NCBI GenBank assembly: GCA_021824575.1
Contig: JAKAKJ010000027.1
Coordinates: 1 to 64,000 of the forward strand
Source of the DNA: Chloroflexota bacterium
GTDB taxonomy: Bacteria; Chloroflexota; Anaerolineae; Anaerolineales; Villigracilaceae
Length of the DNA stretch: 64,000 nt
Direction: 5' to 3'
Position numbers and translations under genes: made by a program. Each line of letters starts with the position of its first letter. The stretch's first letter is position 1. Positions 1 through 64,000 of this stretch are shown in pieces. The notes below the pieces were generated by a model that saw only the letters and a program-made list of their open reading frames with translations, was not told the origin of the DNA and made no database searches.

Positions 1-1045
1 AGAGCGGGCGCGCATACGTCGTGACAAGGTCCTGGAAGGGGAGGAAGCCCCTCGGATTCCGCAGTGCCACCGGGACATTCTGTTTGACCTCGCTTCGTTT
101 GATCGGAAAAGTTTCGATCAGGATTTCGTTTGAAGCTTTCTTGAGTCGTTCCTGTAATTGCGGAAGCTTTGACGCGACTGCCCAGCCGACGATGAGATAT
201 GTATATTTGAGCCGTCCATAGCGGACGATGGCATCGGTCAGCATCCGGCTCGAGCGGACTTCCCAAAGCAGGCGCTGCAAACGTTGCGTGTGCGCCTCGC
301 GCAAACTGACCAACGTGTTTTTCAATTCCTGAATCTTGTTCTTGGAATTTATGATTTGACTGTTAAGCGAAGCAATGATTTCTGAAGGTTTGCCTTTGAC
401 ATTTTCCGGCAGCGTCAGCGGATTCAAATAAGCGCTGGCAACCGCACGCTTTAAAATATCGCTGTTGGCATTCGATCCGGCCAGCCACACGACCGCTTCT
501 TTTCCTTCCTGATGAAGCGGCAAAAACACAAACGGGATTCTCGAAAGGCTGGTTTGAAGTCGGTCCATGTTCTCGACTGGCATGGTCCCAAGCACGGAGA
601 AAAGAGAATGCGAGCCTTGCAGCTTGCTCAAATCAATATCAACGTCAGCAACAGGTTGCAATTGGCGCAACATGCCTTCCAAATATTCCACTTGTTTGGT
701 TTCGTTGGCTAATTGCTCGCTTGTTTTGCGGACATCACCTTCCAATTGATTCACAATTGCCTGCACCGATTTGACATCCACTGGCGCATCGAATCCCTTT
801 TTGGATGGTTCGCCCTCGGCAAGTTCCAGCGCCTGCATCGTGGTTTGGATTCGGCGTTCAAGCGCGGCGTACGCGCTGGCTTTATCCTGCCATTCCTTCG
901 GCTGAGCCAGTTCCGACTCTCCGGTCAAATAACTGCTGTCGCTCTGCTGGAAGATGGCTTGCTCTCCCAATGCCTTTGTAACCGCCAGCAAATCTTTGGC
1001 GGGTACGATCAATTCGATCTCTGTCATCTCTTCCGGATAGAACAT
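1..1045 (-). CDS. V/A-type ATP synthase subunit I, N-terminal part (truncated by window edge)
   Basis: The 348 visible codons are the cytoplasmic N-terminal half of subunit I (subunit a), the stator protein that carries the ion half-channels of the V/A-type rotary ATPase. The start ATG at 1045 opens with MFYPEEMTEIELIVPA, typical of the family. A long helical, coiled-coil-like stretch follows. Near the left edge is PVALRNPRGFLPFQDLV and then TYARP, matching the conserved segment just before the membrane domain. The membrane half lies outside the window. The gene is 40 bases downstream of the subunit C gene and is the third gene of a minus-strand operon (G/H, C, I). The family assignment is confident; whether the enzyme makes ATP or pumps ions cannot be told here. 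Confidence 0.88.
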   Translation of the reverse strand, partial: MFYPEEMTEIELIVPAKDLLAVTKALGEQAIFQQSDSSYLTGESELAQPKEWQDKASAYAALERRIQTTMQALELAEGEPSKKGFDAPVDVKSVQAIVNQLEGDVRKTSEQLANETKQVEYLEGMLRQLQPVADVDIDLSKLQGSHSLFSVLGTMPVENMDRLQTSLSRIPFVFLPLHQEGKEAVVWLAGSNANSDILKRAVASAYLNPLTLPENVKGKPSEIIASLNSQIINSKNKIQELKNTLVSLREAHTQRLQRLLWEVRSSRMLTDAIVRYGRLKYTYLIVGWAVASKLPQLQERLKKASNEILIETFPIKRSEVKQNVPVALRNPRGFLPFQDLVTTYARPL

Positions 1046-1085
1046 GCTCTCTCTCCAAATAATGTGGTCTACGTTCTCTTCCGAA

Positions 1086-2144
1086 TCAGTTCTTCATTAC
1101 CATATATTGCTTGAACTTTTCTGCCGGTATGTTCGATGATTTGGCTTCGATCAACACAACCAAATCCTGGATTTCAAGATCGCTCAAAAGCAAATACGCC
1201 AGCGGAATTCCAATATGGAACGGATCGCCGACAAACGCGGCCTGACATTGATCGTAGACGAGTCGCTGCAGTTGCAACTCCAATTGGGAAAGTCCGTCGC
1301 CCGATTTGGCCGTCAAATTTTCGACTTGGGTTAAACCCGGATAGACGCGCTGCACGATTTGAGCGACGTCCGCTCCGGCTGCGATCCCGCGAATATCTTC
1401 ATCATGAACGTGATATCCAAACGGGAGCGTGTAATTGATGACTTCCTCTTCAGATAGATGATAATAAGTTCGATAGCGGATCGCCCACATCAGATTGGTA
1501 ATGTCCAACATCGTTCCGATGATTCGGCTGGCTTGTGTTTTATCCAGGCTTGAAAGCTGTTTGACATTTTTCCACAAGTCCCGCCAATAATTGAGATCGA
1601 GCGTCACTTCCAACGGGAACAGACTCTGTTCCGCGCTGTAGCGTTTCATCGCATACGAAAGTGTTTCGTAATATGCAGAACCGCGCAGTAATTCAACCGC
1701 CGGTGCGATATTACCTGTTGTCACCATTTCTTCTGCCGGTATGATCGTTCTGGAACCAAAAGGGAAGAGCAGATATCTCACAACGTCCCAATGTTCCCCC
1801 TTGACGATGCCGCGTAACACGGCCTTCAAATTACTGACTTCAAAAAAACGGTAAAGCTGGACGAGTAGCGGGCGAGTCTGTTCCGGTACGATGCCGATGA
1901 TGGACGAATACGCATTTGCGAGTCTTTCCCGGAGTTGGAATGCCGCCCGTCTCGGCGTCAAATCTCGATCTCGCACCTGCTCCAGATATGGCCCGTACGC
2001 CGTGTGCTTCAACTGTTCCATCAAACTGTTGAAGTCCGGAGCCTCGGATAGCCTGCCCATTTCCTGCGGCGTCAGCAATGTCGAGTACATCACTCGCACG
2101 CGGGCGTTGACTGCTGCGTATCCGGAGATGCCGCTGGAGGCCAT
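1086..2144 (-). CDS. V/A-type ATP synthase subunit C
   Basis: A 352-residue subunit C (d/AC39 family), the funnel-shaped socket that couples the central rotor stalk to the membrane ring. The N-terminus ASSGISGYAAVNARVRVMYS and the helical repeats, with LLTPQEMGRLSEAP and a later RIIGTMLDITNLMWAIRYR segment, are characteristic of the family. I chose ATG 2144, one base after the stop of the preceding subunit gene. Upstream in-frame codons reach 2213 but would lie inside that gene. An AAGGAA ribosome site sits in the end of the upstream gene, so translation is probably coupled. Family length is about 330-360 residues, so this is complete. Confidence 0.87.
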   Translation of the reverse strand: MASSGISGYAAVNARVRVMYSTLLTPQEMGRLSEAPDFNSLMEQLKHTAYGPYLEQVRDRDLTPRRAAFQLRERLANAYSSIIGIVPEQTRPLLVQLYRFFEVSNLKAVLRGIVKGEHWDVVRYLLFPFGSRTIIPAEEMVTTGNIAPAVELLRGSAYYETLSYAMKRYSAEQSLFPLEVTLDLNYWRDLWKNVKQLSSLDKTQASRIIGTMLDITNLMWAIRYRTYYHLSEEEVINYTLPFGYHVHDEDIRGIAAGADVAQIVQRVYPGLTQVENLTAKSGDGLSQLELQLQRLVYDQCQAAFVGDPFHIGIPLAYLLLSDLEIQDLVVLIEAKSSNIPAEKFKQYMVMKN

Positions 2145-2145
2145 T

Positions 2146-2460
2146 TCAGGATTCCTTGCCAGCGACTTTGTTGAGAACGTACGCGACGGCTTTGTTGAGA
2201 TTGTTCTTCGCAACAGCCTCGGTGCGCTGGATGGTCTTCTCAGCGTCGGCGAGGATGCGTTGACGTTCTTCCTCCGCCTGAGCCTTGGCGACCATTTTCC
2301 GGGCCTCTTCCTCCGCCTCAGCTCGCGCTTTTTCGATCAGCGCCTGCGCCTCCTGCTCGGCCTGAACCGGAAGTTTATCCGCCTCATGCAAAGCCTCCGT
2401 GTGGATCGCGTCCGCTTGCTGCTCGATCTCAAGTACCTGTTGGATAGTTTTCTCGTTCAA
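2146..2460 (-). CDS. V/A-type ATP synthase subunit G/H (peripheral stalk)
   Basis: A 104-residue, almost wholly helical and highly charged protein (long runs of Ala, Glu, Lys and Gln, no Cys). This is typical of the peripheral-stalk subunit G/H (AhaH/NtpF) of V/A-type ATPases, which forms a coiled coil with subunit E to hold the catalytic head still. The start is TTG at 2460: AGGAGA lies a few bases upstream and no in-frame ATG fits. It is the first visible gene of the G/H-C-I operon. Assignment rests on length, composition and the adjacent subunit C; low sequence conservation limits certainty. Confidence 0.75.
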   Translation of the reverse strand: MNEKTIQQVLEIEQQADAIHTEALHEADKLPVQAEQEAQALIEKARAEAEEEARKMVAKAQAEEERQRILADAEKTIQRTEAVAKNNLNKAVAYVLNKVAGKES

Positions 2461-2905
2461 GCGAAATCTCCTGATTGATGGCTTGTAACCTCAAATGTAT
2501 CGCTTCACATAACCGCAAAATATTTACCGTGCAAGTACGACTACCTGCATGTTTGATATTGAACACAAACTAATTTTGTTCAGATCAACAAGTAATCCTT
2601 TACCTGCCAAGACAGCCCGTAAACGCCATGATCCGACAGACTTTAATTCGCAAGCCATTCAAAAAATGTGGTTTCAATTTTGCGTTTGATTACAGATATT
2701 TTCTACAAGAATTGTCGCAATTTTACACTGGAGCATAAGAGATAACAAGAGGAATTGTTCATTATCGAACAAGGAATTTTGGGAAATCTGATTTGCAGCC
2801 CGGTTTGCCTTCGATATCAGCGAACAAAGCAAACAACCGCGACAGTTCTGCCGCGGTTGTTTCCCAAAACAACAGTGTCAAAGACTTGGTTGACTGTTTC
2901 TGATT
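2461..2905. other. 445-base intergenic region upstream of the V-ATPase operon
   Basis: No credible gene is seen on either strand. The AT-rich segment near 2480-2760 should hold the promoter of the minus-strand ATPase operon; TTGCAC and TATGTG are spaced 17 bases apart on the minus strand near 2500-2540, but this is a weak match. The left-facing end of the ABC permease gene contributes the hairpin described at 2831-2862. Confidence 0.4.
2831..2862 (-). terminator. Intrinsic terminator after the ABC exporter operon
   Basis: A perfect 11-bp inverted repeat AAACAACCGCG / CGCGGTTGTTT with a 10-base loop. Read on the minus strand it is followed by a broken T-tract (GCTTTGTT). It lies 43 bases past the stop codon of the permease gene and fits a Rho-independent terminator for the 2906-4689 operon. 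Confidence 0.65.
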
Positions 2906-3772
2906 TTATAAATCGCGTTTCCCGAAGACCCGTATGGTAATCCACACAGCCGCTAATAGATAGACTGCTGTGTAACCGATCATCAACGGGCTTGGCACGG
3001 ATATCGTCCCAAACGGCGACATGCCCAATGCTCCAGCCAAAGGCGTCTGCATTTCAAAAGCGGCTCTTCGCCACAGAGATTCGCTTGGCATAATCAAGCT
3101 GGCAATGATTCCCACCTTGACTGCTGTGGAATTTTGTATCATCGCGCCGAATTGTTCGATCCATCCGCCGATGAACGCGAGGCCATATAAGCCAAAGACG
3201 ACGCCGCCAGTTGCCAATGCGGATAATGAACTGGAACATGCCATCGAAATGGACATGATCAATAAATCTTCAAAATAAATCAGCGCCATTCCGGCCAGCA
3301 AATTGCGAGGCGCGTATCCCGATTGAAAAAGGACACTCAATACCGTGCCGCCAGCCATCAGCAGGAAATACAGCAGAAGCAGGAATGCAAATCCCAGCCA
3401 CTTGCCGATGACCACATCCGAGCGGCGGATGGGCTTGGTCACGATGGTCTGGATCGTGCCGGAATTGATCTCACCTGCCAATGTGTCTGCGGCCAGTAAA
3501 GCGGCCATCGCAATCGAAAGAAAGGTGACTGCATACAGTCCTGCCAGCATCAACGTGTTCACACCTTCCGTATCTGCGATGTGTGCCAGCGCCTGTTGCG
3601 ACGGAGCGTTTTGCATTGTGCTCTCTACGCCCCTGAACGAATTGTAGATGAAGTGAAAGCCGATGGCATAAATGATGATAAAACACAAACCGAGTATCAA
3701 TCCAGTCAATACGATTCGACGCCGGATCGCTTCGCGGAATGTCATGCGCGTGATTGTCCAAATGCTGTTCAT
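2906..3772 (-). CDS. ABC-2 type transporter permease
   Basis: A 288-residue integral membrane protein with about six hydrophobic segments. The N-terminal MNSIWTITRMTFREAIRRR is the cytoplasmic lead-in typical of ABC-2 permeases (NatB/YhaP/NosY group). The middle carries LLAADTLAGEINSGTIQTI followed by TKPIRRSDVVIGKW, the usual ABC-2 'return to cytoplasm' motif. Its start ATG overlaps the stop of the ATPase gene (ATGA, 3769-3772), so the two are translationally coupled and form one exporter. The substrate cannot be inferred; relatives move sodium, drugs, or take part in nitrous-oxide reductase assembly. Confidence 0.85.
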   Translation of the reverse strand: MNSIWTITRMTFREAIRRRIVLTGLILGLCFIIIYAIGFHFIYNSFRGVESTMQNAPSQQALAHIADTEGVNTLMLAGLYAVTFLSIAMAALLAADTLAGEINSGTIQTIVTKPIRRSDVVIGKWLGFAFLLLLYFLLMAGGTVLSVLFQSGYAPRNLLAGMALIYFEDLLIMSISMACSSSLSALATGGVVFGLYGLAFIGGWIEQFGAMIQNSTAVKVGIIASLIMPSESLWRRAAFEMQTPLAGALGMSPFGTISVPSPLMIGYTAVYLLAAVWITIRVFGKRDL

Positions 3773-4689
3773 AGCCCGCCATCCTTCCCAACGGTTTCAA
3801 TGAAGATGTCTTCGAGTGAAACGCGTTGCGGAGTGATGGCATAGACCTCAACGCCTTTTGTCACCAAATAACGCGTGATCTCAGGCAAAGCTGATTCGGC
3901 AGAGATGGTCAGGTTTACAGTTTCTCCGTTGGCTTGAATATTCTTTCCCCATTTTGTTAACCCGGATATGACTTCTTGTGTTAATCCGCTTGCGCGGATG
4001 GTGACATCGGATTGATTCGTGTCAAGCGAAGCCAGTTCGAGGACGCGCACGACTTCTCCATGCCGGATAAAAGCCACACGGTCGCACGTGACTTCGATCT
4101 CGCTCAACAAATGCGAATTCAGGAAAACGCTTGTGCCCTCGTCCCGCAACTCATGGATGATGTCGCGCACCAAGCGCCGTCCAACTGGATCAAGGCCGGA
4201 AGTCGGCTCATCGAGAAAAACCAGCTTCGGATGATTGAGCAAAGCCTGGGCGAGTCCGATGCGCTGGAGCATTCCCTTTGAGAACGTTCGCAGAAGTTTG
4301 TCGCGGAAATCCGTCAGCCCGACGCGCTCCAACAATTCGCTGATTCGCGCTTTAAGATCATGGATGTCCATGCCATATAGATGGCCGTGCATGTCAAGGA
4401 ATTCATTCGCGGTCAGCCATTCTTGAAAGCGGAAATGCTCCGGGAGAAAACCGATGTGTCTGAGCGAGGCGCGATTGCCGATGGGGGAGCCGAGCATCGA
4501 GGCTGAACCGGATGTCGGTGCGATCAATCCAAGCAGCATCTTCATTGACGTAGTTTTGCCTGCGCCATTCGGACCGAGGAATCCGAACACCTCGCCTTGC
4601 TCAACTTGCAGGGTGAGTCCTTTTACCGCGGCGCGCTCGCCGAAGACTTTGCGTAATTCATGTGTTTCAATTGCGGAAATATTATCCAT
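3769..4689 (-). CDS. ABC transporter ATP-binding protein
   Basis: A 306-residue ATPase subunit of the exporter whose permease follows directly. It has Walker A GPNGAGKTT at residues 39-47, signature FSKGMLQRIGLAQAL, Walker B LVFLDEPTSGLDP and an H-loop with LNSHLLSE. The roughly 80-residue C-terminal extension after the nucleotide-binding domain, ending QRVSLEDIFIETVGKDGG, is typical of the NatA/CcmA-like group that pairs with ABC-2 permeases. It is the first gene of a two-gene operon with ATGA coupling to the permease. Confidence 0.92.
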   Translation of the reverse strand: MDNISAIETHELRKVFGERAAVKGLTLQVEQGEVFGFLGPNGAGKTTSMKMLLGLIAPTSGSASMLGSPIGNRASLRHIGFLPEHFRFQEWLTANEFLDMHGHLYGMDIHDLKARISELLERVGLTDFRDKLLRTFSKGMLQRIGLAQALLNHPKLVFLDEPTSGLDPVGRRLVRDIIHELRDEGTSVFLNSHLLSEIEVTCDRVAFIRHGEVVRVLELASLDTNQSDVTIRASGLTQEVISGLTKWGKNIQANGETVNLTISAESALPEITRYLVTKGVEVYAITPQRVSLEDIFIETVGKDGGL

Positions 4690-4715
4690 TGTTCAAATTT
4701 CTAGGTGGTTCCTAA

Positions 4716-5516
4716 TTATATAGAAGAACGAGGTTGAGAATAGTTTACTACTTTGTTCAAAACAGATTCTTTTGTGACCATGTTTAAGATGATTCCGGTG
4801 ATCCACGTCAACCCGGCAATCAGCCACCATAGATTGGAATCAAAATTTGCAGTTTGAACAATACGCGGCACGATGTCCGTGCTGGCATGGAGAATGACAG
4901 CGAAAAGCAGGCTTCCTCGTGTGTTGTTGAACACGACCGTGTAGATAATTGAGAGGCCAGCGATGAGCAATAAGAATGGAATTACGGGAATGTTGGGCTG
5001 ACCTGGAACAAAGTATTGCGGCAAATGCCACGTTCCCCAGATTACGCCGAGGATGATACTGGCAATCAATGGATTCGGGATAATGCTTTGAAGACGCGGC
5101 AACGCAAAACCTCGCCAGCCGATCTCCTCCCCGGAGTTGATGAACATCAAATACAGAAAGCTGGCGGCGACAAAATACCAGGGAGCATTTGTCCACAGTG
5201 ATTGATCGTTGCCTCGGAACAAGATCAAAATCGCCAGGAAGAAAATAGCGGGGATAAGGAGAAATGCCAGCAGATACCATTTGACTTGGAATTTCCAAAG
5301 AAGGTAACGTCTCAAAATATCTTTTATGCCAGCCAGTTTGTTTGTAAATCCAGCAACCAATAATGCAGAAATAGCAGGGCTAAAGAGGAAAATAAATGCG
5401 CTCCAGGTCGGACCTTCGCGATTTACAAGCAGAGGAATCCAAGCCAGCCATCCAATGACGAAGGCAAGAATAAAAAACGCGGCCAACTGTTTTAGGTTTG
5501 ATGTTTGGGGATTCAT
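4716..5516 (-). CDS. CPBP-family intramembrane metalloprotease
   Basis: A polytopic membrane protein with about eight hydrophobic segments and the CPBP (CAAX protease/bacteriocin-processing, Abi) motifs: GEEIGWRGF (EExxxR), WGTWHLPQYF (conserved His) and VILHASTD (third motif). These residues form the glutamyl/histidine site of intramembrane proteases. The start ATG at 5516 is preferred because GAAGAG lies 8 bases upstream; a GTG at 5525 would add three residues. The gene is 26 bases upstream of the ABC ATPase on the same strand, so it may be co-transcribed. The physiological substrate is unknown. Confidence 0.85.
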   Translation of the reverse strand: MNPQTSNLKQLAAFFILAFVIGWLAWIPLLVNREGPTWSAFIFLFSPAISALLVAGFTNKLAGIKDILRRYLLWKFQVKWYLLAFLLIPAIFFLAILILFRGNDQSLWTNAPWYFVAASFLYLMFINSGEEIGWRGFALPRLQSIIPNPLIASIILGVIWGTWHLPQYFVPGQPNIPVIPFLLLIAGLSIIYTVVFNNTRGSLLFAVILHASTDIVPRIVQTANFDSNLWWLIAGLTWITGIILNMVTKESVLNKVVNYSQPRSSI

Positions 5517-5561
5517 TCGTGGCACTCTTCGATGATGTTTGATTTATGCGTTTCATGAACC

Positions 5562-5587
5562 GCGCCGGAGGTTATTGACTCCGGCGC
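5562..5587. repeat. GC-rich hairpin between CPBP and anti-sigma genes
   Basis: A perfect 9-bp inverted repeat GCGCCGGAG / CTCCGGCGC with an 8-base loop. It lies downstream of the anti-sigma gene in the direction of transcription and could act as a terminator, but neither strand has a good T-tract after it. Confidence 0.45.
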
Positions 5588-5604
5588 TCGTAACAGAAAT
5601 AAAC

Positions 5605-5665
5605 TGTAGGGGCACGGCGGGACATAAATCGCCAAGTCTTTTTGCAATTTCGCCGTGCCCCTACA
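5605..5665. repeat. Inverted repeat with TGTAGGGGCACGGCG arms
   Basis: Perfect 15-bp arms, TGTAGGGGCACGGCG (5605-5619) and its complement (5651-5665), enclose 31 bases. The arms, size and intergenic position resemble small dispersed palindromic (REP or MITE-like) elements. It sits 11 bases past the end of the anti-sigma gene, so it may also stop transcription or protect the mRNA 3' end. Confidence 0.6.
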
Positions 5666-5676
5666 TGGATTTGTTT

Positions 5677-6837
5677 TTATTGAAGTGAGTTTGCCATATC
5701 AATGGCTTGCTGTGAATTGGTTCCCAACGAGCCAATCGTGTAAACGATGCCGTTCTTGACCCACAGCAAGATGTATTGCGGCGCATCATCCGCCGGACGC
5801 TGAATGAGGGTTCCGGTCACGCCGTCCACTTGCACCTGCTGGTACGTCGCGGCGTTCTTTGGGATCGGGACAACAAGCGTCGAAGTCCAATCCACACTTT
5901 GAGCAAAGGCCGCGGCCTGGTCACTGGACATGCCGGTGAACTCGAGTCCGATTTGGGCAAGCTGCGCGACGTTAACGTTCGCCGGTGCGCTGACAGTTGG
6001 ACTCGGGATTTGAGCCATGATGACGCAATCGGGATACTGCCGGCTCATGGACCCGTTTTGGGTTGGGTCAGCCGCTGCCGGGTCGGGGCAGGAACCGTAA
6101 TCGGCGCGGACCGACGCGGGCACCGTCACCGAGATGACTGCACCGTCAATGGATTGCGGCAAAACGAGATCACTGCGCCCAGCTTCATTGAGCAATGCCT
6201 GAGCCTTTGTGCGGTCAATCGTAAAGTTGTACGCGGAATTGCCGAGCACCGTGATGCGTGAAGGCGTCATGTTCTGTGGAAGGTGAACAGTGAATCCGGC
6301 TTTTTGACTCGCATCCGCCGCGCTGGTCGCGGCGACGGGCGCGCCTGGTTTTTGCAATTCTTTCGTTGAACTGGAAATAAGCTGGCTGATCTGTTTTCCA
6401 AGACTGCCGTTGCCGGTCAATTGCTGCAAGCCGCTGGCGTCAATCGGGACAACGGTCACTTGCTGGACTCTGAACAGGTCGAGCAATTGGCCCGCAAAGG
6501 CGCGCGTGCTTGGAATCGAAAGCACGACTGCGAGAATCAGCACGATAGCCGCGCCGACTTGCAGGACCGGTGAAGCGAATATTTTTTTCATGATGGGTCT
6601 CTCCTTTTGAATTTGTTTTTGTTGGTAGAAGCGATGCAAGGCGGTTCTCTCCGGAAGAACTGGCTCATTGTCTGAAGAAAGGAATGATAGTTTGCGGGCA
6701 GTCTGTTTGACTTGAAGTTGTAGGTCGTCTCTCCGCGCGCGGCACGCAGCGCAAGATTCAAGATGTCGAAGTTCGCGGGATTCCAACTCGCCGTCTAAGG
6801 CGGCGCGCAATTGACCGTCGTTTAGATGCTTGTTCAT
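5677..6837 (-). CDS. Anti-sigma factor with zinc-finger domain and extracytoplasmic sensor region
   Basis: A 386-residue predicted single-pass membrane protein, partner of the ECF sigma factor encoded just upstream. The N-terminus carries a zinc-binding anti-sigma motif, His25-x3-Cys29-x2-Cys32. Next comes a basic linker, then one transmembrane segment near residues 92-112 (VLQVGAAIVLILAVVLSIPS). The outer region of about 270 residues has alternating segments rich in Thr, Ser, Pro and Gln, with similarity in style to DUF4367-type domains. ATGA overlap with the sigma gene indicates coupled translation. By family knowledge it should hold the sigma factor at the membrane until an envelope signal arrives; the signal is not evident. 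Confidence 0.8.
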   Translation of the reverse strand: MNKHLNDGQLRAALDGELESRELRHLESCAACRARRDDLQLQVKQTARKLSFLSSDNEPVLPERTALHRFYQQKQIQKERPIMKKIFASPVLQVGAAIVLILAVVLSIPSTRAFAGQLLDLFRVQQVTVVPIDASGLQQLTGNGSLGKQISQLISSSTKELQKPGAPVAATSAADASQKAGFTVHLPQNMTPSRITVLGNSAYNFTIDRTKAQALLNEAGRSDLVLPQSIDGAVISVTVPASVRADYGSCPDPAAADPTQNGSMSRQYPDCVIMAQIPSPTVSAPANVNVAQLAQIGLEFTGMSSDQAAAFAQSVDWTSTLVVPIPKNAATYQQVQVDGVTGTLIQRPADDAPQYILLWVKNGIVYTIGSLGTNSQQAIDMANSLQ

Positions 6838-7439
6838 AGCTTCTCCTCATTCAAGGTGCGATAGCGTTTTTCGAATTCGCGTTCTGCGCGCAGTAGTAAT
6901 GGGCCAATGGACGTCGGCGAAAGTTTCATGGCCCCGGCGATTTCTTTGTAAGACATTCCCGAATAGCGCATGATTAACAACTGCGATTGTTTTGAATTCA
7001 TGCGTGAAAGAACGAGGCGGGCAAGTTGTCTCTCTTCTTCATCGGCCTGGATTTTTGCGGGCGGGTCATTGGGGGTCTCTTCGAGCGCGCCTTTGCCCGC
7101 TGTCAGCTCATAATGCTCGCGGCGCTTGAAGCTGCGTATGGATTGCAGTCCAAGATTGGTTGCCACGCGATAGAGCCAGCCGCCAAAATTGAAATCATTT
7201 TGCGAATCAGGTTTCCTTTGGTAAAGCCGCAGGAAGGTTTCAAGCGCCAAATCTTCGGCCTCCGCCGGGTCGCCGACCAGGCGGACAAGATGGCGGTAGA
7301 CGGTAGCCCAGTGATCCTTGAAAATCGCCTCAAAAGCGCTTGGACTTGGTTCGGCGTGGGCGGACTGGGAAAGTTCGCGCGGCTGCTTGCGGATTTTCAT
7401 TCGTGAGAGCGTGCCTTCGCGCAGTACAGACTTATCCAT
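6834..7439 (-). CDS. RNA polymerase ECF sigma factor
   Basis: A 201-residue sigma-70 family protein of the extracytoplasmic-function type. Region 2 spans roughly residues 37-105, with HWATVYRHLVRLVGDPAEAEDL and the later FGGWLYRVATNLGLQSIR. Region 4 spans about 135-190, with the helix-turn-helix YSGMSYKEIAGAMKLSPTSI. The stop overlaps the start of the anti-sigma gene. The first ATG at 7439 is used; an internal ATG at residue 14 is possible because the first 25 residues are not part of the sigma fold. It probably drives its own operon plus envelope-related genes, as is usual in this family. Confidence 0.88.
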   Translation of the reverse strand: MDKSVLREGTLSRMKIRKQPRELSQSAHAEPSPSAFEAIFKDHWATVYRHLVRLVGDPAEAEDLALETFLRLYQRKPDSQNDFNFGGWLYRVATNLGLQSIRSFKRREHYELTAGKGALEETPNDPPAKIQADEEERQLARLVLSRMNSKQSQLLIMRYSGMSYKEIAGAMKLSPTSIGPLLLRAEREFEKRYRTLNEEKL

Positions 7440-7537
7440 CGGATTTCTATCATGTCCTTAATAGGATAATCCCGTTCGAGTCAAAAATGAGACATGAAAA
7501 TCAGTCGGATAGTTTGATAGTCAGATAGTCGTGTAGT

Positions 7538-7606
7538 CGTTCGGAGCGCGGCAATCTCGTTCAAACCGGGAGACTGCGTTGGAGAAAGGCGCTCCTCGCA
7601 ATGACA
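7538..7606. repeat. Partial copy of the GTCATTGCGAG-type intergenic repeat
   Basis: Bases 7545-7606 contain GCGGCAATCTCGTT, GGGAGACTGCGTT and the terminal CTCCTCGCAATGAC. These match, in the same order, the interior and right arm of the repeat at 32130-32208. The left arm is absent or eroded. It lies just before galK and gives no coding potential. Confidence 0.5.
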
Positions 7607-7662
7607 TGAATGTATCTTGAAAGTATGCCTGTATTACAATATTGATTGAAAAGGGTTTTCCG

Positions 7663-8838
7663 ATGAACATTCAAGATCACATCATAAAAATCTTTCACGA
7701 AAAATTTGGGACAACTCCTGCTTTCATCGCTCGCGCCCCGGGACGCGTGAATCTGCTCGGCGAGCACGTGGATTACAACGACGGCTTTGTCCTGCCCGCC
7801 GCGATTGACCGGGCCACGTATATTGCTTTTTCTCCATCCGGCTCGGATCGTTCAACCATTGTCGCGGCTGATTTCAACAATGAAACAACTTCCTTCACGC
7901 TGAAAAGCATTTCTTCAAAATCTTCTTTTGATGACTTACCGCTTGCAGGCTGGGCAAAATATCCGGCTGGAGTTGCTTGGTCATTGATGGAAAAAGGTTT
8001 GGTTGTCAACGGCATGAACGCGGTCTTCGCTTCGGATGTGCCGCGCGGCGCGGGATTGAGCTCGTCGGCTTCGGTCGAGTTGACTTTTGGCGTGGCTTGG
8101 ATGAATCTCGGCGGCTGGAAGATTTCTCCGATGGATTTGGCTTTGCTTTGCCAGCGCGCTGAGAATCAATACGTGGGCGTTAATTGCGGCATCATGGATC
8201 AATTTGCGTCTGCCTGCGGCGAGACGGATCGTTTGATGCTGTTGGATTGCAGGTCGCTGGAATATCGTTCGCTGCCATTGCCGCAGGATATTGCCATTGT
8301 CATCGCGGATACATCCGTGCGGCGTTCGCTGGTGGGTAGCGCATACAATGATCGGCGCGCGGCGTGCGAAGAGGCCGTGCTCGTTCTGCGCGAGGATTTG
8401 CCGGGGATCAAAGCTCTGCGTGACGTCAGTGTAGATGACTTTTATCGGTTATGCTCCAAGTTGAGAAAAGACGTCGAAAAGCGCGCCCGCCACATCGTCG
8501 AGGAAATTGAGCGAACAAAGCAGGCTATTCGCTTGCTTGAGAATGGAAACGTTCGCGAGTTCGGGCGTCTGATGAACGAATGTCACGTCAGCCTGCGGGA
8601 TTTATATGAAGTGTCTTGCCCCGAATTGGATGCGATGGCGCGCATCGCGCAGTCGCTCGAAGGTTGTTATGGTGCGCGTTTAACGGGAGCCGGTTTCGGC
8701 GGGTGCACGGTCAATCTGGTGGCGCGGGAAAAGGTCAACGATTTTGTTAAAGCGCTTACTGCAGGTTATGAATTCGAAACAAGACTTCATCCGGAGATTT
8801 ATATTTGTAAGGCTTCATCTGGCGCAAGTTTGATCTGA
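7663..8838 (+). CDS. galK: Galactokinase
   Basis: A 391-residue GHMP-family kinase that phosphorylates galactose at C1 in the Leloir pathway. It shows the galactokinase signature GRVNLLGEHVDYNDGFVLP near residues 29-47, the ATP-binding motif DVPRGAGLSSSASVEL (PxxxGLSSSA) and the C-terminal motif GARLTGAGFGGCTVNLV. The start ATG 7663 is chosen because AAAAGGG lies about nine bases upstream and the homologous N-terminus begins there; an upstream in-frame TTG is not needed. No other Leloir gene is adjacent, so the gene is monocistronic or followed by the acyltransferase-like gene 90 bases later. Confidence 0.93.
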   Translation: MNIQDHIIKIFHEKFGTTPAFIARAPGRVNLLGEHVDYNDGFVLPAAIDRATYIAFSPSGSDRSTIVAADFNNETTSFTLKSISSKSSFDDLPLAGWAKYPAGVAWSLMEKGLVVNGMNAVFASDVPRGAGLSSSASVELTFGVAWMNLGGWKISPMDLALLCQRAENQYVGVNCGIMDQFASACGETDRLMLLDCRSLEYRSLPLPQDIAIVIADTSVRRSLVGSAYNDRRAACEEAVLVLREDLPGIKALRDVSVDDFYRLCSKLRKDVEKRARHIVEEIERTKQAIRLLENGNVREFGRLMNECHVSLRDLYEVSCPELDAMARIAQSLEGCYGARLTGAGFGGCTVNLVAREKVNDFVKALTAGYEFETRLHPEIYICKASSGASLI

Positions 8839-8928
8839 GATGGGTAAGATTGACAACGTTTCTTCCCGTCTGATTCGTGGTTATACTTAATGTGAGATAG
8901 CACGACTCTCCATAAACGGAGGTGAACT

Positions 8929-9648
8929 ATGTCGAGTGACGTGCTTTATCAAGTTTTGAGAAGCCTGATTGACGTTTCGATTTGGGGCGGCGAACTGGTG
9001 GGGGAGGAAAATCTACCGAGGGAGGGGCCGGCGGTTTATGTGGCGAATCATGCGCTGGCATTGGGGCCGATTGCTGTGTGCTCTTCTCTGCCGGTTCGTT
9101 TGTATCCGTGGGCCATTGGCGACATGATGGATTGGTCGAAAGCCGCCGCTTATTTGAACAAGGATTTCGTCGAGCCGCAATTACACATCCCGCCACCGTT
9201 GAGCATGTCTTTTTCGAGAATGCTCTCTCAAATATCAGTTCGACTTTTGTCAGCCATCGAATGCATTCCGGTCTGGCAGGGTGAAGAATTGTTGGAGACG
9301 TATCGCATCAGCGTGGACTATTTGCGAGGAGGCAGAAACCTGCTGGTCTTTCCTGAAGACCCGGCTTTGCCTCGCGATGAGCAATGCGGGATAAGCCCAT
9401 TCAAGAAAGGTTTTGCACGCCTGGGCGAAATGTACTTTGAACGTACTCAAAATATTTTACGTTTTTATCCGATGGCGGTGCATCCGGGGTTGCGACAGGT
9501 CAAACTTGGAAAACCAATTGCGTTCAACCCGAACAATAATCCGGCTAATGAACGCACTCGCATCAAGAGCGTGTTGGAGTCCATGATCCGTAACATGGTT
9601 CTTGAGATGACATTGCAAAGTTACGCAGGTATTCCACTTCCACATTAG
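8929..9648 (+). CDS. PlsC-like acyltransferase-family protein with degenerate motif
   Basis: A 239-residue protein with the fold signals of the 1-acyl-glycerol-phosphate acyltransferase (PlsC) superfamily: VGEENLPREGPAVYVANH, a central helical region, and LLVFPEDPALPRD at the place of the family's FPEGTR block. The catalytic HX4D box reads HALALG, with Gly where Asp is expected. The glycerol-phosphate binding block also lacks its Gly-Thr-Arg. The fold assignment is reasonable; activity on a glycerolipid is doubtful. A strong CGGAGGTG ribosome site precedes ATG 8929. The next gene starts six bases later. Confidence 0.65.
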   Translation: MSSDVLYQVLRSLIDVSIWGGELVGEENLPREGPAVYVANHALALGPIAVCSSLPVRLYPWAIGDMMDWSKAAAYLNKDFVEPQLHIPPPLSMSFSRMLSQISVRLLSAIECIPVWQGEELLETYRISVDYLRGGRNLLVFPEDPALPRDEQCGISPFKKGFARLGEMYFERTQNILRFYPMAVHPGLRQVKLGKPIAFNPNNNPANERTRIKSVLESMIRNMVLEMTLQSYAGIPLPH

Positions 9649-9654
9649 GAGATC

Positions 9655-10356
9655 ATGCACCAAACACTGAAATCCTTTTGGGCGGGAGTTCGAGCCGAAT
9701 TCCCGCTCCTGGTTGGAGTCTTCCCATTTGGATTGATCTACGGCGCGCTGGCGCTCGAATCCGGACTTTCAGCGGCTCCCGCGCAAATGATGTCGTCCAT
9801 CGTTTTTGCCGGATCATCCCAATTCGTGGCCGCGCAACTCGTCCACGATGCCGCGCCGGGGCTCGTCATTGTGCTGACGATTGCAGTGATCAATCTGCGG
9901 CACATGTTATACAGCGCAAGCATTGCGCCATATCTTGAGAAATTGTCGCCGCGTTGGAAAACACTGCTGGCGTATCTGCTGACCGATGAAGCCTACGCCG
10001 CGACGATCATCCATTACGAAAATGAAGGACTGACGTTGACCAGTCATTGGTTCTTTCTCGGCGCGGGATTTTCATTATGGTTTACCTGGCAGGTCAGCAG
10101 TGCGTTTGGAATCTTTCTTGGCACAGCGATTCCAACAACATGGCCGCTCGATTTTGCATTGCCGCTGACATTTATCGCGATGGTCATGCCGGTGTTGAAA
10201 GATTATCCGGTTGTGGCCGCGGCGTTATCGGCGGGTGCAGTTGCGCTCGTTGCAAACAGTTTGCCGTTCAAGCTTGGATTGATCCTTGCTGCACTGGCTG
10301 GAATTTTCATTGGCACGTATTTGGAGAATCGCAAATCCGCAAAGGAGACATTGTGA
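9655..10356 (+). CDS. azlC: AzlC-family branched-chain amino acid exporter, large subunit
   Basis: A 233-residue membrane protein with the AzlC hallmark start, FWAGVRAEFPLLVGVFPFGL, then SSIVFAGSSQFVAAQL and INLRHMLYSASIAP. AzlC with its small partner AzlD exports branched-chain amino acids or analogues (YgaZH family). About five to six hydrophobic segments are visible, as expected. The stop overlaps the start of the azlD-type gene (GTG at 10353), which confirms the two-subunit arrangement. Confidence 0.9.
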   Translation: MHQTLKSFWAGVRAEFPLLVGVFPFGLIYGALALESGLSAAPAQMMSSIVFAGSSQFVAAQLVHDAAPGLVIVLTIAVINLRHMLYSASIAPYLEKLSPRWKTLLAYLLTDEAYAATIIHYENEGLTLTSHWFFLGAGFSLWFTWQVSSAFGIFLGTAIPTTWPLDFALPLTFIAMVMPVLKDYPVVAAALSAGAVALVANSLPFKLGLILAALAGIFIGTYLENRKSAKETL

Positions 10357-10667
10357 ATATCTGGCTGGTAATGTTGCTTGGCGGATTGCTGACTTATGGA
10401 ATGCGGCTTTCCTTCATTTATCTGTTTGGCCGCTTTGAAGTCCCGGTGATGGTGCGGCGCGCCTTGCGATTTGTCCCGCCCGCGGTGCTGTCGGCCATTG
10501 TCTTTCCGGAATTGTTGATGCCATCCGGGACATTGGATTTCAGTTTGGGAAATCGGCGTTTGTTGGCGGGCGCAATCGCGATTTTGGTCGCGGCGTGGAC
10601 GAAGAATACGCTGTTGACAATTTTGGCTGGCATGGCCGCACTGCTGATATTGCAATTTGCTTTATGA
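10353..10667 (+). CDS. azlD: AzlD-family small subunit of amino acid exporter
   Basis: A 104-residue protein with about four hydrophobic helices, matching AzlD (YgaH) in size and in the motif MRLSFIYLFGRFEVP followed by ALRFVPPAVLSAIVFPELL. The start is GTG at 10353, overlapping the azlC stop by four bases, with AAAGGAGA upstream. The frame is open further upstream, but that part lies inside azlC and is not coding. It partners AzlC in the membrane. Confidence 0.88.
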   Translation: MNIWLVMLLGGLLTYGMRLSFIYLFGRFEVPVMVRRALRFVPPAVLSAIVFPELLMPSGTLDFSLGNRRLLAGAIAILVAAWTKNTLLTILAGMAALLILQFAL

Positions 10668-10787
10668 ACAAATATCCTGCAATTGAGTTTCTGTCGCAAA
10701 CGAGATTCCCGCGGGCACGCTGTTGTCTATCCTTGCTTGCCACAGAAGCGCACTCTTATGATATAAATCATCCGAGGATGATTCACC

Positions 10788-11282
10788 ATGGCATATTCCA
10801 CAGTTGCGGATTTGATTGGGCCGGCGATACAGATTGAAAATACCTGTCAGGCATTGTATGAAGGCATGGAAAGGAAATTCGCACACACGCCTGAAGTCAC
10901 TTCATACTGGCATCATTACGCACTGGAAGAAGCGGGGCATGCCCGCTGGCTGACGGATTTGCGCGCCAAATCCACCGCTGAACAACTGGAACAGAAAGCC
11001 GATGCCGATATTTTGCTGCATGCCCAGAAGATGCTTAAGTTCGCAGTTGACCAGGCGGGCAAAAATATCCGCAATTTGGAGGACGCGTATCAAATTGCCA
11101 GCGAATTGGAAAACACCGAAACCAACGCTGTGATGGAATTTTTGATCACGAATTATGCGGACAACCGGGGTACGGCCAATTTCCTGCGTTCTCAACTCAA
11201 TGTGCACATGACCAATTTGCAAAGCAAATTGCCTTCGGTGTATCAGAGCAAGTTTGCGCGGGAATCGCTCAAAGCGTTGTAG
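10788..11282 (+). CDS. Ferritin-like (rubrerythrin-type) helical-bundle protein
   Basis: A 164-residue all-helical protein with the spacing of a ferritin-like di-iron carboxylate protein. Helix A carries Glu17, helix B has Glu48-x2-His51 in YALEEAGHARWL, helix C has a Glu-rich segment in SELENTETNAVMEFLI, and helix D ends near NVHMTNL. This EExxH-like layout suggests a di-iron site, as in rubrerythrins and related stress proteins, but there is no C-terminal rubredoxin domain. A -10-like TATGAT/TATAAA segment at 10757-10767 may be its promoter. The exact function is unknown. Confidence 0.6.
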   Translation: MAYSTVADLIGPAIQIENTCQALYEGMERKFAHTPEVTSYWHHYALEEAGHARWLTDLRAKSTAEQLEQKADADILLHAQKMLKFAVDQAGKNIRNLEDAYQIASELENTETNAVMEFLITNYADNRGTANFLRSQLNVHMTNLQSKLPSVYQSKFARESLKAL

Positions 11283-11613
11283 GTTTTGCCTTCTCGAGTC
11301 TCTTTTCCATAAATTCATCCGAACAGAAACAGAATTCTCGCCGCAAATGGAATTTCCTCGATTAGTGCGTAAACGCTCCGTGAAAATCCACGCGCCTTGG
11401 TGACATAAGAGATTGCCCACACGCTGAATATTGTCGCGCCGATTCATCCCCAGCGTAATTGAGTGCAAAACTCCAGGCTTCGTCGTACTCCAGAACATCG
11501 CCTGTTGGCAGACAGCAGATTATCTCTGAGCCTGGACCGTTCTTTGACATACCTGACAGCGATACGTTTTTGGGGTCATACTGCTTGTCTTATCATCACT
11601 TACTTTTCGCCCA
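11283..11613. other. 331-base intergenic region between convergent genes
   Basis: This separates the plus-strand ferritin-like gene from the minus-strand sugar operon. No clear terminator hairpin is seen. A 62-codon frame on the minus strand (11362-11550) has no ribosome site and no recognisable domain; it may be a relic. I see nothing else that can be supported. Confidence 0.4.
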
Positions 11614-12543
11614 CTACCCAAAATTGATGCGTTCCTTTTCGATCACCAACGGCCGGTGCATAACCTGGGTATAAATGGCGCCGATATATTCTCCGACAAT
11701 GCCCAGGAAAATCAATTGGATCGAACCCAAAAAGAATAGCCCGATCACGACAGGCGCAAGGCCAAGCGAAAAGTTTTGCCAGTCTACGAGCTTATAGAGA
11801 AGGTAAGCCAGACCTACCAGGAAGCTGATCGCAGCGACGACGAATCCCAACATCGTGGCAAGACGCAGGGGGACCTTTGTGTAGCCCGTCATTCCAAGCA
11901 TGGCCATGTCATAAAGATTGTAGAAGTTATTTTTTGTAATGCCATGCTTGCGCCGGGGCTGTGTAAACTCGATCCGCGCAATTGGGAAACCGATATCGGC
12001 GATCAGCCCGCGAAAATACGGATACGGATCGTCAAACTGCCGCAGTATCTGGATAATTTCCTGGTCGTAAAGCCCAAAGCCAGTGTAATGCTCGATCAAC
12101 TCCACGTCGGATAATTTACGCAGGACCCGATAATATAGCGTCCGCATCAGATATATGATTCCGGACTCTTTGCTTTTGGTTTTCACACCGATCACCGCCT
12201 TGAATCCTGCCTCCCAGCGCTCGATAAAATCCGGGATTCGCTCGGGCGGATCCTGCAAATCGGAGGCCAGGATAATTACGGCATCGCCCTTTGCCTGCAG
12301 CAATCCATAATACGGCGAACGGATGTGGCCAAAGTTTCGCGCGTTGACAATGGCCCTAACCCGTTTGTCTTTTCCCGCCAATGCGCGGATTTTATCCACT
12401 GTTCCATCGGAGGATGCATTATCAATGAAAATATGCTCGTATTCATAATTCGACCCCTTCATGGCTTCACAAATGCGTTCATAAAGCTCATCCACATTTT
12501 CTTCTTCATTGTAGCAGGGAGTAACGATGCTGACATATTTCAT
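11614..12543 (-). CDS. GT2 glycosyltransferase with C-terminal membrane anchor (DPM1/ArnC-like)
   Basis: A 309-residue family 2 glycosyltransferase. The N-terminal domain has SIVTPCYNEEENVDELYERI, the donor-binding region IFIDNASSDGTVDKI and an acidic SDLQDPPERIP metal motif. Two transmembrane helices near residues 225-290 place it with undecaprenyl- or dolichyl-phosphate sugar transferases (ArnC/GtrB type). It is the last gene of the ten-gene sugar operon, 21 bases after the NeuB-like gene. By context it probably transfers the unusual sugar, or a precursor, onto a polyprenyl lipid. Donor identity is inference. Confidence 0.85.
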   Translation of the reverse strand: MKYVSIVTPCYNEEENVDELYERICEAMKGSNYEYEHIFIDNASSDGTVDKIRALAGKDKRVRAIVNARNFGHIRSPYYGLLQAKGDAVIILASDLQDPPERIPDFIERWEAGFKAVIGVKTKSKESGIIYLMRTLYYRVLRKLSDVELIEHYTGFGLYDQEIIQILRQFDDPYPYFRGLIADIGFPIARIEFTQPRRKHGITKNNFYNLYDMAMLGMTGYTKVPLRLATMLGFVVAAISFLVGLAYLLYKLVDWQNFSLGLAPVVIGLFFLGSIQLIFLGIVGEYIGAIYTQVMHRPLVIEKERINFG

Positions 12544-12564
12544 GCCGCACCTCTTTCCAGCAGC

Positions 12565-13647
12565 TTACAGGCCGCGTTCATACAACCGTTTCCTCAATGT
12601 CTCATCGCGATTGTAAAGGCTCTCGACCATCTCCACCATCAGCGGGGCATCCTGCTTGCACTCCGCGGCCAGCACTTGGTCGTTGAGCAATTCGCGGCAC
12701 GAAAGCTGACCCTTTTGCAATGGGATGGCGAGGTAGTAATCATCCGCAGTCAAAATGTGACCTGCGGGCAAGTCGCGTTTGGCATACACACCGCGCACAA
12801 GAGTTATCAGGTAATCGGTTTCTTTTTGTGTGGATGGTGCTTTCTCTGATCCTGGCGCGCCGCACATCTCGCGAGCCTTGTTGAAAGCCTGGAACCATTC
12901 CGCAACCTGTTCGGGGGTTGAGCAATAAGGCGAGAACAGTTTGTCATCCGTTTTGATATCAACATGGCGCTCAAAAGTCCTTGCGCCTTTAGCGTAGGCG
13001 ATCAATACCGAAGAATGCCAGTCATGATATTCATGCGTTGAAAGGCCGATCACGTGACCGGGATAACGGTTTTTTAGAAAGTCAATCTGATTGAGCTGCA
13101 GATCCGCGTCTTCGGATGGATAGAGTGATACGCAATGGTTGATCGCCAATGGAATGTTTCGGTGCTCGAAGAACAAGACCATGTTGTCAATATCGTTGAG
13201 CGACGTGCCGCCTGTCGAAACGATCACAGGCTTGCGCGTCCTGGCAATCTTTTCCAGCAGGGGCCAGTCAGTGACATCTGAACTGGCAACTTTGATAATC
13301 TCGATTCCCAATTCCACGCATAATTCGACAGACTTCTCATCAAATGGCGTAGCCACACGCACACAATTGGCGCGACGTATAGCTTCGACCAGTGTCGCCA
13401 TATCTTCCCGGCTCAACCGCGTATCCAGTGTTTTCTTGATATAACGAATATCATTGCGATTAAAAAAATCCTTGTGAATGAACGTATCCACATCGCGGAA
13501 TTGCAGCTTGATGGCTGCGCGGACATCGTTGTAACGGGCAACCGTCCCAAACTCCCTGATGATACGCAAACCGCGATTCACATCACCCCAGTGATTGTTG
13601 GCAAGTTCAAGAACAAAAAGATCTTCGAATATATCTCGATTGATCAT
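12565..13647 (-). CDS. NeuB/SpsE-family sialic acid synthase-like protein
   Basis: A 360-residue protein with a TIM-barrel NeuB domain followed by a C-terminal SAF (antifreeze-like) domain. Visible features are VLELANNHWGDVNRGLRI at the start, KLQFRDVDTFI, KVASSDVTDWPLL, PVIVSTGGTS, LPLAINHCVSLYPS-like residues and GLSTHEYHD. The SAF part includes RGVYAKRDLPAGHIL. Enzymes of this family condense phosphoenolpyruvate with an amino sugar to a nonulosonic acid. No NeuA, NeuC or other nonulosonate gene lies in the operon, so the sugar acceptor may differ. A 131-base gap separates it from the TPP-enzyme gene upstream. Confidence 0.85.
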   Translation of the reverse strand: MINRDIFEDLFVLELANNHWGDVNRGLRIIREFGTVARYNDVRAAIKLQFRDVDTFIHKDFFNRNDIRYIKKTLDTRLSREDMATLVEAIRRANCVRVATPFDEKSVELCVELGIEIIKVASSDVTDWPLLEKIARTRKPVIVSTGGTSLNDIDNMVLFFEHRNIPLAINHCVSLYPSEDADLQLNQIDFLKNRYPGHVIGLSTHEYHDWHSSVLIAYAKGARTFERHVDIKTDDKLFSPYCSTPEQVAEWFQAFNKAREMCGAPGSEKAPSTQKETDYLITLVRGVYAKRDLPAGHILTADDYYLAIPLQKGQLSCRELLNDQVLAAECKQDAPLMVEMVESLYNRDETLRKRLYERGL

Positions 13648-13778
13648 GGTTTCTCCATCTTCTTTACTACAAAAAACCTTTGCCTTTTGGCTAAGAAATG
13701 ACAGTCACCTTCAGCCGCTCCACGCCCGCATTTTATACCAACGTATACGCTTTGAGCTTTCCAGCCATGAAAAAGCAA

Positions 13779-15584
13779 TTACTCCTCCCATGGAGGGATC
13801 AGCAAGTTATCGAGTAATTCCTCGCGCTCCAGAAAAGGAAACATATCTTCGAGTGGAGCGGAAACAATGCGGCCATCCGACAATTGGCGCGAACTTTGAC
13901 GCGGCTCGAAACCTTGGTCTGGATCCAGCATGACTTCACATAAAATAGGGCCGGGGATATTCAAAATCTCTTTTAACGACGGCGCAAAATCCTGCATGTC
14001 AAGCCTGCTGTATGCAAGGCCGTGAGCTTGGGCAAGCCGTTCGAAATCCGGAAAGGAGACACCTGAAGCTGGGCTTTCGCCAACTGTCGAACCAAAGAAA
14101 CCTTTTTGGGATGTGCGAATGGAAAGATAGCCATTGTTATTCAATACAAAAATCTTGATAGGGAGTTTGTACTTTGCAACCGTCTGGAGTTCCTGCACGT
14201 TGAGCTGCAGGCTGCCATCCCCGGCAAGGCAAATTGTGCGTTTTTCTTCCCGTGCCACAGCCGCGCCAATGGCAGCAGGCAAATCATATCCCATGGATGC
14301 CGAACCAGAATTGGAAAAGAGTCGCTGGCCGAGCTTGATTTTTGCCGTTTGAAAGGGAACAATGCAAGCTGTTGCGTTACCCGTGACGACCGCATCATCA
14401 GGAGTTAAGTTTTCGAATAACACCTCCATAAAATGATAAGGATTGATCTTGCCGTTGAAGATTCGATGTTTTGGCAAAACTGCCGGGTAGCGCGCTTGCC
14501 GATCTTTGCACCACGCCAGCCAATTTTTATATTTCGAGGCATCCCATTTGCAGTTATCAAGCTGGCGATTCATTTCCAGCAGGAATTCCTTTGCATCTGC
14601 CACGATGGGCATATCCGGCTGAACGGTGGGGCGCTGCAATTCAGCCGGGTCAACATCCACCCAGATTTTATAGGCCGCGCGGGCAAAAGATTTGAAGGTA
14701 TAACCAGTCTGGCGGATATTGAGGCGGCTGCCGATAATAAGCAGCACATCTGAATTTTGAACAGCGAAGTTACCGGGGCGTGTGCCAATTGTCCCAGGGC
14801 GGCCACAAAAAACGGGATCATCGGAGTCAATGAGATCATGTGTCCAACCTGTTGTAACCGGAATGCCAAATTTATGAACAACTTCATTGAAGACTTTCAC
14901 CGCGCCTGCAAGACGGACTCCGGTTCCGGCGAGGATGACCGGACGCTGGGCATTCTTTAAACGGTCTAACGTTTGGAGAATGGACCCCGTTAATTTGGCG
15001 GGATCCAACTCTGGTCCTGGTTCCGATACAAATCCTTCCAGCGCCAATTCATCCACTTGGCTCGATTGCACATCAATTGGAATATCCAGCCAGCAAGGGC
15101 CGGGTCTGCCTCTTTTAGCAAGATACCAGGCTTTCTCAAGATGATAGCGAATCGTTTTTGGATCAGTAACCGTGACTGCGTATTTGGTGATGCCGCGTAC
15201 CATTGAAATGATATCCACCTCCTGATCGCCAAGCTGACGTAAATCAGGGAGGCCGTAAGTGCGAACGTACGTTTCGCGCTTGACCTGGCCAGAAAGAATG
15301 AGCATCGGAATTGAATCGGTCCATGCGCCGAAAACACCATTGAGGGCATTGATGCCGCCCGGACCGGTGGTCACGTTGATCACGCCCGGCGTATTCGTGA
15401 TACGCGCATACCCCTCCGCCGCCATGGCGCAGGCTTGTTCATGATGATTGAAGGTGGTCTTGATTTTTGGGTGCGTGCCGATGGAATAGTTGAGAAACAT
15501 CGAGCCGCCGCCAGTGAGCATGAAAACATGACGGACGCCAAAATCGGTTAATTTATTGGCAATGTAATCTGAGACACGGATCAT
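13779..15584 (-). CDS. Thiamine-pyrophosphate enzyme, acetolactate-synthase-like
   Basis: A 601-residue protein with the three-domain layout of acetohydroxyacid synthase-like enzymes. The N-terminal Pyr domain carries the catalytic Glu in NHHEQACAMAAEGYAR. A central domain follows, with VILAGTGVRLAGAV. The C-terminal PP domain has the TPP motif GDGSLQLNVQELQTV ending in NNNGY. It lies inside a CDP-3,6-dideoxyhexose operon, far from any branched-chain amino acid genes and without a regulatory subunit gene. In Yersinia the homologous YerE adds an acetyl unit from pyruvate to CDP-3,6-dideoxy-4-hexulose to make yersiniose, and that role is the best inference here. Confidence 0.85.
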   Translation of the reverse strand: MIRVSDYIANKLTDFGVRHVFMLTGGGSMFLNYSIGTHPKIKTTFNHHEQACAMAAEGYARITNTPGVINVTTGPGGINALNGVFGAWTDSIPMLILSGQVKRETYVRTYGLPDLRQLGDQEVDIISMVRGITKYAVTVTDPKTIRYHLEKAWYLAKRGRPGPCWLDIPIDVQSSQVDELALEGFVSEPGPELDPAKLTGSILQTLDRLKNAQRPVILAGTGVRLAGAVKVFNEVVHKFGIPVTTGWTHDLIDSDDPVFCGRPGTIGTRPGNFAVQNSDVLLIIGSRLNIRQTGYTFKSFARAAYKIWVDVDPAELQRPTVQPDMPIVADAKEFLLEMNRQLDNCKWDASKYKNWLAWCKDRQARYPAVLPKHRIFNGKINPYHFMEVLFENLTPDDAVVTGNATACIVPFQTAKIKLGQRLFSNSGSASMGYDLPAAIGAAVAREEKRTICLAGDGSLQLNVQELQTVAKYKLPIKIFVLNNNGYLSIRTSQKGFFGSTVGESPASGVSFPDFERLAQAHGLAYSRLDMQDFAPSLKEILNIPGPILCEVMLDPDQGFEPRQSSRQLSDGRIVSAPLEDMFPFLEREELLDNLLIPPWEE

Positions 15585-15587
15585 GAG

Positions 15588-16649
15588 TTATTTCGGAACA
15601 GCATAGAATATGACCTCGAAATCATTGAATGCATGGGCGCGCAAGTGATAAGTGTATTCACCATCCATCCAATGTTTTATCAGCAAAGGAATTTGCCAGA
15701 TATGTTCTGGGCGATGGTAAACAGCAATCGCTAATCCTGGGCAATTATTCATAATGGTCTTTTTGGCGCCGAGAAGCGCTTCATACTCGGCGCCTTCGAC
15801 ATCCATTTTAATCAAGTTTGGGGCGAAGGTTGGAATGGCTTCATCTAAGGAAACACATTGAAGCATGCCGTTGCCTGTAGTGTTTATGTTGCTTGCTTCG
15901 CCCCGGCCTGTTGAAAATTTCAGCTGTGTGGTTGAAGAAAAAACGCCACAGGGCCAGAGACTTGCGCTTAGGAAACGATCCTTTTTGTCTTGAATAAATT
16001 GGGAAAGCTTACGAAAATTATTTTCATCTGGTTCAAAAGCGGCAATTGCTTCGATAGGAATACCTGCGTTTATGAAACTTGTCAAAGTATCACCATCATA
16101 CGCGCCGCAATCTACGAAACGTAACGGAGTCTTCCAAACAGGAATGTCAGCAGGAAAATATTGATGCTCCAGATCGGGACCTGGAAGGATGGAATAATCC
16201 CCAGCCAGACGAAATTGGATCAAGCGGTTGTAAAGATCGCGGCTGGTTTCGTCTGTAAAGAGATTGGAAACAGCATCAATTTCTCGTCTGTAATCGGCAT
16301 AGAAATCTCGTGAAGTAAGCCAGAAGCGCGTCCCCAGATCATCCGCGAAGTCATCATATAGTTCCACCGGAGTAATGATTCGAGAAAAATCCAATGACTT
16401 TAACCGTGAAATAATACCGGCGATGTTTGCGTCGCGATTGTGGATGCCCAAGACGACAGCAGAATCAAGACGTATTTCCTGCGGTATTGTATCCGGGGGC
16501 ATAACAGGCAAATCAAGCTGATGTGGGATATGGTCGAGAAAGCCTTTCACTGATAATCCACGTTGTATCAGGATATTCAAGACATCACGAGCAAATGTGC
16601 CCGTGCCATAGATATAGATATTTCCATTTTTAGGAAGTTTTAATTTCAT
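15588..16649 (-). CDS. FkbM-family methyltransferase with N-terminal Rossmann-like domain
   Basis: A 353-residue protein. The C-terminal half is an FkbM-type SAM-dependent methyltransferase: VDCGAYDGDTLTSFINAG (SAM-binding loop), AAFEPDENNFRKLSQFI and LIKMDVEGAEYEALLGAKKTI. The N-terminal 110 residues begin with a nucleotide-binding-like GTGTFARDVLNILIQRG, a domain similar in style to the C-terminal part of the neighbouring C-methyltransferase. FkbM proteins usually make O-methyl ethers on sugars. It lies six bases after the preceding gene and three bases before the TPP-enzyme gene, so it is firmly in the sugar operon. Confidence 0.82.
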   Translation of the reverse strand: MKLKLPKNGNIYIYGTGTFARDVLNILIQRGLSVKGFLDHIPHQLDLPVMPPDTIPQEIRLDSAVVLGIHNRDANIAGIISRLKSLDFSRIITPVELYDDFADDLGTRFWLTSRDFYADYRREIDAVSNLFTDETSRDLYNRLIQFRLAGDYSILPGPDLEHQYFPADIPVWKTPLRFVDCGAYDGDTLTSFINAGIPIEAIAAFEPDENNFRKLSQFIQDKKDRFLSASLWPCGVFSSTTQLKFSTGRGEASNINTTGNGMLQCVSLDEAIPTFAPNLIKMDVEGAEYEALLGAKKTIMNNCPGLAIAVYHRPEHIWQIPLLIKHWMDGEYTYHLRAHAFNDFEVIFYAVPK

Positions 16650-16655
16650 CCATAC

Positions 16656-17840
16656 TCACTCAGCAAGAAAGATAATCTCATTCTTTAATCCCATTTGTTT
16701 AATTTGCTCGGCGATGGCTTGGTGATGCAACATGGTCGTGATCACAATAGGAGTTACGGAATCTTGAAGTTGGTCGGGGCCAATAACGGGGATATGTTTC
16801 AGTGTTCTGCCGCGATTGATCGGATTATTATCTATGAAAGCAAGAATATTAGCATGAGCAAGAGATGTCTCTATTAACAATTTCATTGCCAATTGTCCTG
16901 TTCCCCAAACAATGATTTTAGGAGAACGGGCAAGAGCTTTTTGTAGATGGATATCGATTCTCTTTAAAATCTCGGCTGATCGCTGGATATATTTTTCAAC
17001 CTCGTTTCGCAAATTTTCATCCTTGGTGAGGTTGTATTCATTTGCACCGTTTTGCTTCCAGAAACCATAAATAGCTGGATAGAAAAGCTCAGAGCCGATG
17101 GCTAACGTCTTTGAACCGCCATTTATTAAAGCAAAGTCATATTCGCCCATAAGATTTGTGAGACATTTCAATGAAAAATGATTGATATGTTCCGTGTTGA
17201 AATCCTGTAGCGGCGCATAAAGAAAATCTACATAGCGAGTGGCATCGGGGGTCTCCAGGTAAATCACACCATCAGATTTTAAATTGTTTTCAATCCAATT
17301 TATCGCGCCTTGCACATCTTGAACATGTTCCAACGTGTGAGATAGGATAATGCAATCAAAAACATGTTCTTTGAAGGGCTGAAATAGCGATCCTTGATGC
17401 GCTTCAATGCCCAGACGACGCGTATTTTCCACACATGTAAGGGAAGGATCAATACCGCACAGGTTTCGATATCCAAGTTCCTGTAATGCCTTAAGGATTC
17501 CACCGTTGGCACATCCAACGTCTAAGATGCTTGCATTTGGATTTTGCAGAAAATTTGCAATCTGATGCGCAGTCTCCTGCTGACGTCTCCAATCGTATGG
17601 GTTTTCAACACCGCCAGTTCCGGTCTTGGAATCTTCATACTTGGAATATTTAGCATAAAAGCGATCATAATCTGCCTGGGTGACAGATGTATCGGCATAT
17701 ATAAAGCCGCATTGCAGACAAACAACCACATCATATCCATTTGAAAGCGGATGGTCTTCGGGAAGTTCAAACCGTTGTGTGTGTAGAACATCCGCTTGGT
17801 GATGATTGCATACTGGGCACGGTCGACTAGCAAATTTCAT
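16656..17840 (-). CDS. Sugar C-methyltransferase-like SAM enzyme
   Basis: A 394-residue protein with the three-part layout of NDP-sugar C-methyltransferases. The N-terminal zinc domain has CPVCNHH and CLQCGFIYAD, giving two Cys pairs. The central SAM domain has ILDVGCANGGILKAL and LSHTLEHVQDV. The C-terminal domain contains KIIVWGTGQLAMKLL. Homologues such as TylC3/EryBIII methylate C3 of NDP-4-keto-deoxysugars. I chose ATG 17840, four bases after the upstream stop; an earlier in-frame ATG at 17882 would overlap the upstream gene by 38 bases. The likely substrate here is the CDP-4-keto-3,6-dideoxy sugar made by the upstream genes (inference). Confidence 0.8.
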   Translation of the reverse strand: MKFASRPCPVCNHHQADVLHTQRFELPEDHPLSNGYDVVVCLQCGFIYADTSVTQADYDRFYAKYSKYEDSKTGTGGVENPYDWRRQQETAHQIANFLQNPNASILDVGCANGGILKALQELGYRNLCGIDPSLTCVENTRRLGIEAHQGSLFQPFKEHVFDCIILSHTLEHVQDVQGAINWIENNLKSDGVIYLETPDATRYVDFLYAPLQDFNTEHINHFSLKCLTNLMGEYDFALINGGSKTLAIGSELFYPAIYGFWKQNGANEYNLTKDENLRNEVEKYIQRSAEILKRIDIHLQKALARSPKIIVWGTGQLAMKLLIETSLAHANILAFIDNNPINRGRTLKHIPVIGPDQLQDSVTPIVITTMLHHQAIAEQIKQMGLKNEIIFLAE

Positions 17841-17844
17841 ATTG

Positions 17845-18882
17845 TTATCTTTTTTGATTATGAATCGTTCGAGAGATTCCATCTTCGAGCGAAATCCATT
17901 TGTCTAATCCAAGCTCAGTTCTCGCTCTATGAATATTAGGTACATATTGTTCTATTGCTTTTTGTGGATCTGCTTTACCGCGAATTTCCATTTGCGGCTG
18001 TGGAGAAAAACATCGAGCCACACTTTCTGCAACTTCTTTAATGGATAACGATTCGCCGCTTCCTACATTATATGGATGACAAGATTGCCCTTTGAATAAA
18101 ATTGTCCAGAGCCAGACAGCCAGATCCGCCGCGTAGAGATACGAGCGGCGCGGGGTCCCGTCACCCTTTACAATGATTGGTCCGCCATTCAATCCATCTC
18201 GGATGAAGTTACCAATGGCGAAATGAATGTCCAGAGGCAAATATGGCCCGACAAAGGCAAAGCACCGGGCAATTTTCATTTCGATGTCTGATTGGTGGGC
18301 ATAGAGAGTGCAGAGATGCTCAGCCATTCTTTTTCCTTGACCATAAGCAGATTTTGGATCCACTGGATCGGGTGCACCTGAATAATCTTCGGGGATGTGA
18401 GTTAGTTCAGGAGGTTGTTTCCCGTAGACTGCGCCGGAACTGGTCAACAGAAATTTTTTCGCTCCACAAATTTTTGCAAAATCAAGCGTGTGGCGCGTAC
18501 CCTCGACGATAGTGTCAAACATCAATAACGGATTTTTATCATTGAGCCTTGCGCTGGATTCGGTCGCGGCGTGGATTATGTAGGGAAACATGCCCATAGG
18601 AAAATCAAAAGTGCGGACATCGCCTTCGATAAGGGTGACAGCTTTGTGCCCGGCAAGATGTGGGGCTTTCTTCTGGAAGGCGGACGGGGAGCGGGTCAAG
18701 ACCGTCGCTTGTGCGTTCAGGTTCAGGCGGTCATTTGCCCACAGAAAACTTTCCATCAGCCAGCAGCCGAAGAAACCCGTACCACCTGTGATGAGCAAAC
18801 GCTGGTCGCATAGCTCATCCCATAGACCCTGTGTGTGTTCGATGATGTGATCGAGATCAGATGCGAGAGGATTGTTGTTCAT
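17845..18882 (-). CDS. NAD-dependent epimerase/dehydratase-family sugar oxidoreductase
   Basis: A 345-residue extended short-chain dehydrogenase. It has the nucleotide motif TGGTGFFGCW near residue 33, HAATESSAR, SSGAVYGK and the catalytic pair in YGQGKRMAEHL (YxxxK). The C-terminal part includes DGTPRRSYLYAADLAVW, typical of NDP-sugar binding in this family. Between the E3-like reductase and the C-methyltransferase it probably reduces or epimerises the keto sugar; Yersinia yersiniose clusters contain a comparable reductase (YerF). The exact reaction is inference. It starts two bases after the preceding stop. Confidence 0.82.
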   Translation of the reverse strand: MNNNPLASDLDHIIEHTQGLWDELCDQRLLITGGTGFFGCWLMESFLWANDRLNLNAQATVLTRSPSAFQKKAPHLAGHKAVTLIEGDVRTFDFPMGMFPYIIHAATESSARLNDKNPLLMFDTIVEGTRHTLDFAKICGAKKFLLTSSGAVYGKQPPELTHIPEDYSGAPDPVDPKSAYGQGKRMAEHLCTLYAHQSDIEMKIARCFAFVGPYLPLDIHFAIGNFIRDGLNGGPIIVKGDGTPRRSYLYAADLAVWLWTILFKGQSCHPYNVGSGESLSIKEVAESVARCFSPQPQMEIRGKADPQKAIEQYVPNIHRARTELGLDKWISLEDGISRTIHNQKR

Positions 18883-18884
18883 GG

Positions 18885-19592
18885 CTATTCCCAGGCGTCA
18901 ATGATTATGCAGTTAGTCGGCACGCCGCGCTGGCTGAGTCCCTGTGTAAAGATGCGGATCATCTCTGGCGGGCCGGCAATGTAATAAGTGACCGCTAGAG
19001 GGTCGGGGATTGATTTCCAGACGAGGTTGAGGTCAATGCGCCCCGATATGCAGTCCGTCCCCTCAGCAGATTCTTCGGCTAAAAAAGTCGAGTGCAAATT
19101 CGGGCAGCACTGAAGCGCGGTTTCCACCAGCAGGCGGTAGATCAACAAATCAGGACGCCGCGCACCATAAAAAAGATGTATTTGATGCCTATACTCTGCG
19201 GGCAGTCCGCCGATGAAGGCGGTAAACGCTGTGATGCCTGTGCCACCTGCCAATAGACACACATCGCTTTCGGGATTGATAATGAAGTCGCCATAGGGCA
19301 TCTTGATCCACACTTCGCGGCCGGGACGCAATTCGGATTCCATGCGCGTGGTGAACTGTCCTTTGACCGCATAAGTGATGCGTAAGAGACTGCGCTCCGC
19401 TGGTGCGCTGGCGATGGAGAAGACGCGCGAATCAGGCCAGAAATCGCCCAGACTATATGAATCTAAAGCAAGATGTAAAAACTGCCCTGCCGAGAAACGC
19501 GGCGCCAGAGAATCGGGCTTCAAAAAAACCGAATAAACATGTTCGCCGTGATCTATCAAATCCACAACCTTGCAATGAATCTTCTGCGGCAT
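18885..19592 (-). CDS. FAD/NAD(P)H reductase, E3-like (CDP-6-deoxy-delta-3,4-glucoseen reductase type) lacking ferredoxin domain
   Basis: A 235-residue ferredoxin-NADP reductase-type flavoprotein. The FAD domain shows RVFSIASAP and the NAD(P) domain shows LLAGGTGITAFTAFIGG and YYIAGPPEMIRIF. In 3,6-dideoxyhexose synthesis E3 (AscD/DdhD) passes electrons from NADH to E1. Known E3 proteins carry an N-terminal plant-type [2Fe-2S] domain of about 90 residues; none is present here. The start overlaps the rfbH stop by one base (TAATG), a tight pairing that supports the E3 role. Electrons may pass straight from FAD to the E1 cluster or through a separate ferredoxin. Confidence 0.78.
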   Translation of the reverse strand: MPQKIHCKVVDLIDHGEHVYSVFLKPDSLAPRFSAGQFLHLALDSYSLGDFWPDSRVFSIASAPAERSLLRITYAVKGQFTTRMESELRPGREVWIKMPYGDFIINPESDVCLLAGGTGITAFTAFIGGLPAEYRHQIHLFYGARRPDLLIYRLLVETALQCCPNLHSTFLAEESAEGTDCISGRIDLNLVWKSIPDPLAVTYYIAGPPEMIRIFTQGLSQRGVPTNCIIIDAWE

Positions 19593-20917
19593 TAATTTAT
19601 TCGTTCTCCCCGCATGAAGCGTTCAAAAACAGAGCCGATGTATTCGAGCTGGAATTCATCAATGCCAGGGTAAACACCAATGAAAAAAGTGCGGTTCATG
19701 ATGATGTCAGTGTTGGTTAGATCGCCAACCACGCGATGCTCAATGTTCATGAAGGCCGGCTGGCGCAGCAAGTTACCGCTAAACAAGTTGCGTGTCTCGA
19801 TGCGGTTCGCTTCGAGGAAACGGGTCAAATCATTTCGGGAGAAACCGGCATCCTCGCGAACCGTGATGACAAAGCCAAACCAAGATGGATCGGAATTGGG
19901 TGTGGCTCGGGGAAGGATGAGGCGATCCCCATGGGATTCGAGCATGGCATGGATGCTTTGGAAGTTGGCCTTGCGGCGTTCGATGAATCCTTCCAGCTTG
20001 GCGAACTGCGCTACACCAATGGCCGCCTGCATGTCGGTCACCTTCAAGTTGTAGCCGATGTGACTATAAACATATTTGTGATCGTAACCGAACGGCAAAG
20101 TTCCAAACTGCTGGCTGAAGCGCTTGCCGCAGGTATTGTTCTCGCCGCCGGCACAATAACAATCGCGCCCCCAATCGCGGATGGAACGGGCGATGCGTCC
20201 GAGTAGGTCACTGCCGGTTATCACCGCGCCGCCCTCACCCATCGTGATATGGTGCGCGGGATAAAAGGATACAGTGGCAATATCGCCGAAAGTGCCGGTC
20301 AATTGTCCGCGGTAGCGCGAGCCGAGCGCGTCGCAGTTGTCCTCCATCACCCACAGATTATGCTGCTTCGCGAGGCGCATCACGGTATCCAGATCAAACG
20401 GAACTCCCATCGTGTGCGCCATCGCAATCGCGCGCGTCTTCGGGCCAATAGCTTCTTCGATCCGCGAAGGGATGGCAGTGTAATCACCCAAGTTGACATC
20501 CACGAATACAGGCACAAGTTGGTTTTGCACAAGAGGCGCAACGGTGGTTGGGAAACCAGCCGCGACGGTAATGACTTCATCGCCCGGGAGCAGGCGGCGT
20601 TCGCCCAACTTGGGTGAAGTCAGGGCAGTGACAGCCACTAGGTTGGCTGAGGAACCCGAATTGACGATGCACGCATTCGACAGCCCGAAAAATTCTGCAA
20701 AGTCATTCTCGAATTGGTCCGAATACCGGCTGGCGGTCAGAAAAAAGTCGAGGCTGGAATCGACCAGCTTCACCAGCTCATCCGCATCGAAGACTCGACC
20801 AGCGTAATGCACAAAATCCGCGTCGGGATTGAAGGCACGTTTTGCGAAGCGCGCTTCATAATATTCTTCGACCAACTTCAAAATGTCGGTGCGTAATTGT
20901 GCGTCCCGTTTTATCAC
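19592..20917 (-). CDS. rfbH: CDP-6-deoxy-4-keto-glucose 3-dehydrase, E1 (RfbH/AscC/DdhC)
   Basis: A 441-residue DegT/DnrJ/EryC1/StrS-fold enzyme. It uses pyridoxamine phosphate and a [2Fe-2S] cluster to remove the C3 hydroxyl of CDP-4-keto-6-deoxyglucose. The diagnostic change is visible: the PLP-lysine site reads [14 protein letters not shown], with His instead of Lys, as in E1 enzymes and unlike aminotransferases. A Cys-rich insertion [16 protein letters not shown] provides cluster ligands. Its start overlaps the rfbG stop (ATGA) and its stop overlaps the start of the E3-like gene. Confidence 0.93.
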
Positions 20918-21912
20918 TTTGACTCCGTCATCAAAAAATCCTTATACCATGCAATTGTCTTTTGCAATCCTTGTTCCAATGTGAACAACGGCGACCAACC
21001 TAGAACCTGGCGTGCCTTGTCCGCGTTTAAAAACTGTTTGCGGATTTCATTGCTGGCTTCATTACGAATTTCAGGTTCCAAGTCAGATCCCATCAATGCA
21101 AGAATACGCCGCGTCAATTCCCACACTGTTACCTGATTGCCATAAGAAAAGTTGAATCCCTCTCCACGAAGTTCAGGACATGCAGCCAGCTTTTCAGCCA
21201 GCAGCATATAGGCCGCGGCGCCGTCTTCAACATAGAAATAATCGCGCACATACTGTCCGTCTGAACGGATGACCGGTCGCTGCCCGCGCAAGATGGAGCG
21301 GATCGTACCTGGCACAATGCGATTCCAGTTCAAATCGCCGCCGCCATAAAAATTTCCACAGCGCGTGATTGCCACCGGAAAATCATAACTAACCGCGTAG
21401 GTCTTCGCGATCAAATCTGCAGCAGACTTGGAGACATCATAAGGATGTTGTCCCTGAAGCGGCGTGGTCTCATCGTATGGCAGAACTTCCTGATCGCCAT
21501 ACGCCTTATCTGATGATGCCACAACGATCTGTTTGACTGTTGGGCTGCGGCGGCAGGCTTCCATCAAATTCCACGTTCCAGCGATGTTGGTCTCGAAGGT
21601 CGAGATGGGATTCCGGTTCGCAATCGTGACGATGGTCTGCGCGGCCAGATGGATGACTGTATCAATCTCATATTCGCCAAGGCTTCGCTCCAGCACTTCT
21701 CGGTCGCGGACATCTCCACGCACAACCTTGACCCGCTCGATCAGCCCCGCGCGTACAAGTTCGCTTTGCGGAACCCAATCGCGTACGAGACAAATCACAT
21801 CCGCGCCGGCCTCCGTTAAACGGCGCACCAGCCACGACCCGACCAATCCCATTCCCCCAGTGACAAAAGTAGGGCGGTCCTGCCAAAAAGCGCGATTCAC
21901 CAAACTTTCCAT
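20914..21912 (-). CDS. rfbG: CDP-glucose 4,6-dehydratase
   Basis: A 332-residue extended SDR that converts CDP-glucose to CDP-4-keto-6-deoxyglucose. The NAD motif is [18 protein letters not shown], the active site includes [19 protein letters not shown] with SSDKAYG typical of RfbG, and the catalytic [11 protein letters not shown] follows. The true start is ATG 21912, overlapping the rfbF stop by 16 bases, with GGAAGGAAA just upstream. An open frame continues farther but lies within rfbF. The order rfbF-rfbG-rfbH matches known 3,6-dideoxyhexose clusters. Confidence 0.93.
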
Positions 21913-22664
21913 GGAGCGTTTCCTTCCTGCCAAAGTTTGTTGAGCAAGTGGACGTCGCGCAGAGTATCCATGCACTGCCAGAAAGAGTCGTGTTGATAAG
22001 CACTGACTTGTCCCTCGGCGGCCAGTTGTTCGAGTGATTCGAATTCCCAGGCGGTATGGTCGCCTTCGATATATTTCGTAATTCCCTGTTCCAAGACAAA
22101 GAAGCCACCGTTGATCCAACCCTCACCGATCTGTGGCTTTTCCTTGAATTCGGTAACATGTCCATCTTCGATCACCATCTGCCCAAAGCGGGCTGGTGGA
22201 CGCACGGCGGTGAGCGTAACCAGGGTTTCCTGTCTTCGATGAAAATCAATCAGAGCCGGTATGTTAATGTTACTGACGCCATCGCCATAAGTAAGCATGA
22301 AAGTTTCGTCTCCAATGAACTTGGCAATCCGCTTTACGCGCCCGCCAGTATTGGTGTCTATGCCGGTATCAAGCAAATGAATAATCCAATCTTCATGGTC
22401 ACCTTCATGAATTGAAACGGAACCAGATTTCAAATCAACGGTCAGGTTGTAGGCATGATGGCGGAAATTGAGGAAGTAGTCCTTTATAAGCTCACCTTTA
22501 TATCCAAGAGCTACTACAAACTCTTTGAATCCATAGGCGGCATAAATATTCATTATGTGCCAAAGGATCGGCTGTCCTCCCACTTCCACCATGGGTTTGG
22601 GCTTGACAGTTGTCTCCTCAGAGAGGCGGGTTCCCAGTCCGCCTGCAAGAATGCCGACTTTCAT
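21897..22664 (-). CDS. rfbF: Glucose-1-phosphate cytidylyltransferase
   Basis: A 255-residue nucleotidyltransferase that makes CDP-glucose from CTP and glucose 1-phosphate, the entry step to CDP-3,6-dideoxyhexoses. Visible motifs are the nucleotide loop [15 protein letters not shown] with PKPMVEVGG, the metal region [12 protein letters not shown] and [18 protein letters not shown]. The ATG at 22664 has GGAG eight bases upstream. It is the first gene of the ten-gene minus-strand operon, so the promoter should lie in 22665-22877. Confidence 0.94.
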
Positions 22665-22877
22665 ACTGGTTCTCCATTTACCTTTTTGTCAATTCTACGG
22701 GAATCGGGCACTTCGGGCAAGAAGAGAAAAGAACATCCTCGTTTCCCACCCGTCGAAGTTGGTAGTGGTCAAGACCAAAAATTTTATGTTGTTTCTTGTT
22801 CGAGTAACCATGATTGGCTTATAGCAATGATGGCTTCCGCCGTTGATTCTTCGATCAAAGAACGACTGAAGTCGCTA
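22665..22877. other. Upstream region of the sugar operon
   Basis: A region of 213 bases that should hold the promoter of the rfbF operon on the minus strand. No clear -35/-10 pair, RNA gene or repeat can be supported. Confidence 0.3.
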
Positions 22878-23150
22878 TTACATTGCTGGGAAAATGGAGT
22901 TAACCCCAGAAGGATGAACAGTTGAACCACTGCCATCAAATGCACCCACCGGATATGGCCATGGGTAATTATATGCCTTCTGATTTGGCATATAAGACGC
23001 TGTGATGTCAAATTGAAGATTGATTTTTGCACACTCTTCAAATGTCTTGCTGTTGCCGGGAATGTCGCCTATGCTCCCCGAATTTTGAAAAAATTGATGC
23101 ACCGCACCATTTATAAAGTGCAACGCATTCGCGCATTTGCCGATTCTCAT
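22878..23150 (-). CDS. Possible small hypothetical protein, coupled to methyltransferase gene
   Basis: A 90-codon open frame whose ATG overlaps the stop of the methyltransferase gene (ATGA), with GAGAAGG a few bases upstream, which looks like real translational coupling. The protein is rich in Asn, Ser, Gly, Phe and Tyr and includes NYPWPYPVGAFDGSGSTV; no signal peptide, membrane segment or known domain is seen. It could equally be intergenic sequence that happens to lack stops, or a relic of a secreted protein. Confidence 0.3.
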   Translation of the reverse strand: MRIGKCANALHFINGAVHQFFQNSGSIGDIPGNSKTFEECAKINLQFDITASYMPNQKAYNYPWPYPVGAFDGSGSTVHPSGVNSIFPAM

Positions 23151-23773
23151 CCCTTCTCAAACACAAACGACACGATCCTCGGCGGCTTGGATTCATCTGT
23201 TTTGTGCCAGAATTCATTCAGCTTGATAAGGTTCAACCGGTTGGCCGCCGCCGCGCTCAGAAAATCGGAAATGTCATGGATAAACGCGTCCACTTCGACG
23301 GTTTCTTCGCCGCGTTCGAAACTCGCTTTGCCTCCCATATACTGCCGGAAGGGATGCAGTTCATTGATGAAGAATTTCCCTTTTGGGATCAGCGTCCGCG
23401 CGGCTTCGGAGAAAATGTGGGATAAATCTTCGATGTGTTCCAACACAAGATTACAGGAAATCAAATCATAAGCTGCGTCATCGCAGGGCCAGCGCCTGGT
23501 TAAGTCCGCGATTGAAAAGCGGACATTTTCCGCTTCGACTTTTTCTTTTGCCTTCTCGATCATGCGCGGTGAAAAATCAAGCGCGTGAACCTTCGTTCCG
23601 ATCTGCGCGAGAAGAGCGGTGTTTTTGCCGGTGCCGCAGCCAAGTTCAAGGATCGAGTGGAAATGCTGGTCGGCAAGCGCGTCGTGCGTCACTTTTTGAT
23701 CGAGATCACGCGTGAGATTTTCGTCGGTGTCGTATGAAGCCGACCAATGGTTGTATGCGTCCTGGATGCTCAT
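23147..23773 (-). CDS. Class I SAM-dependent methyltransferase
   Basis: A 208-residue Methyltransf_11/25-type enzyme. SAM motif I is ILELGCGTGKNTALLAQIG, followed by HALDFSPRMIEKAKEK, a motif with FSIADLTRRWPCDDAAYDL and LVLEHIEDLSHIF. The N-terminus YNHWSASYDTDENLTRDLD is typical of small-molecule methyltransferases of the UbiE/BioC shape. It stands apart from the sugar operon, about 480 bases upstream of rfbF on the same strand. The substrate is unknown. Confidence 0.82.
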   Translation of the reverse strand: MSIQDAYNHWSASYDTDENLTRDLDQKVTHDALADQHFHSILELGCGTGKNTALLAQIGTKVHALDFSPRMIEKAKEKVEAENVRFSIADLTRRWPCDDAAYDLISCNLVLEHIEDLSHIFSEAARTLIPKGKFFINELHPFRQYMGGKASFERGEETVEVDAFIHDISDFLSAAAANRLNLIKLNEFWHKTDESKPPRIVSFVFEKG

Positions 23774-23863
23774 GCGAAGATGATACCATTATCGCTAAAC
23801 GGTGTAGAATTGCGCCAGTGGATTTTCTGGGTTGTGTGATTGGATATATTGACAGGAGCCGGG

Positions 23864-24862
23864 TTGCCATCTAAAACCAAAGCCGCAAAAGAATTATTTG
23901 CGCTGGTCGCTCAATACGGCCTCGAGCCATTCCTCGAATCGACGCGGACGTTGGCCGGTGTGTTGAATTCCGATGGCCGGCTGACTTCATCGAACGCGGC
24001 TTTCGACGCGCTCAAGCGCACTCTGTCAGACGCGGATGAGCTTCGAGAATTTGTCGCGCCCGCTTCACGTCCGGACTTTGAGCGGCTGCTGGCCGAGGCG
24101 CATCAGACTCGCAAGCAAGTCCAGGGCCAGCTCGATTTTGGTCTCGAGACTCAGCCGCGTCGCTACGCATGTCTGTTGGTTCCGCTATCGGGCGGCCGCG
24201 TCTTATTCTTTGGCGAGCCGGTCTTTACCGCGTTCGACCTGCCGGAAAAATACCAGCGCCTGATCGAGAACTTCCACCATGTCAACGATGAACTGCGTGA
24301 GACGCTGCGTGAGTTGGAGAGAAAGGAAACGGAACTTAAAGCAGTCATCGCGCAGGCAGACGAAGTCTCCCACACCGACGCGCTGACCTTTCTCCCGAAC
24401 CGCAAACAGATTATTGCAGATTTGCAGCGCCAAGTGATGTTTTCAGAGCGTTACAATACGCCGCTGTCCATTTCGATGCTGGATTTCGATCACTTCAAGC
24501 TGGTCAACGATACATATGGCCATGCAGTCGGCGATGATGTGTTGAGATTTGTCGCCATGCAATTGCGCGAGGGGATTCGCCTGCCCGATATGGTCGGGCG
24601 TTATGGTGGTGAAGAGTTTTTGGTGCTATTGCCCAACAGCACGCTGAAGGCCGCCAGCGAACAAGCCGCGCGCCTGTGCGAGTTGGTCCGTTCGACGCCG
24701 ATCATTTCCGGCGCACATGTCGTTCAAATGACGATCAGCATTGGCATCGCGCAATATCGCATCCATGAGGAGGATTGGGAGCAGTTGCTCCGCCGCGCCG
24801 ACCAGGCTCTTTACCAAGCCAAGATGAATGGGCGCGACCAATGGGCTGTCATTGAGGCGTGA
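23864..24862 (+). CDS. GGDEF-domain diguanylate cyclase with N-terminal PAS-like domain
   Basis: A protein of about 332 residues. A PAS-like N-terminal part (with TLAGVLNSDGRLTSSNAAFDAL) is joined by a coiled coil, roughly residues 135-170 (NDELRETLRELERKETELK), to a GGDEF domain. The active-site motif is GGEEF and an RxxD inhibitory site (RLPD) lies exactly five residues before it, so c-di-GMP synthesis with product feedback is expected. No membrane segment is present, so it is a cytoplasmic sensor. The start is probably TTG 23864, which has AGGAG five bases upstream; an earlier TTG at 23840 is in frame but lacks such a site. Confidence 0.88.
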   Translation: MPSKTKAAKELFALVAQYGLEPFLESTRTLAGVLNSDGRLTSSNAAFDALKRTLSDADELREFVAPASRPDFERLLAEAHQTRKQVQGQLDFGLETQPRRYACLLVPLSGGRVLFFGEPVFTAFDLPEKYQRLIENFHHVNDELRETLRELERKETELKAVIAQADEVSHTDALTFLPNRKQIIADLQRQVMFSERYNTPLSISMLDFDHFKLVNDTYGHAVGDDVLRFVAMQLREGIRLPDMVGRYGGEEFLVLLPNSTLKAASEQAARLCELVRSTPIISGAHVVQMTISIGIAQYRIHEEDWEQLLRRADQALYQAKMNGRDQWAVIEA

Positions 24863-24906
24863 TCAAAATTGATTTTACGGGAAGGAACCAACGAAAGGAG
24901 AATCGC

Positions 24907-25401
24907 ATGTCCAAAATCGAACCACTTGTAAAAGATTTTCTTGCTCAAAAGAAAATTGCCGTCGTCGGAGTTTCGGATAAACGCGACACGGGCTGCAACT
25001 TGAACTATAAAAAATTCAAGGATGCGGGCTATCAAGTCTTTGCCGTCAATCCGCATATCACAACCTATGAGGGGGCGCCGTGTTATCCGGATTTGAAATC
25101 CATTCCAGAGAAACCCGACGCGGTCTTCATCCTCGCCAGCCCCAACGTGACGGATGAGATCGTCCGCCAATGCGTGGACTTGGGCATCAAGCATGTTTGG
25201 ATGCACTGCATGATGGGCACAAAGCCGGGTTTGGCGGCAGGCATGACCAGCGTCTCGCCGGACGCGGTGGCGTTGTGCCGCGCAAATGACATCAGCGTCA
25301 TCCCCGGCTCATGCCCGAATCAATTTTTGAAACCGGATTTTGGTCACGGTATGATGCGCGGACTGTGGGGATTGCTCGGGTTTATGTCTGTGGAAGGTTG
25401 A
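24907..25401 (+). CDS. CoA-binding domain protein (YccU-like)
   Basis: A 164-residue protein made of one CoA_binding_2 Rossmann-type domain: KKIAVVGVSDKRDTGCNLNY, FAVNPHITTYEG, CYPDLKSIPEKPDAVFI and VWMHCMMGTKPGL. Such proteins bind CoA but most have no known reaction. Start ATG 24907 follows AAAGGAG. It opens a run of small plus-strand genes reaching tilS. It ends before a short GC-rich spacer (GGGGCGCAGCGCCGCTGCGCCC) with a self-complementary core at about 25412-25432 that may stop transcription. Confidence 0.83.
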   Translation: MSKIEPLVKDFLAQKKIAVVGVSDKRDTGCNLNYKKFKDAGYQVFAVNPHITTYEGAPCYPDLKSIPEKPDAVFILASPNVTDEIVRQCVDLGIKHVWMHCMMGTKPGLAAGMTSVSPDAVALCRANDISVIPGSCPNQFLKPDFGHGMMRGLWGLLGFMSVEG

Positions 25402-25469
25402 GTCAATGGTGGGGCGCAGCGCCGCTGCGCCCTAGAAGGATAAAATTTTGCCAAAGGATTTAGCAGTAC

Positions 25470-26063
25470 ATGCTTCCGCTGATTGCAACCAACCGTATTG
25501 ATCTGGTGATTCTCAACATCAGCTATGCAGTCTGGGTTATTCCGGAAACGTATCTTTCGTTTCGCCGGCGAAGCGCGCCCGGCGCGCAAACCAGTGATCG
25601 CCGCTCAGGTTTTGTTCTTTGGATTGGTATCTGGCTCGGCATTTTCGCCGGATACATTTTTGCATTTGCCGAAAAACAGTTTGCCATTCCGTGGCATCGT
25701 ACGTTGTTTTTTTGGCTTGGCATTGTTTTGATGTTGATGGGCGTTATTTTTCGACAATATTCGATTCGCGTACTGGGAAAATATTTCACCACGCGCGTCG
25801 CCATCCAGCCGGGGCAGACTGTCGTTGAATCCGGGCCGTACCGCTGGATCCGCCATCCGTCCTATTCCGGCGCGCTCATCACCATCTTTGGGCTGGCACT
25901 CTCATTTGCGAATTGGCTGAGTCTGATTTTCGTTTTGCTGATCCCGTTTCTTGGATACAGTTATCGAGTCCGGGTCGAGGAAAACACGCTTGTCAATGCT
26001 CTCGGCCAGCCTTATAAAGATTATATGAAGCGTACCAAACGCTTCATCCCATTTGTCTATTAG
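25470..26063 (+). CDS. Isoprenylcysteine carboxyl methyltransferase-family membrane protein
   Basis: A 197-residue membrane protein with about five hydrophobic segments. The C-terminal half shows the ICMT/PEMT family block: FTTRVAIQPGQTVVESGPYR, then WIRHPSYSGALI and, near the end, RVRVEENTLVNALGQPYKDY. These residues bind SAM in the membrane-embedded family. Bacterial members rarely modify prenylcysteine, and the target here is unknown. ATG 25470 is the plausible start; the next gene begins six bases after the stop. Confidence 0.82.
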   Translation: MLPLIATNRIDLVILNISYAVWVIPETYLSFRRRSAPGAQTSDRRSGFVLWIGIWLGIFAGYIFAFAEKQFAIPWHRTLFFWLGIVLMLMGVIFRQYSIRVLGKYFTTRVAIQPGQTVVESGPYRWIRHPSYSGALITIFGLALSFANWLSLIFVLLIPFLGYSYRVRVEENTLVNALGQPYKDYMKRTKRFIPFVY

Positions 26064-26069
26064 GCGAAG

Positions 26070-26969
26070 ATGAAAAAACGATTCCCATTTCACGGCTGGA
26101 TCGGGCTGGCACTCGCTGTCATCTTTTGGATCATCAACTGGACGTGGATTGGCCTGCGTACCTTTTGGGCATTCTTCCCAATGTGGCTTGGCTTTTGCCT
26201 GACCATTGACGCGCTCGTTTATTATCGAACCGGCACATCGTTGTTGACTCGAAGCCCGCGAAAATATGTCGGCTTGTTCATCATTTCCGCGCCGGTGTGG
26301 TGGTTGTTCGAAGCGCTCAACCTCCGCACGCAAAATTGGGTATATATCGGCGCGCAGAATTTTTCTCCATTATCCTATGCCTTTTGGACGACGCTGAGTT
26401 TTACCACGGTTATCCCGGCGGTCTTCGGCAGCGCTGAATTGATGGCGAGCTTTGATTTCGTTGGCCGCATCGGACGCGGCTTTGTCATTCGCAAAGATAA
26501 AATCACGACGATCAGCTTCTTTTTATTAGGCTGGGTCACACTGGCGTTGATGCTCGTCTGGCCGCAAATCTTTTTCCCGTTCATCTGGCTTTCGCCTTAT
26601 TTCATTTTAGAGCCAGTCAACATTTGGCTCGGCCATCGTTCGCTCGCCGATTGGACGCAGGATGGCGATTGGCGTCCGGTCATTTCGCTTTGGCTTGGCG
26701 TTTTGCTCACCGCATTCTTTTGGGAGATGTGGAATTTTTATTCGTACCCCAAATGGGTTTATCACGTCGCATGGGGCGGCTGGCTGCATATCTTCGAAAT
26801 GCCCCTGCTCGGTTATGGCGGCTATCTGCCGTTTTCACTTGAGCTTTATTCGATCTACCACTTGATTTCCGGATTCTTTAAACAGGAGCCCGGATACGTT
26901 CGCGTCATGCCCGACACGGTCGTTGAATCGAAACGCGCGGCTCTGGATAGCGCACTGGAGGCTGATTAG
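26070..26969 (+). CDS. Conserved-looking integral membrane protein, function unknown
   Basis: A 299-residue protein with roughly seven hydrophobic helices and many Trp residues at helix ends (for example FWIINWTWIGLRTFWAFFPMW). No catalytic motif is recognised. It sits between an ICMT-like gene and a CYTH gene with gaps of six and three bases, so it is co-transcribed with them and may act in lipid or envelope chemistry. No function is claimed. Confidence 0.7.
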   Translation: MKKRFPFHGWIGLALAVIFWIINWTWIGLRTFWAFFPMWLGFCLTIDALVYYRTGTSLLTRSPRKYVGLFIISAPVWWLFEALNLRTQNWVYIGAQNFSPLSYAFWTTLSFTTVIPAVFGSAELMASFDFVGRIGRGFVIRKDKITTISFFLLGWVTLALMLVWPQIFFPFIWLSPYFILEPVNIWLGHRSLADWTQDGDWRPVISLWLGVLLTAFFWEMWNFYSYPKWVYHVAWGGWLHIFEMPLLGYGGYLPFSLELYSIYHLISGFFKQEPGYVRVMPDTVVESKRAALDSALEAD

Positions 26970-26972
26970 CGT

Positions 26973-27485
26973 ATGCCAACCAATATCGAGATCAAAGCCC
27001 GCGCCCGCAATTTCCCGGACTTGAAGCGGCGCGCCGAATCCTTGAGCGATTCCCCTGTTCAGGTGATTCCGCAGGAAGACACGTTCTTCATCACGCCGCG
27101 TGGACGACTCAAACTGCGCGTCCTTGCTTCTGATCGTGGTCAACTGATTTATTACACGCGCCCGAATCAAAACGGCCCCAAACGTTCGGACTATCACATC
27201 TCCCAAACAAATGATCCTGAACATTTAAAGGAAACACTTGCGCTGGCTTACGGCGTGCGCGGCGTCGTCCGCAAGACGCGCTATCTTTACATGGTCGGAC
27301 AAACCCGCGTTCACCTGGATGAGGTCGAAGGTTTGGGCCAATTCATGGAATTGGAAGTTGTCATGCGGCACGATCAATCCGATGCGGACGGTCAGGCCAT
27401 TGCCAATGAATTGATGGGAAAACTTGGCATCGAACAAAGCGATTTGCTCGAAGGCGCGTACATGGATTTGATCGAGAACTGTTGA
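26973..27485 (+). CDS. CYTH-domain protein (class IV adenylate cyclase/thiamine triphosphatase-like)
   Basis: A 170-residue single CYTH domain. The N-terminal strand reads TNIEIKARARNFPDLKRR; the family's ExExK signature appears as N-x-E-x-K, so the first Glu is replaced by Asn. Downstream strands with RGRLKLRVL, VVRKTRYLYMVGQTRVHLDEVEGLGQFMELE match the triphosphate tunnel, including the Arg, Lys and Glu positions. Such enzymes hydrolyse or cyclise triphosphate compounds using Mg or Mn. Which substrate is used here cannot be told. Confidence 0.82.
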   Translation: MPTNIEIKARARNFPDLKRRAESLSDSPVQVIPQEDTFFITPRGRLKLRVLASDRGQLIYYTRPNQNGPKRSDYHISQTNDPEHLKETLALAYGVRGVVRKTRYLYMVGQTRVHLDEVEGLGQFMELEVVMRHDQSDADGQAIANELMGKLGIEQSDLLEGAYMDLIENC

Positions 27486-27528
27486 ACGCCCGCGCGTTGA
27501 AACGTTCAAACTTTCCAACGGAGAAAGA

Positions 27529-27933
27529 ATGCCCAATATCAAAGCCGTCAATCATATTGCCGTTGTCGTGGACGACATGGAAAAATCACTGTCCTTTTGG
27601 CGCGACGCATTGGGAATCGAAGTTCATGAATTACGCGATGTTCCTGTCGAGAAATCGCAGGTGGCTTTCCTTCCGCTGGCTGGCTCCGAAGTGGAATTGG
27701 TCAAACCCACAAGCGATGATTCGGGTATCGCAAAATATCTTGCCAAACGTGGACCGGGGATGCACCATATCTGTCTCGAAGTGGATGATCTTGATGCGAT
27801 GCTTGTTCAACTGAAGTCCAAAGGAATCCATCTTATCAATGAAGAGCCGCGCACAGCCGCCGATGGAAAAAAATATGCGTTCGTCCACCCCGAATCAACG
27901 AGCGGCGTTTTGGTGGAACTGTATCAGGTTTGA
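27529..27933 (+). CDS. mce: Methylmalonyl-CoA epimerase
   Basis: A 134-residue VOC-fold protein that interconverts the two epimers of methylmalonyl-CoA in propionate and odd-chain fatty acid metabolism. Metal ligands are visible in NHIAVVVDDMEKSLSFWRDA (His near residue 8), GPGMHHICLEVDDLDAML (second His) and GVLVELYQV (Glu). The length equals the family norm. No mutase gene is adjacent. It is preceded by GGAGAAAG, a good ribosome site. Confidence 0.88.
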   Translation: MPNIKAVNHIAVVVDDMEKSLSFWRDALGIEVHELRDVPVEKSQVAFLPLAGSEVELVKPTSDDSGIAKYLAKRGPGMHHICLEVDDLDAMLVQLKSKGIHLINEEPRTAADGKKYAFVHPESTSGVLVELYQV

Positions 27934-27995
27934 GAAGCAGAGCAAATCGCATTCGATTCGAATCTTGTTGATATTCTTTGTGGTTTAATTGAGCA

Positions 27996-29438
27996 ATGCT
28001 TGAAAAAATTCCGTCCATTCTTCGCGATCAGTGCGGCCTTGACTCCAAGAAGCCGCTCATCGTCGGCGTTTCCGGCGGACCAGACAGCCTCTGCCTCATG
28101 GACGTTTTGCGTACCGCAGGCTACCACATCATCGTTGCCCATTTCAATCACAAATTAAGAGCGGAGTCCGATGTCGAAGCGAACGCGGTTGAGAAGACGG
28201 CTTCGCGTTTGATGCTTCCGTGCGTGGTTGGCAGTGAAGATGTCCGCACGCGCGCCCACGCGGACGGCCTTTCCATCGAGGAAGCCGCGCGCAACCTTCG
28301 TTATGAGTTTCTGTTCAATCAAGCGCACCGGCTCAATGCCCAGGCTGTGGCGGTCGCGCACACCGCTGACGACCAGGTCGAGACGGTGCTGATGCACTTT
28401 ATCCGCGGCGCGGGCCTGACCGGACTCAAGGGCATGACTTATCGCACGCTTCTGGCAACATTCGACTCCGAGATTCCAATCATCCGCCCGCTGCTGGACG
28501 CCTGGCGTGAAGAGACCGTCATTTATTGCGCGTCCCACGGCCTCACGCCGCATTATGATCCGAGCAACGATTCGTTCAACTTCCTCCGCAATCGCCTGCG
28601 TCACGCGTTGATCCCCGCCATCGAAACATATAATCCGCGTTTCCGTGAAGCAGTCTGGCGTTCCGTCCAATCACTTTCATCTGACCACGCTGTGCTGACG
28701 GAAACGATCGAAGCATGGTGGAAGAAATGTGTCATTCAGGAAACCGTTGATTACATCATGCTGGACTTATCTTTCCTTTCGACGCGTTCGTCGGGACTTC
28801 AACGGAATCTGATTCGACGCGCGGTGGAACGCCTCATTCCCGGACAGGAAACGGTGTACGCCGTCCTTGAGCGGGCGGTGGCCTTTATAGCGGATACCGC
28901 GCGCGTCCGCATGGATTTGACCGGCGGCCTTGTGCTTTTCCGCGAGGCGGATGCGCTGTATCTCGCCAAGCCGGATGCCCAACTTCCGTTTGATCGCTGG
29001 CCGCAGATGCCCGCGCAATTGGATTCGATTGAGCTTTCCTTGCCGGGCCACGTGGACATTTCCGGAGGCTGGCGTTTCTCGTCGGAGAAATGGCGGCTCC
29101 CGGCATTGGCGTGGGAACAGTCCACTCGGAACGACGACCGCTTCCAGGTCTGGTTGGATGCGGAGGGCCTGCCCGAACGATTGGAATTGCGCGTGAGACA
29201 GCCCGGCGATCTCTTTGAGCCGCTTGGCATGAAAGGTCATTCGCAGAAATTATCGGACTTCTTCACCAACGCCAAATTGCCGAGGCGCGCGCGTGACCGC
29301 TGGCCGTTATTGTGTTCGGGCGATCTGGTGATTTGGGTCCCCGGTTATCGCCCGGCTGATGACTTCAAATTGAATCAGACTTCGAAGCGGATTGTCTATT
29401 TTGCGCTGACACCGCCGCAGGAAAATGCTGAAACATAA
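27996..29438 (+). CDS. tilS: tRNA(Ile)-lysidine synthase
   Basis: A 480-residue enzyme that attaches lysine to C34 of the tRNA-Ile that reads AUA. The PP-loop ATPase motif GVSGGPDSLCLMDVL is near residue 25, with VAHFNHKLRAESDVEA and VAVAHTADDQVETVLMHFIRG following. The C-terminal TilS domains end with QKLSDFFTNAKLPRRARDRW and LVIWVPGYRPADDF. This is full length. Start ATG 27996 lies 62 bases after mce. A strong hairpin (29437-29467) immediately follows the stop codon. Confidence 0.93.
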   Translation: MLEKIPSILRDQCGLDSKKPLIVGVSGGPDSLCLMDVLRTAGYHIIVAHFNHKLRAESDVEANAVEKTASRLMLPCVVGSEDVRTRAHADGLSIEEAARNLRYEFLFNQAHRLNAQAVAVAHTADDQVETVLMHFIRGAGLTGLKGMTYRTLLATFDSEIPIIRPLLDAWREETVIYCASHGLTPHYDPSNDSFNFLRNRLRHALIPAIETYNPRFREAVWRSVQSLSSDHAVLTETIEAWWKKCVIQETVDYIMLDLSFLSTRSSGLQRNLIRRAVERLIPGQETVYAVLERAVAFIADTARVRMDLTGGLVLFREADALYLAKPDAQLPFDRWPQMPAQLDSIELSLPGHVDISGGWRFSSEKWRLPALAWEQSTRNDDRFQVWLDAEGLPERLELRVRQPGDLFEPLGMKGHSQKLSDFFTNAKLPRRARDRWPLLCSGDLVIWVPGYRPADDFKLNQTSKRIVYFALTPPQENAET

Positions 29439-29470
29439 ACATCGCCCCGGAACTCGAGGCGATGTTTGTT
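29437..29470 (+). terminator. Intrinsic terminator after tilS
   Basis: A perfect 10-bp stem AAACATCGCC / GGCGATGTTT (29437-29446 and 29458-29467) with an 11-base loop. It is followed by GTTTAAAT. It starts at the tilS stop codon and should end the 24907-29438 transcript. Confidence 0.7.
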
Positions 29471-29495
29471 TAAATCAAATGCTGAAAATATCCAT

Positions 29496-29717
29496 GTCGT
29501 TGCGGGGAAGGCGTTTTTCCTGACGGCCGCGAAGCGTGCCTTCGGCAAGCAATCCCTTCGCTCAAATTATTCAGGTTAACTTTGATTGGTTTACAAGGTC
29601 ATGCTCCCGGCGGCGTCCTCACCGCCGAGGGCGGCGGCTGAAGCAGAAGTGGGTTGCCAGGCAATTCATGTTAACCAGAATAGGAGACTGCTTCGGGCAA
29701 AGCATCCTCGCAGCGAC
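29496..29717. repeat. Enlarged copy of the GTCATTGCGAG-type inverted repeat
   Basis: The left arm GTCGTTGCGGGGA (29496-29508) and right arm TCCTCGCAGCGAC (29705-29717) are imperfect complements. Interior blocks GCAATCCC and GGAGACTGCTTCG match the element at 32130-32208. About 140 bases, with a GC-rich CGGCGGCGTCCTCACCGCCG segment and inner AGGTTAAC / GTTAACC arms, have been added in the middle. No gene is seen in this 300-base gap. Confidence 0.5.
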
Positions 29718-29738
29718 GTATGAATATAAATTTATCCG

Positions 29739-30629
29739 CTAACCTTCGCTGAGTTGCTTCAGTTTGAAATGGATTTCGCGCCACTGAATTTTCGAGACAC
29801 CCATCTTCTGCCGGACTTTATCCGGCTCCATGCCCGATTGGAAATCGCGCAGGATGCACGTCCAGCGGCACATATCAAATGAAAGATGTTTGCTCAAGCC
29901 CGCTTCTTCGCCAATATCTTCGAGCAGATATTCCAGCCGGCGCGGCGACCATGGAAAGAGCTGGTCCGTGGGCTGATATTGCGCGAGATACTCCTGGTAA
30001 GCCGGAATCCAATCTTCGGTCAGCGGAAGTTTGCGTTCCTTGTAGCGATTCGCCGGGCTGGAATAACGGATGAAGACATACGGTCCATCCGGCGCATCAA
30101 TTTCCACATGGTTGAGATGAATGCCAAGGCATTCACTCTTCTTGATGCCGGTTGTTAACAGAAGATGCAAAAGCGCGAAGGAGCGAGCGTCCGGCTTTTG
30201 GGCGCGGCGATGCCGGTCCGCCGCGGTCAAGGCCGCGTTGACTTCGTCATCGGTCAAAACTTGGGGAAGTGGACTAATCGCGGAGCGCTGCAAAACTTTC
30301 TCCGCCGGGTCGGTGACGAGAACTCCGTATTGACTAAGCCAGCGGAAAAATGATTTGGTCGCAGTGATGCGCCGCGCCAGCGTCTTCGGGCTGCACGGAA
30401 CATCGCGCTCCTTTTCCATCCATTCGAAGAAACGGTTGAGGTCCTTGGTGGTGATGGCGCCGATGACGCGGTCAGGAGGCAGAAATTGGGTCAGCAAACG
30501 CACGTCGGAAAGGAATGCCTTGACCGTGTTGGGCGAGCGTCCCTGATCGTAAAGAAATGATTCCCAGGCTTTGAGCGCGGGCGTAAGCGCGGTCTGGGCG
30601 GTGATATGGGCCGAATCTTTTGAAGGCAT
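29739..30629 (-). CDS. XerC-like tyrosine recombinase fold protein with degenerate active site
   Basis: A 296-residue protein with the two-domain layout of XerC/D-type integrases: a SAM-like N-terminal domain (ALKAWESFLYDQGRSPNTV) and a catalytic-fold C-terminal domain. The catalytic residues are mostly missing. The first Arg box reads TTGIKKSECLG (Arg to Lys). The HxLR box reads FDMCRWTC, so only the second Arg remains. The LGH box reads MGVSKIQW. The nucleophile region reads REIHFK with no Tyr. It is the right length and not frameshifted, which suggests a DNA-binding protein that has lost recombination. The flanking repeat at 29496 and the lone position do not suggest a mobile element. Confidence 0.75.
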   Translation of the reverse strand: MPSKDSAHITAQTALTPALKAWESFLYDQGRSPNTVKAFLSDVRLLTQFLPPDRVIGAITTKDLNRFFEWMEKERDVPCSPKTLARRITATKSFFRWLSQYGVLVTDPAEKVLQRSAISPLPQVLTDDEVNAALTAADRHRRAQKPDARSFALLHLLLTTGIKKSECLGIHLNHVEIDAPDGPYVFIRYSSPANRYKERKLPLTEDWIPAYQEYLAQYQPTDQLFPWSPRRLEYLLEDIGEEAGLSKHLSFDMCRWTCILRDFQSGMEPDKVRQKMGVSKIQWREIHFKLKQLSEG

Positions 30630-30807
30630 GATGCCTCCTTGAGTGCAAAATTATGGCGTGTAGCCTTTGCGTATAGTTTAGCAGAAAAACAGGTGTGATG
30701 TCAATCACCGATTCGTAGAAAAGGATTTGGGATGAAATAGCGTGCGTTCACGGTACAATCTGTTTTCACAATTTACGAATTACTAATTACGTTTTACAAT
30801 CCCTCGC

Positions 30808-32151
30808 ATGTCTGACATCGAAACCGCATACAATTCCGCTCTCGACTATCTCTATTCCTTTGTTGATTACAGTCTCAAACATTCATCTGAGCTTGCCAAA
30901 GCCGATTTCAACCTCGACCGTATGCGCGCGTTGATGGCTGAACTTGGGTACCCGCAGGATCAATATCCGATCATTCATGTGGCAGGGACGAAGGGCAAAG
31001 GCTCGGTCTGCGCTTTATGCGCCTCGGCGCTTCAGGCCGCGGGCTACAAAACCGGGCTTTATACGTCGCCGCATTTGTTGGATTATGCGGAACGGATTCG
31101 GATCAACGGCGAACCAATTTCACATGCCGAACTGGTTCAACTGGTCGAACAGGTCAAACCGGCGGTGTCCAGGATTCCAAAACTCACGACGTTCGAGATC
31201 ACAACCGCGATTGGATTTTTATATTTTGCCCAGCAAAAAGTGGATGCGGCAGTGATCGAAGTTGGTCTCGGCGGGCGATTGGATGCGACCAATGTTGTCA
31301 TGCCAAAAGTTTCGGTCATCACGTCGCTTTCATATGACCACATGGCCGTGTTGGGAAATACGCTTACGTTGATTGCTGGTGAAAAAGCCGGGATCATCAA
31401 GCCGGGCATGCCATTGGTTTCCGCACCGCAAAAAGATGAAGCACTGCAAGTCTTGGTCAGGATTGCGAAAGAACGCAATGCGCCAATGACGCTCGTCGGA
31501 CGAGATGTTACTTTCAAATCATTAAATCATTCGCTTGATGGTCAAACAATCCAGATTGTAAATAACCTTCAACCTTCTAACCTGCCAACTTTCAAACTTC
31601 CTTTACTTGGCGCCCATCAAGTGGATAATGCTGCGACAGCTTACACCGCGCTTAAAGTCAGCGGACTTAAAATTTCAGATCGCGATATTCAAAATGGTTT
31701 TGCTGAAGTAAAATGGCCTGCTCGCTTTGAAGTCGTTCGGCGCGAGCCGCCCGTGATTTTCGACTCGGCGCACAACCAGGATTCGTTCGCGCGGCTTCGT
31801 CAGGCGCTGGACGATTATTTCCCGAATAAATCCGTTTATCTGATCTTTGGCGCATCGGAAGATAAAAACATTCCGGGGATGTTCGTTGAGATCAAGCCAA
31901 AAGTCAAGCGGATGTTCGTGACGAAGGCCAACCATCCGCGCGCGTTGGAGCCAGAGAAAATCGTCGAGTTGGCGCGGCAGGCCGAAGTCCCGAATGAAGC
32001 GGCGGAGTCAGTTGAGTCCGCATTCGCCAGCGCGCTGGCTTTGTCCGAAAAAGATGGTAGCATTGTCCTGTCCGCTGGTTCGATGTTTGTCACTGCGGAA
32101 GCAATGGCGGCATGGAAAAAATTAAAGATGTCATTGCGAGGAGCCGCTTAG
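30808..32151 (+). CDS. folC: Folylpolyglutamate synthase / dihydrofolate synthase
   Basis: A 447-residue Mur-ligase-type enzyme that adds glutamate to dihydropteroate and folates. Key motifs are the P-loop HVAGTKGKGSVCAL near residue 58, LYTSPHLLDYAERIRINGEP, TTAIGFLYFAQQKVDAAVIEVGLGGRLDATN and the C-terminal FDSAHNQDSF. The last codons (MSLRGAA and stop) are encoded by the left part of an inserted repeat (32130-32208), so the original C-terminus has been replaced. There is no strong ribosome site before ATG 30808. Confidence 0.92.
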   Translation: MSDIETAYNSALDYLYSFVDYSLKHSSELAKADFNLDRMRALMAELGYPQDQYPIIHVAGTKGKGSVCALCASALQAAGYKTGLYTSPHLLDYAERIRINGEPISHAELVQLVEQVKPAVSRIPKLTTFEITTAIGFLYFAQQKVDAAVIEVGLGGRLDATNVVMPKVSVITSLSYDHMAVLGNTLTLIAGEKAGIIKPGMPLVSAPQKDEALQVLVRIAKERNAPMTLVGRDVTFKSLNHSLDGQTIQIVNNLQPSNLPTFKLPLLGAHQVDNAATAYTALKVSGLKISDRDIQNGFAEVKWPARFEVVRREPPVIFDSAHNQDSFARLRQALDDYFPNKSVYLIFGASEDKNIPGMFVEIKPKVKRMFVTKANHPRALEPEKIVELARQAEVPNEAAESVESAFASALALSEKDGSIVLSAGSMFVTAEAMAAWKKLKMSLRGAA

Positions 32152-32208
32152 CGGTGACGTGGCAATCCCCTCGTAAACAGGAGATTGCTTCGCTTCGCTC
32201 GCAATGAC
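32130..32208. repeat. Dispersed inverted repeat with GTCATTGCGAG arms
   Basis: Perfect 11-bp terminal arms GTCATTGCGAG (32130-32140) and CTCGCAATGAC (32198-32208). Interior blocks are GGCAATCCCCT and GGAGATTGCTTCGCTTCG. Elements of this look are common in many bacterial genomes. Here the left end runs into folC and provides its last residues and stop codon. Related copies are at 7538-7606 and 29496-29717. Confidence 0.7.
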
Positions 32209-32218
32209 ATGAGGTCAT

Positions 32219-34711
32219 ATGAATCATCAAGCCGATTGGAACGAAGAAGAAGATAATTTCAATTTAGCGTTATCGCAACGCACCGAAGAACTGTATCGCG
32301 TGCCTAATCAGGAACCGAATGAGGAAGGCCTGATCGAAGCAGTGGTGATGCCGCTGCGCGATCTTGTCGTATTCCCGCGCATGGTCTCGCCGATCTTTGT
32401 TGGACGCGAATCTTCGCTGCTCGCGGCACAGGAAGCGCAAACCAAAAATGAAACCGTGATCGGCCTCGTACAAAAGGACCCCGAGATTGATGATCCCAAG
32501 CCTTCTGACTTTTTGACGATTGGCGTCGAGATGGCGGTGGGGCGTTTGCTCTCGATGCCCGATGGCTCTTCATCTGCGCTGGTGCAGGGACGCCGGCGCG
32601 TCGAGGTTGTGGACTTTGTGCGGACGCGGCCCTACATGAAAGTTCGCGCCCGCGTCATTTTCGAACCGACAACGGCTGACCGTCAAACGCAGGCGCTCAT
32701 GCGCTCGGTGCTCGATCTGTTCGACCGTTGCGTGCAGTTGGATCGCTCGATTCCCGAAGAAGCACATGTCTTCGCGATGAACATCGCCGAGCCGGGTTGG
32801 CTGGCGGACATGATCGCCACGTCGCTTGCGTTGAATTACGAAGCCAAGCAAAGCCTGCTGACCTTACTCGACCCGCGCGGACGTTTGCAGGCCGTCCACA
32901 AGATTTTGGCGCAGGAAGTGGATGTTCTCGAACTCGAAGATGAAATTCATTCGCGCGTTCAAAATGAAGTGGACAAGAGTCAGCGCGAATTTTATTTGCG
33001 TGAGCAAATGCGCCAGATCCAAAACGAATTGGGTGAAGGCGATATCTTCACGCGTGACGCAGCGGAACTCAAGAAAAAAATCGAAGCCGCGAATTTGCCC
33101 GAAGAGCCAAAGAGTGTTGCGCTCAAAGAACTCGAACGGTTGAATCAAATGCCGCCGATGGCTCCCGAAGTTGGAATCATCCGCACATACATTGATTGGA
33201 TTCTCGATCTGCCGTGGACAAAGTCCACGCCCGATAATTTGGATGTCAAACATGCCGCCAAGATTCTGGACCGCGATCATTATGGTTTGAAAAAAGCCAA
33301 GGAACGAATCCTTGAATACATCGCAGTGCGTTCGCTAAAACCGAAAAAGGAACGCCAGCCAATCTTGTGTTTTGTAGGTCCGCCCGGAACCGGTAAAACA
33401 TCGTTGGGCCGTTCGATTGCCGAGTCGCTTGGACGAAAGTTCGTGCGCGTCTCGTTGGGTGGCGTGCGTGATGAAGCGGAAATCCGCGGTCACCGCCGCA
33501 CGTACATCGGCGCGCTGCCCGGACGGATTCTCCAAACCATGAAACGCGCCGGCACAGCCAATCCGCTTTTCATGCTGGATGAGATTGATAAACTCTATTC
33601 CGATTTTCGCGGCGATCCTGCGTCAGCCATGCTCGAAGTGCTCGATCCCGAACAGAATAATTCCTTCAGCGATCATTACCTCGAATTGCCTTTTGATCTT
33701 TCAAAGGTCATGTTCATCACTACAGCCAATTATCTCGGTTCGATTCCGTCTCCGCTGCTCGACCGCATGGAAGTCATTGAGTTTCCTGGTTACATCGAGG
33801 AAGAAAAAATCGAGATTGCGAATCGTTATCTCATCCCGCGCCAGATCGAAGAGAACGGAGTTGCGGATATTGGTTTGACTTTTGAAACCGGCGCGCTCCA
33901 GCGCATCATCCGTGAATACACATTCGAAGCAGGCGTCCGCAATCTCGAGCGCGAGATCGGTCGCATCGCGCGCAAAGTGGCGCGGCTCAAAGCTGAGGAA
34001 AAGAAATATCCAACTGCAATCACCCCGGATATGATCGAGAAATTTCTTGATCCGCCGCAATACATCCCGCCTGAGATGGAAAAAGCCGATGAAGTCGGCG
34101 TGGTAGAGTCGCTGGCATGGACGGAAAACGGCGGCGAGATCATGCCGGTCGAAGTTGCAGTGTTGGAAGGCAAAGGCTCATTGCAAATGACCGGCCAGTT
34201 GGGCGAGGTTATGCAAGAGTCCGGGCAGGCCGCGCTGACCTACATCAAATCGCGCGCCGCGGCGCTTGGCATCGAGATGGAAGTCTTCGAGCGTATGGAT
34301 ATTCATTTGCATATGCCGGAAGGCGCGATTCCGAAAGATGGCCCATCCGCGGGCATCACGATTGCAACCGCGATGATTTCCGCGATGACGGGCCGGCCCG
34401 TTTATCGTTACGTCGGCATGACGGGCGAGATCACGCTGCGCGGACGAATCCTGCCGATTGGCGGTGTGCGTGAAAAAGTTTTGGCGGCGCATCGCGCGGG
34501 ACTGAAAGTGGTCTTGCTTCCCGAAAAGAATCTCAAGGATTTGCATGACGTTCCCAAGACCGTCCGCTCAGAATTGAAAATCATTCCGGTCACGCACATG
34601 GATCAGGTCATTGATGTGGCGCTCGCACCAGAACCGATCATCGAGCCGCCGCGGCCGCGAAAACGCCAGAGCGAAGAATCGAGTGAAGCGCAGGCAGCAG
34701 AAGAGGAGTAG
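32219..34711 (+). CDS. lon: ATP-dependent Lon protease
   Basis: An 830-residue LonA. An N-terminal substrate domain (from about residue 40, VVMPLRDLVVFPRMVSPIFV) is followed by a helical region and an AAA+ module with Walker A GPPGTGKTS near residue 387 and Walker B FMLDEIDKL. The C-terminal protease domain has the Ser-Lys dyad: Ser near 709 in KDGPSAGITIATAM and Lys near 752 in IGGVREKVLAAHRAG. All parts are intact and the length is normal. The first 38 residues are acidic. It degrades damaged and regulatory proteins in the cytoplasm. Confidence 0.96.
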   Translation: MNHQADWNEEEDNFNLALSQRTEELYRVPNQEPNEEGLIEAVVMPLRDLVVFPRMVSPIFVGRESSLLAAQEAQTKNETVIGLVQKDPEIDDPKPSDFLTIGVEMAVGRLLSMPDGSSSALVQGRRRVEVVDFVRTRPYMKVRARVIFEPTTADRQTQALMRSVLDLFDRCVQLDRSIPEEAHVFAMNIAEPGWLADMIATSLALNYEAKQSLLTLLDPRGRLQAVHKILAQEVDVLELEDEIHSRVQNEVDKSQREFYLREQMRQIQNELGEGDIFTRDAAELKKKIEAANLPEEPKSVALKELERLNQMPPMAPEVGIIRTYIDWILDLPWTKSTPDNLDVKHAAKILDRDHYGLKKAKERILEYIAVRSLKPKKERQPILCFVGPPGTGKTSLGRSIAESLGRKFVRVSLGGVRDEAEIRGHRRTYIGALPGRILQTMKRAGTANPLFMLDEIDKLYSDFRGDPASAMLEVLDPEQNNSFSDHYLELPFDLSKVMFITTANYLGSIPSPLLDRMEVIEFPGYIEEEKIEIANRYLIPRQIEENGVADIGLTFETGALQRIIREYTFEAGVRNLEREIGRIARKVARLKAEEKKYPTAITPDMIEKFLDPPQYIPPEMEKADEVGVVESLAWTENGGEIMPVEVAVLEGKGSLQMTGQLGEVMQESGQAALTYIKSRAAALGIEMEVFERMDIHLHMPEGAIPKDGPSAGITIATAMISAMTGRPVYRYVGMTGEITLRGRILPIGGVREKVLAAHRAGLKVVLLPEKNLKDLHDVPKTVRSELKIIPVTHMDQVIDVALAPEPIIEPPRPRKRQSEESSEAQAAEEE

Positions 34712-34780
34712 AAAGTAGAGCGAATAGAAAGTCTGTGTGCCGCCATTTGCTGCTTTCTACTCGCCATTTTCTATTCTCTT
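34703..34780. repeat. Short AT-rich inverted repeat between lon and the SDR gene
   Basis: GAGTAGAAAG and GAATAGAAAG on the left are complementary, within one mismatch, to CTTTCTACTC and TTTCTATTCTC on the right. It could form a hairpin that ends the lon transcript, but there is no clean T-tract. Size and position are otherwise unremarkable. Confidence 0.35.
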
Positions 34781-34791
34781 ATAGGAGATGC

Positions 34792-35610
34792 ATGGCATCG
34801 CTTAAAGGTAAGGTTGTTCTCATCACTGGCGCATCTTCCGGTTTTGGCGAAGATGCGGCCCGGCTTTTTGCAAAAGAAGGATGCAGAGTTGTGCTCGCTG
34901 CCCGTCGGCTTGAACGATTGCAGGCTTTGACGAATCAAATCCAGAAGGACGGGGGCGAAGCAGTTGCCATTCCAGTGGATGTGGCCGAACGCGATGAAAT
35001 TGAAGTCATGGTTCAATCTGCATTGGATGTTTATGGACAGATTGATATTTTGTTCAACAATGCCGGTTTTGGCCGACTCGATTGGCTGGAAAACCTCGAC
35101 CCAGCGCGCGATATAGAAACGCAGATAGATGTCAATTTGATTGGCGTGATTCAAGTTACGCGCGCGGTGCTTCCGCACATGCTCAAGCGCAGGAGCGGAC
35201 ACATCATCAACATGTCGTCAGTTGCCGGCCTGATCGCCGCGCCGTTATACACGATTTATGCCGCGACGAAATATGGCGTGCGCGGTTTTACCGACGCGCT
35301 GCGCCGCGAAGTTGCTCCATTCGGAATCAAAGTTTCTGGAATTTATCCCGGCCCGGCTGCAACAGAATTCAGCCAGCACATCGGGAACAATCCGGTGAAG
35401 AAAAGTTTCAACCGCTTCAATCGCCTTTCCATGACTTCGGAATATGTTGCCCGCCGCGTCGTTGCGCTTGCGAAATCTCCGCGGCGCGTTGTCATCATTC
35501 CGTGGTGGTATCGTCCCGCGATTGGACTCAACGCGGTTTGGCCAGGATCGGTGGACTGGTTCATGAATACATTTTTCACCAGCAAGAATCATAAACTTCA
35601 AATGGATTAG
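34792..35610 (+). CDS. Short-chain dehydrogenase/reductase
   Basis: A 272-residue classical SDR. It has the cofactor motif VLITGASSGFGEDAARLF, NNAGFG, the catalytic Ser in INMSSVAGLI and the YxxxK pair in YTIYAATKYGVRGF. AARRLER after strand 2 suggests NADP(H). ATG 34792 follows AGGAG four bases upstream. A membrane-associating C-terminal stretch (AIGLNAVWPGSVDWFMNTFF) is seen. Substrate unknown. The peptidase gene begins nine bases later. Confidence 0.88.
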   Translation: MASLKGKVVLITGASSGFGEDAARLFAKEGCRVVLAARRLERLQALTNQIQKDGGEAVAIPVDVAERDEIEVMVQSALDVYGQIDILFNNAGFGRLDWLENLDPARDIETQIDVNLIGVIQVTRAVLPHMLKRRSGHIINMSSVAGLIAAPLYTIYAATKYGVRGFTDALRREVAPFGIKVSGIYPGPAATEFSQHIGNNPVKKSFNRFNRLSMTSEYVARRVVALAKSPRRVVIIPWWYRPAIGLNAVWPGSVDWFMNTFFTSKNHKLQMD

Positions 35611-35619
35611 GATGTGAAC

Positions 35620-36735
35620 ATGACTACTGCGCGTCTCGAACGACTTCAAACTGCTCTTGCTCGATCCGGACTGGATGCGGTTGTGTTAAACCCCGGGCCG
35701 ACTCTCGTCTATCTGACCGGACTCCACTTTCACCTGATGGAGCGTCCGGTTGTGTTGTTGGTCGCAAAGGGAAAAGAGCCGGTCATTGTTTTGCCGGAAC
35801 TTGAGATGCTAAAAGTGAATCTCTTTCCGTATAAAGTGAATGCTTTCCCGTATGGCGAAAACCCATCCGATTGGGATGCAGTTTTTCATAAAGCTGTTCA
35901 GTCGCTTGAACTCGATGGGAAGAAAATCGGCGTCGAGCCGCGGCAATTGCGTTTGCTGGAATTTCAATACGTCCGCGCCGCCGCGCCCGAAGCGGATTTC
36001 CCGGACGCGTCCGATGCGTTGGCGTCGCTTCGTTTGTGCAAAGACCAGGCCGAAATCCAGGCAATGAAGCGGGCGGTCAAGGTCGCGCAAGACGCGCTTG
36101 AAGCGACCATCCCGTTCATCAAAATTGGAGTAACTGAGAAAGAGATTGCGTCGGAATTGACGATGCAATTGTTGAAGCATGGTTCCGACTCTGAAATACC
36201 GTTCGCACCGATTGTTTCCTCCGGGCCGAACTCTGCGAATCCGCACGCATCCCCCTCAGACCGAAAACTTCAGAGCGGCGATCTGCTCGTTGTGGATTGG
36301 GGCGCGACCGTGGACGGTTATATTTCGGATTTGACGCGCACGTTTGCAATTGGTGAGGCTGAACCGGAGTTCAAGAAGATCGCCGAGATCGTTTTGAAAG
36401 CGAATGAGGCGGGACGCGCGGCGGGCAAGCCTAACGTCCCATGTGCGAACGTGGATAAGGCTGCGCGCGCTGTGATCGAACAGGCTGGTTACGGAAAATA
36501 TTTTACGCATCGAACCGGTCATGGTATTGGCATGGAAGGGCATGAAGAACCATACATGCGCGGCGATAACATGCAAATGCTTGAACCGGGAATGACATAC
36601 ACGGTCGAGCCTGGAATTTACCTCCCTGATCGCGGCGGTGTGCGGATCGAAGATAATGTGGCTGTCACAAAGGATGGGGCCGAGGTTTTGAGCGACATGC
36701 CGCGCGAGCTGCGGATGATTGGGCAGCCAGGATGA
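35620..36735 (+). CDS. Xaa-Pro aminopeptidase/dipeptidase (M24B)
   Basis: A 371-residue creatinase-fold metallopeptidase. The N-terminal domain (DAVVLNPGPTLVYLTGLHFH) is followed by a pita-bread domain with the di-metal ligands: VVDWGATVDGYISDLTRTF (two Asp), RTGHGIGMEGHEEPY (His) and TYTVEPGIYLPDRGGVRIEDN (two Glu). It should cleave the bond before a proline in the cytoplasm. ATG 35620 with TAGGA upstream is preferred to GTG 35614. The stop overlaps the start of the next gene (ATGA). Confidence 0.9.
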   Translation: MTTARLERLQTALARSGLDAVVLNPGPTLVYLTGLHFHLMERPVVLLVAKGKEPVIVLPELEMLKVNLFPYKVNAFPYGENPSDWDAVFHKAVQSLELDGKKIGVEPRQLRLLEFQYVRAAAPEADFPDASDALASLRLCKDQAEIQAMKRAVKVAQDALEATIPFIKIGVTEKEIASELTMQLLKHGSDSEIPFAPIVSSGPNSANPHASPSDRKLQSGDLLVVDWGATVDGYISDLTRTFAIGEAEPEFKKIAEIVLKANEAGRAAGKPNVPCANVDKAARAVIEQAGYGKYFTHRTGHGIGMEGHEEPYMRGDNMQMLEPGMTYTVEPGIYLPDRGGVRIEDNVAVTKDGAEVLSDMPRELRMIGQPG

Positions 36736-38084
36736 AGGTTACGCTATTTCAACAACTGCGTATGGATAATTTTGGTTTGGCGTTAAGAGGTGGAAAAGAT
36801 AAACTATTTATCTTCGTTGCCATAGGAGGGGTTGTTTTAGGATTGTCGTTCTACTTTTATGGGTACACTAAGACTTGGGAACTATGGAATATTCCTGCGT
36901 ATCAATTGCCTTTTTTGGATTTACGGTCGATTTTGACCGCGGCGGAGTCCTATCGCGCAGGATACAATCCAACCATTGCCAATCCCTTTGATCCCCTGGG
37001 AAGAAGATTCAATTATCCAATAGTCTGGGATTTAGTTTTGGAAAGCGGAGTCAATCAAAACTGGACCATACCGCTGGGGATAGGAATCATCGGCTTGTTT
37101 CTGATCGGGGTAGTTCTTTTTTCCGGCAAGCTCAATAAACTTTCTATCTTCTTTCTCTTGCTTGGGCTGTTTTCGCCGGCGGCTTTATTTGGAATCGAAA
37201 GGGCCAACGTTGACCTTCTCTTTTTTTTCTTCTTGAGTTTAGGTTTAATCTTGTTGGATGTTTCGCAAATTGCATCCTTCCTGTTGTTGTTAGTTGGCAT
37301 CTTGTTTAAGATCTTTCCGCTGTTCGGAGCTGGATATTTCATAGGTAAAGATAACAAATCATCCTTGAAATTCATTCTTCTAGGAATTCTTTTTACGGCG
37401 GGTTATTTTCTATTTACCTATTCCAACATGATGACTGTATTCAAGAACACTTTGAAAGGGCCGGATATTTCCTACGGTTTGGCTGTTTTGCCAACTTATA
37501 TTAAATGGGAAACAGTAGATACAACATTCAAGACAAGTCAGCCGGCTCTTTACCATTTGGATTTACGCGCAAATAATATCCTTGTTCGGTTTCCCATTCT
37601 CCCATATTTTGGCGCCGCTGCTTTCCTGCTGATTTTTTCCCTTTTAGGATTATTCCGCAATGATAACGAATTTCAATCTGAAGACTTACGCAATCTGCGG
37701 GCGTTCTGGCTTGGAGCGGGCGTATACATCGGTACTTTTTTGCTGGGTAACAATTGGGATTATCGTCTTGTGTTTTTGCTGTTCACCCTCCCCCAACTTG
37801 CCGGTTGGATAAAGCAAACAACCCGCTCATCAAAATTCATCGTTTGGACGACTGTCGTCACACTTTTTTTGTCCATGTGGTATTTTGTGTTGAAGGCGAT
37901 TGTCGCAGATTTCTCGTTAACTGCGTCGTACATTCACCCGGCTGTTGATCAAACGATTAAATGGATTCTATTTGGCAGTTTGATTTATTTGTATGCATCC
38001 TCCCTGCCGCGGTGGATTCCGGATTATATCCGGATGTTGCCATCGAAACTGAAGCAGCGGCTGAGGTCCCAAACTGCTGAATAG
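36732..38084 (+). CDS. GT87-family (DUF2029) membrane glycosyltransferase
   Basis: A 450-residue protein with about ten hydrophobic segments. The region DPLGRRFNYPIVW and the conserved GIERANVDLLFFFFLSLGLILLD motif, with IGGDNK-like loops and NNWDYRLVFLLFTLPQL near the end, are typical of GT87 polyprenyl-phosphate-mannose-dependent transferases. The gene is AT-rich compared with the peptidase gene it overlaps by four bases, which may mean transfer or only membrane-protein codon bias. The transferred sugar is unknown. Confidence 0.75.
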   Translation: MKVTLFQQLRMDNFGLALRGGKDKLFIFVAIGGVVLGLSFYFYGYTKTWELWNIPAYQLPFLDLRSILTAAESYRAGYNPTIANPFDPLGRRFNYPIVWDLVLESGVNQNWTIPLGIGIIGLFLIGVVLFSGKLNKLSIFFLLLGLFSPAALFGIERANVDLLFFFFLSLGLILLDVSQIASFLLLLVGILFKIFPLFGAGYFIGKDNKSSLKFILLGILFTAGYFLFTYSNMMTVFKNTLKGPDISYGLAVLPTYIKWETVDTTFKTSQPALYHLDLRANNILVRFPILPYFGAAAFLLIFSLLGLFRNDNEFQSEDLRNLRAFWLGAGVYIGTFLLGNNWDYRLVFLLFTLPQLAGWIKQTTRSSKFIVWTTVVTLFLSMWYFVLKAIVADFSLTASYIHPAVDQTIKWILFGSLIYLYASSLPRWIPDYIRMLPSKLKQRLRSQTAE

Positions 38085-38124
38085 GGATTTCCTTTAAATA
38101 AATGTGCGATGCGGTCTTCTGTTT

Positions 38125-39843
38125 CTATTTGAACATGGAAAAGAATTGGGAGATTTTGTTGAAAAGGTCGGGATTCAAAACCTGGAAGCGATCTGTCTCA
38201 TTGGAAAACGCAAGAAGAATGCCAATCAGAATTGATATGGCAATAAGGAAGATGGAAATTGCCGGAAAGGCTTTTTTCAGCAGAGGCTTGGATTGAAATC
38301 CGTTATCTAATCCTCGCCAAAAAATGATGATTGCAAGCAATGCTAGCGGGGAGATAACATCCATCAGATATCGCATCGAACCGACGAAGAAAAGCAAAAG
38401 CAAGAAAAAACCGGTGATAAATGAACTGAGCAGTACAGAATTGACAAACGCGCGAAGAGAAAATATTCCTTGTGTGTCGTTATTCTCCCGCGCGACCTCC
38501 TCCTTGCGTTGGAGAAAATAGGCTGGCGCAACAATCAGAAACGGCGCGCTGAATAAAAGGCCGGTTACGCGCCCTGCGTAATAGATTTGAGGTGGCACAA
38601 AATGGATGGCCTTGAAAAGGTCAAAAGCCATGACAGGTTGAATAAATGGGAATGTTGAAATAAATTGAAATGGCTGAAACAGGTAAACAATCAGGTTCGA
38701 CGGTATATATCTTGGAAGAAACAACAGGCTGTAAAGTTGGTTTAAATCCCAGATCGAGATTTGATAGCGCAATCCAAATTCAAGAGGCGATCCAAACCGT
38801 GCCCAGTTATACCAGGCTAGGATAATCGCGCCGACAGCCAGTGGAAGGCCAAAAGAGACAATGTTGAATAACAGTTTCTCTGGTATTACCGGTTTGCTTG
38901 AGGTTTTTATAATCCATATAATGGTAAGTATTGCCGGGGGAATAATCGTTACCGCATACATTGCTCTTGAGCCAACAGCGCCGGTCCAAAATAACCCTGC
39001 CAGGAAAAGGCAGGCATTTGATATGCTCTGATCTTTATCAAAGGCAGAGATCACCCAAAATATCCCGGTCACAAAGAAGAATTGTGCGGCGCCTACAGCA
39101 GCGTTATAGATATTGGGTTCGCTAAGTGACCAAAGAACCGGAGCAATCAGACCGATCAAAAAGATGCTTAGATGGACTGCCCACGCAGGAACGTTTGGGT
39201 ACAGCTTTTTCCAAAGCTTAATGATCAATAAGGAGTTGACAATCAATAACGCTGAGTAGAACAAGAAGACCAGATAATTGTCCGTGATCTTTGCGCTGTA
39301 AAGCAGCTTTATGGGTACAAGGAGCAGCGCCGGAACGGGCCCCCAGTAGAGATAGAACCTGCTGTTGTAGAAGGACATGTCCCAAACGTCATTCTGTATC
39401 GTGGGACGTTTCCCGGGAGTGTAGGGGTCAGTGGACGCCAAAAGCGCGGGATTTGGTTTGATATCGATGTAAAGGTGTCCTTCAGAAAACGAATTGGCGA
39501 GTTTATCGTAGTAGCTTGTTGTATGCGTCCACGTTGTCCAATTTCCAAAAGTAATGAACCAGATATAGATTAGGATGACGACTGCCCAAATATGTCCGAC
39601 GATAACAACGGTCTTCACCAGATGTGATCGTAATATCGTCGAGAGAACCCCCGCCTTGTTTTTGCGCGGATAACCCAGAAAGGCTGAGGTAACAATAATG
39701 ATTAATCCAATAGATAAAAGGGCCAGACGGCCTTTACCCCATCCCGAACTGGTATCGATTCCTAATTCGGGAGCCAGGATAGCGGCCAGCGTCAACAAAA
39801 TGCCATCAATTGTGCCAACGAGGGGGATTGTCAGGGCAGACAT
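38125..39843 (-). CDS. Large polytopic membrane protein, GT-C glycosyltransferase-like
   Basis: A 572-residue protein with about 12-13 hydrophobic helices, convergent with the GT87 gene. A large hydrophilic loop after the third or fourth helix contains YYDKLANSFSEGHLYIDIKPNP and then WDMSFYNSRFYLYWGPVPALLL, a layout seen in uncharacterised GT-C-type proteins. No DxD or oligosaccharyltransferase signature is certain. It may transfer a sugar from a lipid carrier outside the membrane; this is weak inference. The gene is AT-rich and alone on its strand. Confidence 0.6.
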   Translation of the reverse strand: MSALTIPLVGTIDGILLTLAAILAPELGIDTSSGWGKGRLALLSIGLIIIVTSAFLGYPRKNKAGVLSTILRSHLVKTVVIVGHIWAVVILIYIWFITFGNWTTWTHTTSYYDKLANSFSEGHLYIDIKPNPALLASTDPYTPGKRPTIQNDVWDMSFYNSRFYLYWGPVPALLLVPIKLLYSAKITDNYLVFLFYSALLIVNSLLIIKLWKKLYPNVPAWAVHLSIFLIGLIAPVLWSLSEPNIYNAAVGAAQFFFVTGIFWVISAFDKDQSISNACLFLAGLFWTGAVGSRAMYAVTIIPPAILTIIWIIKTSSKPVIPEKLLFNIVSFGLPLAVGAIILAWYNWARFGSPLEFGLRYQISIWDLNQLYSLLFLPRYIPSNLIVYLFQPFQFISTFPFIQPVMAFDLFKAIHFVPPQIYYAGRVTGLLFSAPFLIVAPAYFLQRKEEVARENNDTQGIFSLRAFVNSVLLSSFITGFFLLLLFFVGSMRYLMDVISPLALLAIIIFWRGLDNGFQSKPLLKKAFPAISIFLIAISILIGILLAFSNETDRFQVLNPDLFNKISQFFSMFK

Positions 39844-39969
39844 GGAAATTCAGCGCAGGTGATTATAGCATACAGGCATTTTAGAAATAAAGAACTTGTT
39901 TCCATAAAGTTTTCAAATATCAATTTGCATATACTCCTTGGAAGTAAACAATCCAAGTTCTCTACTTGC

Positions 39970-40497
39970 CTAGAAAAACAAATATAGATTCAGTGCAAAT
40001 TCGCTGAAGCTGCGTATAAAATCCGGAAGTTCCCCCATGGCTTTTGGAAGAATGTCCGCTTGTATTGCTGAGGCAAGCATGGTGGCAATGATGAATGCAA
40101 GCGCGGGAATAAAAACCCATGAAGCAGGAGTGTGTTTTGGAAGAATGTGTTGGCGTTCGAGCAGAATCAGCGGTGGAATTAGGAACGGGGCGGTGTGAAT
40201 GTGTGAGTGCCAGGCTACAGCACCGGTAGCAGCAAGCAATCCAAGAAGCGCTATGAAAAAAGTTGTCGAATGCAGATCAATAGGCCGTCGCCAAACATAC
40301 AAAGCGGCTGCGATGGTGACCACCATGCATGCCCCGGCAATTGACCCTCCAATGAGTGGATTGGTCAATGAGGACAGATGCAGAGCCAGCATCCGGTGGA
40401 ACTTCACTGTCAATGATGCTCGTATTGTTTTTAAGGAACACTGCCCTACAGCTTTAACTTGTTGATGTACTGGCATGATCAGCCAGGACTGCTCCAA
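39970..40497 (-). pseudogene. Probable C-terminal remnant of a GT87-like membrane protein
   Basis: A 175-codon frame. The first 40 codons look non-coding in character; the rest forms four hydrophobic helices with AWHSHIHTAPFLIPPLILLER. This resembles the C-terminal third of GT87/DUF2029 proteins, where a His-rich turn precedes the last helices. There is no convincing start signal, and the frame lies just behind the promoter region of the next operon. It is best read as a truncated relic, although a small membrane protein is possible. Confidence 0.4.
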
Positions 40498-40603
40498 TCC
40501 TCTATTTGGGCATTAAGCTCATAAAGAATGCTGTCGACCAAAAGGCGGCATGATATGAAGATCGCCCATGACTTTGAATGCCGGGGCGCTGAAAGTCAAG
40601 CGA

Positions 40604-40609
40604 TATAAT
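40604..40609 (+). promoter_or_regulatory. Consensus -10 box close to the first histidine kinase start
   Basis: A perfect TATAAT at 40604-40609 ends only ten bases before the ATG at 40620. If used, transcription would start at or next to the ATG and the mRNA would be leaderless. No good -35 lies 16-18 bases upstream, so an activator or an extended promoter would be needed. Confidence 0.5.
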
Positions 40610-40619
40610 AGCGTAAAAA

Positions 40620-41795
40620 ATGCAAAGCATGATTAGTAGCCTGAAGAAAATTTACGAACGCGTTTGGCGTCTGGCAAAATCAGTGCCAGTAGCTTTCAAA
40701 CTAATTGGCCTGGCACTGTTTCCACTTGCCCTGGCCAGCTTTTCGATCATCGCTTTAGATGCGCGTTATTTGCAAAGCATATTGGATGGAAACGATCAAT
40801 TGTTTGCACCATCAGCTGCTTTAGTGGTAACGAGGCACGCCCTTCTCATTGTAGGGGCGGGCGCGGTTTTTGGCCTCTGCATCTCCATATTCCTATTGTG
40901 GCTGATCACGCGCCAGTTGCATCGCCTGGCAGGAACTATGAAACAGGTCGAGGCAGGCAATTTGGATGTACGCGCTGACGTATGGGGTAATGATGAAATT
41001 GGCCAAGTGCAAATTGCTTTCAACTTTATGGTGGAAAGTCTGGTACGCACGCGCCGTGAATTATTACAGCAACATAGCCAGCTTAAGGATCTGGCCTCGG
41101 AGAGGGAACAATTACTGGCAGAACTCCAAAAGAAAGAATTCGAGTTGCATCGTGCGCTTCGTCGGGCCGTGGAGTATCAGGAAGCCGAACGTAAACGAAT
41201 CTCACGTGAACTGCATGACGAAATCGGTCAGGCGCTGACGTCAATCCTGATTCGCCTGAAAGCTTTGCAGGATGAAACCGATGCGGAGACCATCGTCCAA
41301 CGCTTGGACGGCTTGCGCTACCTCACATCTGAATCCATTGAAGAATTACGCCGCCTCGCTGTAGACCTGAGACCGGCCATCTTGGACCATTTGGGCATTT
41401 TGCCTGCCCTGCGCTGGTACGTTCAGCAGTTGGCCGATCAAGCCGATTTGTCAATCCAACTGAGTGCCCCTGAGAAAATGGAAAGACTGCCAGAGGCGGT
41501 TGAGCTAGTACTCTACCGCGTGGCACAGGAGGGACTGACCAATGCCATTCGTCACAGTCAGGCGAGCCACATTGAGGTTGTGTTGGAACAATCGCCGCAG
41601 GTGCTGCGCTTGCGCGTAGTAGATGATGGAGTTGGCTTCGATCCTCAAAAACTGGATCGGGGTTTGGGATTGGTTGGAATCCGCGAGCGCATCGAATTGG
41701 TCAATGGGAACTGTGGAGTTGAGACCGGGCCGGGTGAAGGGACTCGTTTATGGGTGGAGATTCCCTTGTCAAAGGAGGTGGTTAGCCATGCTTGA
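40620..41795 (+). CDS. NarX/LuxR-type sensor histidine kinase with HAMP domain
   Basis: A 391-residue membrane kinase with TM1 at about residues 27-48, a short outer loop of about 30 residues and TM2 at about 75-97. A HAMP domain (RQLHRLAGTMKQVEAGNLDVRA), a coiled coil, a HisKA_3 box with phospho-acceptor His199 in RKRISRELHDEIGQAL, and an HATPase domain follow (VAQEGLTNAIRHSQA, VVDDGVGFD, GLGLVGIRER). The tiny external loop argues against a periplasmic ligand domain; sensing may be in or near the membrane. Its stop overlaps the partner regulator gene by eight bases. Confidence 0.92.
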   Translation: MQSMISSLKKIYERVWRLAKSVPVAFKLIGLALFPLALASFSIIALDARYLQSILDGNDQLFAPSAALVVTRHALLIVGAGAVFGLCISIFLLWLITRQLHRLAGTMKQVEAGNLDVRADVWGNDEIGQVQIAFNFMVESLVRTRRELLQQHSQLKDLASEREQLLAELQKKEFELHRALRRAVEYQEAERKRISRELHDEIGQALTSILIRLKALQDETDAETIVQRLDGLRYLTSESIEELRRLAVDLRPAILDHLGILPALRWYVQQLADQADLSIQLSAPEKMERLPEAVELVLYRVAQEGLTNAIRHSQASHIEVVLEQSPQVLRLRVVDDGVGFDPQKLDRGLGLVGIRERIELVNGNCGVETGPGEGTRLWVEIPLSKEVVSHA

Positions 41796-42435
41796 AGGCG
41801 TACGCATCCTCCTCGTGGACGATCACTCCGTCATGCGTAGCAGCTTGGCTTTGTTGTTGAACACACATGGGGCTGAAGTTGTGGGCGAAGCTTCCGATGG
41901 GAAGAGTGGCATCGCCGAAGCGTTGCGCCTGCGCCCCGATGTGATTCTGATGGACATTACCTTACCAGATATGGATGGCATCGAGGCCACGCGCGAGATT
42001 TGTAAAGCTTGGCCACAGGCACATATTCTGGCGTTGACCATGCATAGCGAAGAAACTTACCTGGTGCCATTTCTGGAAGCAGGTGGCGCGGGCTACATCC
42101 GTAAAGCTGCTGCCGACCGGGATCTCTTCACAGCTATTGAGACGGTACAAAATGGAAAAGTCTTTTTAGGCACCAGTGGCATGGACGTACTGGTGCATGA
42201 GCATCGTCCTGCCGGGAATAAACCTGTCCCCCCGCGGCTGGCATCCCTCTCTGACCGTGAACGTTTTGTTCTGGAACAGACCGTGCGCGGTTTTACCAGC
42301 CGTGAGATCGCTGAGCAGTTGAATATCAGTCCACGGACGGTAGATACCTACCGCTACCGCGTCATGGAAAAATTGGGGGTAAGGCACCGGCACGAGCTGG
42401 TTGAGTACGCCCTGCAGAACCATCTGCTCGACTGA
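41788..42435 (+). CDS. LuxR/NarL-family response regulator
   Basis: A 215-residue regulator: receiver domain with acidic pocket Asp11-Asp12 and phospho-acceptor Asp56 (VILMDITLPD), then a LuxR-type helix-turn-helix (SDRERFVLEQTVRGFTSREIAEQLNISPRTV, split across about residues 150-180). ATG 41788 follows AAAGGAGGTG and overlaps the kinase gene. It probably controls the molybdoenzyme operon starting 115 bases later. Two dyads (42460-42470 and 42523-42542) lie in that gap. Confidence 0.92.
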   Translation: MLEGVRILLVDDHSVMRSSLALLLNTHGAEVVGEASDGKSGIAEALRLRPDVILMDITLPDMDGIEATREICKAWPQAHILALTMHSEETYLVPFLEAGGAGYIRKAAADRDLFTAIETVQNGKVFLGTSGMDVLVHEHRPAGNKPVPPRLASLSDRERFVLEQTVRGFTSREIAEQLNISPRTVDTYRYRVMEKLGVRHRHELVEYALQNHLLD

Positions 42436-42459
42436 ATGTCGCGTGAATTCGTCCCTTCC

Positions 42460-42470
42460 ATGTAGTACAT
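42460..42470 (+). promoter_or_regulatory. Palindrome ATGTA-G-TACAT, possible regulator site
   Basis: A perfect 5-bp dyad around one central base, 25 bases past the response regulator stop and 80 bases before the molybdoenzyme start. NarL-family proteins bind short inverted heptamers, so this is a candidate operator. No experimental or comparative support is available. Confidence 0.35.
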
Positions 42471-42522
42471 TTCTTTACAAATACTTAATCGTTGTTGAGG
42501 CAGACAAAGCCAGCCCTCTAAC

Positions 42523-42542
42523 GTAAGATAACAACATCTTAC
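42523..42542 (+). promoter_or_regulatory. Inverted repeat GTAAGAT / ATCTTAC just before the molybdoenzyme start
   Basis: A perfect 7-bp dyad with a six-base AACAAC loop ends eight bases before ATG 42551, where a ribosome site would normally lie. It could be an operator or an mRNA hairpin that limits translation. No Shine-Dalgarno sequence is visible before this start. Confidence 0.4.
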
Positions 42543-42550
42543 TGTAAACG

Positions 42551-45448
42551 ATGACTGGCTTGAATCGACCTGAAAAACATTCGCTCTCAATTCTAATTGT
42601 CGTCAAACGGGGGTACTTGTACGACTCTTTGGCACAGGTATTGGGCCAGTTGAATTTCCCCAAGCAATTCCTTCAAGCAGCATCATTGGAAGAACTCATA
42701 GCAAGGCTGGATTCCCAACCTGAGTTGATCGTTGCTGCACCGTTTACCTTGCCCGGAAAGATCGAAGACTATGAAATACTGCGGCACCGTGCGAAGGCCA
42801 GCCCGTTAATAATCATCCTACCTGAAAATACCCGCGATTATCGCGATGCTGCGGTTTTACTGGGCGCCAATGACATTGTACTGGCAAGGCGTGTTGCCGA
42901 GGATTTGATTCCCTCGGTGGAGAGATTGTTAAGCCGCAAACGGCTGGTCAGCCGCGTGGTAGGTCAGATCGCTGCCAAAGCACACACGGGCGCACCCGCG
43001 GGGGAATCTTGTTACAAGATTCCCACTTTAGATCAGAATATCCAACAAAAAAGTAACCGTGCAGTCGAACGACTGGCAACCCGCCTTTCTTCAACAAGGC
43101 CCAGCCGTTCTGTGAAAACGCAACCTTCCGTCCCGGGGACGCGGGTCTATTTGAAGGGGCTGAAACTCTCAGCAACTTCGCCCACGAACCCACTTGATGA
43201 AAAGACCATGCGCACGGCCTGTAACCTGAATTGCGGCGGACATTTTTGCGGCATGAAGGTCACCGTGCGCGGCGGGCAGATTGTTAAGATTGAGGCAGCA
43301 GATTTCCCTGACGATCGTTATCGCCGCATTTGCCTGAAAGGCATCAGCCACGTGCAGATGATGGTACATCCCGATCGGTTGCTGGTTCCGTTGAAACGAC
43401 ATGGCAAGCGCGGCTCCGGTGAGTGGGATCGCATTTCATGGGATCAGGCGTTGGACGAAATCGCATCCCACATCCAAAAATTGACTGCCAACTTTGGGGC
43501 GCAGAGCATGATGTTCTTCCCATACTCGGGGCAGTTGAGCGTCCTGAATGGAATTAGCGGAATTTATCTTCGGCTTGCCAGTGCATTGGGAGCCTCAGGT
43601 ACAAACCTGAATGAATTTGGTGTGGACAGCGCCGTACCCAGCGGCATCGAAGATACTTTTGGCAAAGGTTCAGGATACCTGGCTAACGATTTTTCCGACT
43701 TGCCCAACTCGCGCTTGGTGCTAATCTGGGGTGCGAATCCGGTTCAAAGCCGGATGAATTGGTGGCAGTTCTTTCTGGATGCCAAGCGCGGTGGGACAAA
43801 GTTAATCACTATTGATCCGCGTTTCACCACGACCGCATCCAAAAGCGATGAGTGGTTGGCTGTACGCCCTGGCACAGACCTTTATCTGGCTCTCGCCATG
43901 TTGAACAGCATCATCGAATCGAATTGGATTGACCGGGAATTTACGCTCCAGCACACCGTAGCGCCATTATTGGTACGGCAGGATACAGGTGAATATCTGC
44001 GCTGCACACCGGGCGACAATCCTTTTCGGGTATGGGATGAACAAGCGCAGAAAGCCGTCGCCCCCGATCGGGCCGCACAGCCGGCGCTGAATGGCCACTA
44101 TAAAGTTGGCAGCATAGACTGTCGTCCAGCCTTCGACCTGTTGCGCGAAATGTCGGAGCGTTACACGCCAGAATTGGCGGAACAAAAAACAGGCGTCCCA
44201 GCATCTCGCATCCGAGCATTGGCATACGCTTTCGCTCATGAAAAACCGGCGCGCATCTTTTCTCTCTATGGCATTGATCGTTGGCATAATGGCGCGACCT
44301 TTGGACGCTTGATCGCCACACTGGCTGCCCTGACCGGTAACTTGGGCAAACCGGGAGCTGGCGCTGGAGTGGATGGGTTTGCAACTGGTATTCTCTTCAC
44401 CAGCGATTTTTTGATGTATCCCGGTGGAACGAAATACCATGCCGTCAATGTCGCAGCACTGCCTCATTACGTTGTAGATGGCAAGCCCTATCCCATCAAA
44501 GGCGTGTTCGCAGCATTCAGCAATTGGATCAACCAGTGGCCAGATCAAAATTTCTTGCGCCAACAGATCTTGCCCAGACTTGACTTATTCGTAGTAGCCG
44601 ATCACTTTATGACCGAGACGGCTGGCTGGGCAGACTACGTGCTACCCGCAGCCAACCTGTTCGAGCGGGAAGATATGGTGGTGGGGCCTGGCCCCTACAT
44701 TCAATATCAGCCACAGATCATTGACCCGCCAGGCGAGTGCCGCTCCGATTTGCGGATTGCATCTGGTCTGGCCGAACGGCTGGGCTGCGGGGGATATTTT
44801 TCTGCCACGTCCAGTGAATATCTCCCTAGAATCTTTGATACCGAAAAAATGCTTGCCGGATTGTCTTTCGGTGACTTGCGAAGAAACAGCCTGCTCGAAA
44901 GGAACTGGTCCGATGCAGAGTTGGTGGCTCACCGCGAATTCAAGTTTGCTACACCCAGTGGGCGTGCGGAATTTTATGTGGAGCGCCTGCTGCCTTACTC
45001 TCATGCTTTACCGGACTACGAGCCACCTGCCGAAGCTGACCCGGATGGAAAACTGATCGAGAAATATCCGCTGGTATGCTTGACGGAGCACAGTCGCTAC
45101 CGCGTCCATTCGACTTTTGTGAACACGCCTTGGTTGCGTGAGTTGGACCAGGAACCGTACGCTGTTGTGCACCCAGACACGGCGCGTTCGCGGAACATTC
45201 GGGAAGGCGATGTGGTGCGGCTCTTCAATGATCGCGGCTTTGTAGTGTTGCGAGCACGAATCAATCAAGCCATTCCAAGCGGAGCAGTTTATTTGAGCCA
45301 GGGTTGGCAATCAGCAGATTATCACGCCGGTCATGCCCAGACCCTTACACACTCAATTGCAAATGACGAGAATGCCTATGGAGCAAATAGCTCTTTCTCT
45401 GATGTATTGGTTGAGATGGTCAAAGTGACGGAAGGGGAATTTGCATGA
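42551..45448 (+). CDS. Molybdopterin oxidoreductase (DMSO-reductase family) with N-terminal pseudo-receiver domain
   Basis: A 965-residue fusion. Residues 10-135 have the alternating strand/helix pattern of a response-regulator receiver, but the Asp pocket is gone (LSILIVVKRG, ELIVAAPF) and the Lys is absent (GANDIVLARR). A Ser/Thr/Arg-rich linker leads to a full molybdoenzyme from about residue 220. Its cluster ligands are Cys224-x3-Cys228-x4-Cys233-x27-Cys261, with LVLIWGANPVQSRMNWW, TLAALTGNLGKPGAGAG and a C-terminal cofactor domain (STFVNTPWLREL). There is no Tat signal, so the enzyme should stay in the cytoplasm. Partners follow at once: an FeS subunit (ATGA overlap) and a TorD chaperone. 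The substrate is unknown. The start codon is uncertain because no ribosome site is seen. Confidence 0.85.
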   Translation: MTGLNRPEKHSLSILIVVKRGYLYDSLAQVLGQLNFPKQFLQAASLEELIARLDSQPELIVAAPFTLPGKIEDYEILRHRAKASPLIIILPENTRDYRDAAVLLGANDIVLARRVAEDLIPSVERLLSRKRLVSRVVGQIAAKAHTGAPAGESCYKIPTLDQNIQQKSNRAVERLATRLSSTRPSRSVKTQPSVPGTRVYLKGLKLSATSPTNPLDEKTMRTACNLNCGGHFCGMKVTVRGGQIVKIEAADFPDDRYRRICLKGISHVQMMVHPDRLLVPLKRHGKRGSGEWDRISWDQALDEIASHIQKLTANFGAQSMMFFPYSGQLSVLNGISGIYLRLASALGASGTNLNEFGVDSAVPSGIEDTFGKGSGYLANDFSDLPNSRLVLIWGANPVQSRMNWWQFFLDAKRGGTKLITIDPRFTTTASKSDEWLAVRPGTDLYLALAMLNSIIESNWIDREFTLQHTVAPLLVRQDTGEYLRCTPGDNPFRVWDEQAQKAVAPDRAAQPALNGHYKVGSIDCRPAFDLLREMSERYTPELAEQKTGVPASRIRALAYAFAHEKPARIFSLYGIDRWHNGATFGRLIATLAALTGNLGKPGAGAGVDGFATGILFTSDFLMYPGGTKYHAVNVAALPHYVVDGKPYPIKGVFAAFSNWINQWPDQNFLRQQILPRLDLFVVADHFMTETAGWADYVLPAANLFEREDMVVGPGPYIQYQPQIIDPPGECRSDLRIASGLAERLGCGGYFSATSSEYLPRIFDTEKMLAGLSFGDLRRNSLLERNWSDAELVAHREFKFATPSGRAEFYVERLLPYSHALPDYEPPAEADPDGKLIEKYPLVCLTEHSRYRVHSTFVNTPWLRELDQEPYAVVHPDTARSRNIREGDVVRLFNDRGFVVLRARINQAIPSGAVYLSQGWQSADYHAGHAQTLTHSIANDENAYGANSSFSDVLVEMVKVTEGEFA

Positions 45449-46062
45449 AGCACTACGTGATGGTCATTGACTTGCAAGCCTGCACCGGCTGCAACACGTG
45501 CTCCGTGGCGTGCAAGCAGGAGAACAACCTACCTGAAAATGTATGGTGGACCGAAGTGTTGACGCTCGGCTCAGATGGGAATGACATGCCGGCTGGTGTG
45601 TATCCGGAACTGACCATGGATTACCTGCCGATGGGTTGCCAGCATTGCGCCAATGCGCCCTGCGTAGAAGTTTGTCCATCCACGGCTACTTATCGGTTGG
45701 AGACTGGTGTAGTGGTGCAAGACCCAAGTCTGTGCATCGGTTGCCGCTACTGTATGATGGTTTGTCCATTTACCGGGGTGCGGGTGTTCTCAGAAGACCA
45801 GCAACCTTATGCTACTTCATTTCCAACTGGCAGCAATCCCGTGATCCATCGGCCCAAGACGGTTGAGAAATGCACGTTTTGTGCCCATCGTCTGGAGCGG
45901 GGCTTGGAACCCGCTTGCGTGGAAACCTGCCCCATGCGCGCCCGCACGTTTGGCGATATCAGCGATCCCACTAGTGAAGTCTCGGAATTGTTACGCACGC
46001 GTTCGCACTTTCAACTCTTGATCGAAAAAGGAACAGAACCTTCTGTTTACTATCTGACATGA
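45445..46062 (+). CDS. DmsB/NrfC-like four-cluster ferredoxin subunit (cytoplasmic complex)
   Basis: A 205-residue electron-transfer subunit with four Cys groups: CTGCNTCSVACKQ, CQHCANAPCVEVCP, CIGCRYCMMVCPF and CTFCAHRL with CVETCP. This is the normal pattern for four [4Fe-4S] clusters, as in DmsB/PhsB. It overlaps the end of the pseudo-receiver molybdoenzyme gene by four bases and the TorD gene by four bases. It has no signal peptide. No membrane anchor gene follows in this operon, so its electron donor may be a soluble ferredoxin or the polyferredoxin encoded at 49411. Confidence 0.92.
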   Translation: MKHYVMVIDLQACTGCNTCSVACKQENNLPENVWWTEVLTLGSDGNDMPAGVYPELTMDYLPMGCQHCANAPCVEVCPSTATYRLETGVVVQDPSLCIGCRYCMMVCPFTGVRVFSEDQQPYATSFPTGSNPVIHRPKTVEKCTFCAHRLERGLEPACVETCPMRARTFGDISDPTSEVSELLRTRSHFQLLIEKGTEPSVYYLT

Positions 46063-46781
46063 ACAATAGAGAAATCAACCTTCCCGCTTCAAACAATGTT
46101 GTCGATGATCCGATTGGTCGTGCTTGTGGCATCCTGACTTCCGTATCTCGTAGCCGTGCCACGATCTATCGCTGGTTGTCGCTGGGCTTTTATCCTCCTG
46201 ACCGGGAATGGGTCGAGGCTGTTAATCGGGAACAACTTACAGCGGAGTTGACCGATGCGACTTCCTGGCTTGGCGCAGATCAGCAAAAGTTGCTCCTTGA
46301 AATTGAAAGGCTGGCTGGTCATCAACGATCTCCGTTGGAAGAATGGCAGGCGGAATATAACCGCCTGTTTGGCAAAAGCATCCAGTACGTTTCGCCGCGG
46401 GAAGGCAGTTATCGCTGGCGCGATGTTTTGCATATGACCGAGACCACCGACAACTTGACGGCAGCTTTACAACAGGAATATCACCAGTTCGGTTTGTTGC
46501 CGCTCACAGGCATGGAAGATACGGTGGCGGTCGAATGTGAATTTCTGGCGTACCTTTGCGAACGAGAGACCGAAAACTGGGCTGCTCATTCCATGAGTTC
46601 TGCGCGCGAACTGCGCCAACAGCAGCGGAACTTTTTGATCAATCATCTAGGCCTATGGTTCCCTGAATTCTCGCGCAATGTAACTGATTGCGCGGCTGAT
46701 TCTTTCTACGATCATTTTGCGAGTTTCGGGAATATCTGGCTGTCCTTCGAGTACGGGGCAGGGTACCTGGGAGTCGCATGA
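46059..46781 (+). CDS. TorD/DmsD-family molybdoenzyme chaperone
   Basis: A 240-residue all-helical protein that matches TorD-type chaperones. Features include RSRATIYRWLSLGFYPPDREWV, EWQAEYNRLFGKSIQYVSPREG (the conserved Y/F-x2-LF...P-x-E patch), and the loop MEDTVAVECEFLAYLCERE followed by a C-terminal helix pair. These chaperones hold a molybdoenzyme for cofactor insertion. Here the partner enzyme has no Tat signal, so the role must be maturation rather than export control. ATGA overlaps with both neighbours tie it to the complex and to the kinase gene. Confidence 0.85.
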   Translation: MNNREINLPASNNVVDDPIGRACGILTSVSRSRATIYRWLSLGFYPPDREWVEAVNREQLTAELTDATSWLGADQQKLLLEIERLAGHQRSPLEEWQAEYNRLFGKSIQYVSPREGSYRWRDVLHMTETTDNLTAALQQEYHQFGLLPLTGMEDTVAVECEFLAYLCERETENWAAHSMSSARELRQQQRNFLINHLGLWFPEFSRNVTDCAADSFYDHFASFGNIWLSFEYGAGYLGVA

Positions 46782-48706
46782 GCATGATGACGATCTATTT
46801 CATCAGCGGGCTTGCGGCTTTTAGTTTGGGGTTGGCAGTGCTGCTCGAAAACCGCGATTCAAGCCGCTTGCCGTTGGGAGGACAACTTCCCTGGCTGGCT
46901 GCCTTTGGATTTGCGTATGGGCTGGTGGAATGGCTCGATATGTTTTTGGGATATGGACCGTCACCTGCATCGCGGTCAGTGCTAATCACTGCCCGCTCAA
47001 TCCTTCTGCCTCTCTCGGCATTGTTGCTCGTCCGCTTTGGCGTTGGCTTGGTAAATGATGCGGGTCCCATCCCGGATTGGATTGAGCTATCGCCGATTCT
47101 GTTGATCGTCCCGTTTGGTTTGCTGCTGGGATACGCGTTGGTGGTCGCGTTGACTTCACCTTCTCTAGCCACTGCCGCGGATATGTGGTCACGCTACCTA
47201 TTGTTTCTACCTGGCAATATTTTGGCTGCTTTTGGCTTTTATCGCCAGTGGCGCGGACTTAAAGATGCAAACTTGAGCGAGGTACGTGGCCAGGTTTTGG
47301 GAGCATCCATTGCTTTTGTCCTCAACGCCCTTGTTGTGGGTCTGATTGTCTCGCCTGCTCCGCATCTGCTGGCTCCGTGGCTGAACGATGACATGATTCT
47401 GGCATTGACTAGAATTCCCGTTCAATTCTGGCGCATGGTATCTAGCTTGGCGTTGTTATTTTTCGTCGTCCGCGCACTGAACGTCTTTGAAGCCGAACGC
47501 AGACATCAACTGAAGAAACTGGATGAAGAACGCACTCATGCCCAGGATGCTACCCTGATGGCGCAGTTGGAGGCCCGCCAAGTAGCAGAAAACTGGACAG
47601 ATGCGTTAGTCAGCTTGAGCCGCCGCGTCGCCAACATGGACAACGTGGATGATACTTTGATGGAAATCGTTGCGATGGCCAGACGCTTGTTAGATGCAGA
47701 TACAGCTGTGCTGGGGCTCTGGGATGAAAACATGGAACATCTGTTGGCAAAATGCTATGCCACTCTCGATGGCGCTTTCATGGCTAACGACCAACCGGTG
47801 ACAATCAACTTGATCTTAAAAGCCATCCGTTCAAGCAACCCCAGCCGCTACCCCGAAGATTTCCGCGTTTCCAACCAACCCTGGGAATGCCCATTCCTGA
47901 ATCGGGAGGTCAAGTCAACGGCTATAGTGCCATTGCACTTGGAAGATCAATCTTTTGGCGGTTTATGGGTTGCTCGTGTGGATGAACGTTCATTTTCGCC
48001 AACCGACATCATGGGATTGGAACGACTAGCTGATCAAGCCGTCATTGCCATCGAACATGCGCTGATGACCAAACGCGTGCAATCGTTGGCAATCTACGAG
48101 GAACGGACGCGCATTGCCCGTGAGATGCATGACGGTGTAGCCCAAATTCTAGGCTATCTGAATTTGGAAATGCAAACCTTGGAATCGTTGCTTGAACAAG
48201 GAGACAATAAAACTGCTTTGTCCGAAATACGCAAGGCAAAACAGAGCATCAAGCTAACCCACGACGACGTCCGCGAAAACATCCTCAGTTTGCGAACCAC
48301 GCTCTCAGGGGAAGAAGGACTGATCCCGGCTTTGGAGAAATACGTGAGTGAGTTTGGTATCCAGACCGGGATTGATACCCACTTAATGTGCGACATGAAA
48401 ACCCAGCCTCACTTATCGCCGGTGGCTGAGGCACAGCTGGTGCGTATCATTCAAGAGGCGCTGGCAAACGTGCGGAAACACGCCCACGCCAGTCAGGTAC
48501 AAGTCAACCTGGCCTGCCACGACCATTCATTATGCACAACAATCACGGACGATGGAATTGGCTTTGCCAATGTTCCCACGCGCGGCCATTATGGCCTGGC
48601 CACCATGCGCGAACGCGCGAAGGAAGCCAATGGTGGATTGACCATTACATCGCGTGAGAACGAAGGTACGCAGGTCAAACTTTGGCTGCCTTTGATGCAG
48701 CAGTAA
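46778..48706 (+). CDS. Sensor histidine kinase: 7-TM N-terminus, GAF, HisKA_3, HATPase
   Basis: A 642-residue protein. About seven hydrophobic helices (residues 3-240) form a membrane sensor. They are followed by a coiled coil, a GAF domain (about 275-430, with Cys in LAKCYATLDG and PWECPFL), His451 in RTRIAREMHDGVAQILGYL and an ATPase domain (IIQEALANVRKHAHASQ, ITDDGIGF). The GAF Cys residues might hold an FeS or haem group, but no clear ligand set is visible. The gene overlaps the TorD stop (ATGA) and precedes its response regulator by 20 bases. It likely reports membrane or redox state to the same operon. Confidence 0.9.
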   Translation: MSMMTIYFISGLAAFSLGLAVLLENRDSSRLPLGGQLPWLAAFGFAYGLVEWLDMFLGYGPSPASRSVLITARSILLPLSALLLVRFGVGLVNDAGPIPDWIELSPILLIVPFGLLLGYALVVALTSPSLATAADMWSRYLLFLPGNILAAFGFYRQWRGLKDANLSEVRGQVLGASIAFVLNALVVGLIVSPAPHLLAPWLNDDMILALTRIPVQFWRMVSSLALLFFVVRALNVFEAERRHQLKKLDEERTHAQDATLMAQLEARQVAENWTDALVSLSRRVANMDNVDDTLMEIVAMARRLLDADTAVLGLWDENMEHLLAKCYATLDGAFMANDQPVTINLILKAIRSSNPSRYPEDFRVSNQPWECPFLNREVKSTAIVPLHLEDQSFGGLWVARVDERSFSPTDIMGLERLADQAVIAIEHALMTKRVQSLAIYEERTRIAREMHDGVAQILGYLNLEMQTLESLLEQGDNKTALSEIRKAKQSIKLTHDDVRENILSLRTTLSGEEGLIPALEKYVSEFGIQTGIDTHLMCDMKTQPHLSPVAEAQLVRIIQEALANVRKHAHASQVQVNLACHDHSLCTTITDDGIGFANVPTRGHYGLATMRERAKEANGGLTITSRENEGTQVKLWLPLMQQ

Positions 48707-48726
48707 TTATTGAATTGGAGTTATGA

Positions 48727-49395
48727 ATGCTTCCGCTAAAAATTTTGGTCGCTGACGACCATCAACTTTTCAGGCAGGGATTGGTCAGTTTGATGCAGAC
48801 CCGCCCTGATTTGGTGAAGGTTGTAGGGGAGGCTTCCTCAGGCCGCGAGGCTGTTGCTTTGGTTCGGGAACTTCGGCCTGATGTTGTATTGCTTGACATC
48901 TTCATGCCGGAAGGAGATGGATTGCAGGCCGCCAGAGCTATCCGTGAGACTGCGCCCGAGACGGCCATTGTCATGTTGACATCCTCCGAGCTGGATGAGC
49001 ATTTGCACGAAGCCATGCGAATTGGTGTCTCTGGTTACTTATTGAAAAATCTGAACTCTTGCGAATTATTTGATCTGTTGGGCGGGATCGAACGCGGCGA
49101 GGCTGCCATGACTCGCACGATGGCTGCCCGGGTCTTACGAGAAGCTTCGCGTCATTCAAGTGAATCCGGCCTGCCTTCAGATGAATTGACTGAACGCGAG
49201 ATCGAAGTGCTGCGACTGATCGTTCAGGGCGCAAGCAACCCTGAAATTGCGCAACAACTGTGCATTACGGTGAACACGGTCAAATCACATGTGAAGAACA
49301 TCCTGTACAAGCTGCGTCTGGAAAATCGAACTCAGGTAGCGGCTTACGCCATGCAGTCCGGGTTGGTTCTTAGCGTGAGCGATTCAACCAATTGA
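48727..49395 (+). CDS. LuxR/NarL-family response regulator
   Basis: A 222-residue regulator with pocket Asp10-Asp11, phospho-acceptor Asp57 in DVVLLDIFMPEGDG and a C-terminal LuxR helix-turn-helix (ELTEREIEVLRLIVQG, then ASNPEIAQQLCITVNTVKSH). It partners the 7-TM kinase just upstream and is distinct from the regulator at 41788. With the same-strand genes on each side it lies inside one long operon. Confidence 0.92.
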   Translation: MLPLKILVADDHQLFRQGLVSLMQTRPDLVKVVGEASSGREAVALVRELRPDVVLLDIFMPEGDGLQAARAIRETAPETAIVMLTSSELDEHLHEAMRIGVSGYLLKNLNSCELFDLLGGIERGEAAMTRTMAARVLREASRHSSESGLPSDELTEREIEVLRLIVQGASNPEIAQQLCITVNTVKSHVKNILYKLRLENRTQVAAYAMQSGLVLSVSDSTN

Positions 49396-49410
49396 GTTTC
49401 AGGTGAAGCG

Positions 49411-50592
49411 ATGGAATTTCTTACTGTAATGGAACGTTTGGCAGCCCTCGATCATTCTGCGGTGACGTATAACCCGGGACACTGCCTGCATGCTCGCGAT
49501 AAATTTGTTGAATGTGAGCTTTGCTTGGGCATATGTCCGGCGGAAGCAATTCAACCCGGAAAACCGCCTCGTTTCAATGCCGACGCTTGCTCCGGTTGTT
49601 TGGCCTGTCTGCCATTGTGTCCATCCGGTGCTTTCAACGCGGACGATGCAGTCCGCGATCTGCTCAATTGCATAACGCACGTCGAGAGCATGCAGATCGA
49701 GTTGGTCTGTCAAGCCAATCCACATGCGGAGAACGGCGTTTCAAAAGATACGGTGGGAATCTGTGTGCGCGGCTGTTTGGCTGGGCTTGGCAGTGGAACG
49801 TATCTCGCTCTAGCTGCGATGAGTTTGGAGAAAGTGACCGTTCGTTTGGATGCGTGTTCCGAGTGTCCGTGGAATCTGCTAAAAGGGCAAATTGAAAAAC
49901 AAGTCGAAAATGCCAATTATTTGTTATCGGCGTGGAATAAGGATGACTTTATACAAACCGCGACTGAACTTGAAACGAGTTGTCAGCGTCCGCTATGGGA
50001 GGCGCAGAATCCACCCCTTTCGCGGCGTGACTTGTTCATCATGCTCTCGCATCAAGGACAGACGACTTTGGCGCGTGCCATCGAAAAAGAAGGAACGCCC
50101 AGGGGCAAGCAGGCAGGGCGCGGATACCGACGAGCGGCAAATGCCATCGCACATTTGCCGAAACCTGAAAAGGATATATCCCTGGATCGACTGGGATTTG
50201 GCATTGTGACAGTGAGCGATGCTTGTACGGCTTGCGGCAGTTGTGCGCGCTTCTGCCCCACCGGTGCGCTCGATTTTGAAATTGACAAAGAAGCCTGCAC
50301 TTATTCGCTGAGTTTTACGCCGCAACAATGTATCGGCTGTCAGGCTTGCTTGCATGTGTGCGCTGATGAGGCTGTTAGTTTGGACGTGGCTCCTTCACTG
50401 GATCAAATTTTTAAGTCTAAAGAACCGCTTGTCATTCGTAGTGGAGAATTATCTCGTTGTGCAAATTGCCATGCCTACTTTGCCGCCCGTCCCGAAATCC
50501 GTCTATGTCCAAACTGTGAGTTCCGCCAGAAGAATCCTTTTGGCTCGCGTTTGCCCAAGGGATTCAATTTTTCCAAAGCGAGAGAATCATGA
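49411..50592 (+). CDS. Polyferredoxin-type 4Fe-4S protein with C-terminal Cys4 motif
   Basis: A 393-residue soluble protein. The N-terminal part has CELCLGICPAEA and CSGCLACLPLCPSG cluster motifs. A middle region of about 150 residues includes CVRGCLAGLGSG and CSECPWNLLKG. A second pair follows (CTACGSCARFCPTG and CIGCQACLHVCADE). A final CANCHAYFAARPEIRLCPNC looks like a metal ribbon. At least four FeS clusters are expected. No signal peptide or membrane helix is visible. The stop overlaps the radical SAM gene (ATGA), so the two act together, perhaps as electron carrier and maturase for the molybdoenzymes (inference). Confidence 0.82.
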   Translation: MEFLTVMERLAALDHSAVTYNPGHCLHARDKFVECELCLGICPAEAIQPGKPPRFNADACSGCLACLPLCPSGAFNADDAVRDLLNCITHVESMQIELVCQANPHAENGVSKDTVGICVRGCLAGLGSGTYLALAAMSLEKVTVRLDACSECPWNLLKGQIEKQVENANYLLSAWNKDDFIQTATELETSCQRPLWEAQNPPLSRRDLFIMLSHQGQTTLARAIEKEGTPRGKQAGRGYRRAANAIAHLPKPEKDISLDRLGFGIVTVSDACTACGSCARFCPTGALDFEIDKEACTYSLSFTPQQCIGCQACLHVCADEAVSLDVAPSLDQIFKSKEPLVIRSGELSRCANCHAYFAARPEIRLCPNCEFRQKNPFGSRLPKGFNFSKARES

Positions 50593-51914
50593 TTGCTGAT
50601 ATTGACCGCGATACGTTAACGAAGATCAAGAATAATGCATTGCGGGATTATGCTCGGAAATATGTGAATATCTACGATGACTTCCTAAAACAAATCGCAG
50701 ACTTTGGCGTTGAATTGGAGACGTACGATAACCACATGGAAATTGTGGAGCGATTGGAGCGATTGCGTCAGAAGGGCGCATATCTGCGTAATGACAACAA
50801 GAGTGTTTACATTAATAATATTTCACCGTCCTGTGTGGCTTGTCAGACCGGGGTAGGCAGCGCAACCTACTTCATCTCACTGCGCTGTCATCGCAATTGT
50901 TTCTATTGCTTCAATCCCAACCAAGAAAATTACGAACGCTTCTCCACAGAAAAGCGGGATGTTTCAGCAGAATTGGAAAGCGCGGCGGCGCAACACGTTC
51001 GTTTGCAGCATCTGGCTTTGACGGGTGGCGAACCACTACTCTTTAAAGAAAAGGCTTTGGATTTCTTCCAAACTGCACAACAAAAATACCCGCGCGCTTA
51101 CACGCGTTTATATACCAGCGGCGATCAAGCGGATGCAACTACATTGAAAGCTTTGAAAGAGGCCGGCTTGCAGGAAATCCGCTTCAGTATCCGTATGCAC
51201 GATACGGAAAAGGCGCGCCATTTTACCCTGGACCGTATTCGATTGGCAAAGGAATATATCCCTTATGTGATGGTCGAGATGCCGGTGATGCCCGGCACGT
51301 TGGACGACATGAAAAGCATCCTGACCGAACTGGAACAAATTGGCATCTTCAGCATTAACCTGTTGGAACTATGTTTCCCGCTTAACAATGCCGCCGAATT
51401 TCAGAAACGCGGTTATCACATCAAAGCCCGGCCTTATCGTGTGCTCTACAATTATTGGTATGCAGGTGGCCTGCCGATTGCAGGTAGTGAAGAACTCTGC
51501 CTGGATTTGTTGGAGTTTGCAATTGATTCCGGATTCAAAATGGGGGTGCACTATTGCTCGTTGGAAAACAAACATACCGGGCAGATTTATCAGCAAAATC
51601 AGGCAGGAATGCCATCATCCATGATTGCTGCTTCGAGGAAAGATTTCTTTCTGAAAACGGCCAAAGTATTTGGAGATGATATCCCAAAAGTAAAGGAGAT
51701 TTTTGAAAGGAAGAAAAAAATAGCTTATCAAGAACAACCCGATTATGGCTACCTTGAGTTCAACGTCAGCCACATCCGGCAGCTTTTCAACCTGGACGTC
51801 GAGATTGGAATCTCGACCAGCGTGCTCGAACAGCGTGCAGATGGACAAGTACTACGTGAACTCAGGCTCGATTTGACAACCCCGCAATCCTTCGATTATT
51901 CAAAGGATATATAA
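50589..51914 (+). CDS. Radical SAM protein of unknown function
   Basis: A 441-residue enzyme. The radical SAM motif CHRNCFYCFNPNQ lies near residue 100, with GGEPLLFKEKAL and a TIM-barrel-like run following. An upstream pair (CVACQTGVGSATYFIS) may bind an extra metal. The first 75 residues are helical and charged. It resembles general radical SAM enzymes more than MoaA, PqqE or SPASM maturases, as no C-terminal Cys-rich domain is present. ATGA coupling to the polyferredoxin gene and position between regulators and Tat genes suggest maturation of, or a product used by, the molybdoenzymes. Confidence 0.8.
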   Translation: MIADIDRDTLTKIKNNALRDYARKYVNIYDDFLKQIADFGVELETYDNHMEIVERLERLRQKGAYLRNDNKSVYINNISPSCVACQTGVGSATYFISLRCHRNCFYCFNPNQENYERFSTEKRDVSAELESAAAQHVRLQHLALTGGEPLLFKEKALDFFQTAQQKYPRAYTRLYTSGDQADATTLKALKEAGLQEIRFSIRMHDTEKARHFTLDRIRLAKEYIPYVMVEMPVMPGTLDDMKSILTELEQIGIFSINLLELCFPLNNAAEFQKRGYHIKARPYRVLYNYWYAGGLPIAGSEELCLDLLEFAIDSGFKMGVHYCSLENKHTGQIYQQNQAGMPSSMIAASRKDFFLKTAKVFGDDIPKVKEIFERKKKIAYQEQPDYGYLEFNVSHIRQLFNLDVEIGISTSVLEQRADGQVLRELRLDLTTPQSFDYSKDI

Positions 51915-51936
51915 ATCTAAAAACAAGGAGAACAAA

Positions 51937-52128
51937 ATGTTTGATATTGGAGTTCCTGAACTGCTGATTATCCTGGTGATTGTCATCCTGCTGTTTGGCG
52001 TAGGACGCATTGGGAAGATCGCCGGAGAGATGGGCAAAGGCATCCGTGAATTCCGCGATGGCTTGAATGGCGTAGGCGAAGAGACCAAAACCAGTAATGA
52101 CAAACAAGAATCGCAGAAAGAGGCGTAA
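51937..52128 (+). CDS. tatA: Sec-independent translocase protein TatA
   Basis: A 63-residue TatA: a short N-terminus and hydrophobic helix (VPELLIILVIVILLFG), the hinge, an amphipathic helix (GRIGKIAGEMGKGIREFRDG) and a charged tail. It begins 22 bases after the radical SAM stop with AAGGAG upstream. It forms the pore-like assemblies of the Tat system for folded cofactor-bearing proteins, here probably the DmsA-type enzyme at 53551. Confidence 0.92.
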   Translation: MFDIGVPELLIILVIVILLFGVGRIGKIAGEMGKGIREFRDGLNGVGEETKTSNDKQESQKEA

Positions 52129-52134
52129 TCTGCT

Positions 52135-52926
52135 GTGACAACAAACGTTCCGGTTGAGAAGAAGCCTCAACATTCCTGGCATGATTACTTAGGCGCGCTG
52201 GGTCGTGCGCATCGCAAGGCCAGCGTTGAGTTAGGGCCGTCTCTGCCGCTCCTCCAACATTTGAATGAGTTGCGACAGCGATTGTTCAAGGCTTTGGCAG
52301 CGGTCGCGGTCACAACTGTGATCAGCTTCATCTTTGCCAAGCAATTGATCAACTATCTGGCATCCCCCGTTGGCGGAAGTCAGGCGTTGGTTTCTATCGA
52401 AGTGACTGAAAACATTGCTGTCTACATGCGCGTTTCCCTGCTCAGTGGGCTAGTGTTGGGAATGCCTTTTGTGCTGTATCAGCTCATGCGTTTTATTCTG
52501 CCAGGCCTAAAAGGGAACGAGCGTCTTTGGTTGCTGGTGGGCGTGCCGCTGGCCAGTGCGTTGTTTGTTATGGGCGTTGCCTTTACTTGGTTTGTGATGA
52601 TACCGAACGCGGTGCCATTTCTAACGAATTTCATTGGGATCACCACCCATGTACGTCCAGCCAACTATTTTGATTTCATAACTACGCTAATGTTCTGGAT
52701 CGGGCTAAGTTTTGAGATGCCCATTGTGATGATGATGCTTGCCAAGCTGAAATTCATCACCGCCGGTCAACTGGCACGCGGCTGGCGTTACGCGGTGGTT
52801 ATTATCGCCGTAATTGCGGCCGCGATCACTCCCACAGTGGACCCAATTAACATGAGTCTAGTGATGGCACCGCTGATGGGTCTGTACCTGGTCAGTGTGT
52901 TGCTGACCGCAATTGCCGGGAGGTAA
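52135..52926 (+). CDS. tatC: Sec-independent translocase protein TatC
   Basis: A 263-residue six-helix membrane protein, the Tat signal-peptide receptor. The family N-terminal motif PLLQHLNELRQRLFKAL is at about residue 38, later with VLYQLMRFILPGLKGNERLW and FEMPIVMMMLAKL. The roughly 35 residues before the motif are an extension. The start is GTG 52135, six bases after the tatA stop. It lies between the two TatA/B-type genes. Confidence 0.94.
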   Translation: MTTNVPVEKKPQHSWHDYLGALGRAHRKASVELGPSLPLLQHLNELRQRLFKALAAVAVTTVISFIFAKQLINYLASPVGGSQALVSIEVTENIAVYMRVSLLSGLVLGMPFVLYQLMRFILPGLKGNERLWLLVGVPLASALFVMGVAFTWFVMIPNAVPFLTNFIGITTHVRPANYFDFITTLMFWIGLSFEMPIVMMMLAKLKFITAGQLARGWRYAVVIIAVIAAAITPTVDPINMSLVMAPLMGLYLVSVLLTAIAGR

Positions 52927-52929
52927 GCC

Positions 52930-53187
52930 ATGGATATTTTTGGAATTGGCACTGATGAGTTACTGGTTATCATGCTGCTGGCTGCTATTGTGCTTGGCCC
53001 GGAAAGGCTGGCCCGGTTGGCGCGTGAAGCAGGCAAGTTGATACGAGACCTGCGGGCATATTTTGGCTCACTTAGTGACGAACTGAAAAACGAGTTGGAT
53101 GTATTGGATGAATTGCGCGATGTGAAACGCGAAATTAATCATGTCTTGGACGATGTTGGATCGAATCACAAAACACCTCACATCTAA
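52930..53187 (+). CDS. tatB: TatB-like (TatA/E/B family) translocase protein
   Basis: An 85-residue protein: MDIFGIGTDELLVIMLLAAIV helix, the TatB-type LGPERLARLAREAGKLIRDL hinge and amphipathic helix, then a long charged coil (ELKNELDVLDELRDVKREIN). The LGPE sequence and the longer coil fit TatB rather than TatA. It starts three bases after the tatC stop. A strong hairpin follows the gene at 53255. Confidence 0.82.
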   Translation: MDIFGIGTDELLVIMLLAAIVLGPERLARLAREAGKLIRDLRAYFGSLSDELKNELDVLDELRDVKREINHVLDDVGSNHKTPHI

Positions 53188-53550
53188 CCCATGTGATTGA
53201 CGCAAATCCACTGGTAACAGACAAAATTCCAAAGGTTGTCAATCCGACAAAATAGAACAACCCGGCTGGCAAGCAGAGCCGGGTTGTTCCATGCCGGATG
53301 GAAGTTACTGGTTTCCTACAAATCCCAAAATCACCCACTTGGGTGAGGCAGGACTCTTCTGCCGGGGGATGTTGTACTTGCGGGGTGGAAGTATCCTATT
53401 CGTGCAAAAAATTACAAAGATACATGCTTAATAAGTCAAGTCAGGAGCGTGCCTATTGAAACATAAGCTTTGTAGTCCAAATGAGCCTTTGGCTCAGCTC
53501 CTTATGGAGCAGGTCGTTATTTCCGCAGATGAATTTCTGGAGGAAAAGGT
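53188..53550. other. 363-base region between the Tat genes and the exported molybdoenzyme
   Basis: Contains the strong hairpin at 53255-53289 and probably the promoter of the second operon in the AT-rich stretch near 53400-53450 (GTGCAAAAAATTACAAAG and TACATGCTTAATAAG). GGAGG lies at 53539-53543, before ATG 53551. No gene is seen in it. Confidence 0.45.
53255..53289 (+). terminator. Strong hairpin after the Tat genes
   Basis: A perfect 13-bp stem GAACAACCCGGCT / AGCCGGGTTGTTC with a nine-base loop. There is no long T-run behind it, so it may be a Rho-assisted terminator or mRNA end-protection site. It separates the 42551-53187 operon from the exported complex. Confidence 0.65.
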
Positions 53551-55965
53551 ATGAGTGAAAAAAATTTCATCAAGAAAGCTTTGACCGAAACAGTCATGAC
53601 CCGCCGCAGCTTCCTGAAATGGAGCGCTGCTTTGGGTGGTACCGCTGCATTGGCGGGAGGCTTGAACTTCGGTCTCAAGACAGTTGAAAAGGCAGCCGCT
53701 GCATCCGCGCCAGAAGAGATCATGACGATTGGTTGCTACCACAACTGCGGCGGACGCTGCATTTTGGGCGCAGTTGTCAAGGATGGAACTGTTGTCCGCC
53801 TGGTTCCTGATCCGACCACAGAAGAAGACCCGATTCATAACCCGCGGGCCATTCCGTGCCTGCGCGGTCGCTCACAGATCCATCGCGTCTATGCGGCGGA
53901 GCGCCTTAAATACCCGTTGAAGAGAACCGGGAAGCGTGGCGAGGGCAAGTTCGAACGCATCTCCTGGCAGGAAGCGTTGGATACCATTGCCAGCGAACTT
54001 AAGCGCATCAAGGACAAATATGGAAATGAATCCTTGTATATGCACTATGCGTCAGGTGTGAACTGGACAGGCCCGAATGGGAGAGGTCCATTGGCCCGCC
54101 TGATGATTTTGTTCGGCGGTTACATGAATTACTACAATTCCTACAGCACCGCCTGCTACAGCTCTGTGATGCCATACATCACAGGTGGTTCTGGCAACAC
54201 AGCCGACGATGTGCTCAATGCAAAACTGGTGGTGCTCTTTGGTGACAATTCCGTCGTGACTCGTGCTGGTGGTGATAATAACGGATACTACTACATGAAA
54301 GCCAAGGAAAACGGCACCAAGTTCATCGTAGTGGATCCAATAAAGACCGATACGGCTGCCGCCTTGGAAGCCGATTGGTATCCCATCTATGGTGGTACAG
54401 ATGTTGCATTGATCGCGGCGTTGTCTTACGTGATGGTCAAGGAAAACTTGTACGACAAGGATTTCATGGCTACTCACTCGGTCGGTTTTGATGAGGATAC
54501 GCTGCCGGAGGGTGCTCCCGCAAATAGCTCTTGGATGGCCTACATCATGGGGCAAAGCGACGATGGGGTTGAGAAGACACCCGAATGGGCCTCTCAAATT
54601 ACCGGTCTCCCGGCTGAACGGATTGTGAATCTGGCGCGCGAGATGGCGAACACGAAACCCTGCGCCATGTTCCAAGGTTGGGGCTGGCAACGTCGTGCCT
54701 ATGGCGAACAACCAGTGCGTGCCCTCCCAATTCTAGCTGCTATGACGGGAAACTTCGGCGTCAGCGGCGGCGGTCCCGGTATGCGCCCGTCTGGCATGAG
54801 CTTCAAGATAACCAGTGCCCCCCCTGTACCGGCCAATCCCATCAAGGCCGCCTTCCCAGTATTCAAATGGCCGGATTTCATTACACGCGGTACTGAGATG
54901 ACCAGCGGCCCTGTAGATCGCATTCATGGCGCTGATAAACTCGATGCCAGCATGAAGTTCATGTGGAACTTCGGTGGCAACACCATTATCAACCAGCACT
55001 CTGATGTCAATGGCACCGCCAAGGTGCTTCAGGATGAAAGTCTTCTGGAGTTTATTGTGACCGTTGATGTTCAGATGACACCCAGCGCGAGATTCTCGGA
55101 CATCGTATTACCTGAAACAACCGGATTCGAATCTGACAACATCATTACCGGTGAGGGTCACGGCGAGAAAGGTAATCATGCCTGGGTATTGTATAACCAT
55201 CAGGTTGTCCAACCGTTATTCGAAGACCAACCATCCTTGTGGATCGCAGAACAATTGGCGGATCGCCTTGGGCTTGGCGATGCCTTCCGCGATGGACATC
55301 AGACACCTGATGACTGGATGCAAGATATGGTCGCCTCTGCCCAAAAGAATTACTCGGATTTCCCATCCCTGACTGATTTCAAGAAAGTGGGCATCTACAA
55401 AGTTAGCAGTAACAAACCGGTGATTGCATTTGCTGACTTCCGGGCTGACCCGGTAGCCAATCCATTGGCAACCCAAACCGGTAAGATTGAAATCTACTCA
55501 CCTTTCCTGGCCAGCCAGAACGATCCGAAAGAAATCCCGGCGATTCCCAAATACATTCCCGAATGGGAAGGCGTTAGTGACCCGCTGCGGAAGAAGTATC
55601 CATTGCTGATGTCAACGACACACTGGGTCGCCCGCTCACACTCGACCTTCGATAACGTGGATTACCTGCGTGAAGCCCACCCGCAAGCCATTTGGATCAA
55701 CGCTTTGGATGCGAAACAGCGCGGTATCAAGAACGGCGATATGGTCAAAGTGTACAACGACCGTGGTGAAGTCCACCTGCCAGCTTATGTGACCAATCGT
55801 ATTCGCCCAGGTTACACCAATATGCCGCAGGGCGGCTGGTATACGCCAGATAGCAGCGGTGTGGATACACGTGGTTGTGCAAATGTCCTTACCAAATATC
55901 AACCCACACCGTTTGCGAAAGGTAATCCTCAGCACACGAACCTGGTACAGGTCGAGAAGGTCTGA
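53551..55965 (+). CDS. Tat-exported DMSO-reductase-family molybdoenzyme catalytic subunit (DmsA-like)
   Basis: An 804-residue enzyme. The Tat signal has TRRSFLKWSAALGG, with Arg18-Arg19, and a hydrophobic run with Ala residues to about 50. FeS ligands are Cys62-x3-Cys66-x3-Cys70-x32-Cys103 as in DmsA. The probable molybdenum-ligand region reads NYYNSYSTACYSS, with Ser as in DmsA-type enzymes. Later come MFQGWGWQRRAYGEQPVRAL and a C-terminal cofactor domain (MPQGGWYTPDSSG). It sits outside the membrane with its DmsB- and DmsC-type partners encoded directly downstream. Relatives reduce S-oxides, N-oxides and other compounds; the substrate here cannot be fixed from sequence. Confidence 0.92.
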   Translation: MSEKNFIKKALTETVMTRRSFLKWSAALGGTAALAGGLNFGLKTVEKAAAASAPEEIMTIGCYHNCGGRCILGAVVKDGTVVRLVPDPTTEEDPIHNPRAIPCLRGRSQIHRVYAAERLKYPLKRTGKRGEGKFERISWQEALDTIASELKRIKDKYGNESLYMHYASGVNWTGPNGRGPLARLMILFGGYMNYYNSYSTACYSSVMPYITGGSGNTADDVLNAKLVVLFGDNSVVTRAGGDNNGYYYMKAKENGTKFIVVDPIKTDTAAALEADWYPIYGGTDVALIAALSYVMVKENLYDKDFMATHSVGFDEDTLPEGAPANSSWMAYIMGQSDDGVEKTPEWASQITGLPAERIVNLAREMANTKPCAMFQGWGWQRRAYGEQPVRALPILAAMTGNFGVSGGGPGMRPSGMSFKITSAPPVPANPIKAAFPVFKWPDFITRGTEMTSGPVDRIHGADKLDASMKFMWNFGGNTIINQHSDVNGTAKVLQDESLLEFIVTVDVQMTPSARFSDIVLPETTGFESDNIITGEGHGEKGNHAWVLYNHQVVQPLFEDQPSLWIAEQLADRLGLGDAFRDGHQTPDDWMQDMVASAQKNYSDFPSLTDFKKVGIYKVSSNKPVIAFADFRADPVANPLATQTGKIEIYSPFLASQNDPKEIPAIPKYIPEWEGVSDPLRKKYPLLMSTTHWVARSHSTFDNVDYLREAHPQAIWINALDAKQRGIKNGDMVKVYNDRGEVHLPAYVTNRIRPGYTNMPQGGWYTPDSSGVDTRGCANVLTKYQPTPFAKGNPQHTNLVQVEKV

Positions 55966-55978
55966 GAGGAGTTGAACT

Positions 55979-56614
55979 ATGGCTAAACAAATGGCTTTTT
56001 ATGTGAACATAGCTGAATGCGTGGGCTGTAAAGCCTGTCAAGTTGCATGCAAGGATAAGAACAATCTTCCTGACGGGATCCGCTGGCGAAGGGTGTTTGA
56101 ATACGAAGGCGGCGAATGGGTTAACCAAGCTGGGACCTTGATCCCCAGCAACCTGTTTACATACTTCGTTTCAGCAGCCTGCATGCATTGCCAAAACCCG
56201 ATCTGTCTGGAAGTCTGTCCGGCTGAGGCAATTTCCAAACGCGCTGACGGCATCGTTTTGATTGACGATCAGAAGTGCGTTGGCTGTCGATATTGCTCGT
56301 GGGCTTGTCCTTACGGCGCGCCCCAATTCAATGAGAAGCTCGGTGTCATGACGAAATGTACGTTCTGCTCCGACCTAATTGACCAAGGTGGACATCCTGC
56401 TTGCGTTGACGCTTGTCCCTACCGGGCTCTGGAATTTGGCGATCTTGAAGAACTACGAGCCAAACACGGCAATTTTGACAATCCAGCCCCATTGCCCGAT
56501 CCATCCTTCACCAATCCTTCCATTGTCTACGGTGCCAATGGTGAGACAGAGGTATCCAATCAGGCAACTGGTCACATCATGAACCTTGAGGAGATTCCAA
56601 ATGAACACGCGTGA
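55979..56614 (+). CDS. DmsB-like four-cluster ferredoxin subunit
   Basis: A 211-residue FeS subunit with CVGCKACQVACKDKNN, CMHCQNPICLEVCP, CVGCRYCSWACPYGAP and CTFCSDLI plus CVDACPYRAL, giving four [4Fe-4S] clusters. It carries electrons between the membrane anchor and the exported catalytic subunit and should ride through Tat bound to it, since it has no signal. It starts 13 bases after the dmsA-like stop (GAGAGGAG upstream) and overlaps the dmsC-like gene by 14 bases. Confidence 0.94.
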   Translation: MAKQMAFYVNIAECVGCKACQVACKDKNNLPDGIRWRRVFEYEGGEWVNQAGTLIPSNLFTYFVSAACMHCQNPICLEVCPAEAISKRADGIVLIDDQKCVGCRYCSWACPYGAPQFNEKLGVMTKCTFCSDLIDQGGHPACVDACPYRALEFGDLEELRAKHGNFDNPAPLPDPSFTNPSIVYGANGETEVSNQATGHIMNLEEIPNEHA

Positions 56615-57521
56615 TTGGGCACTGATTACCTTTACCATCCTGACCCAAATGTCCGTAGGGTCCTTCCTTGTTCTAGGGATCTTGCACTATTATGCCAGCC
56701 GTAAAGCGGGAATGAAGGAAGCTGACCGCTTGAGCGACTATGCACTTCTGTCAATCATTGTCGCTTTTGGTTTGGCGCTACTGGCTTCGCTGTTGCATTT
56801 GGGCAATCCGCTCAATGCGCCGCGGGCAGTAACTCACTTGGCTACCTCCTGGTTGAGCCGGGAGATTTTCTCCGGTGTCATCTTTGCCGTCCTGGCAGCT
56901 GTCTTTGCCTTGATGCAATGGCGTAAGATCGGCTCGTTTGCTGTACGTAACGTGATTGCTTGGATCGCTGCCATTGTGGGCTTGATTCTGGTTTTCGTTG
57001 AATCCCAAGTCTACATGTTGCCGACCGATCCTTCATGGAACACCTTTGCTACGCCTATAACCTTCTACGCCACAACGCTGCTGCTTGGTTCCCTGGCGAT
57101 GGGCGCTGCCCTTGTAGCCAATTACGCTTACATCCAAAGAAAAGATTCCAACGGTGCCAAAGTACAGGCTGAACTTTTGCGAAATGCATTGCGAGGTATC
57201 GCGGTAGCCTCAGTAGTATTGCTCGGCATTGAATTTGTGGTGATCCCACTCTATGTAGCCTACCTGGCAACCGGAAGTTCTGCCGCTATCGCCAGCACCC
57301 AATTAATGATTGGTCCTTTTGGGCTGATATTCCTGTTACGGTTGCTTTTCGCCTTCGTTGGCGCTGGTGTGTTTGGTCTGTTCCTTTATCAGATTGCCCA
57401 AGCAGCTGGTAAGGAAAGGACACTGAGCTATCTCGCCTATTGTGCTTTTGTACTCGTGCTGGTTGCTGAAGTACTCGGGCGCTTCTTGTTCTATGCGACC
57501 CGTGTACGCATTGGCGTCTAA
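56601..57521 (+). CDS. DmsC-like membrane anchor subunit
   Basis: A 306-residue membrane protein with eight hydrophobic helices. The family signature ASLLHLGNPLNAP followed by SWLSREIFSGVIFAVL (HLG-x-P ... SxEIxSG) is clear. It should oxidise menaquinol and pass electrons to the DmsB-like subunit. ATG 56601 is preferred because GAGGAG lies seven bases upstream; an upstream in-frame codon at 56586 lies in the dmsB-like gene. Confidence 0.9.
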   Translation: MNTRDWALITFTILTQMSVGSFLVLGILHYYASRKAGMKEADRLSDYALLSIIVAFGLALLASLLHLGNPLNAPRAVTHLATSWLSREIFSGVIFAVLAAVFALMQWRKIGSFAVRNVIAWIAAIVGLILVFVESQVYMLPTDPSWNTFATPITFYATTLLLGSLAMGAALVANYAYIQRKDSNGAKVQAELLRNALRGIAVASVVLLGIEFVVIPLYVAYLATGSSAAIASTQLMIGPFGLIFLLRLLFAFVGAGVFGLFLYQIAQAAGKERTLSYLAYCAFVLVLVAEVLGRFLFYATRVRIGV

Positions 57522-57564
57522 CCGACAAGACGGATAGTTCCAAAGGCAGTTCCAATGATATACG

Positions 57565-57595
57565 GCTTGGGGCAGGCCGAAAACCTGCCCCAAGC
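57565..57595 (+). terminator. Strong hairpin between the dmsC-like and WD40 genes
   Basis: A perfect 12-bp stem GCTTGGGGCAGG / CCTGCCCCAAGC with a seven-base loop. No T-tract follows. It may partly end the transcript or set the level of downstream genes. Confidence 0.6.
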
Positions 57596-57647
57596 TCTCA
57601 GTTCCGTGCAAGTGTGACCATAGAAGTAATTGAGACAAACGGTTTCT

Positions 57648-60600
57648 ATGAGTTCGCGGCGGCTTTCGCTCCCTCTAATCATTTTGGGCTTAGTGCCAGT
57701 TTTCTTGACACTAACTGGTTTATTGCCAGCTCCAGCGAGTGTACATGCCGTGCAAGTGATTTCGCTGGCAGCAGACCATCAGGAGCGTGCCAACACAGTT
57801 GCATTTTCACCCGATGGAAAGATATTGGCTGTTGGCACGACAGCGGGAATTAATTTTTATAGCACATCCACATGGTTGAAGGTCGGCTTCGCGGGGACAA
57901 ACACGTGGGTACGCAGTTTGGCTTTTTCGCCCGATGGAACAACAATCGTTGCAGGATTATTTGATCAAACCGTGCAATTATGGCGTGTTTCGGATGTCAA
58001 GTTGTTGAAAACGTTCAACGGTCACACCAACTGGGTTTGGAGTGTTGCTTTTTCTCCCGACGGTCAAAGCGTAGCCTCCGCTTCAAATGATGGCACGATT
58101 CGTATCTGGCAAGTGCATGAAGATGCTGTACCTTTGGTCATTAGTCGGGGTGCTCAGAGTGTCAGGGCTATCGCGTTTTCTCCCAATGGTCAACTGATAG
58201 CTGCTGGCCTGAGCAACGGGGATATTCACTTGTGGCGGACGAGCGATGGAACTCTCGTTCAAACTATGAAGGGCCATACCGATTGGGTTCGCTGTCTGGC
58301 TTTTTCACCTGATGGAAAACTATTGGCGACTGGCGGATTCGACAAAACCATACGCCTGTGGAACGTAGCTGATGGTGTGCTTGTGCACACCCTGGAGGGG
58401 CATACAGCCAGTGTGTTGAGTATGGCCTTCTCAGCCGATGGAACATTGCTGGCCTCAGGCTCGGAAGATCGCACCATCCATCTCTGGCGCGTTTCAGATG
58501 GCAGCCAATTACAGGTATTTTCGGGGCATACGGACTTTGTCTTCACCGTTGCCTTCAGCCCGGATGGAAAGATGGTGGCTTCCGGTTCTAAAGATAGTTC
58601 GGTACGTGTGTGGCCGGTCGATTCATCTGCATTTGCAACTGATGTTCCTGAAACCGCTACTCCCACACAGCAGGCTGATGTAGCAAAAGAGAACGGACCC
58701 ACCAAACAGGTTCTGGATTGTGGCAACTGTCATCACCCTGAGGGGCAGATGCAGCCCCCACGCGTATTTGAAGTCCGTTGTGATACATGTCATGCCAATG
58801 GGATAGGCTTGGGCTTTTGTCCAGCGTTCCCGCGTTCACCAGATGCGCCGCCGATTGCAGCAATCACATACAATTTCCCAACTGGATTGGCCGGAGTGCC
58901 TGTTAATAGCAACAATCTTTCTGTCCTTATTGCAGCCCCGTCCAACGGCGAGACCCTATACGTCAAGGGAGACTACGTGGCACCCGCCTTTGTGACTGGC
59001 CAGGTTGTTTACGATAGCGGCTCGCCCTCGGATGTGAATCTGAGTCTGGAAATCTGGTCTGGGTCCAGTGAGACAGCCGCACTGACCGCACATCCAAACT
59101 CGAATGGAACGTTCAAGTTCGATCTAAGCATCAACCCATCAGGAGCTATTCCTTATACCCTTAAACCCGGCGGCCCCGATTGCATTTATTGTCATGCAGA
59201 TTACATCAGTGAAGCGCCCCTGCCGAAGGGCCAGGTACATCTCATTTTGACGGCAACCAGTCCGGATGGGGAACAAGCGCGGGATGACAGGTGGCTGAAT
59301 GTGGATGTCAGTGGTTTGGCCACCGTTCCCGTAAGCGTCATTGATGATATAACTGGACAACCCGTACCTGGGCTGACCGTACATGCCGACACCTTACTGT
59401 ACCAGTGGCGCAGCCGCTATGCCAGCCAGGTCACAGACCAAAATGGTGTTGCCAATTTTTCCCTGGAATCGCTTACTCAGGCTCAAACAGTCTACAAAGT
59501 GTATGTTCCAGCGACGGTTCTAAATGGCGATCTGTATACAAATACGGAATCATTACAAGTCACATTGCCTGCTGGAGCAACCTCCGCTCCAGCGCTGACC
59601 ATCCACGTCCACAAACAAACAGGCAAAATTACAGGCACACTTCGTGGCATGGAAGTTGCCAACTTAACCAGCCTCCCAATCTGGGCCATCGCCATGCCCG
59701 ATGGTCCGGCCTATCAAACAATCGCTTCAGCGAATGGCGCTTTTGTTTTTCAGAATATTCCTGTCCGCCAGTATTTGATTATCCCTGATTCGCAGATATT
59801 GGAGGCTTACGGTTATCAATCCACACCACAAGCTGTGGATCTGACCAAGGTACCTTCCGCAAATGTCTCACTGGAACTCCGCAAAAGCGCCAACCTCACT
59901 GGTCAAATCGAAGATCAGAATGGCAGTGCGCTGCCGTTTGCATGGTTGACGTTGAATACCGCCAATGTTGTGCAGGCTGTCAATCCGGCTTCGAAGCAGT
60001 ATGTTTTGCCTCTGTTGTCAGTCAACTCCTATCAGCTAAGTGCTGTAGCCCCCGGATATTATGCCGAGACCGTGCAAGTCAATTCATCGAAAGGCGCCAA
60101 TCAGCTTGACCTAAAACTCATCCTGCGTCCGGAGACGAGGCAGATAAATTGGGGGAACGGCAACGTTCTTATCCCGTCTGACACATCCGCTCGAGTAGAT
60201 GGATTGACGATCCACATAGATCAAGGCTGGTTGTGGGGGCAGGGTGGAGCGACTCAGTCGCTAAACATCCAGATGTCAGATTCAGAGATTACCATACCGT
60301 CTGGGCAATTTGCCCTCGAACAGCCAGCTGGAAAAATTGGATGGCTCTATTTATATGCAGGAACAGCCCGCGTGCAATTGCCTGGCGGAACTGCGTCGGT
60401 TGCTTTGGGGACTGGCCAGATGATTGCGTTGGATGAAGGAGCCAGCCCGCTAAAAATGGAACCTACCCTGGCTAGTGCTCTTCATCTGGCGTTGGAGGAG
60501 GTTCCTATCGCTTCAGATTCCCAACCGCCTCTACGCGTCCGCCTCCAAAATTGGTTAATGAAAGGCGGAATCGATGTTGCCAAAATCGTCACTTTTGTCA

Positions 60601-60692
60601 CATATTTTTTGGCACTTCTTGCCCTAATAGGACTTCCTTTGTCTGTGTTATTCTGGTGGACTGGAAGCAAACGGAAACACATTTCCCAGTAG
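57648..60692 (+). CDS. Secreted WD40/three-haem/FecR-like protein with C-terminal membrane helix
   Basis: A 1014-residue protein from ATG 57648. An N-terminal signal peptide (RRLSLPLIILGLVPVFLTLT) leads to seven WD40 repeats (about residues 45-325) built on AFSPDGK...LWRVSDG units, enough for one full propeller. Three CxxCH haem-binding motifs follow: CGNCH 358-362, CDTCH 378-382 and CIYCH 512-516. Next come Ig-like or carboxypeptidase-regulatory-like beta repeats (TVPVSVIDDITGQPVPGLTV), a FecR-like segment (about 830-960) and one C-terminal helix (VTYFLALLALIGLPLSVLFW) with a basic tail. It lies just downstream of the exported reductase and probably is an extracellular electron-transfer or scaffold protein (inference). 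This exact domain order is not one I recognise. Confidence 0.8.
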   Translation: MSSRRLSLPLIILGLVPVFLTLTGLLPAPASVHAVQVISLAADHQERANTVAFSPDGKILAVGTTAGINFYSTSTWLKVGFAGTNTWVRSLAFSPDGTTIVAGLFDQTVQLWRVSDVKLLKTFNGHTNWVWSVAFSPDGQSVASASNDGTIRIWQVHEDAVPLVISRGAQSVRAIAFSPNGQLIAAGLSNGDIHLWRTSDGTLVQTMKGHTDWVRCLAFSPDGKLLATGGFDKTIRLWNVADGVLVHTLEGHTASVLSMAFSADGTLLASGSEDRTIHLWRVSDGSQLQVFSGHTDFVFTVAFSPDGKMVASGSKDSSVRVWPVDSSAFATDVPETATPTQQADVAKENGPTKQVLDCGNCHHPEGQMQPPRVFEVRCDTCHANGIGLGFCPAFPRSPDAPPIAAITYNFPTGLAGVPVNSNNLSVLIAAPSNGETLYVKGDYVAPAFVTGQVVYDSGSPSDVNLSLEIWSGSSETAALTAHPNSNGTFKFDLSINPSGAIPYTLKPGGPDCIYCHADYISEAPLPKGQVHLILTATSPDGEQARDDRWLNVDVSGLATVPVSVIDDITGQPVPGLTVHADTLLYQWRSRYASQVTDQNGVANFSLESLTQAQTVYKVYVPATVLNGDLYTNTESLQVTLPAGATSAPALTIHVHKQTGKITGTLRGMEVANLTSLPIWAIAMPDGPAYQTIASANGAFVFQNIPVRQYLIIPDSQILEAYGYQSTPQAVDLTKVPSANVSLELRKSANLTGQIEDQNGSALPFAWLTLNTANVVQAVNPASKQYVLPLLSVNSYQLSAVAPGYYAETVQVNSSKGANQLDLKLILRPETRQINWGNGNVLIPSDTSARVDGLTIHIDQGWLWGQGGATQSLNIQMSDSEITIPSGQFALEQPAGKIGWLYLYAGTARVQLPGGTASVALGTGQMIALDEGASPLKMEPTLASALHLALEEVPIASDSQPPLRVRLQNWLMKGGIDVAKIVTFVTYFLALLALIGLPLSVLFWWTGSKRKHISQ

Positions 60693-60717
60693 CCGCTTCG
60701 TATTCGAGAGGAACTTT

Positions 60718-61422
60718 ATGAAAAGCAACAACAATACCGAATGGACAAATTTCTTGACAGGAGAAATGTTATTGTTCCGCTTATTAGGTCAGGTGCTGTA
60801 TGCAGAGCCGAAGCAGAACCAGATTCAGGCTTTGTTCAGCGAAGATATCTTTTCCGAATCCCCGTTGGGATCAGATCAACCTGATATTGCCCACGGACTC
60901 CAACTCCTGCAAAATTGGGGCAGGCAAACCCACAACAATTCCGATGAAGGTGCATGCAAAGCACTCAAGGATGATTATCTTCAACTGTTCATTGGTTTGG
61001 ATTGGGTCCAAGCTCCGCCTTGGGAATCGGTTTACTTTAGCGAGAGACGTTTGCTTTTTCAAGAGCAGACATTGGATGTGCGCAACTGGTACTTGAAGTA
61101 CGATCTGCTTCCTGAGCGTTTGAATAATGAGCCTGATGATCACATTGGACTCGAGATGGCTTTCCTGTCTCACCTCGCCGAATTGGGGTTGAACGCCTTG
61201 GACCATCAAGATCAACCCGCCTTTGATGGATTATTGCAGACCCAACGCGACTTCGCCACGCGTCATTGTCTGCGCTGGGTGCCCATTTGGTGTGACCTGG
61301 TGGAGCAGAGCGCGAAAACGGGTTTTTATCGAGGCTTGGCTTGCCTTACGCGCGGTGGAATGCTGGAACTTTGCACACAGCTTGAAATTGAGGCCCCGGT
61401 GGTGGATGTTCCCTGGATGTAA
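60718..61422 (+). CDS. TorD-family chaperone (second copy)
   Basis: A 234-residue helical protein with YLQLFIGLDWVQAPPWESVYFSE, the TorD pattern of Leu-Phe and the Pro-x-Glu-Ser-Val-Tyr motif, then GLEMAFLSHLAELG. It should bind the Tat signal or cofactor-free form of the DmsA-like enzyme at 53551. It begins 25 bases after the WD40 gene (GAGAGGAAC upstream). It differs clearly from the other TorD copy at 46059, consistent with each enzyme having its own chaperone. Confidence 0.85.
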   Translation: MKSNNNTEWTNFLTGEMLLFRLLGQVLYAEPKQNQIQALFSEDIFSESPLGSDQPDIAHGLQLLQNWGRQTHNNSDEGACKALKDDYLQLFIGLDWVQAPPWESVYFSERRLLFQEQTLDVRNWYLKYDLLPERLNNEPDDHIGLEMAFLSHLAELGLNALDHQDQPAFDGLLQTQRDFATRHCLRWVPIWCDLVEQSAKTGFYRGLACLTRGGMLELCTQLEIEAPVVDVPWM

Positions 61423-61570
61423 TTCTTGTCATCATTGCAAACTGGCGGTCGAGTTGGTAAAGTATTCTTCGATGCCAAAGACCCTGGCCTGAAATGATTG
61501 ATTGAATTGTGCAATGTGAAATATTGTCTGAAATAAAAAACTTAATAATAATCTCTCCGATTCGCTCAGT

Positions 61571-61743
61571 CTGCAGCCGCAAGGCAATGACTGAACGGAC
61601 GGCCTCTCAGTGAGAGGCGAGGGTCATCATGGAAACGTGGTGGCCTCCCGAAATCCTGGTCTGACCGACCGGATGGACTTGGAAAGGAGATGCAAATCCT
61701 TGATTCTATGCGACTGCCTCCTTCCGAGTGGCAGTCTTTTTTT
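61571..61743 (+). ncRNA. Candidate molybdenum-cofactor riboswitch leader
   Basis: A GC-rich structured leader upstream of the FmdE gene. The stems are: GCCTCTC/GAGAGGC at 61602-61618; a ten-bp stem GGTCATCATG/CGTGGTGGCC at 61622-61645 closed by a GAAA tetraloop; an eight-bp stem ATCC-GGTC/GACCGGAT at 61653-61674 with one bulged U; then a terminator. Position before Moco-related genes, several stable stems and a terminator are as in Moco RNA-type riboswitches. I did not compare it with a covariance model. Confidence 0.5.
61712..61743 (+). terminator. Intrinsic terminator ending the structured leader
   Basis: A seven-bp stem GACTGCC / GGCAGTC with an 11-base loop is followed by seven T residues (61737-61743). 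It stops only ten bases before ATG 61754, so read-through must be controlled by the preceding structures or the operon would be silent. Confidence 0.8.
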
Positions 61744-61753
61744 GGGAGTAAAC

Positions 61754-62362
61754 ATGAAAGATCTTCAAACCCTGCTTGAAATTTCGTCGCGCGGACATAA
61801 TCATCTTTGTCCTCGGCAGATTCTTGGCGTCCGTATGGGGCTGGCTGGTTCTGCTGCGTTGGGGCTGGAGCCACCTTGCATGGACAAACGCCTGTTGGTC
61901 CTTGTGGAAACCGACGGCTGTTTTGCAGATGGCATCATCGCTGCCACAGGCTGCGCAGTCGGACACCGTACGTTGCGAGTGGAAGATTATGGCAAAGCAG
62001 CAGCCACTTTCGTGGACACTCATGGGGGCCGCGCCATACGGGTCGCACCGGCTCTGGATATTCGGGCGCGTGCCTATATTTATGCTGCCGAGGAGTCGCG
62101 GCACTATTTTGCGCAAATGCAGGCTTACCAGGTTATGCCCGACGAAGAAATGTTTACCTTCAACGAAGTTCGGCTGACCACATCTGTCGAGGCGATTATC
62201 TCGCGCCCCGGCTTACGAGTTGATTGTGAGGTATGTGGTGAAGAGATCATGAACGAGCGTGAGGTCGTCGTGGACGGCTTGCGGGTTTGCAGCGCCTGTG
62301 CGGGTCATTCGTATTACCAGATACCCACAGTAGTTCCCACCTTTGCTGAACATCGTGAATGA
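61754..62362 (+). CDS. FmdE-family protein with C-terminal zinc ribbon
   Basis: A 202-residue protein related to formylmethanofuran dehydrogenase subunit E. The N-terminal FmdE motif GHNHLCPRQILGVRMGL carries His15, His17 and Cys19. ETDGCFADGIIAATGCAVG is typical. A C-terminal four-Cys ribbon (CEVCGEEI ... CSAC) follows. Such proteins lie near molybdenum or tungsten enzymes but their role is unclear. ATG 61754 is in a good position after the leader. An in-frame codon at 61610 is inside the leader RNA and rejected. Confidence 0.85.
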   Translation: MKDLQTLLEISSRGHNHLCPRQILGVRMGLAGSAALGLEPPCMDKRLLVLVETDGCFADGIIAATGCAVGHRTLRVEDYGKAAATFVDTHGGRAIRVAPALDIRARAYIYAAEESRHYFAQMQAYQVMPDEEMFTFNEVRLTTSVEAIISRPGLRVDCEVCGEEIMNEREVVVDGLRVCSACAGHSYYQIPTVVPTFAEHRE

Positions 62363-62383
62363 TATTTTTACCTGCTTGAATGA

Positions 62384-62536
62384 ATGAGACGAAATGAATT
62401 CGATGCCACGCCGATGGCAATCTATCCAAGTTTCGACAACAGCCTCGGTGCCGCCGTCACACCATTGGTCCTTTTGATTGGCATTTCTGTTGTTCTGTTA
62501 AGCATTGCAAGACGATTGGACAATCAGGAACATTAA
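62384..62536 (+). pseudogene. Remnant of a molybdate ABC permease (modB-like) C-terminus
   Basis: A 50-codon frame. The residues TPMAIYPSFDNSLGAAVTPL, then LIGISVVLLSIARRL, match the last part of ModB/WtpB-type permeases, where TxPxAIY leads to the final helix. No upstream permease sequence remains in frame: a stop lies directly before it, and the FmdE gene ends 21 bases upstream. This is a relic or a small membrane protein derived from it. Confidence 0.45.
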
Positions 62537-62574
62537 GAACATTCTTGGATATTACATGGAAATGGAACAAAGTC

Positions 62575-63564
62575 ATGTTCATTGATCCCTTTGGCCGCGC
62601 CATCACCTATCTACGTATCTCCGTCACCGACCGCTGCAATTTGCGTTGTGTGTACTGCATGCCCAAAGAGGGCATCCACTGGCAGCCGCGTGTAGATCAG
62701 CTTTCGGTAGATGAGATTGTCCGGGTCGCAGGAGCCGCTGTCCGGGGTGGGGTGAAGCGGATTCGTCTCACGGGCGGCGAGCCGCTGGTTCATCCACACA
62801 TTCTTGAGATTGTCCGCCGCATTGCCTCCATACCCAATATCGAAGAAGTGACTCTCACAACGAATGCGATGTTGTTGGAGCGACTGGCTCAGCCGCTGGC
62901 AAATGCGGGCCTCAAACGCATCAATATCAGCCTGGATACCCTGGATCCTGAGAAATACAGGCGCATCACGCGCGGGGGAAAAATTGACCGTGTCTGGAGC
63001 GGAATCGCAGCCGCCGAACGAGCGCATCTCGCACCTCTCAAGCTGAATACGGTTATCGTGCGCGGCCTCAACGCCGACGAATTGCCCGCCTTGGCCCGTC
63101 TGACGCTGGAGCATGACTGGCATGTGCGTTTCATCGAACTCATGCCGATTGGCAACACACAGGAATGGGGGGAAGGTTTCCCCACACCTGATGAACGATA
63201 CGTCTCCGTTCAGGGGATGCGCGCCGCGCTTTCCGCCTTCAACTTGCAGCCCGCGTCTCAACCCCAGGGCAGCGGTCCGGCGCGGACGTTTCGCATTCCG
63301 GGCGCACTTGGCACGGTTGGATTCATCTCACCCCTGGGCGAACACTTTTGTGAGAGTTGCAATCGACTGCGCTTGACGTCCGATGGAAAATTGCGTTCAT
63401 GCTTGGTGGTCCCGAATGAAGTTTCCTTGCGCGGTGCGTTACGTACAGGTCAACCCCTGGAAGAATATCTTCATCAGGCAGTTTCAAATAAGCCTGCACG
63501 CCACGACCTGCAGGTTGCTGTGTCAGCTGGATCGCAACGCGGCATGAGCCAAATCGGCGGATAA
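62575..63564 (+). CDS. moaA: GTP 3',8-cyclase MoaA
   Basis: A 329-residue radical SAM enzyme for the first step of molybdenum cofactor synthesis. The first cluster motif is CNLRCVYC (about residues 21-28), with RIRLTGGEPLVHPHILEI. A second C-terminal cluster uses CESCNRLRLTSDGKLRSCL. The C-terminus ends in Gly-Gly (MSQIGG), which is needed for activity. ATG 62575 is chosen because the conserved N-terminus MFIDPFGRAITYLRIS begins there. No other moa gene is in the window, so the rest of the pathway is elsewhere. Confidence 0.95.
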   Translation: MFIDPFGRAITYLRISVTDRCNLRCVYCMPKEGIHWQPRVDQLSVDEIVRVAGAAVRGGVKRIRLTGGEPLVHPHILEIVRRIASIPNIEEVTLTTNAMLLERLAQPLANAGLKRINISLDTLDPEKYRRITRGGKIDRVWSGIAAAERAHLAPLKLNTVIVRGLNADELPALARLTLEHDWHVRFIELMPIGNTQEWGEGFPTPDERYVSVQGMRAALSAFNLQPASQPQGSGPARTFRIPGALGTVGFISPLGEHFCESCNRLRLTSDGKLRSCLVVPNEVSLRGALRTGQPLEEYLHQAVSNKPARHDLQVAVSAGSQRGMSQIGG

Positions 63565-63762
63565 ACTGCGGATTATCTTCTTGCCTCGAGTGCATCCGAC
63601 GACTATGAAGAGGCAGCCAAGATTAGCTGATTCTGCAATGAGTTGACCTCGACTCCGAGGTTATCCACATCCTGTGATGGCGGATATTGTTTGGCAACGG
63701 CATTGGCCGCAAGGTTTTATGGTTGTTTAATGTTTGATTTCATGTGAGGGTAAAATTACCAA
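63565..63762. other. Short gap after moaA
   Basis: A region of 198 bases. A six-bp stem ACCTCG/CGAGGT (63646-63661) might be a weak terminator. No gene or repeat is seen. Confidence 0.3.
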
Positions 63763-64000
63763 ATGTCTTCGTATTGTGAATACTGCAACTTGCATCCAGA
63801 AGATACCTTCAATAAGGTTTACCATGACACACAGTATGGTTTTCCGCTTAAAGATGATAATTTGTTGTTCGAACGTTTGATGTTGGAGATCAATCAGGCG
63901 GGGCTTTCGTGGACCACCATTTTGAAAAAGAAGGATAACTTTCGCCGCGCGTATCACGGCTTCGATATTGACAAGGTTGCGGCGTATGGCAGACGCGATG
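63763..64000 (+). CDS. tag: DNA-3-methyladenine glycosylase I, N-terminal part (truncated by window edge)
   Basis: The 79 visible codons from ATG 63763 read MSSYCEYCNLHPEDTF, then YHDTQYGFPLKDDNLLFERL and EINQAGLSWTTILKKKDNFR, matching Tag: the YHD-x2-(W/Y)G-x-P block and the QAGLSW...ILKK helix. Zinc-ligand Cys and His lie at the N-terminus. The rest lies beyond the right edge. It removes 3-methyladenine from alkylated DNA. Confidence 0.85.
   Translation, partial: MSSYCEYCNLHPEDTFNKVYHDTQYGFPLKDDNLLFERLMLEINQAGLSWTTILKKKDNFRRAYHGFDIDKVAAYGRRD

Follow-up and report, generated by a model that had tools for sequence, protein, structure and literature searches.

A pseudo-receiver domain fused to a DMSO-reductase-family catalytic subunit at a conserved position between two two-component systems

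Pseudo-receivers are defined, in section 5 of a recent review, as receivers in which active-site residues are missing (Bourret et al. 2025, PMC12632262). According to this review and to an earlier paper (Maule et al. 2015, PMC4395418), less common output domains, some of them enzymatic, are reportedly enriched among aspartate-less receivers. How bacterial pseudo-receivers switch is called a mystery by specialists (PMC12632262). The main text of neither paper, taken apart from the 2015 output-domain table, contains the string "molybd". In the regulatory [NiFe] hydrogenase system HoxBC-HoxJ-HoxA, as presented in PMC6978683, a cytoplasmic redox enzyme is coupled to a kinase and a regulator governing further enzymes of the same type. 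NarG, as described in PMC4464133, is a non-exported catalytic subunit with a TorD/NarJ-family chaperone, NarJ, in its operon. Here we compare these systems with a molybdoenzyme gene in a 64,000-nucleotide stretch of DNA from a Chloroflexota bacterium (hereafter the window), for which an initial annotation had claimed an N-terminal receiver-like domain.

The open reading frame at 42551-45448 of the forward strand, of which the frame and coordinates are exact, encodes 965 amino acids. Its pseudo-receiver domain (residues 1-132, 42551-42946, with the fold over residues 12-132) was delimited by profile searches, hhalign, an AF2 model, structural matches and residue alignment. It is followed by a variable linker (residues 133-216, 42947-43198), recognised from the alignment and dN/dS, and by the catalytic subunit (residues 217-965, 43199-45448), assigned by Pfam, alignment and PDB profile alignment. 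The linker contains a short motif, YLKGL at residues 200-204, which reads FLRGL in seven aligned relatives and VLHGL in one. Pfam placed Molybdop_Fe4S4 at residues 217-271, Molybdopterin at 276-743 and Molydop_binding at 842-935; PF04879, PF00384 and PF01568 all exceeded their cut-offs, which assigns the protein to the DMSO reductase family. The exact frame and the Pfam domains over residues 217-935 bear out the earlier claim of an in-frame join to a complete catalytic subunit of this family. The four cysteines of the [4Fe-4S] site (C224, C228, C233 and C261) and D359 are unchanged in all nine aligned rows. In the PDB profile alignment D359, which adjoins the invariant S360, pairs with residue 170 of the 5e7o/4ydd chain, an aspartate that we take to be the molybdenum ligand; the literature matched by a search for this ligand role did not contain the term "Asp170". 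Type II of the DMSO reductase family is defined, as PMC6650914 states, by an Asp as molybdenum ligand, and the protein scored 346.9 against the NCBIfam type II model TIGR03479, below its cut-off of 984.75. Judging from the conserved Cys and Asp residues, the catalytic part is probably an active enzyme and may be type II-like. No Tat signal was detected in the fusion protein with Pfam TAT_signal at E<1, while the same model matched the positive controls, namely the exported enzyme encoded at 53551 and L071, in agreement with the proposal that the protein lacks such a signal.

Single-sequence tools were undecided on whether the N-terminal part is a receiver. Residues 1-218 alone matched no Pfam family at E<1, PF00072 included, and one NCBIfam response-regulator model was matched weakly (E 0.078). 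Profiles were built once relatives had been found (see below). A profile of nine family sequences, two of them nearly identical, gave 76 matches in the PDB at E<=1, the best being the NarL-type spr1814 (E 6e-7); among the 60 of these 76 matches that were listed, 58 carry the name of a receiver protein and the other two are designed proteins. Alignment with hhalign against the receivers of eight copies of RR1, the NarL-type response regulator encoded upstream, gave a probability of 90.9 (E 1.1e-6, 14% identity). The AF2 model of residues 1-141 shows strands and helices in (beta-alpha)5 order, with a mean pLDDT of 69.3 and a pTM of 0.60. With this model, Foldseek returned 393 PDB matches at E<=0.001, the best being the HupR receiver; the best 50 of the 393 are receiver-containing entries, judging by their titles, and re-examination with VIA-align gave Z values up to 16.9. 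The receiver elements reappeared in a full-length AF2 model, which was otherwise set aside (mean pLDDT 43). Taken together, the profile, hhalign, the AF2 model and the structural matches make a predicted receiver fold well supported for the N-terminal part, on a model of moderate confidence. The initial annotation had called the first 135 residues receiver-like, which the PDB profile matches, hhalign and the predicted fold (residues ~12-132) uphold, and the structure prediction that it had proposed as a check, run on residues 1-141, returned a receiver fold rather than none.

The same domain had been said to lack every phosphorylation residue. Alignment with RR1 placed V18, K19, A63, L90 and A112 of the window protein at the DD1, DD2, D, T and K positions, so that all five are replaced and the set expected of a phosphorylatable receiver (DD pair, Asp, Thr/Ser and Lys) is missing. 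The claim is thus true of the window protein and needs refinement for its relatives, as five of ten aligned pseudo-receivers retain the Asp. These ten comprise eight from the fusion family (L036, a near-copy of L033, was omitted) together with G191 and G223. None of the ten keeps DD1, DD2, T or K; at the Asp position five have Asp, two have Glu, two have Thr and the window has Ala. In established receiver chemistry, a receiver without the metal-binding pair, Thr and Lys is not expected to undergo normal phosphotransfer. The loss of these active-site residues therefore makes control of the pseudo-receiver by phosphorylation unlikely.

The fusion was found in nine loci, two of them nearly identical: the window, L031, L032, L033, L034, L035, L036, L037 and L069. 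A query of genome contigs with the single protein gave no match, and a query with a two-row alignment gave seven loci, all in Chloroflexota-type MAGs. The protein from a second species of the same genus (G003, which is L032) is 57% identical to the window protein end to end; G175 (L069), G210 (L034) and G143 (L037) came from the profile search. In L034 the reading frame shifts near residue 815. L037 is cut off by a contig end at residue 476, and its genome holds, on another contig, a fragment that begins at residue 677. At least five of 396 genomes drawn from the class carry the fusion to a window-type enzyme (G000, G003, G143, G175 and G210), and at least two a fusion to another enzyme (G191 and G223). 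Among 400 genomes drawn from the phylum, G000 and G003 alone scored strongly (185 and 213 bits), the next best score being 52.5 bits. Both draws scored no more than ten candidates from each genome, and the counts are therefore lower bounds. A whole-protein search of the class draw brought 12 of the 396 genomes past E 1e-80: the five fusion genomes, G297 and six with unfused relatives. Eight unfused relatives, L110-L115 from these six genomes and L003 and L004 from a previous search for relatives, are about 30% identical; they had no match to the receiver profile below E 1 and no Tat motif. For the same reason a tblastn overhang of L114 and L115 into the receiver region was dismissed. The relative in G297 (L109), 37% identical, is cut at a contig end before its N-terminus and therefore has no say on whether the fusion predates the family. 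On plasmids, 18 records matched the query and none matched the N-terminal part; all ten of those listed match within the catalytic part, at <=35% identity. The earlier statement that no common family has this architecture is supported. Among the papers listed by literature searches, in a body from which most subscription journals are absent, no title or abstract opening described a receiver-molybdoenzyme fusion or a molybdoenzyme as kinase partner.

Nei-Gojobori dN/dS was attempted on seven pairs, and the receiver value was usable in four. For L033/L035, L032/L033, L032/L035 and L069/L034, the receiver values were 0.111, 0.087, 0.121 and 0.118, and those of the catalytic part 0.124, 0.112, 0.113 and 0.160, respectively; the three pairs among L032, L033 and L035 depend on one another. 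The linker reached 0.276 and 0.317 in two of the four pairs, with dS saturated or undefined in the other two. Pairs of the window with L032 and L031 had a saturated dS of about 3 (receiver 0.176 and 0.170; catalytic part 0.095 with L031), and L033 and L036 are too alike for dN/dS. The saturation therefore limits the result to relatives: the receiver appears to be under purifying selection like that on the catalytic part in four pairs of close relatives, the window's own copy excepted. Met stands at the catalytic boundary in only two of nine rows, and no internal start is conserved. Ten upstream regions share GT-rich, CAGACA-like and TAnnAT-like blocks directly before the pseudo-receiver start; in the window this promoter-like region (42461-42529, forward strand), deduced from the alignment of ten loci, comprises a GT-rich block at 42461-42479, CAGACA at 42501-42506 and TAAGAT at 42524-42529. 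A plain sigma-70 scan of 42300-43400 gave no match, and the conservation is therefore regarded as a footprint, not as a mapped promoter. The conserved blocks stand 5' of the receiver, and nothing found here points to the start near 43200 that would have spoken against the initial annotation. From the dN/dS of its relatives, the rarity of a boundary Met and the conserved upstream block, the N-terminal part looks translated. A sequence search also found a perfect inverted repeat, GTAAGAT-N6-ATCTTAC, at 42523-42542 just 5' of the start codon; it is absent from the other nine, different inverted repeats occurring in some of these, and its chance value of 0.04 is no fair test since the pattern was picked after sight. 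Separately, in an operator scan with a matrix from eight of the ten upstream sites, the window site ranked 6th when left out of the matrix, and a site at 53398, 153 bases before the Mo2 gene described below, ranked 3rd, which is suggestive only.

All genes of the neighbourhood lie on the forward strand. Upstream are HK1 (40620-41795), a conserved neighbour in which Pfam found HAMP, HisKA_3 and HATPase_c, and RR1 (41788-42435), in which the Pfam assignment and alignment are joined by all five phosphorylation residues; its start was set at 41788 rather than 41623 by alignment. The fusion gene is followed by an iron-sulfur subunit (45445-46062; Pfam, NCBIfam) with four 4Fe-4S Cys motifs and, by eye, no signal peptide. 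Next come a TorD/NarJ-type chaperone (46059-46781; Pfam Nitrate_red_del, with TIGR03482 at 68.0 below its cut-off of 152.3), HK2 (46778-48706; hydrophobic N-terminus, multi-pass by eye, then GAF, HisKA_3 and HATPase_c by Pfam) and the NarL-type regulator RR2 (48727-49395; Pfam), the last two being conserved neighbours as well. The order HK1-RR1-fusion-FeS-chaperone-HK2-RR2 on one strand recurs in eight loci, the window and seven others. In the ninth, L037, HK1-RR1-fusion stands on one contig and the enzyme end, FeS, chaperone, HK2, RR2 and Mo2 on a second contig of the genome, from which we infer the same seven-gene order on the assumption that both pieces are one gene. The placement between two two-component systems, already described for the window, is thus borne out and strengthened by a conserved gene order. 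No anchor subunit was found by Pfam among the seven genes of the module. Mo2 (53551-55965), a DMSO-reductase-family subunit with a Tat signal (Pfam, TAT_signal) and a candidate target of the module, begins 4 kb past RR2 in the window, followed by FeS2 (55979-56614) and a DmsC-type anchor (56586-57521). It is directly downstream of the module in L031, L034, L069 and, on the second contig, G143; the fetched sequences of L032, L033, L035 and L036 stop before any Mo2. On the contig of G003 that bears the fusion, a further molybdoenzyme match is found some 8 kb downstream of it.

G191 and G223, which belong to one genus, have a second layout. Their pseudo-receiver stands behind HK1-RR1 and reads without a stop into an 869-residue Mo2-type enzyme, giving frames of 1012 and 1013 residues. 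Pfam places a Tat signal at residues 158-178 in G191, and the same SRRSF motif is seen by eye in G223. A Shine-Dalgarno-like sequence precedes an internal ATG in both; a long product and an exported short product are therefore both possible. A quick tree of 42 rows, in which long branches were flagged and the L071 and L072 rows retained most of the receiver part, placed the G191 and G223 enzymes as sister to the Mo2 that follows the module in L069 and L034 (SH-aLRT 96) and gathered the seven window-type enzymes it contained in a separate clade (100). Given this placement, the two layouts look related: either the segment separating the pseudo-receiver from Mo2 was deleted from the module to give the G191/G223 layout, or it was inserted to give the module. 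The pseudo-receivers from the two layouts group in a single clade (100/99). Between G191 and G223, dN/dS is 0.38 in the pseudo-receiver and 0.18 in the catalytic part. Triads of kinase, regulator and single-domain receiver occur in the same order elsewhere in the class (L047, L049 and L051); the receivers of L047 and L049 have each lost one active-site residue, and that of L051 has a complete site with Glu in place of the acidic pair's first Asp. The receiver tree did not place the triad receivers beside the pseudo-receivers with support, and descent of the pseudo-receiver from such a triad is therefore only a suggestion. A candidate remnant of a Tat signal in the linker, where FLRGL resembles the FLK of SRRxFLK and where G191 and G223 have a true Tat-type stretch, was left as unproven after weak tests. 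Under a small Tat matrix, none of the nine sequences had the motif window as its best (it ranked between 2 and 161, with a per-window shuffle p of 0.0008-0.39), and the best window of the window sequence was the same motif in another register. None of the six linkers, out of nine, that were compared with NCBIfam had a match, and FLRGL was not matched to SRRxFLK when the profiles were aligned globally.

Read directly from the sequence are the fusion, the lost phosphorylation residues, the lack of a detectable Tat signal, the lack of an anchor gene in the module and the constant placement of the fusion gene between HK1-RR1 and HK2-RR2. By analogy with regulatory hydrogenases, we tentatively favour a cytoplasmic molybdoenzyme that would be coupled to two-component signalling through a docking pseudo-receiver. 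A fold kept while its switch is lost fits a docking surface, and coupling is the natural inference from the two kinases and two regulators that flank the gene in a fixed order. In such a mechanism, the FeS subunit would join the molybdoenzyme, matured by the operon's chaperone, and the pseudo-receiver would dock on a flanking kinase or on the receiver of RR1 or RR2. The redox or substrate state of the Mo and Fe-S centres could then shift kinase or regulator output, and this output might control the exported respiratory complex of Mo2, FeS2 and anchor encoded beside the module, much as HoxBC acts with HoxJ and HoxA, the molybdoenzyme being the sensing enzyme. This more specific version, a regulatory molybdoenzyme that senses an electron acceptor in the cytoplasm, is plugged into one or both flanking NarL-type systems and controls an exported respiratory relative, is possible and rather more doubtful. 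Coupling is favoured by the receiver homology and fold with lost phosphorylation residues, by purifying selection acting on receiver and enzyme alike in four relative pairs, by the seven-gene order in eight loci and an inferred ninth with Mo2 nearby, by the conserved catalytic Cys and Asp, and by the in-frame fusion in G191 and G223, which ties the pseudo-receiver to the Mo2 enzyme system. However, neighbourhood alone is no proof of an exchange between enzyme and kinase, since two-component genes often flank an enzyme that they merely regulate. A four-cluster FeS subunit also suggests real electron transfer, needless for a pure sensor; moreover, the pseudo-receiver is less constrained in G191 and G223, and the window's own dN/dS is saturated. 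The initial suggestion of a sensor or controlled enzyme thus fits the conserved gene order, while the function itself is something we infer.

A less likely alternative is a cytoplasmic oxidoreductase of metabolism in which the binding of kinases or regulators to the pseudo-receiver gates activity, assembly or localisation; signals would run from the two-component systems to the enzyme, with no sensing. Complete catalytic domains and Fe-S cysteines, the four-cluster FeS partner and the chaperone gene would suit such an enzyme, to which the synteny applies equally, but the module has no anchor gene and two full two-component pairs seem too many for gating one enzyme. We consider it improbable that the pseudo-receiver serves only oligomerisation or maturation by reusing receiver dimer faces, with the two-component genes regulating transcription of the operon, where the promoter-like region indeed sits between RR1 and the fusion. 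Fifteen of the pseudo-receiver structures available are, according to the review, dimers without phosphorylation (PMC12632262), consistent with that role; however, the eight unfused relatives manage without a pseudo-receiver, and it is also joined to a different molybdoenzyme beside the same HK1-RR1. Still less credible is a leftover, in which the single-domain receiver gene of a triad merged with the gene after it and persists as a tolerated N-terminal extension. The triads of this class, two with one active-site residue lost, and the higher pseudo-receiver dN/dS in G191 and G223 point that way, but receiver dN/dS (0.087-0.121) is as low as that of the catalytic part (0.112-0.160), the linker being higher in two pairs, and the tree does not put triad receivers beside pseudo-receivers. 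A chimeric assembly or a wrong start codon can practically be dismissed: the seven contig-scan loci are all MAGs, but nine loci from several assemblies share the junction region, no internal start is conserved, and purifying selection is seen among relatives.

The nearest solved structure, the perchlorate reductase-type subunit of 4ydd and 5e7o, presumably PcrA, has the same catalytic domains, D359 corresponds to its residue 170, and the four Fe-S Cys are kept; the window protein differs in its N-terminal pseudo-receiver, in having no Tat signal that we could find, and in scoring far below the TIGR03479 cut-off. NarG, to our knowledge, carries no receiver domain. The module resembles the NarG operon in pairing a non-exported catalytic subunit with a chaperone gene, but NarG, as described, uses the membrane anchor NarI (PMC4464133), and the module has no anchor gene. 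With the known pseudo-receivers and aspartate-less receivers, as reviewed, the N-terminal domain shares the receiver fold with missing active-site residues (PMC12632262, PMC4395418), but unlike them it is missed by Pfam PF00072. Because it falls below Pfam detection, domain databases can miss such fusions. Pseudo-receiver function could be tested directly here, since the domain is attached to an enzyme whose cofactor can be read by spectroscopy and gene order fixes its candidate partners. The proposed function is the likeness to HoxBC-HoxJ-HoxA as described (PMC6978683), from which the module, known here from sequence alone, differs in having molybdenum instead of NiFe, a fused pseudo-receiver and two two-component pairs. 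If the enzyme does sense, it would be a molybdenum counterpart of the regulatory hydrogenases.

The same pseudo-receiver occurs in a second layout, at loci L071 and L072, where it is joined in one frame to a Tat-type molybdoenzyme (L071:1200-4235 and L072:5287-8325, both on the minus strand). Both of these fusion genes have a Shine-Dalgarno-like sequence at an internal ATG, and each is possibly a dual-start gene. At L034, one of the relatives' loci carrying the fusion, the reading frame of the catalytic subunit is shifted close to residue 815 (locus positions near 4529-4715), possibly through a sequencing error.

Immediately 5' of the fusion start codon in the window lies a perfect inverted repeat, GTAAGAT-N6-ATCTTAC (42523-42542), which is present as a single copy within the window even with two mismatches allowed and was not found in any of the nine other upstream regions compared. 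A weak operator-like match is located at 53398-53416, 153 bases upstream of the Tat-signal molybdoenzyme Mo2, and ranked third in the window scan with the matrix derived from conserved upstream blocks.

The module is adjoined by genes for a polyferredoxin-like protein and a radical SAM protein (49411-51914), a pair that the window shares with the fusion loci L032, L033 and L036. A large protein, in which WD40-like repeats and three CxxCH motifs were recognized by eye, is encoded at 57630-60692, in the interval separating the Mo2 anchor gene from a second chaperone-like gene (60718). Elsewhere in the class, loci L047, L049 and L051 in other genomes encode triads of a histidine kinase, a response regulator and a single-domain receiver, and the triad receivers at two of these three loci lack one active-site residue.
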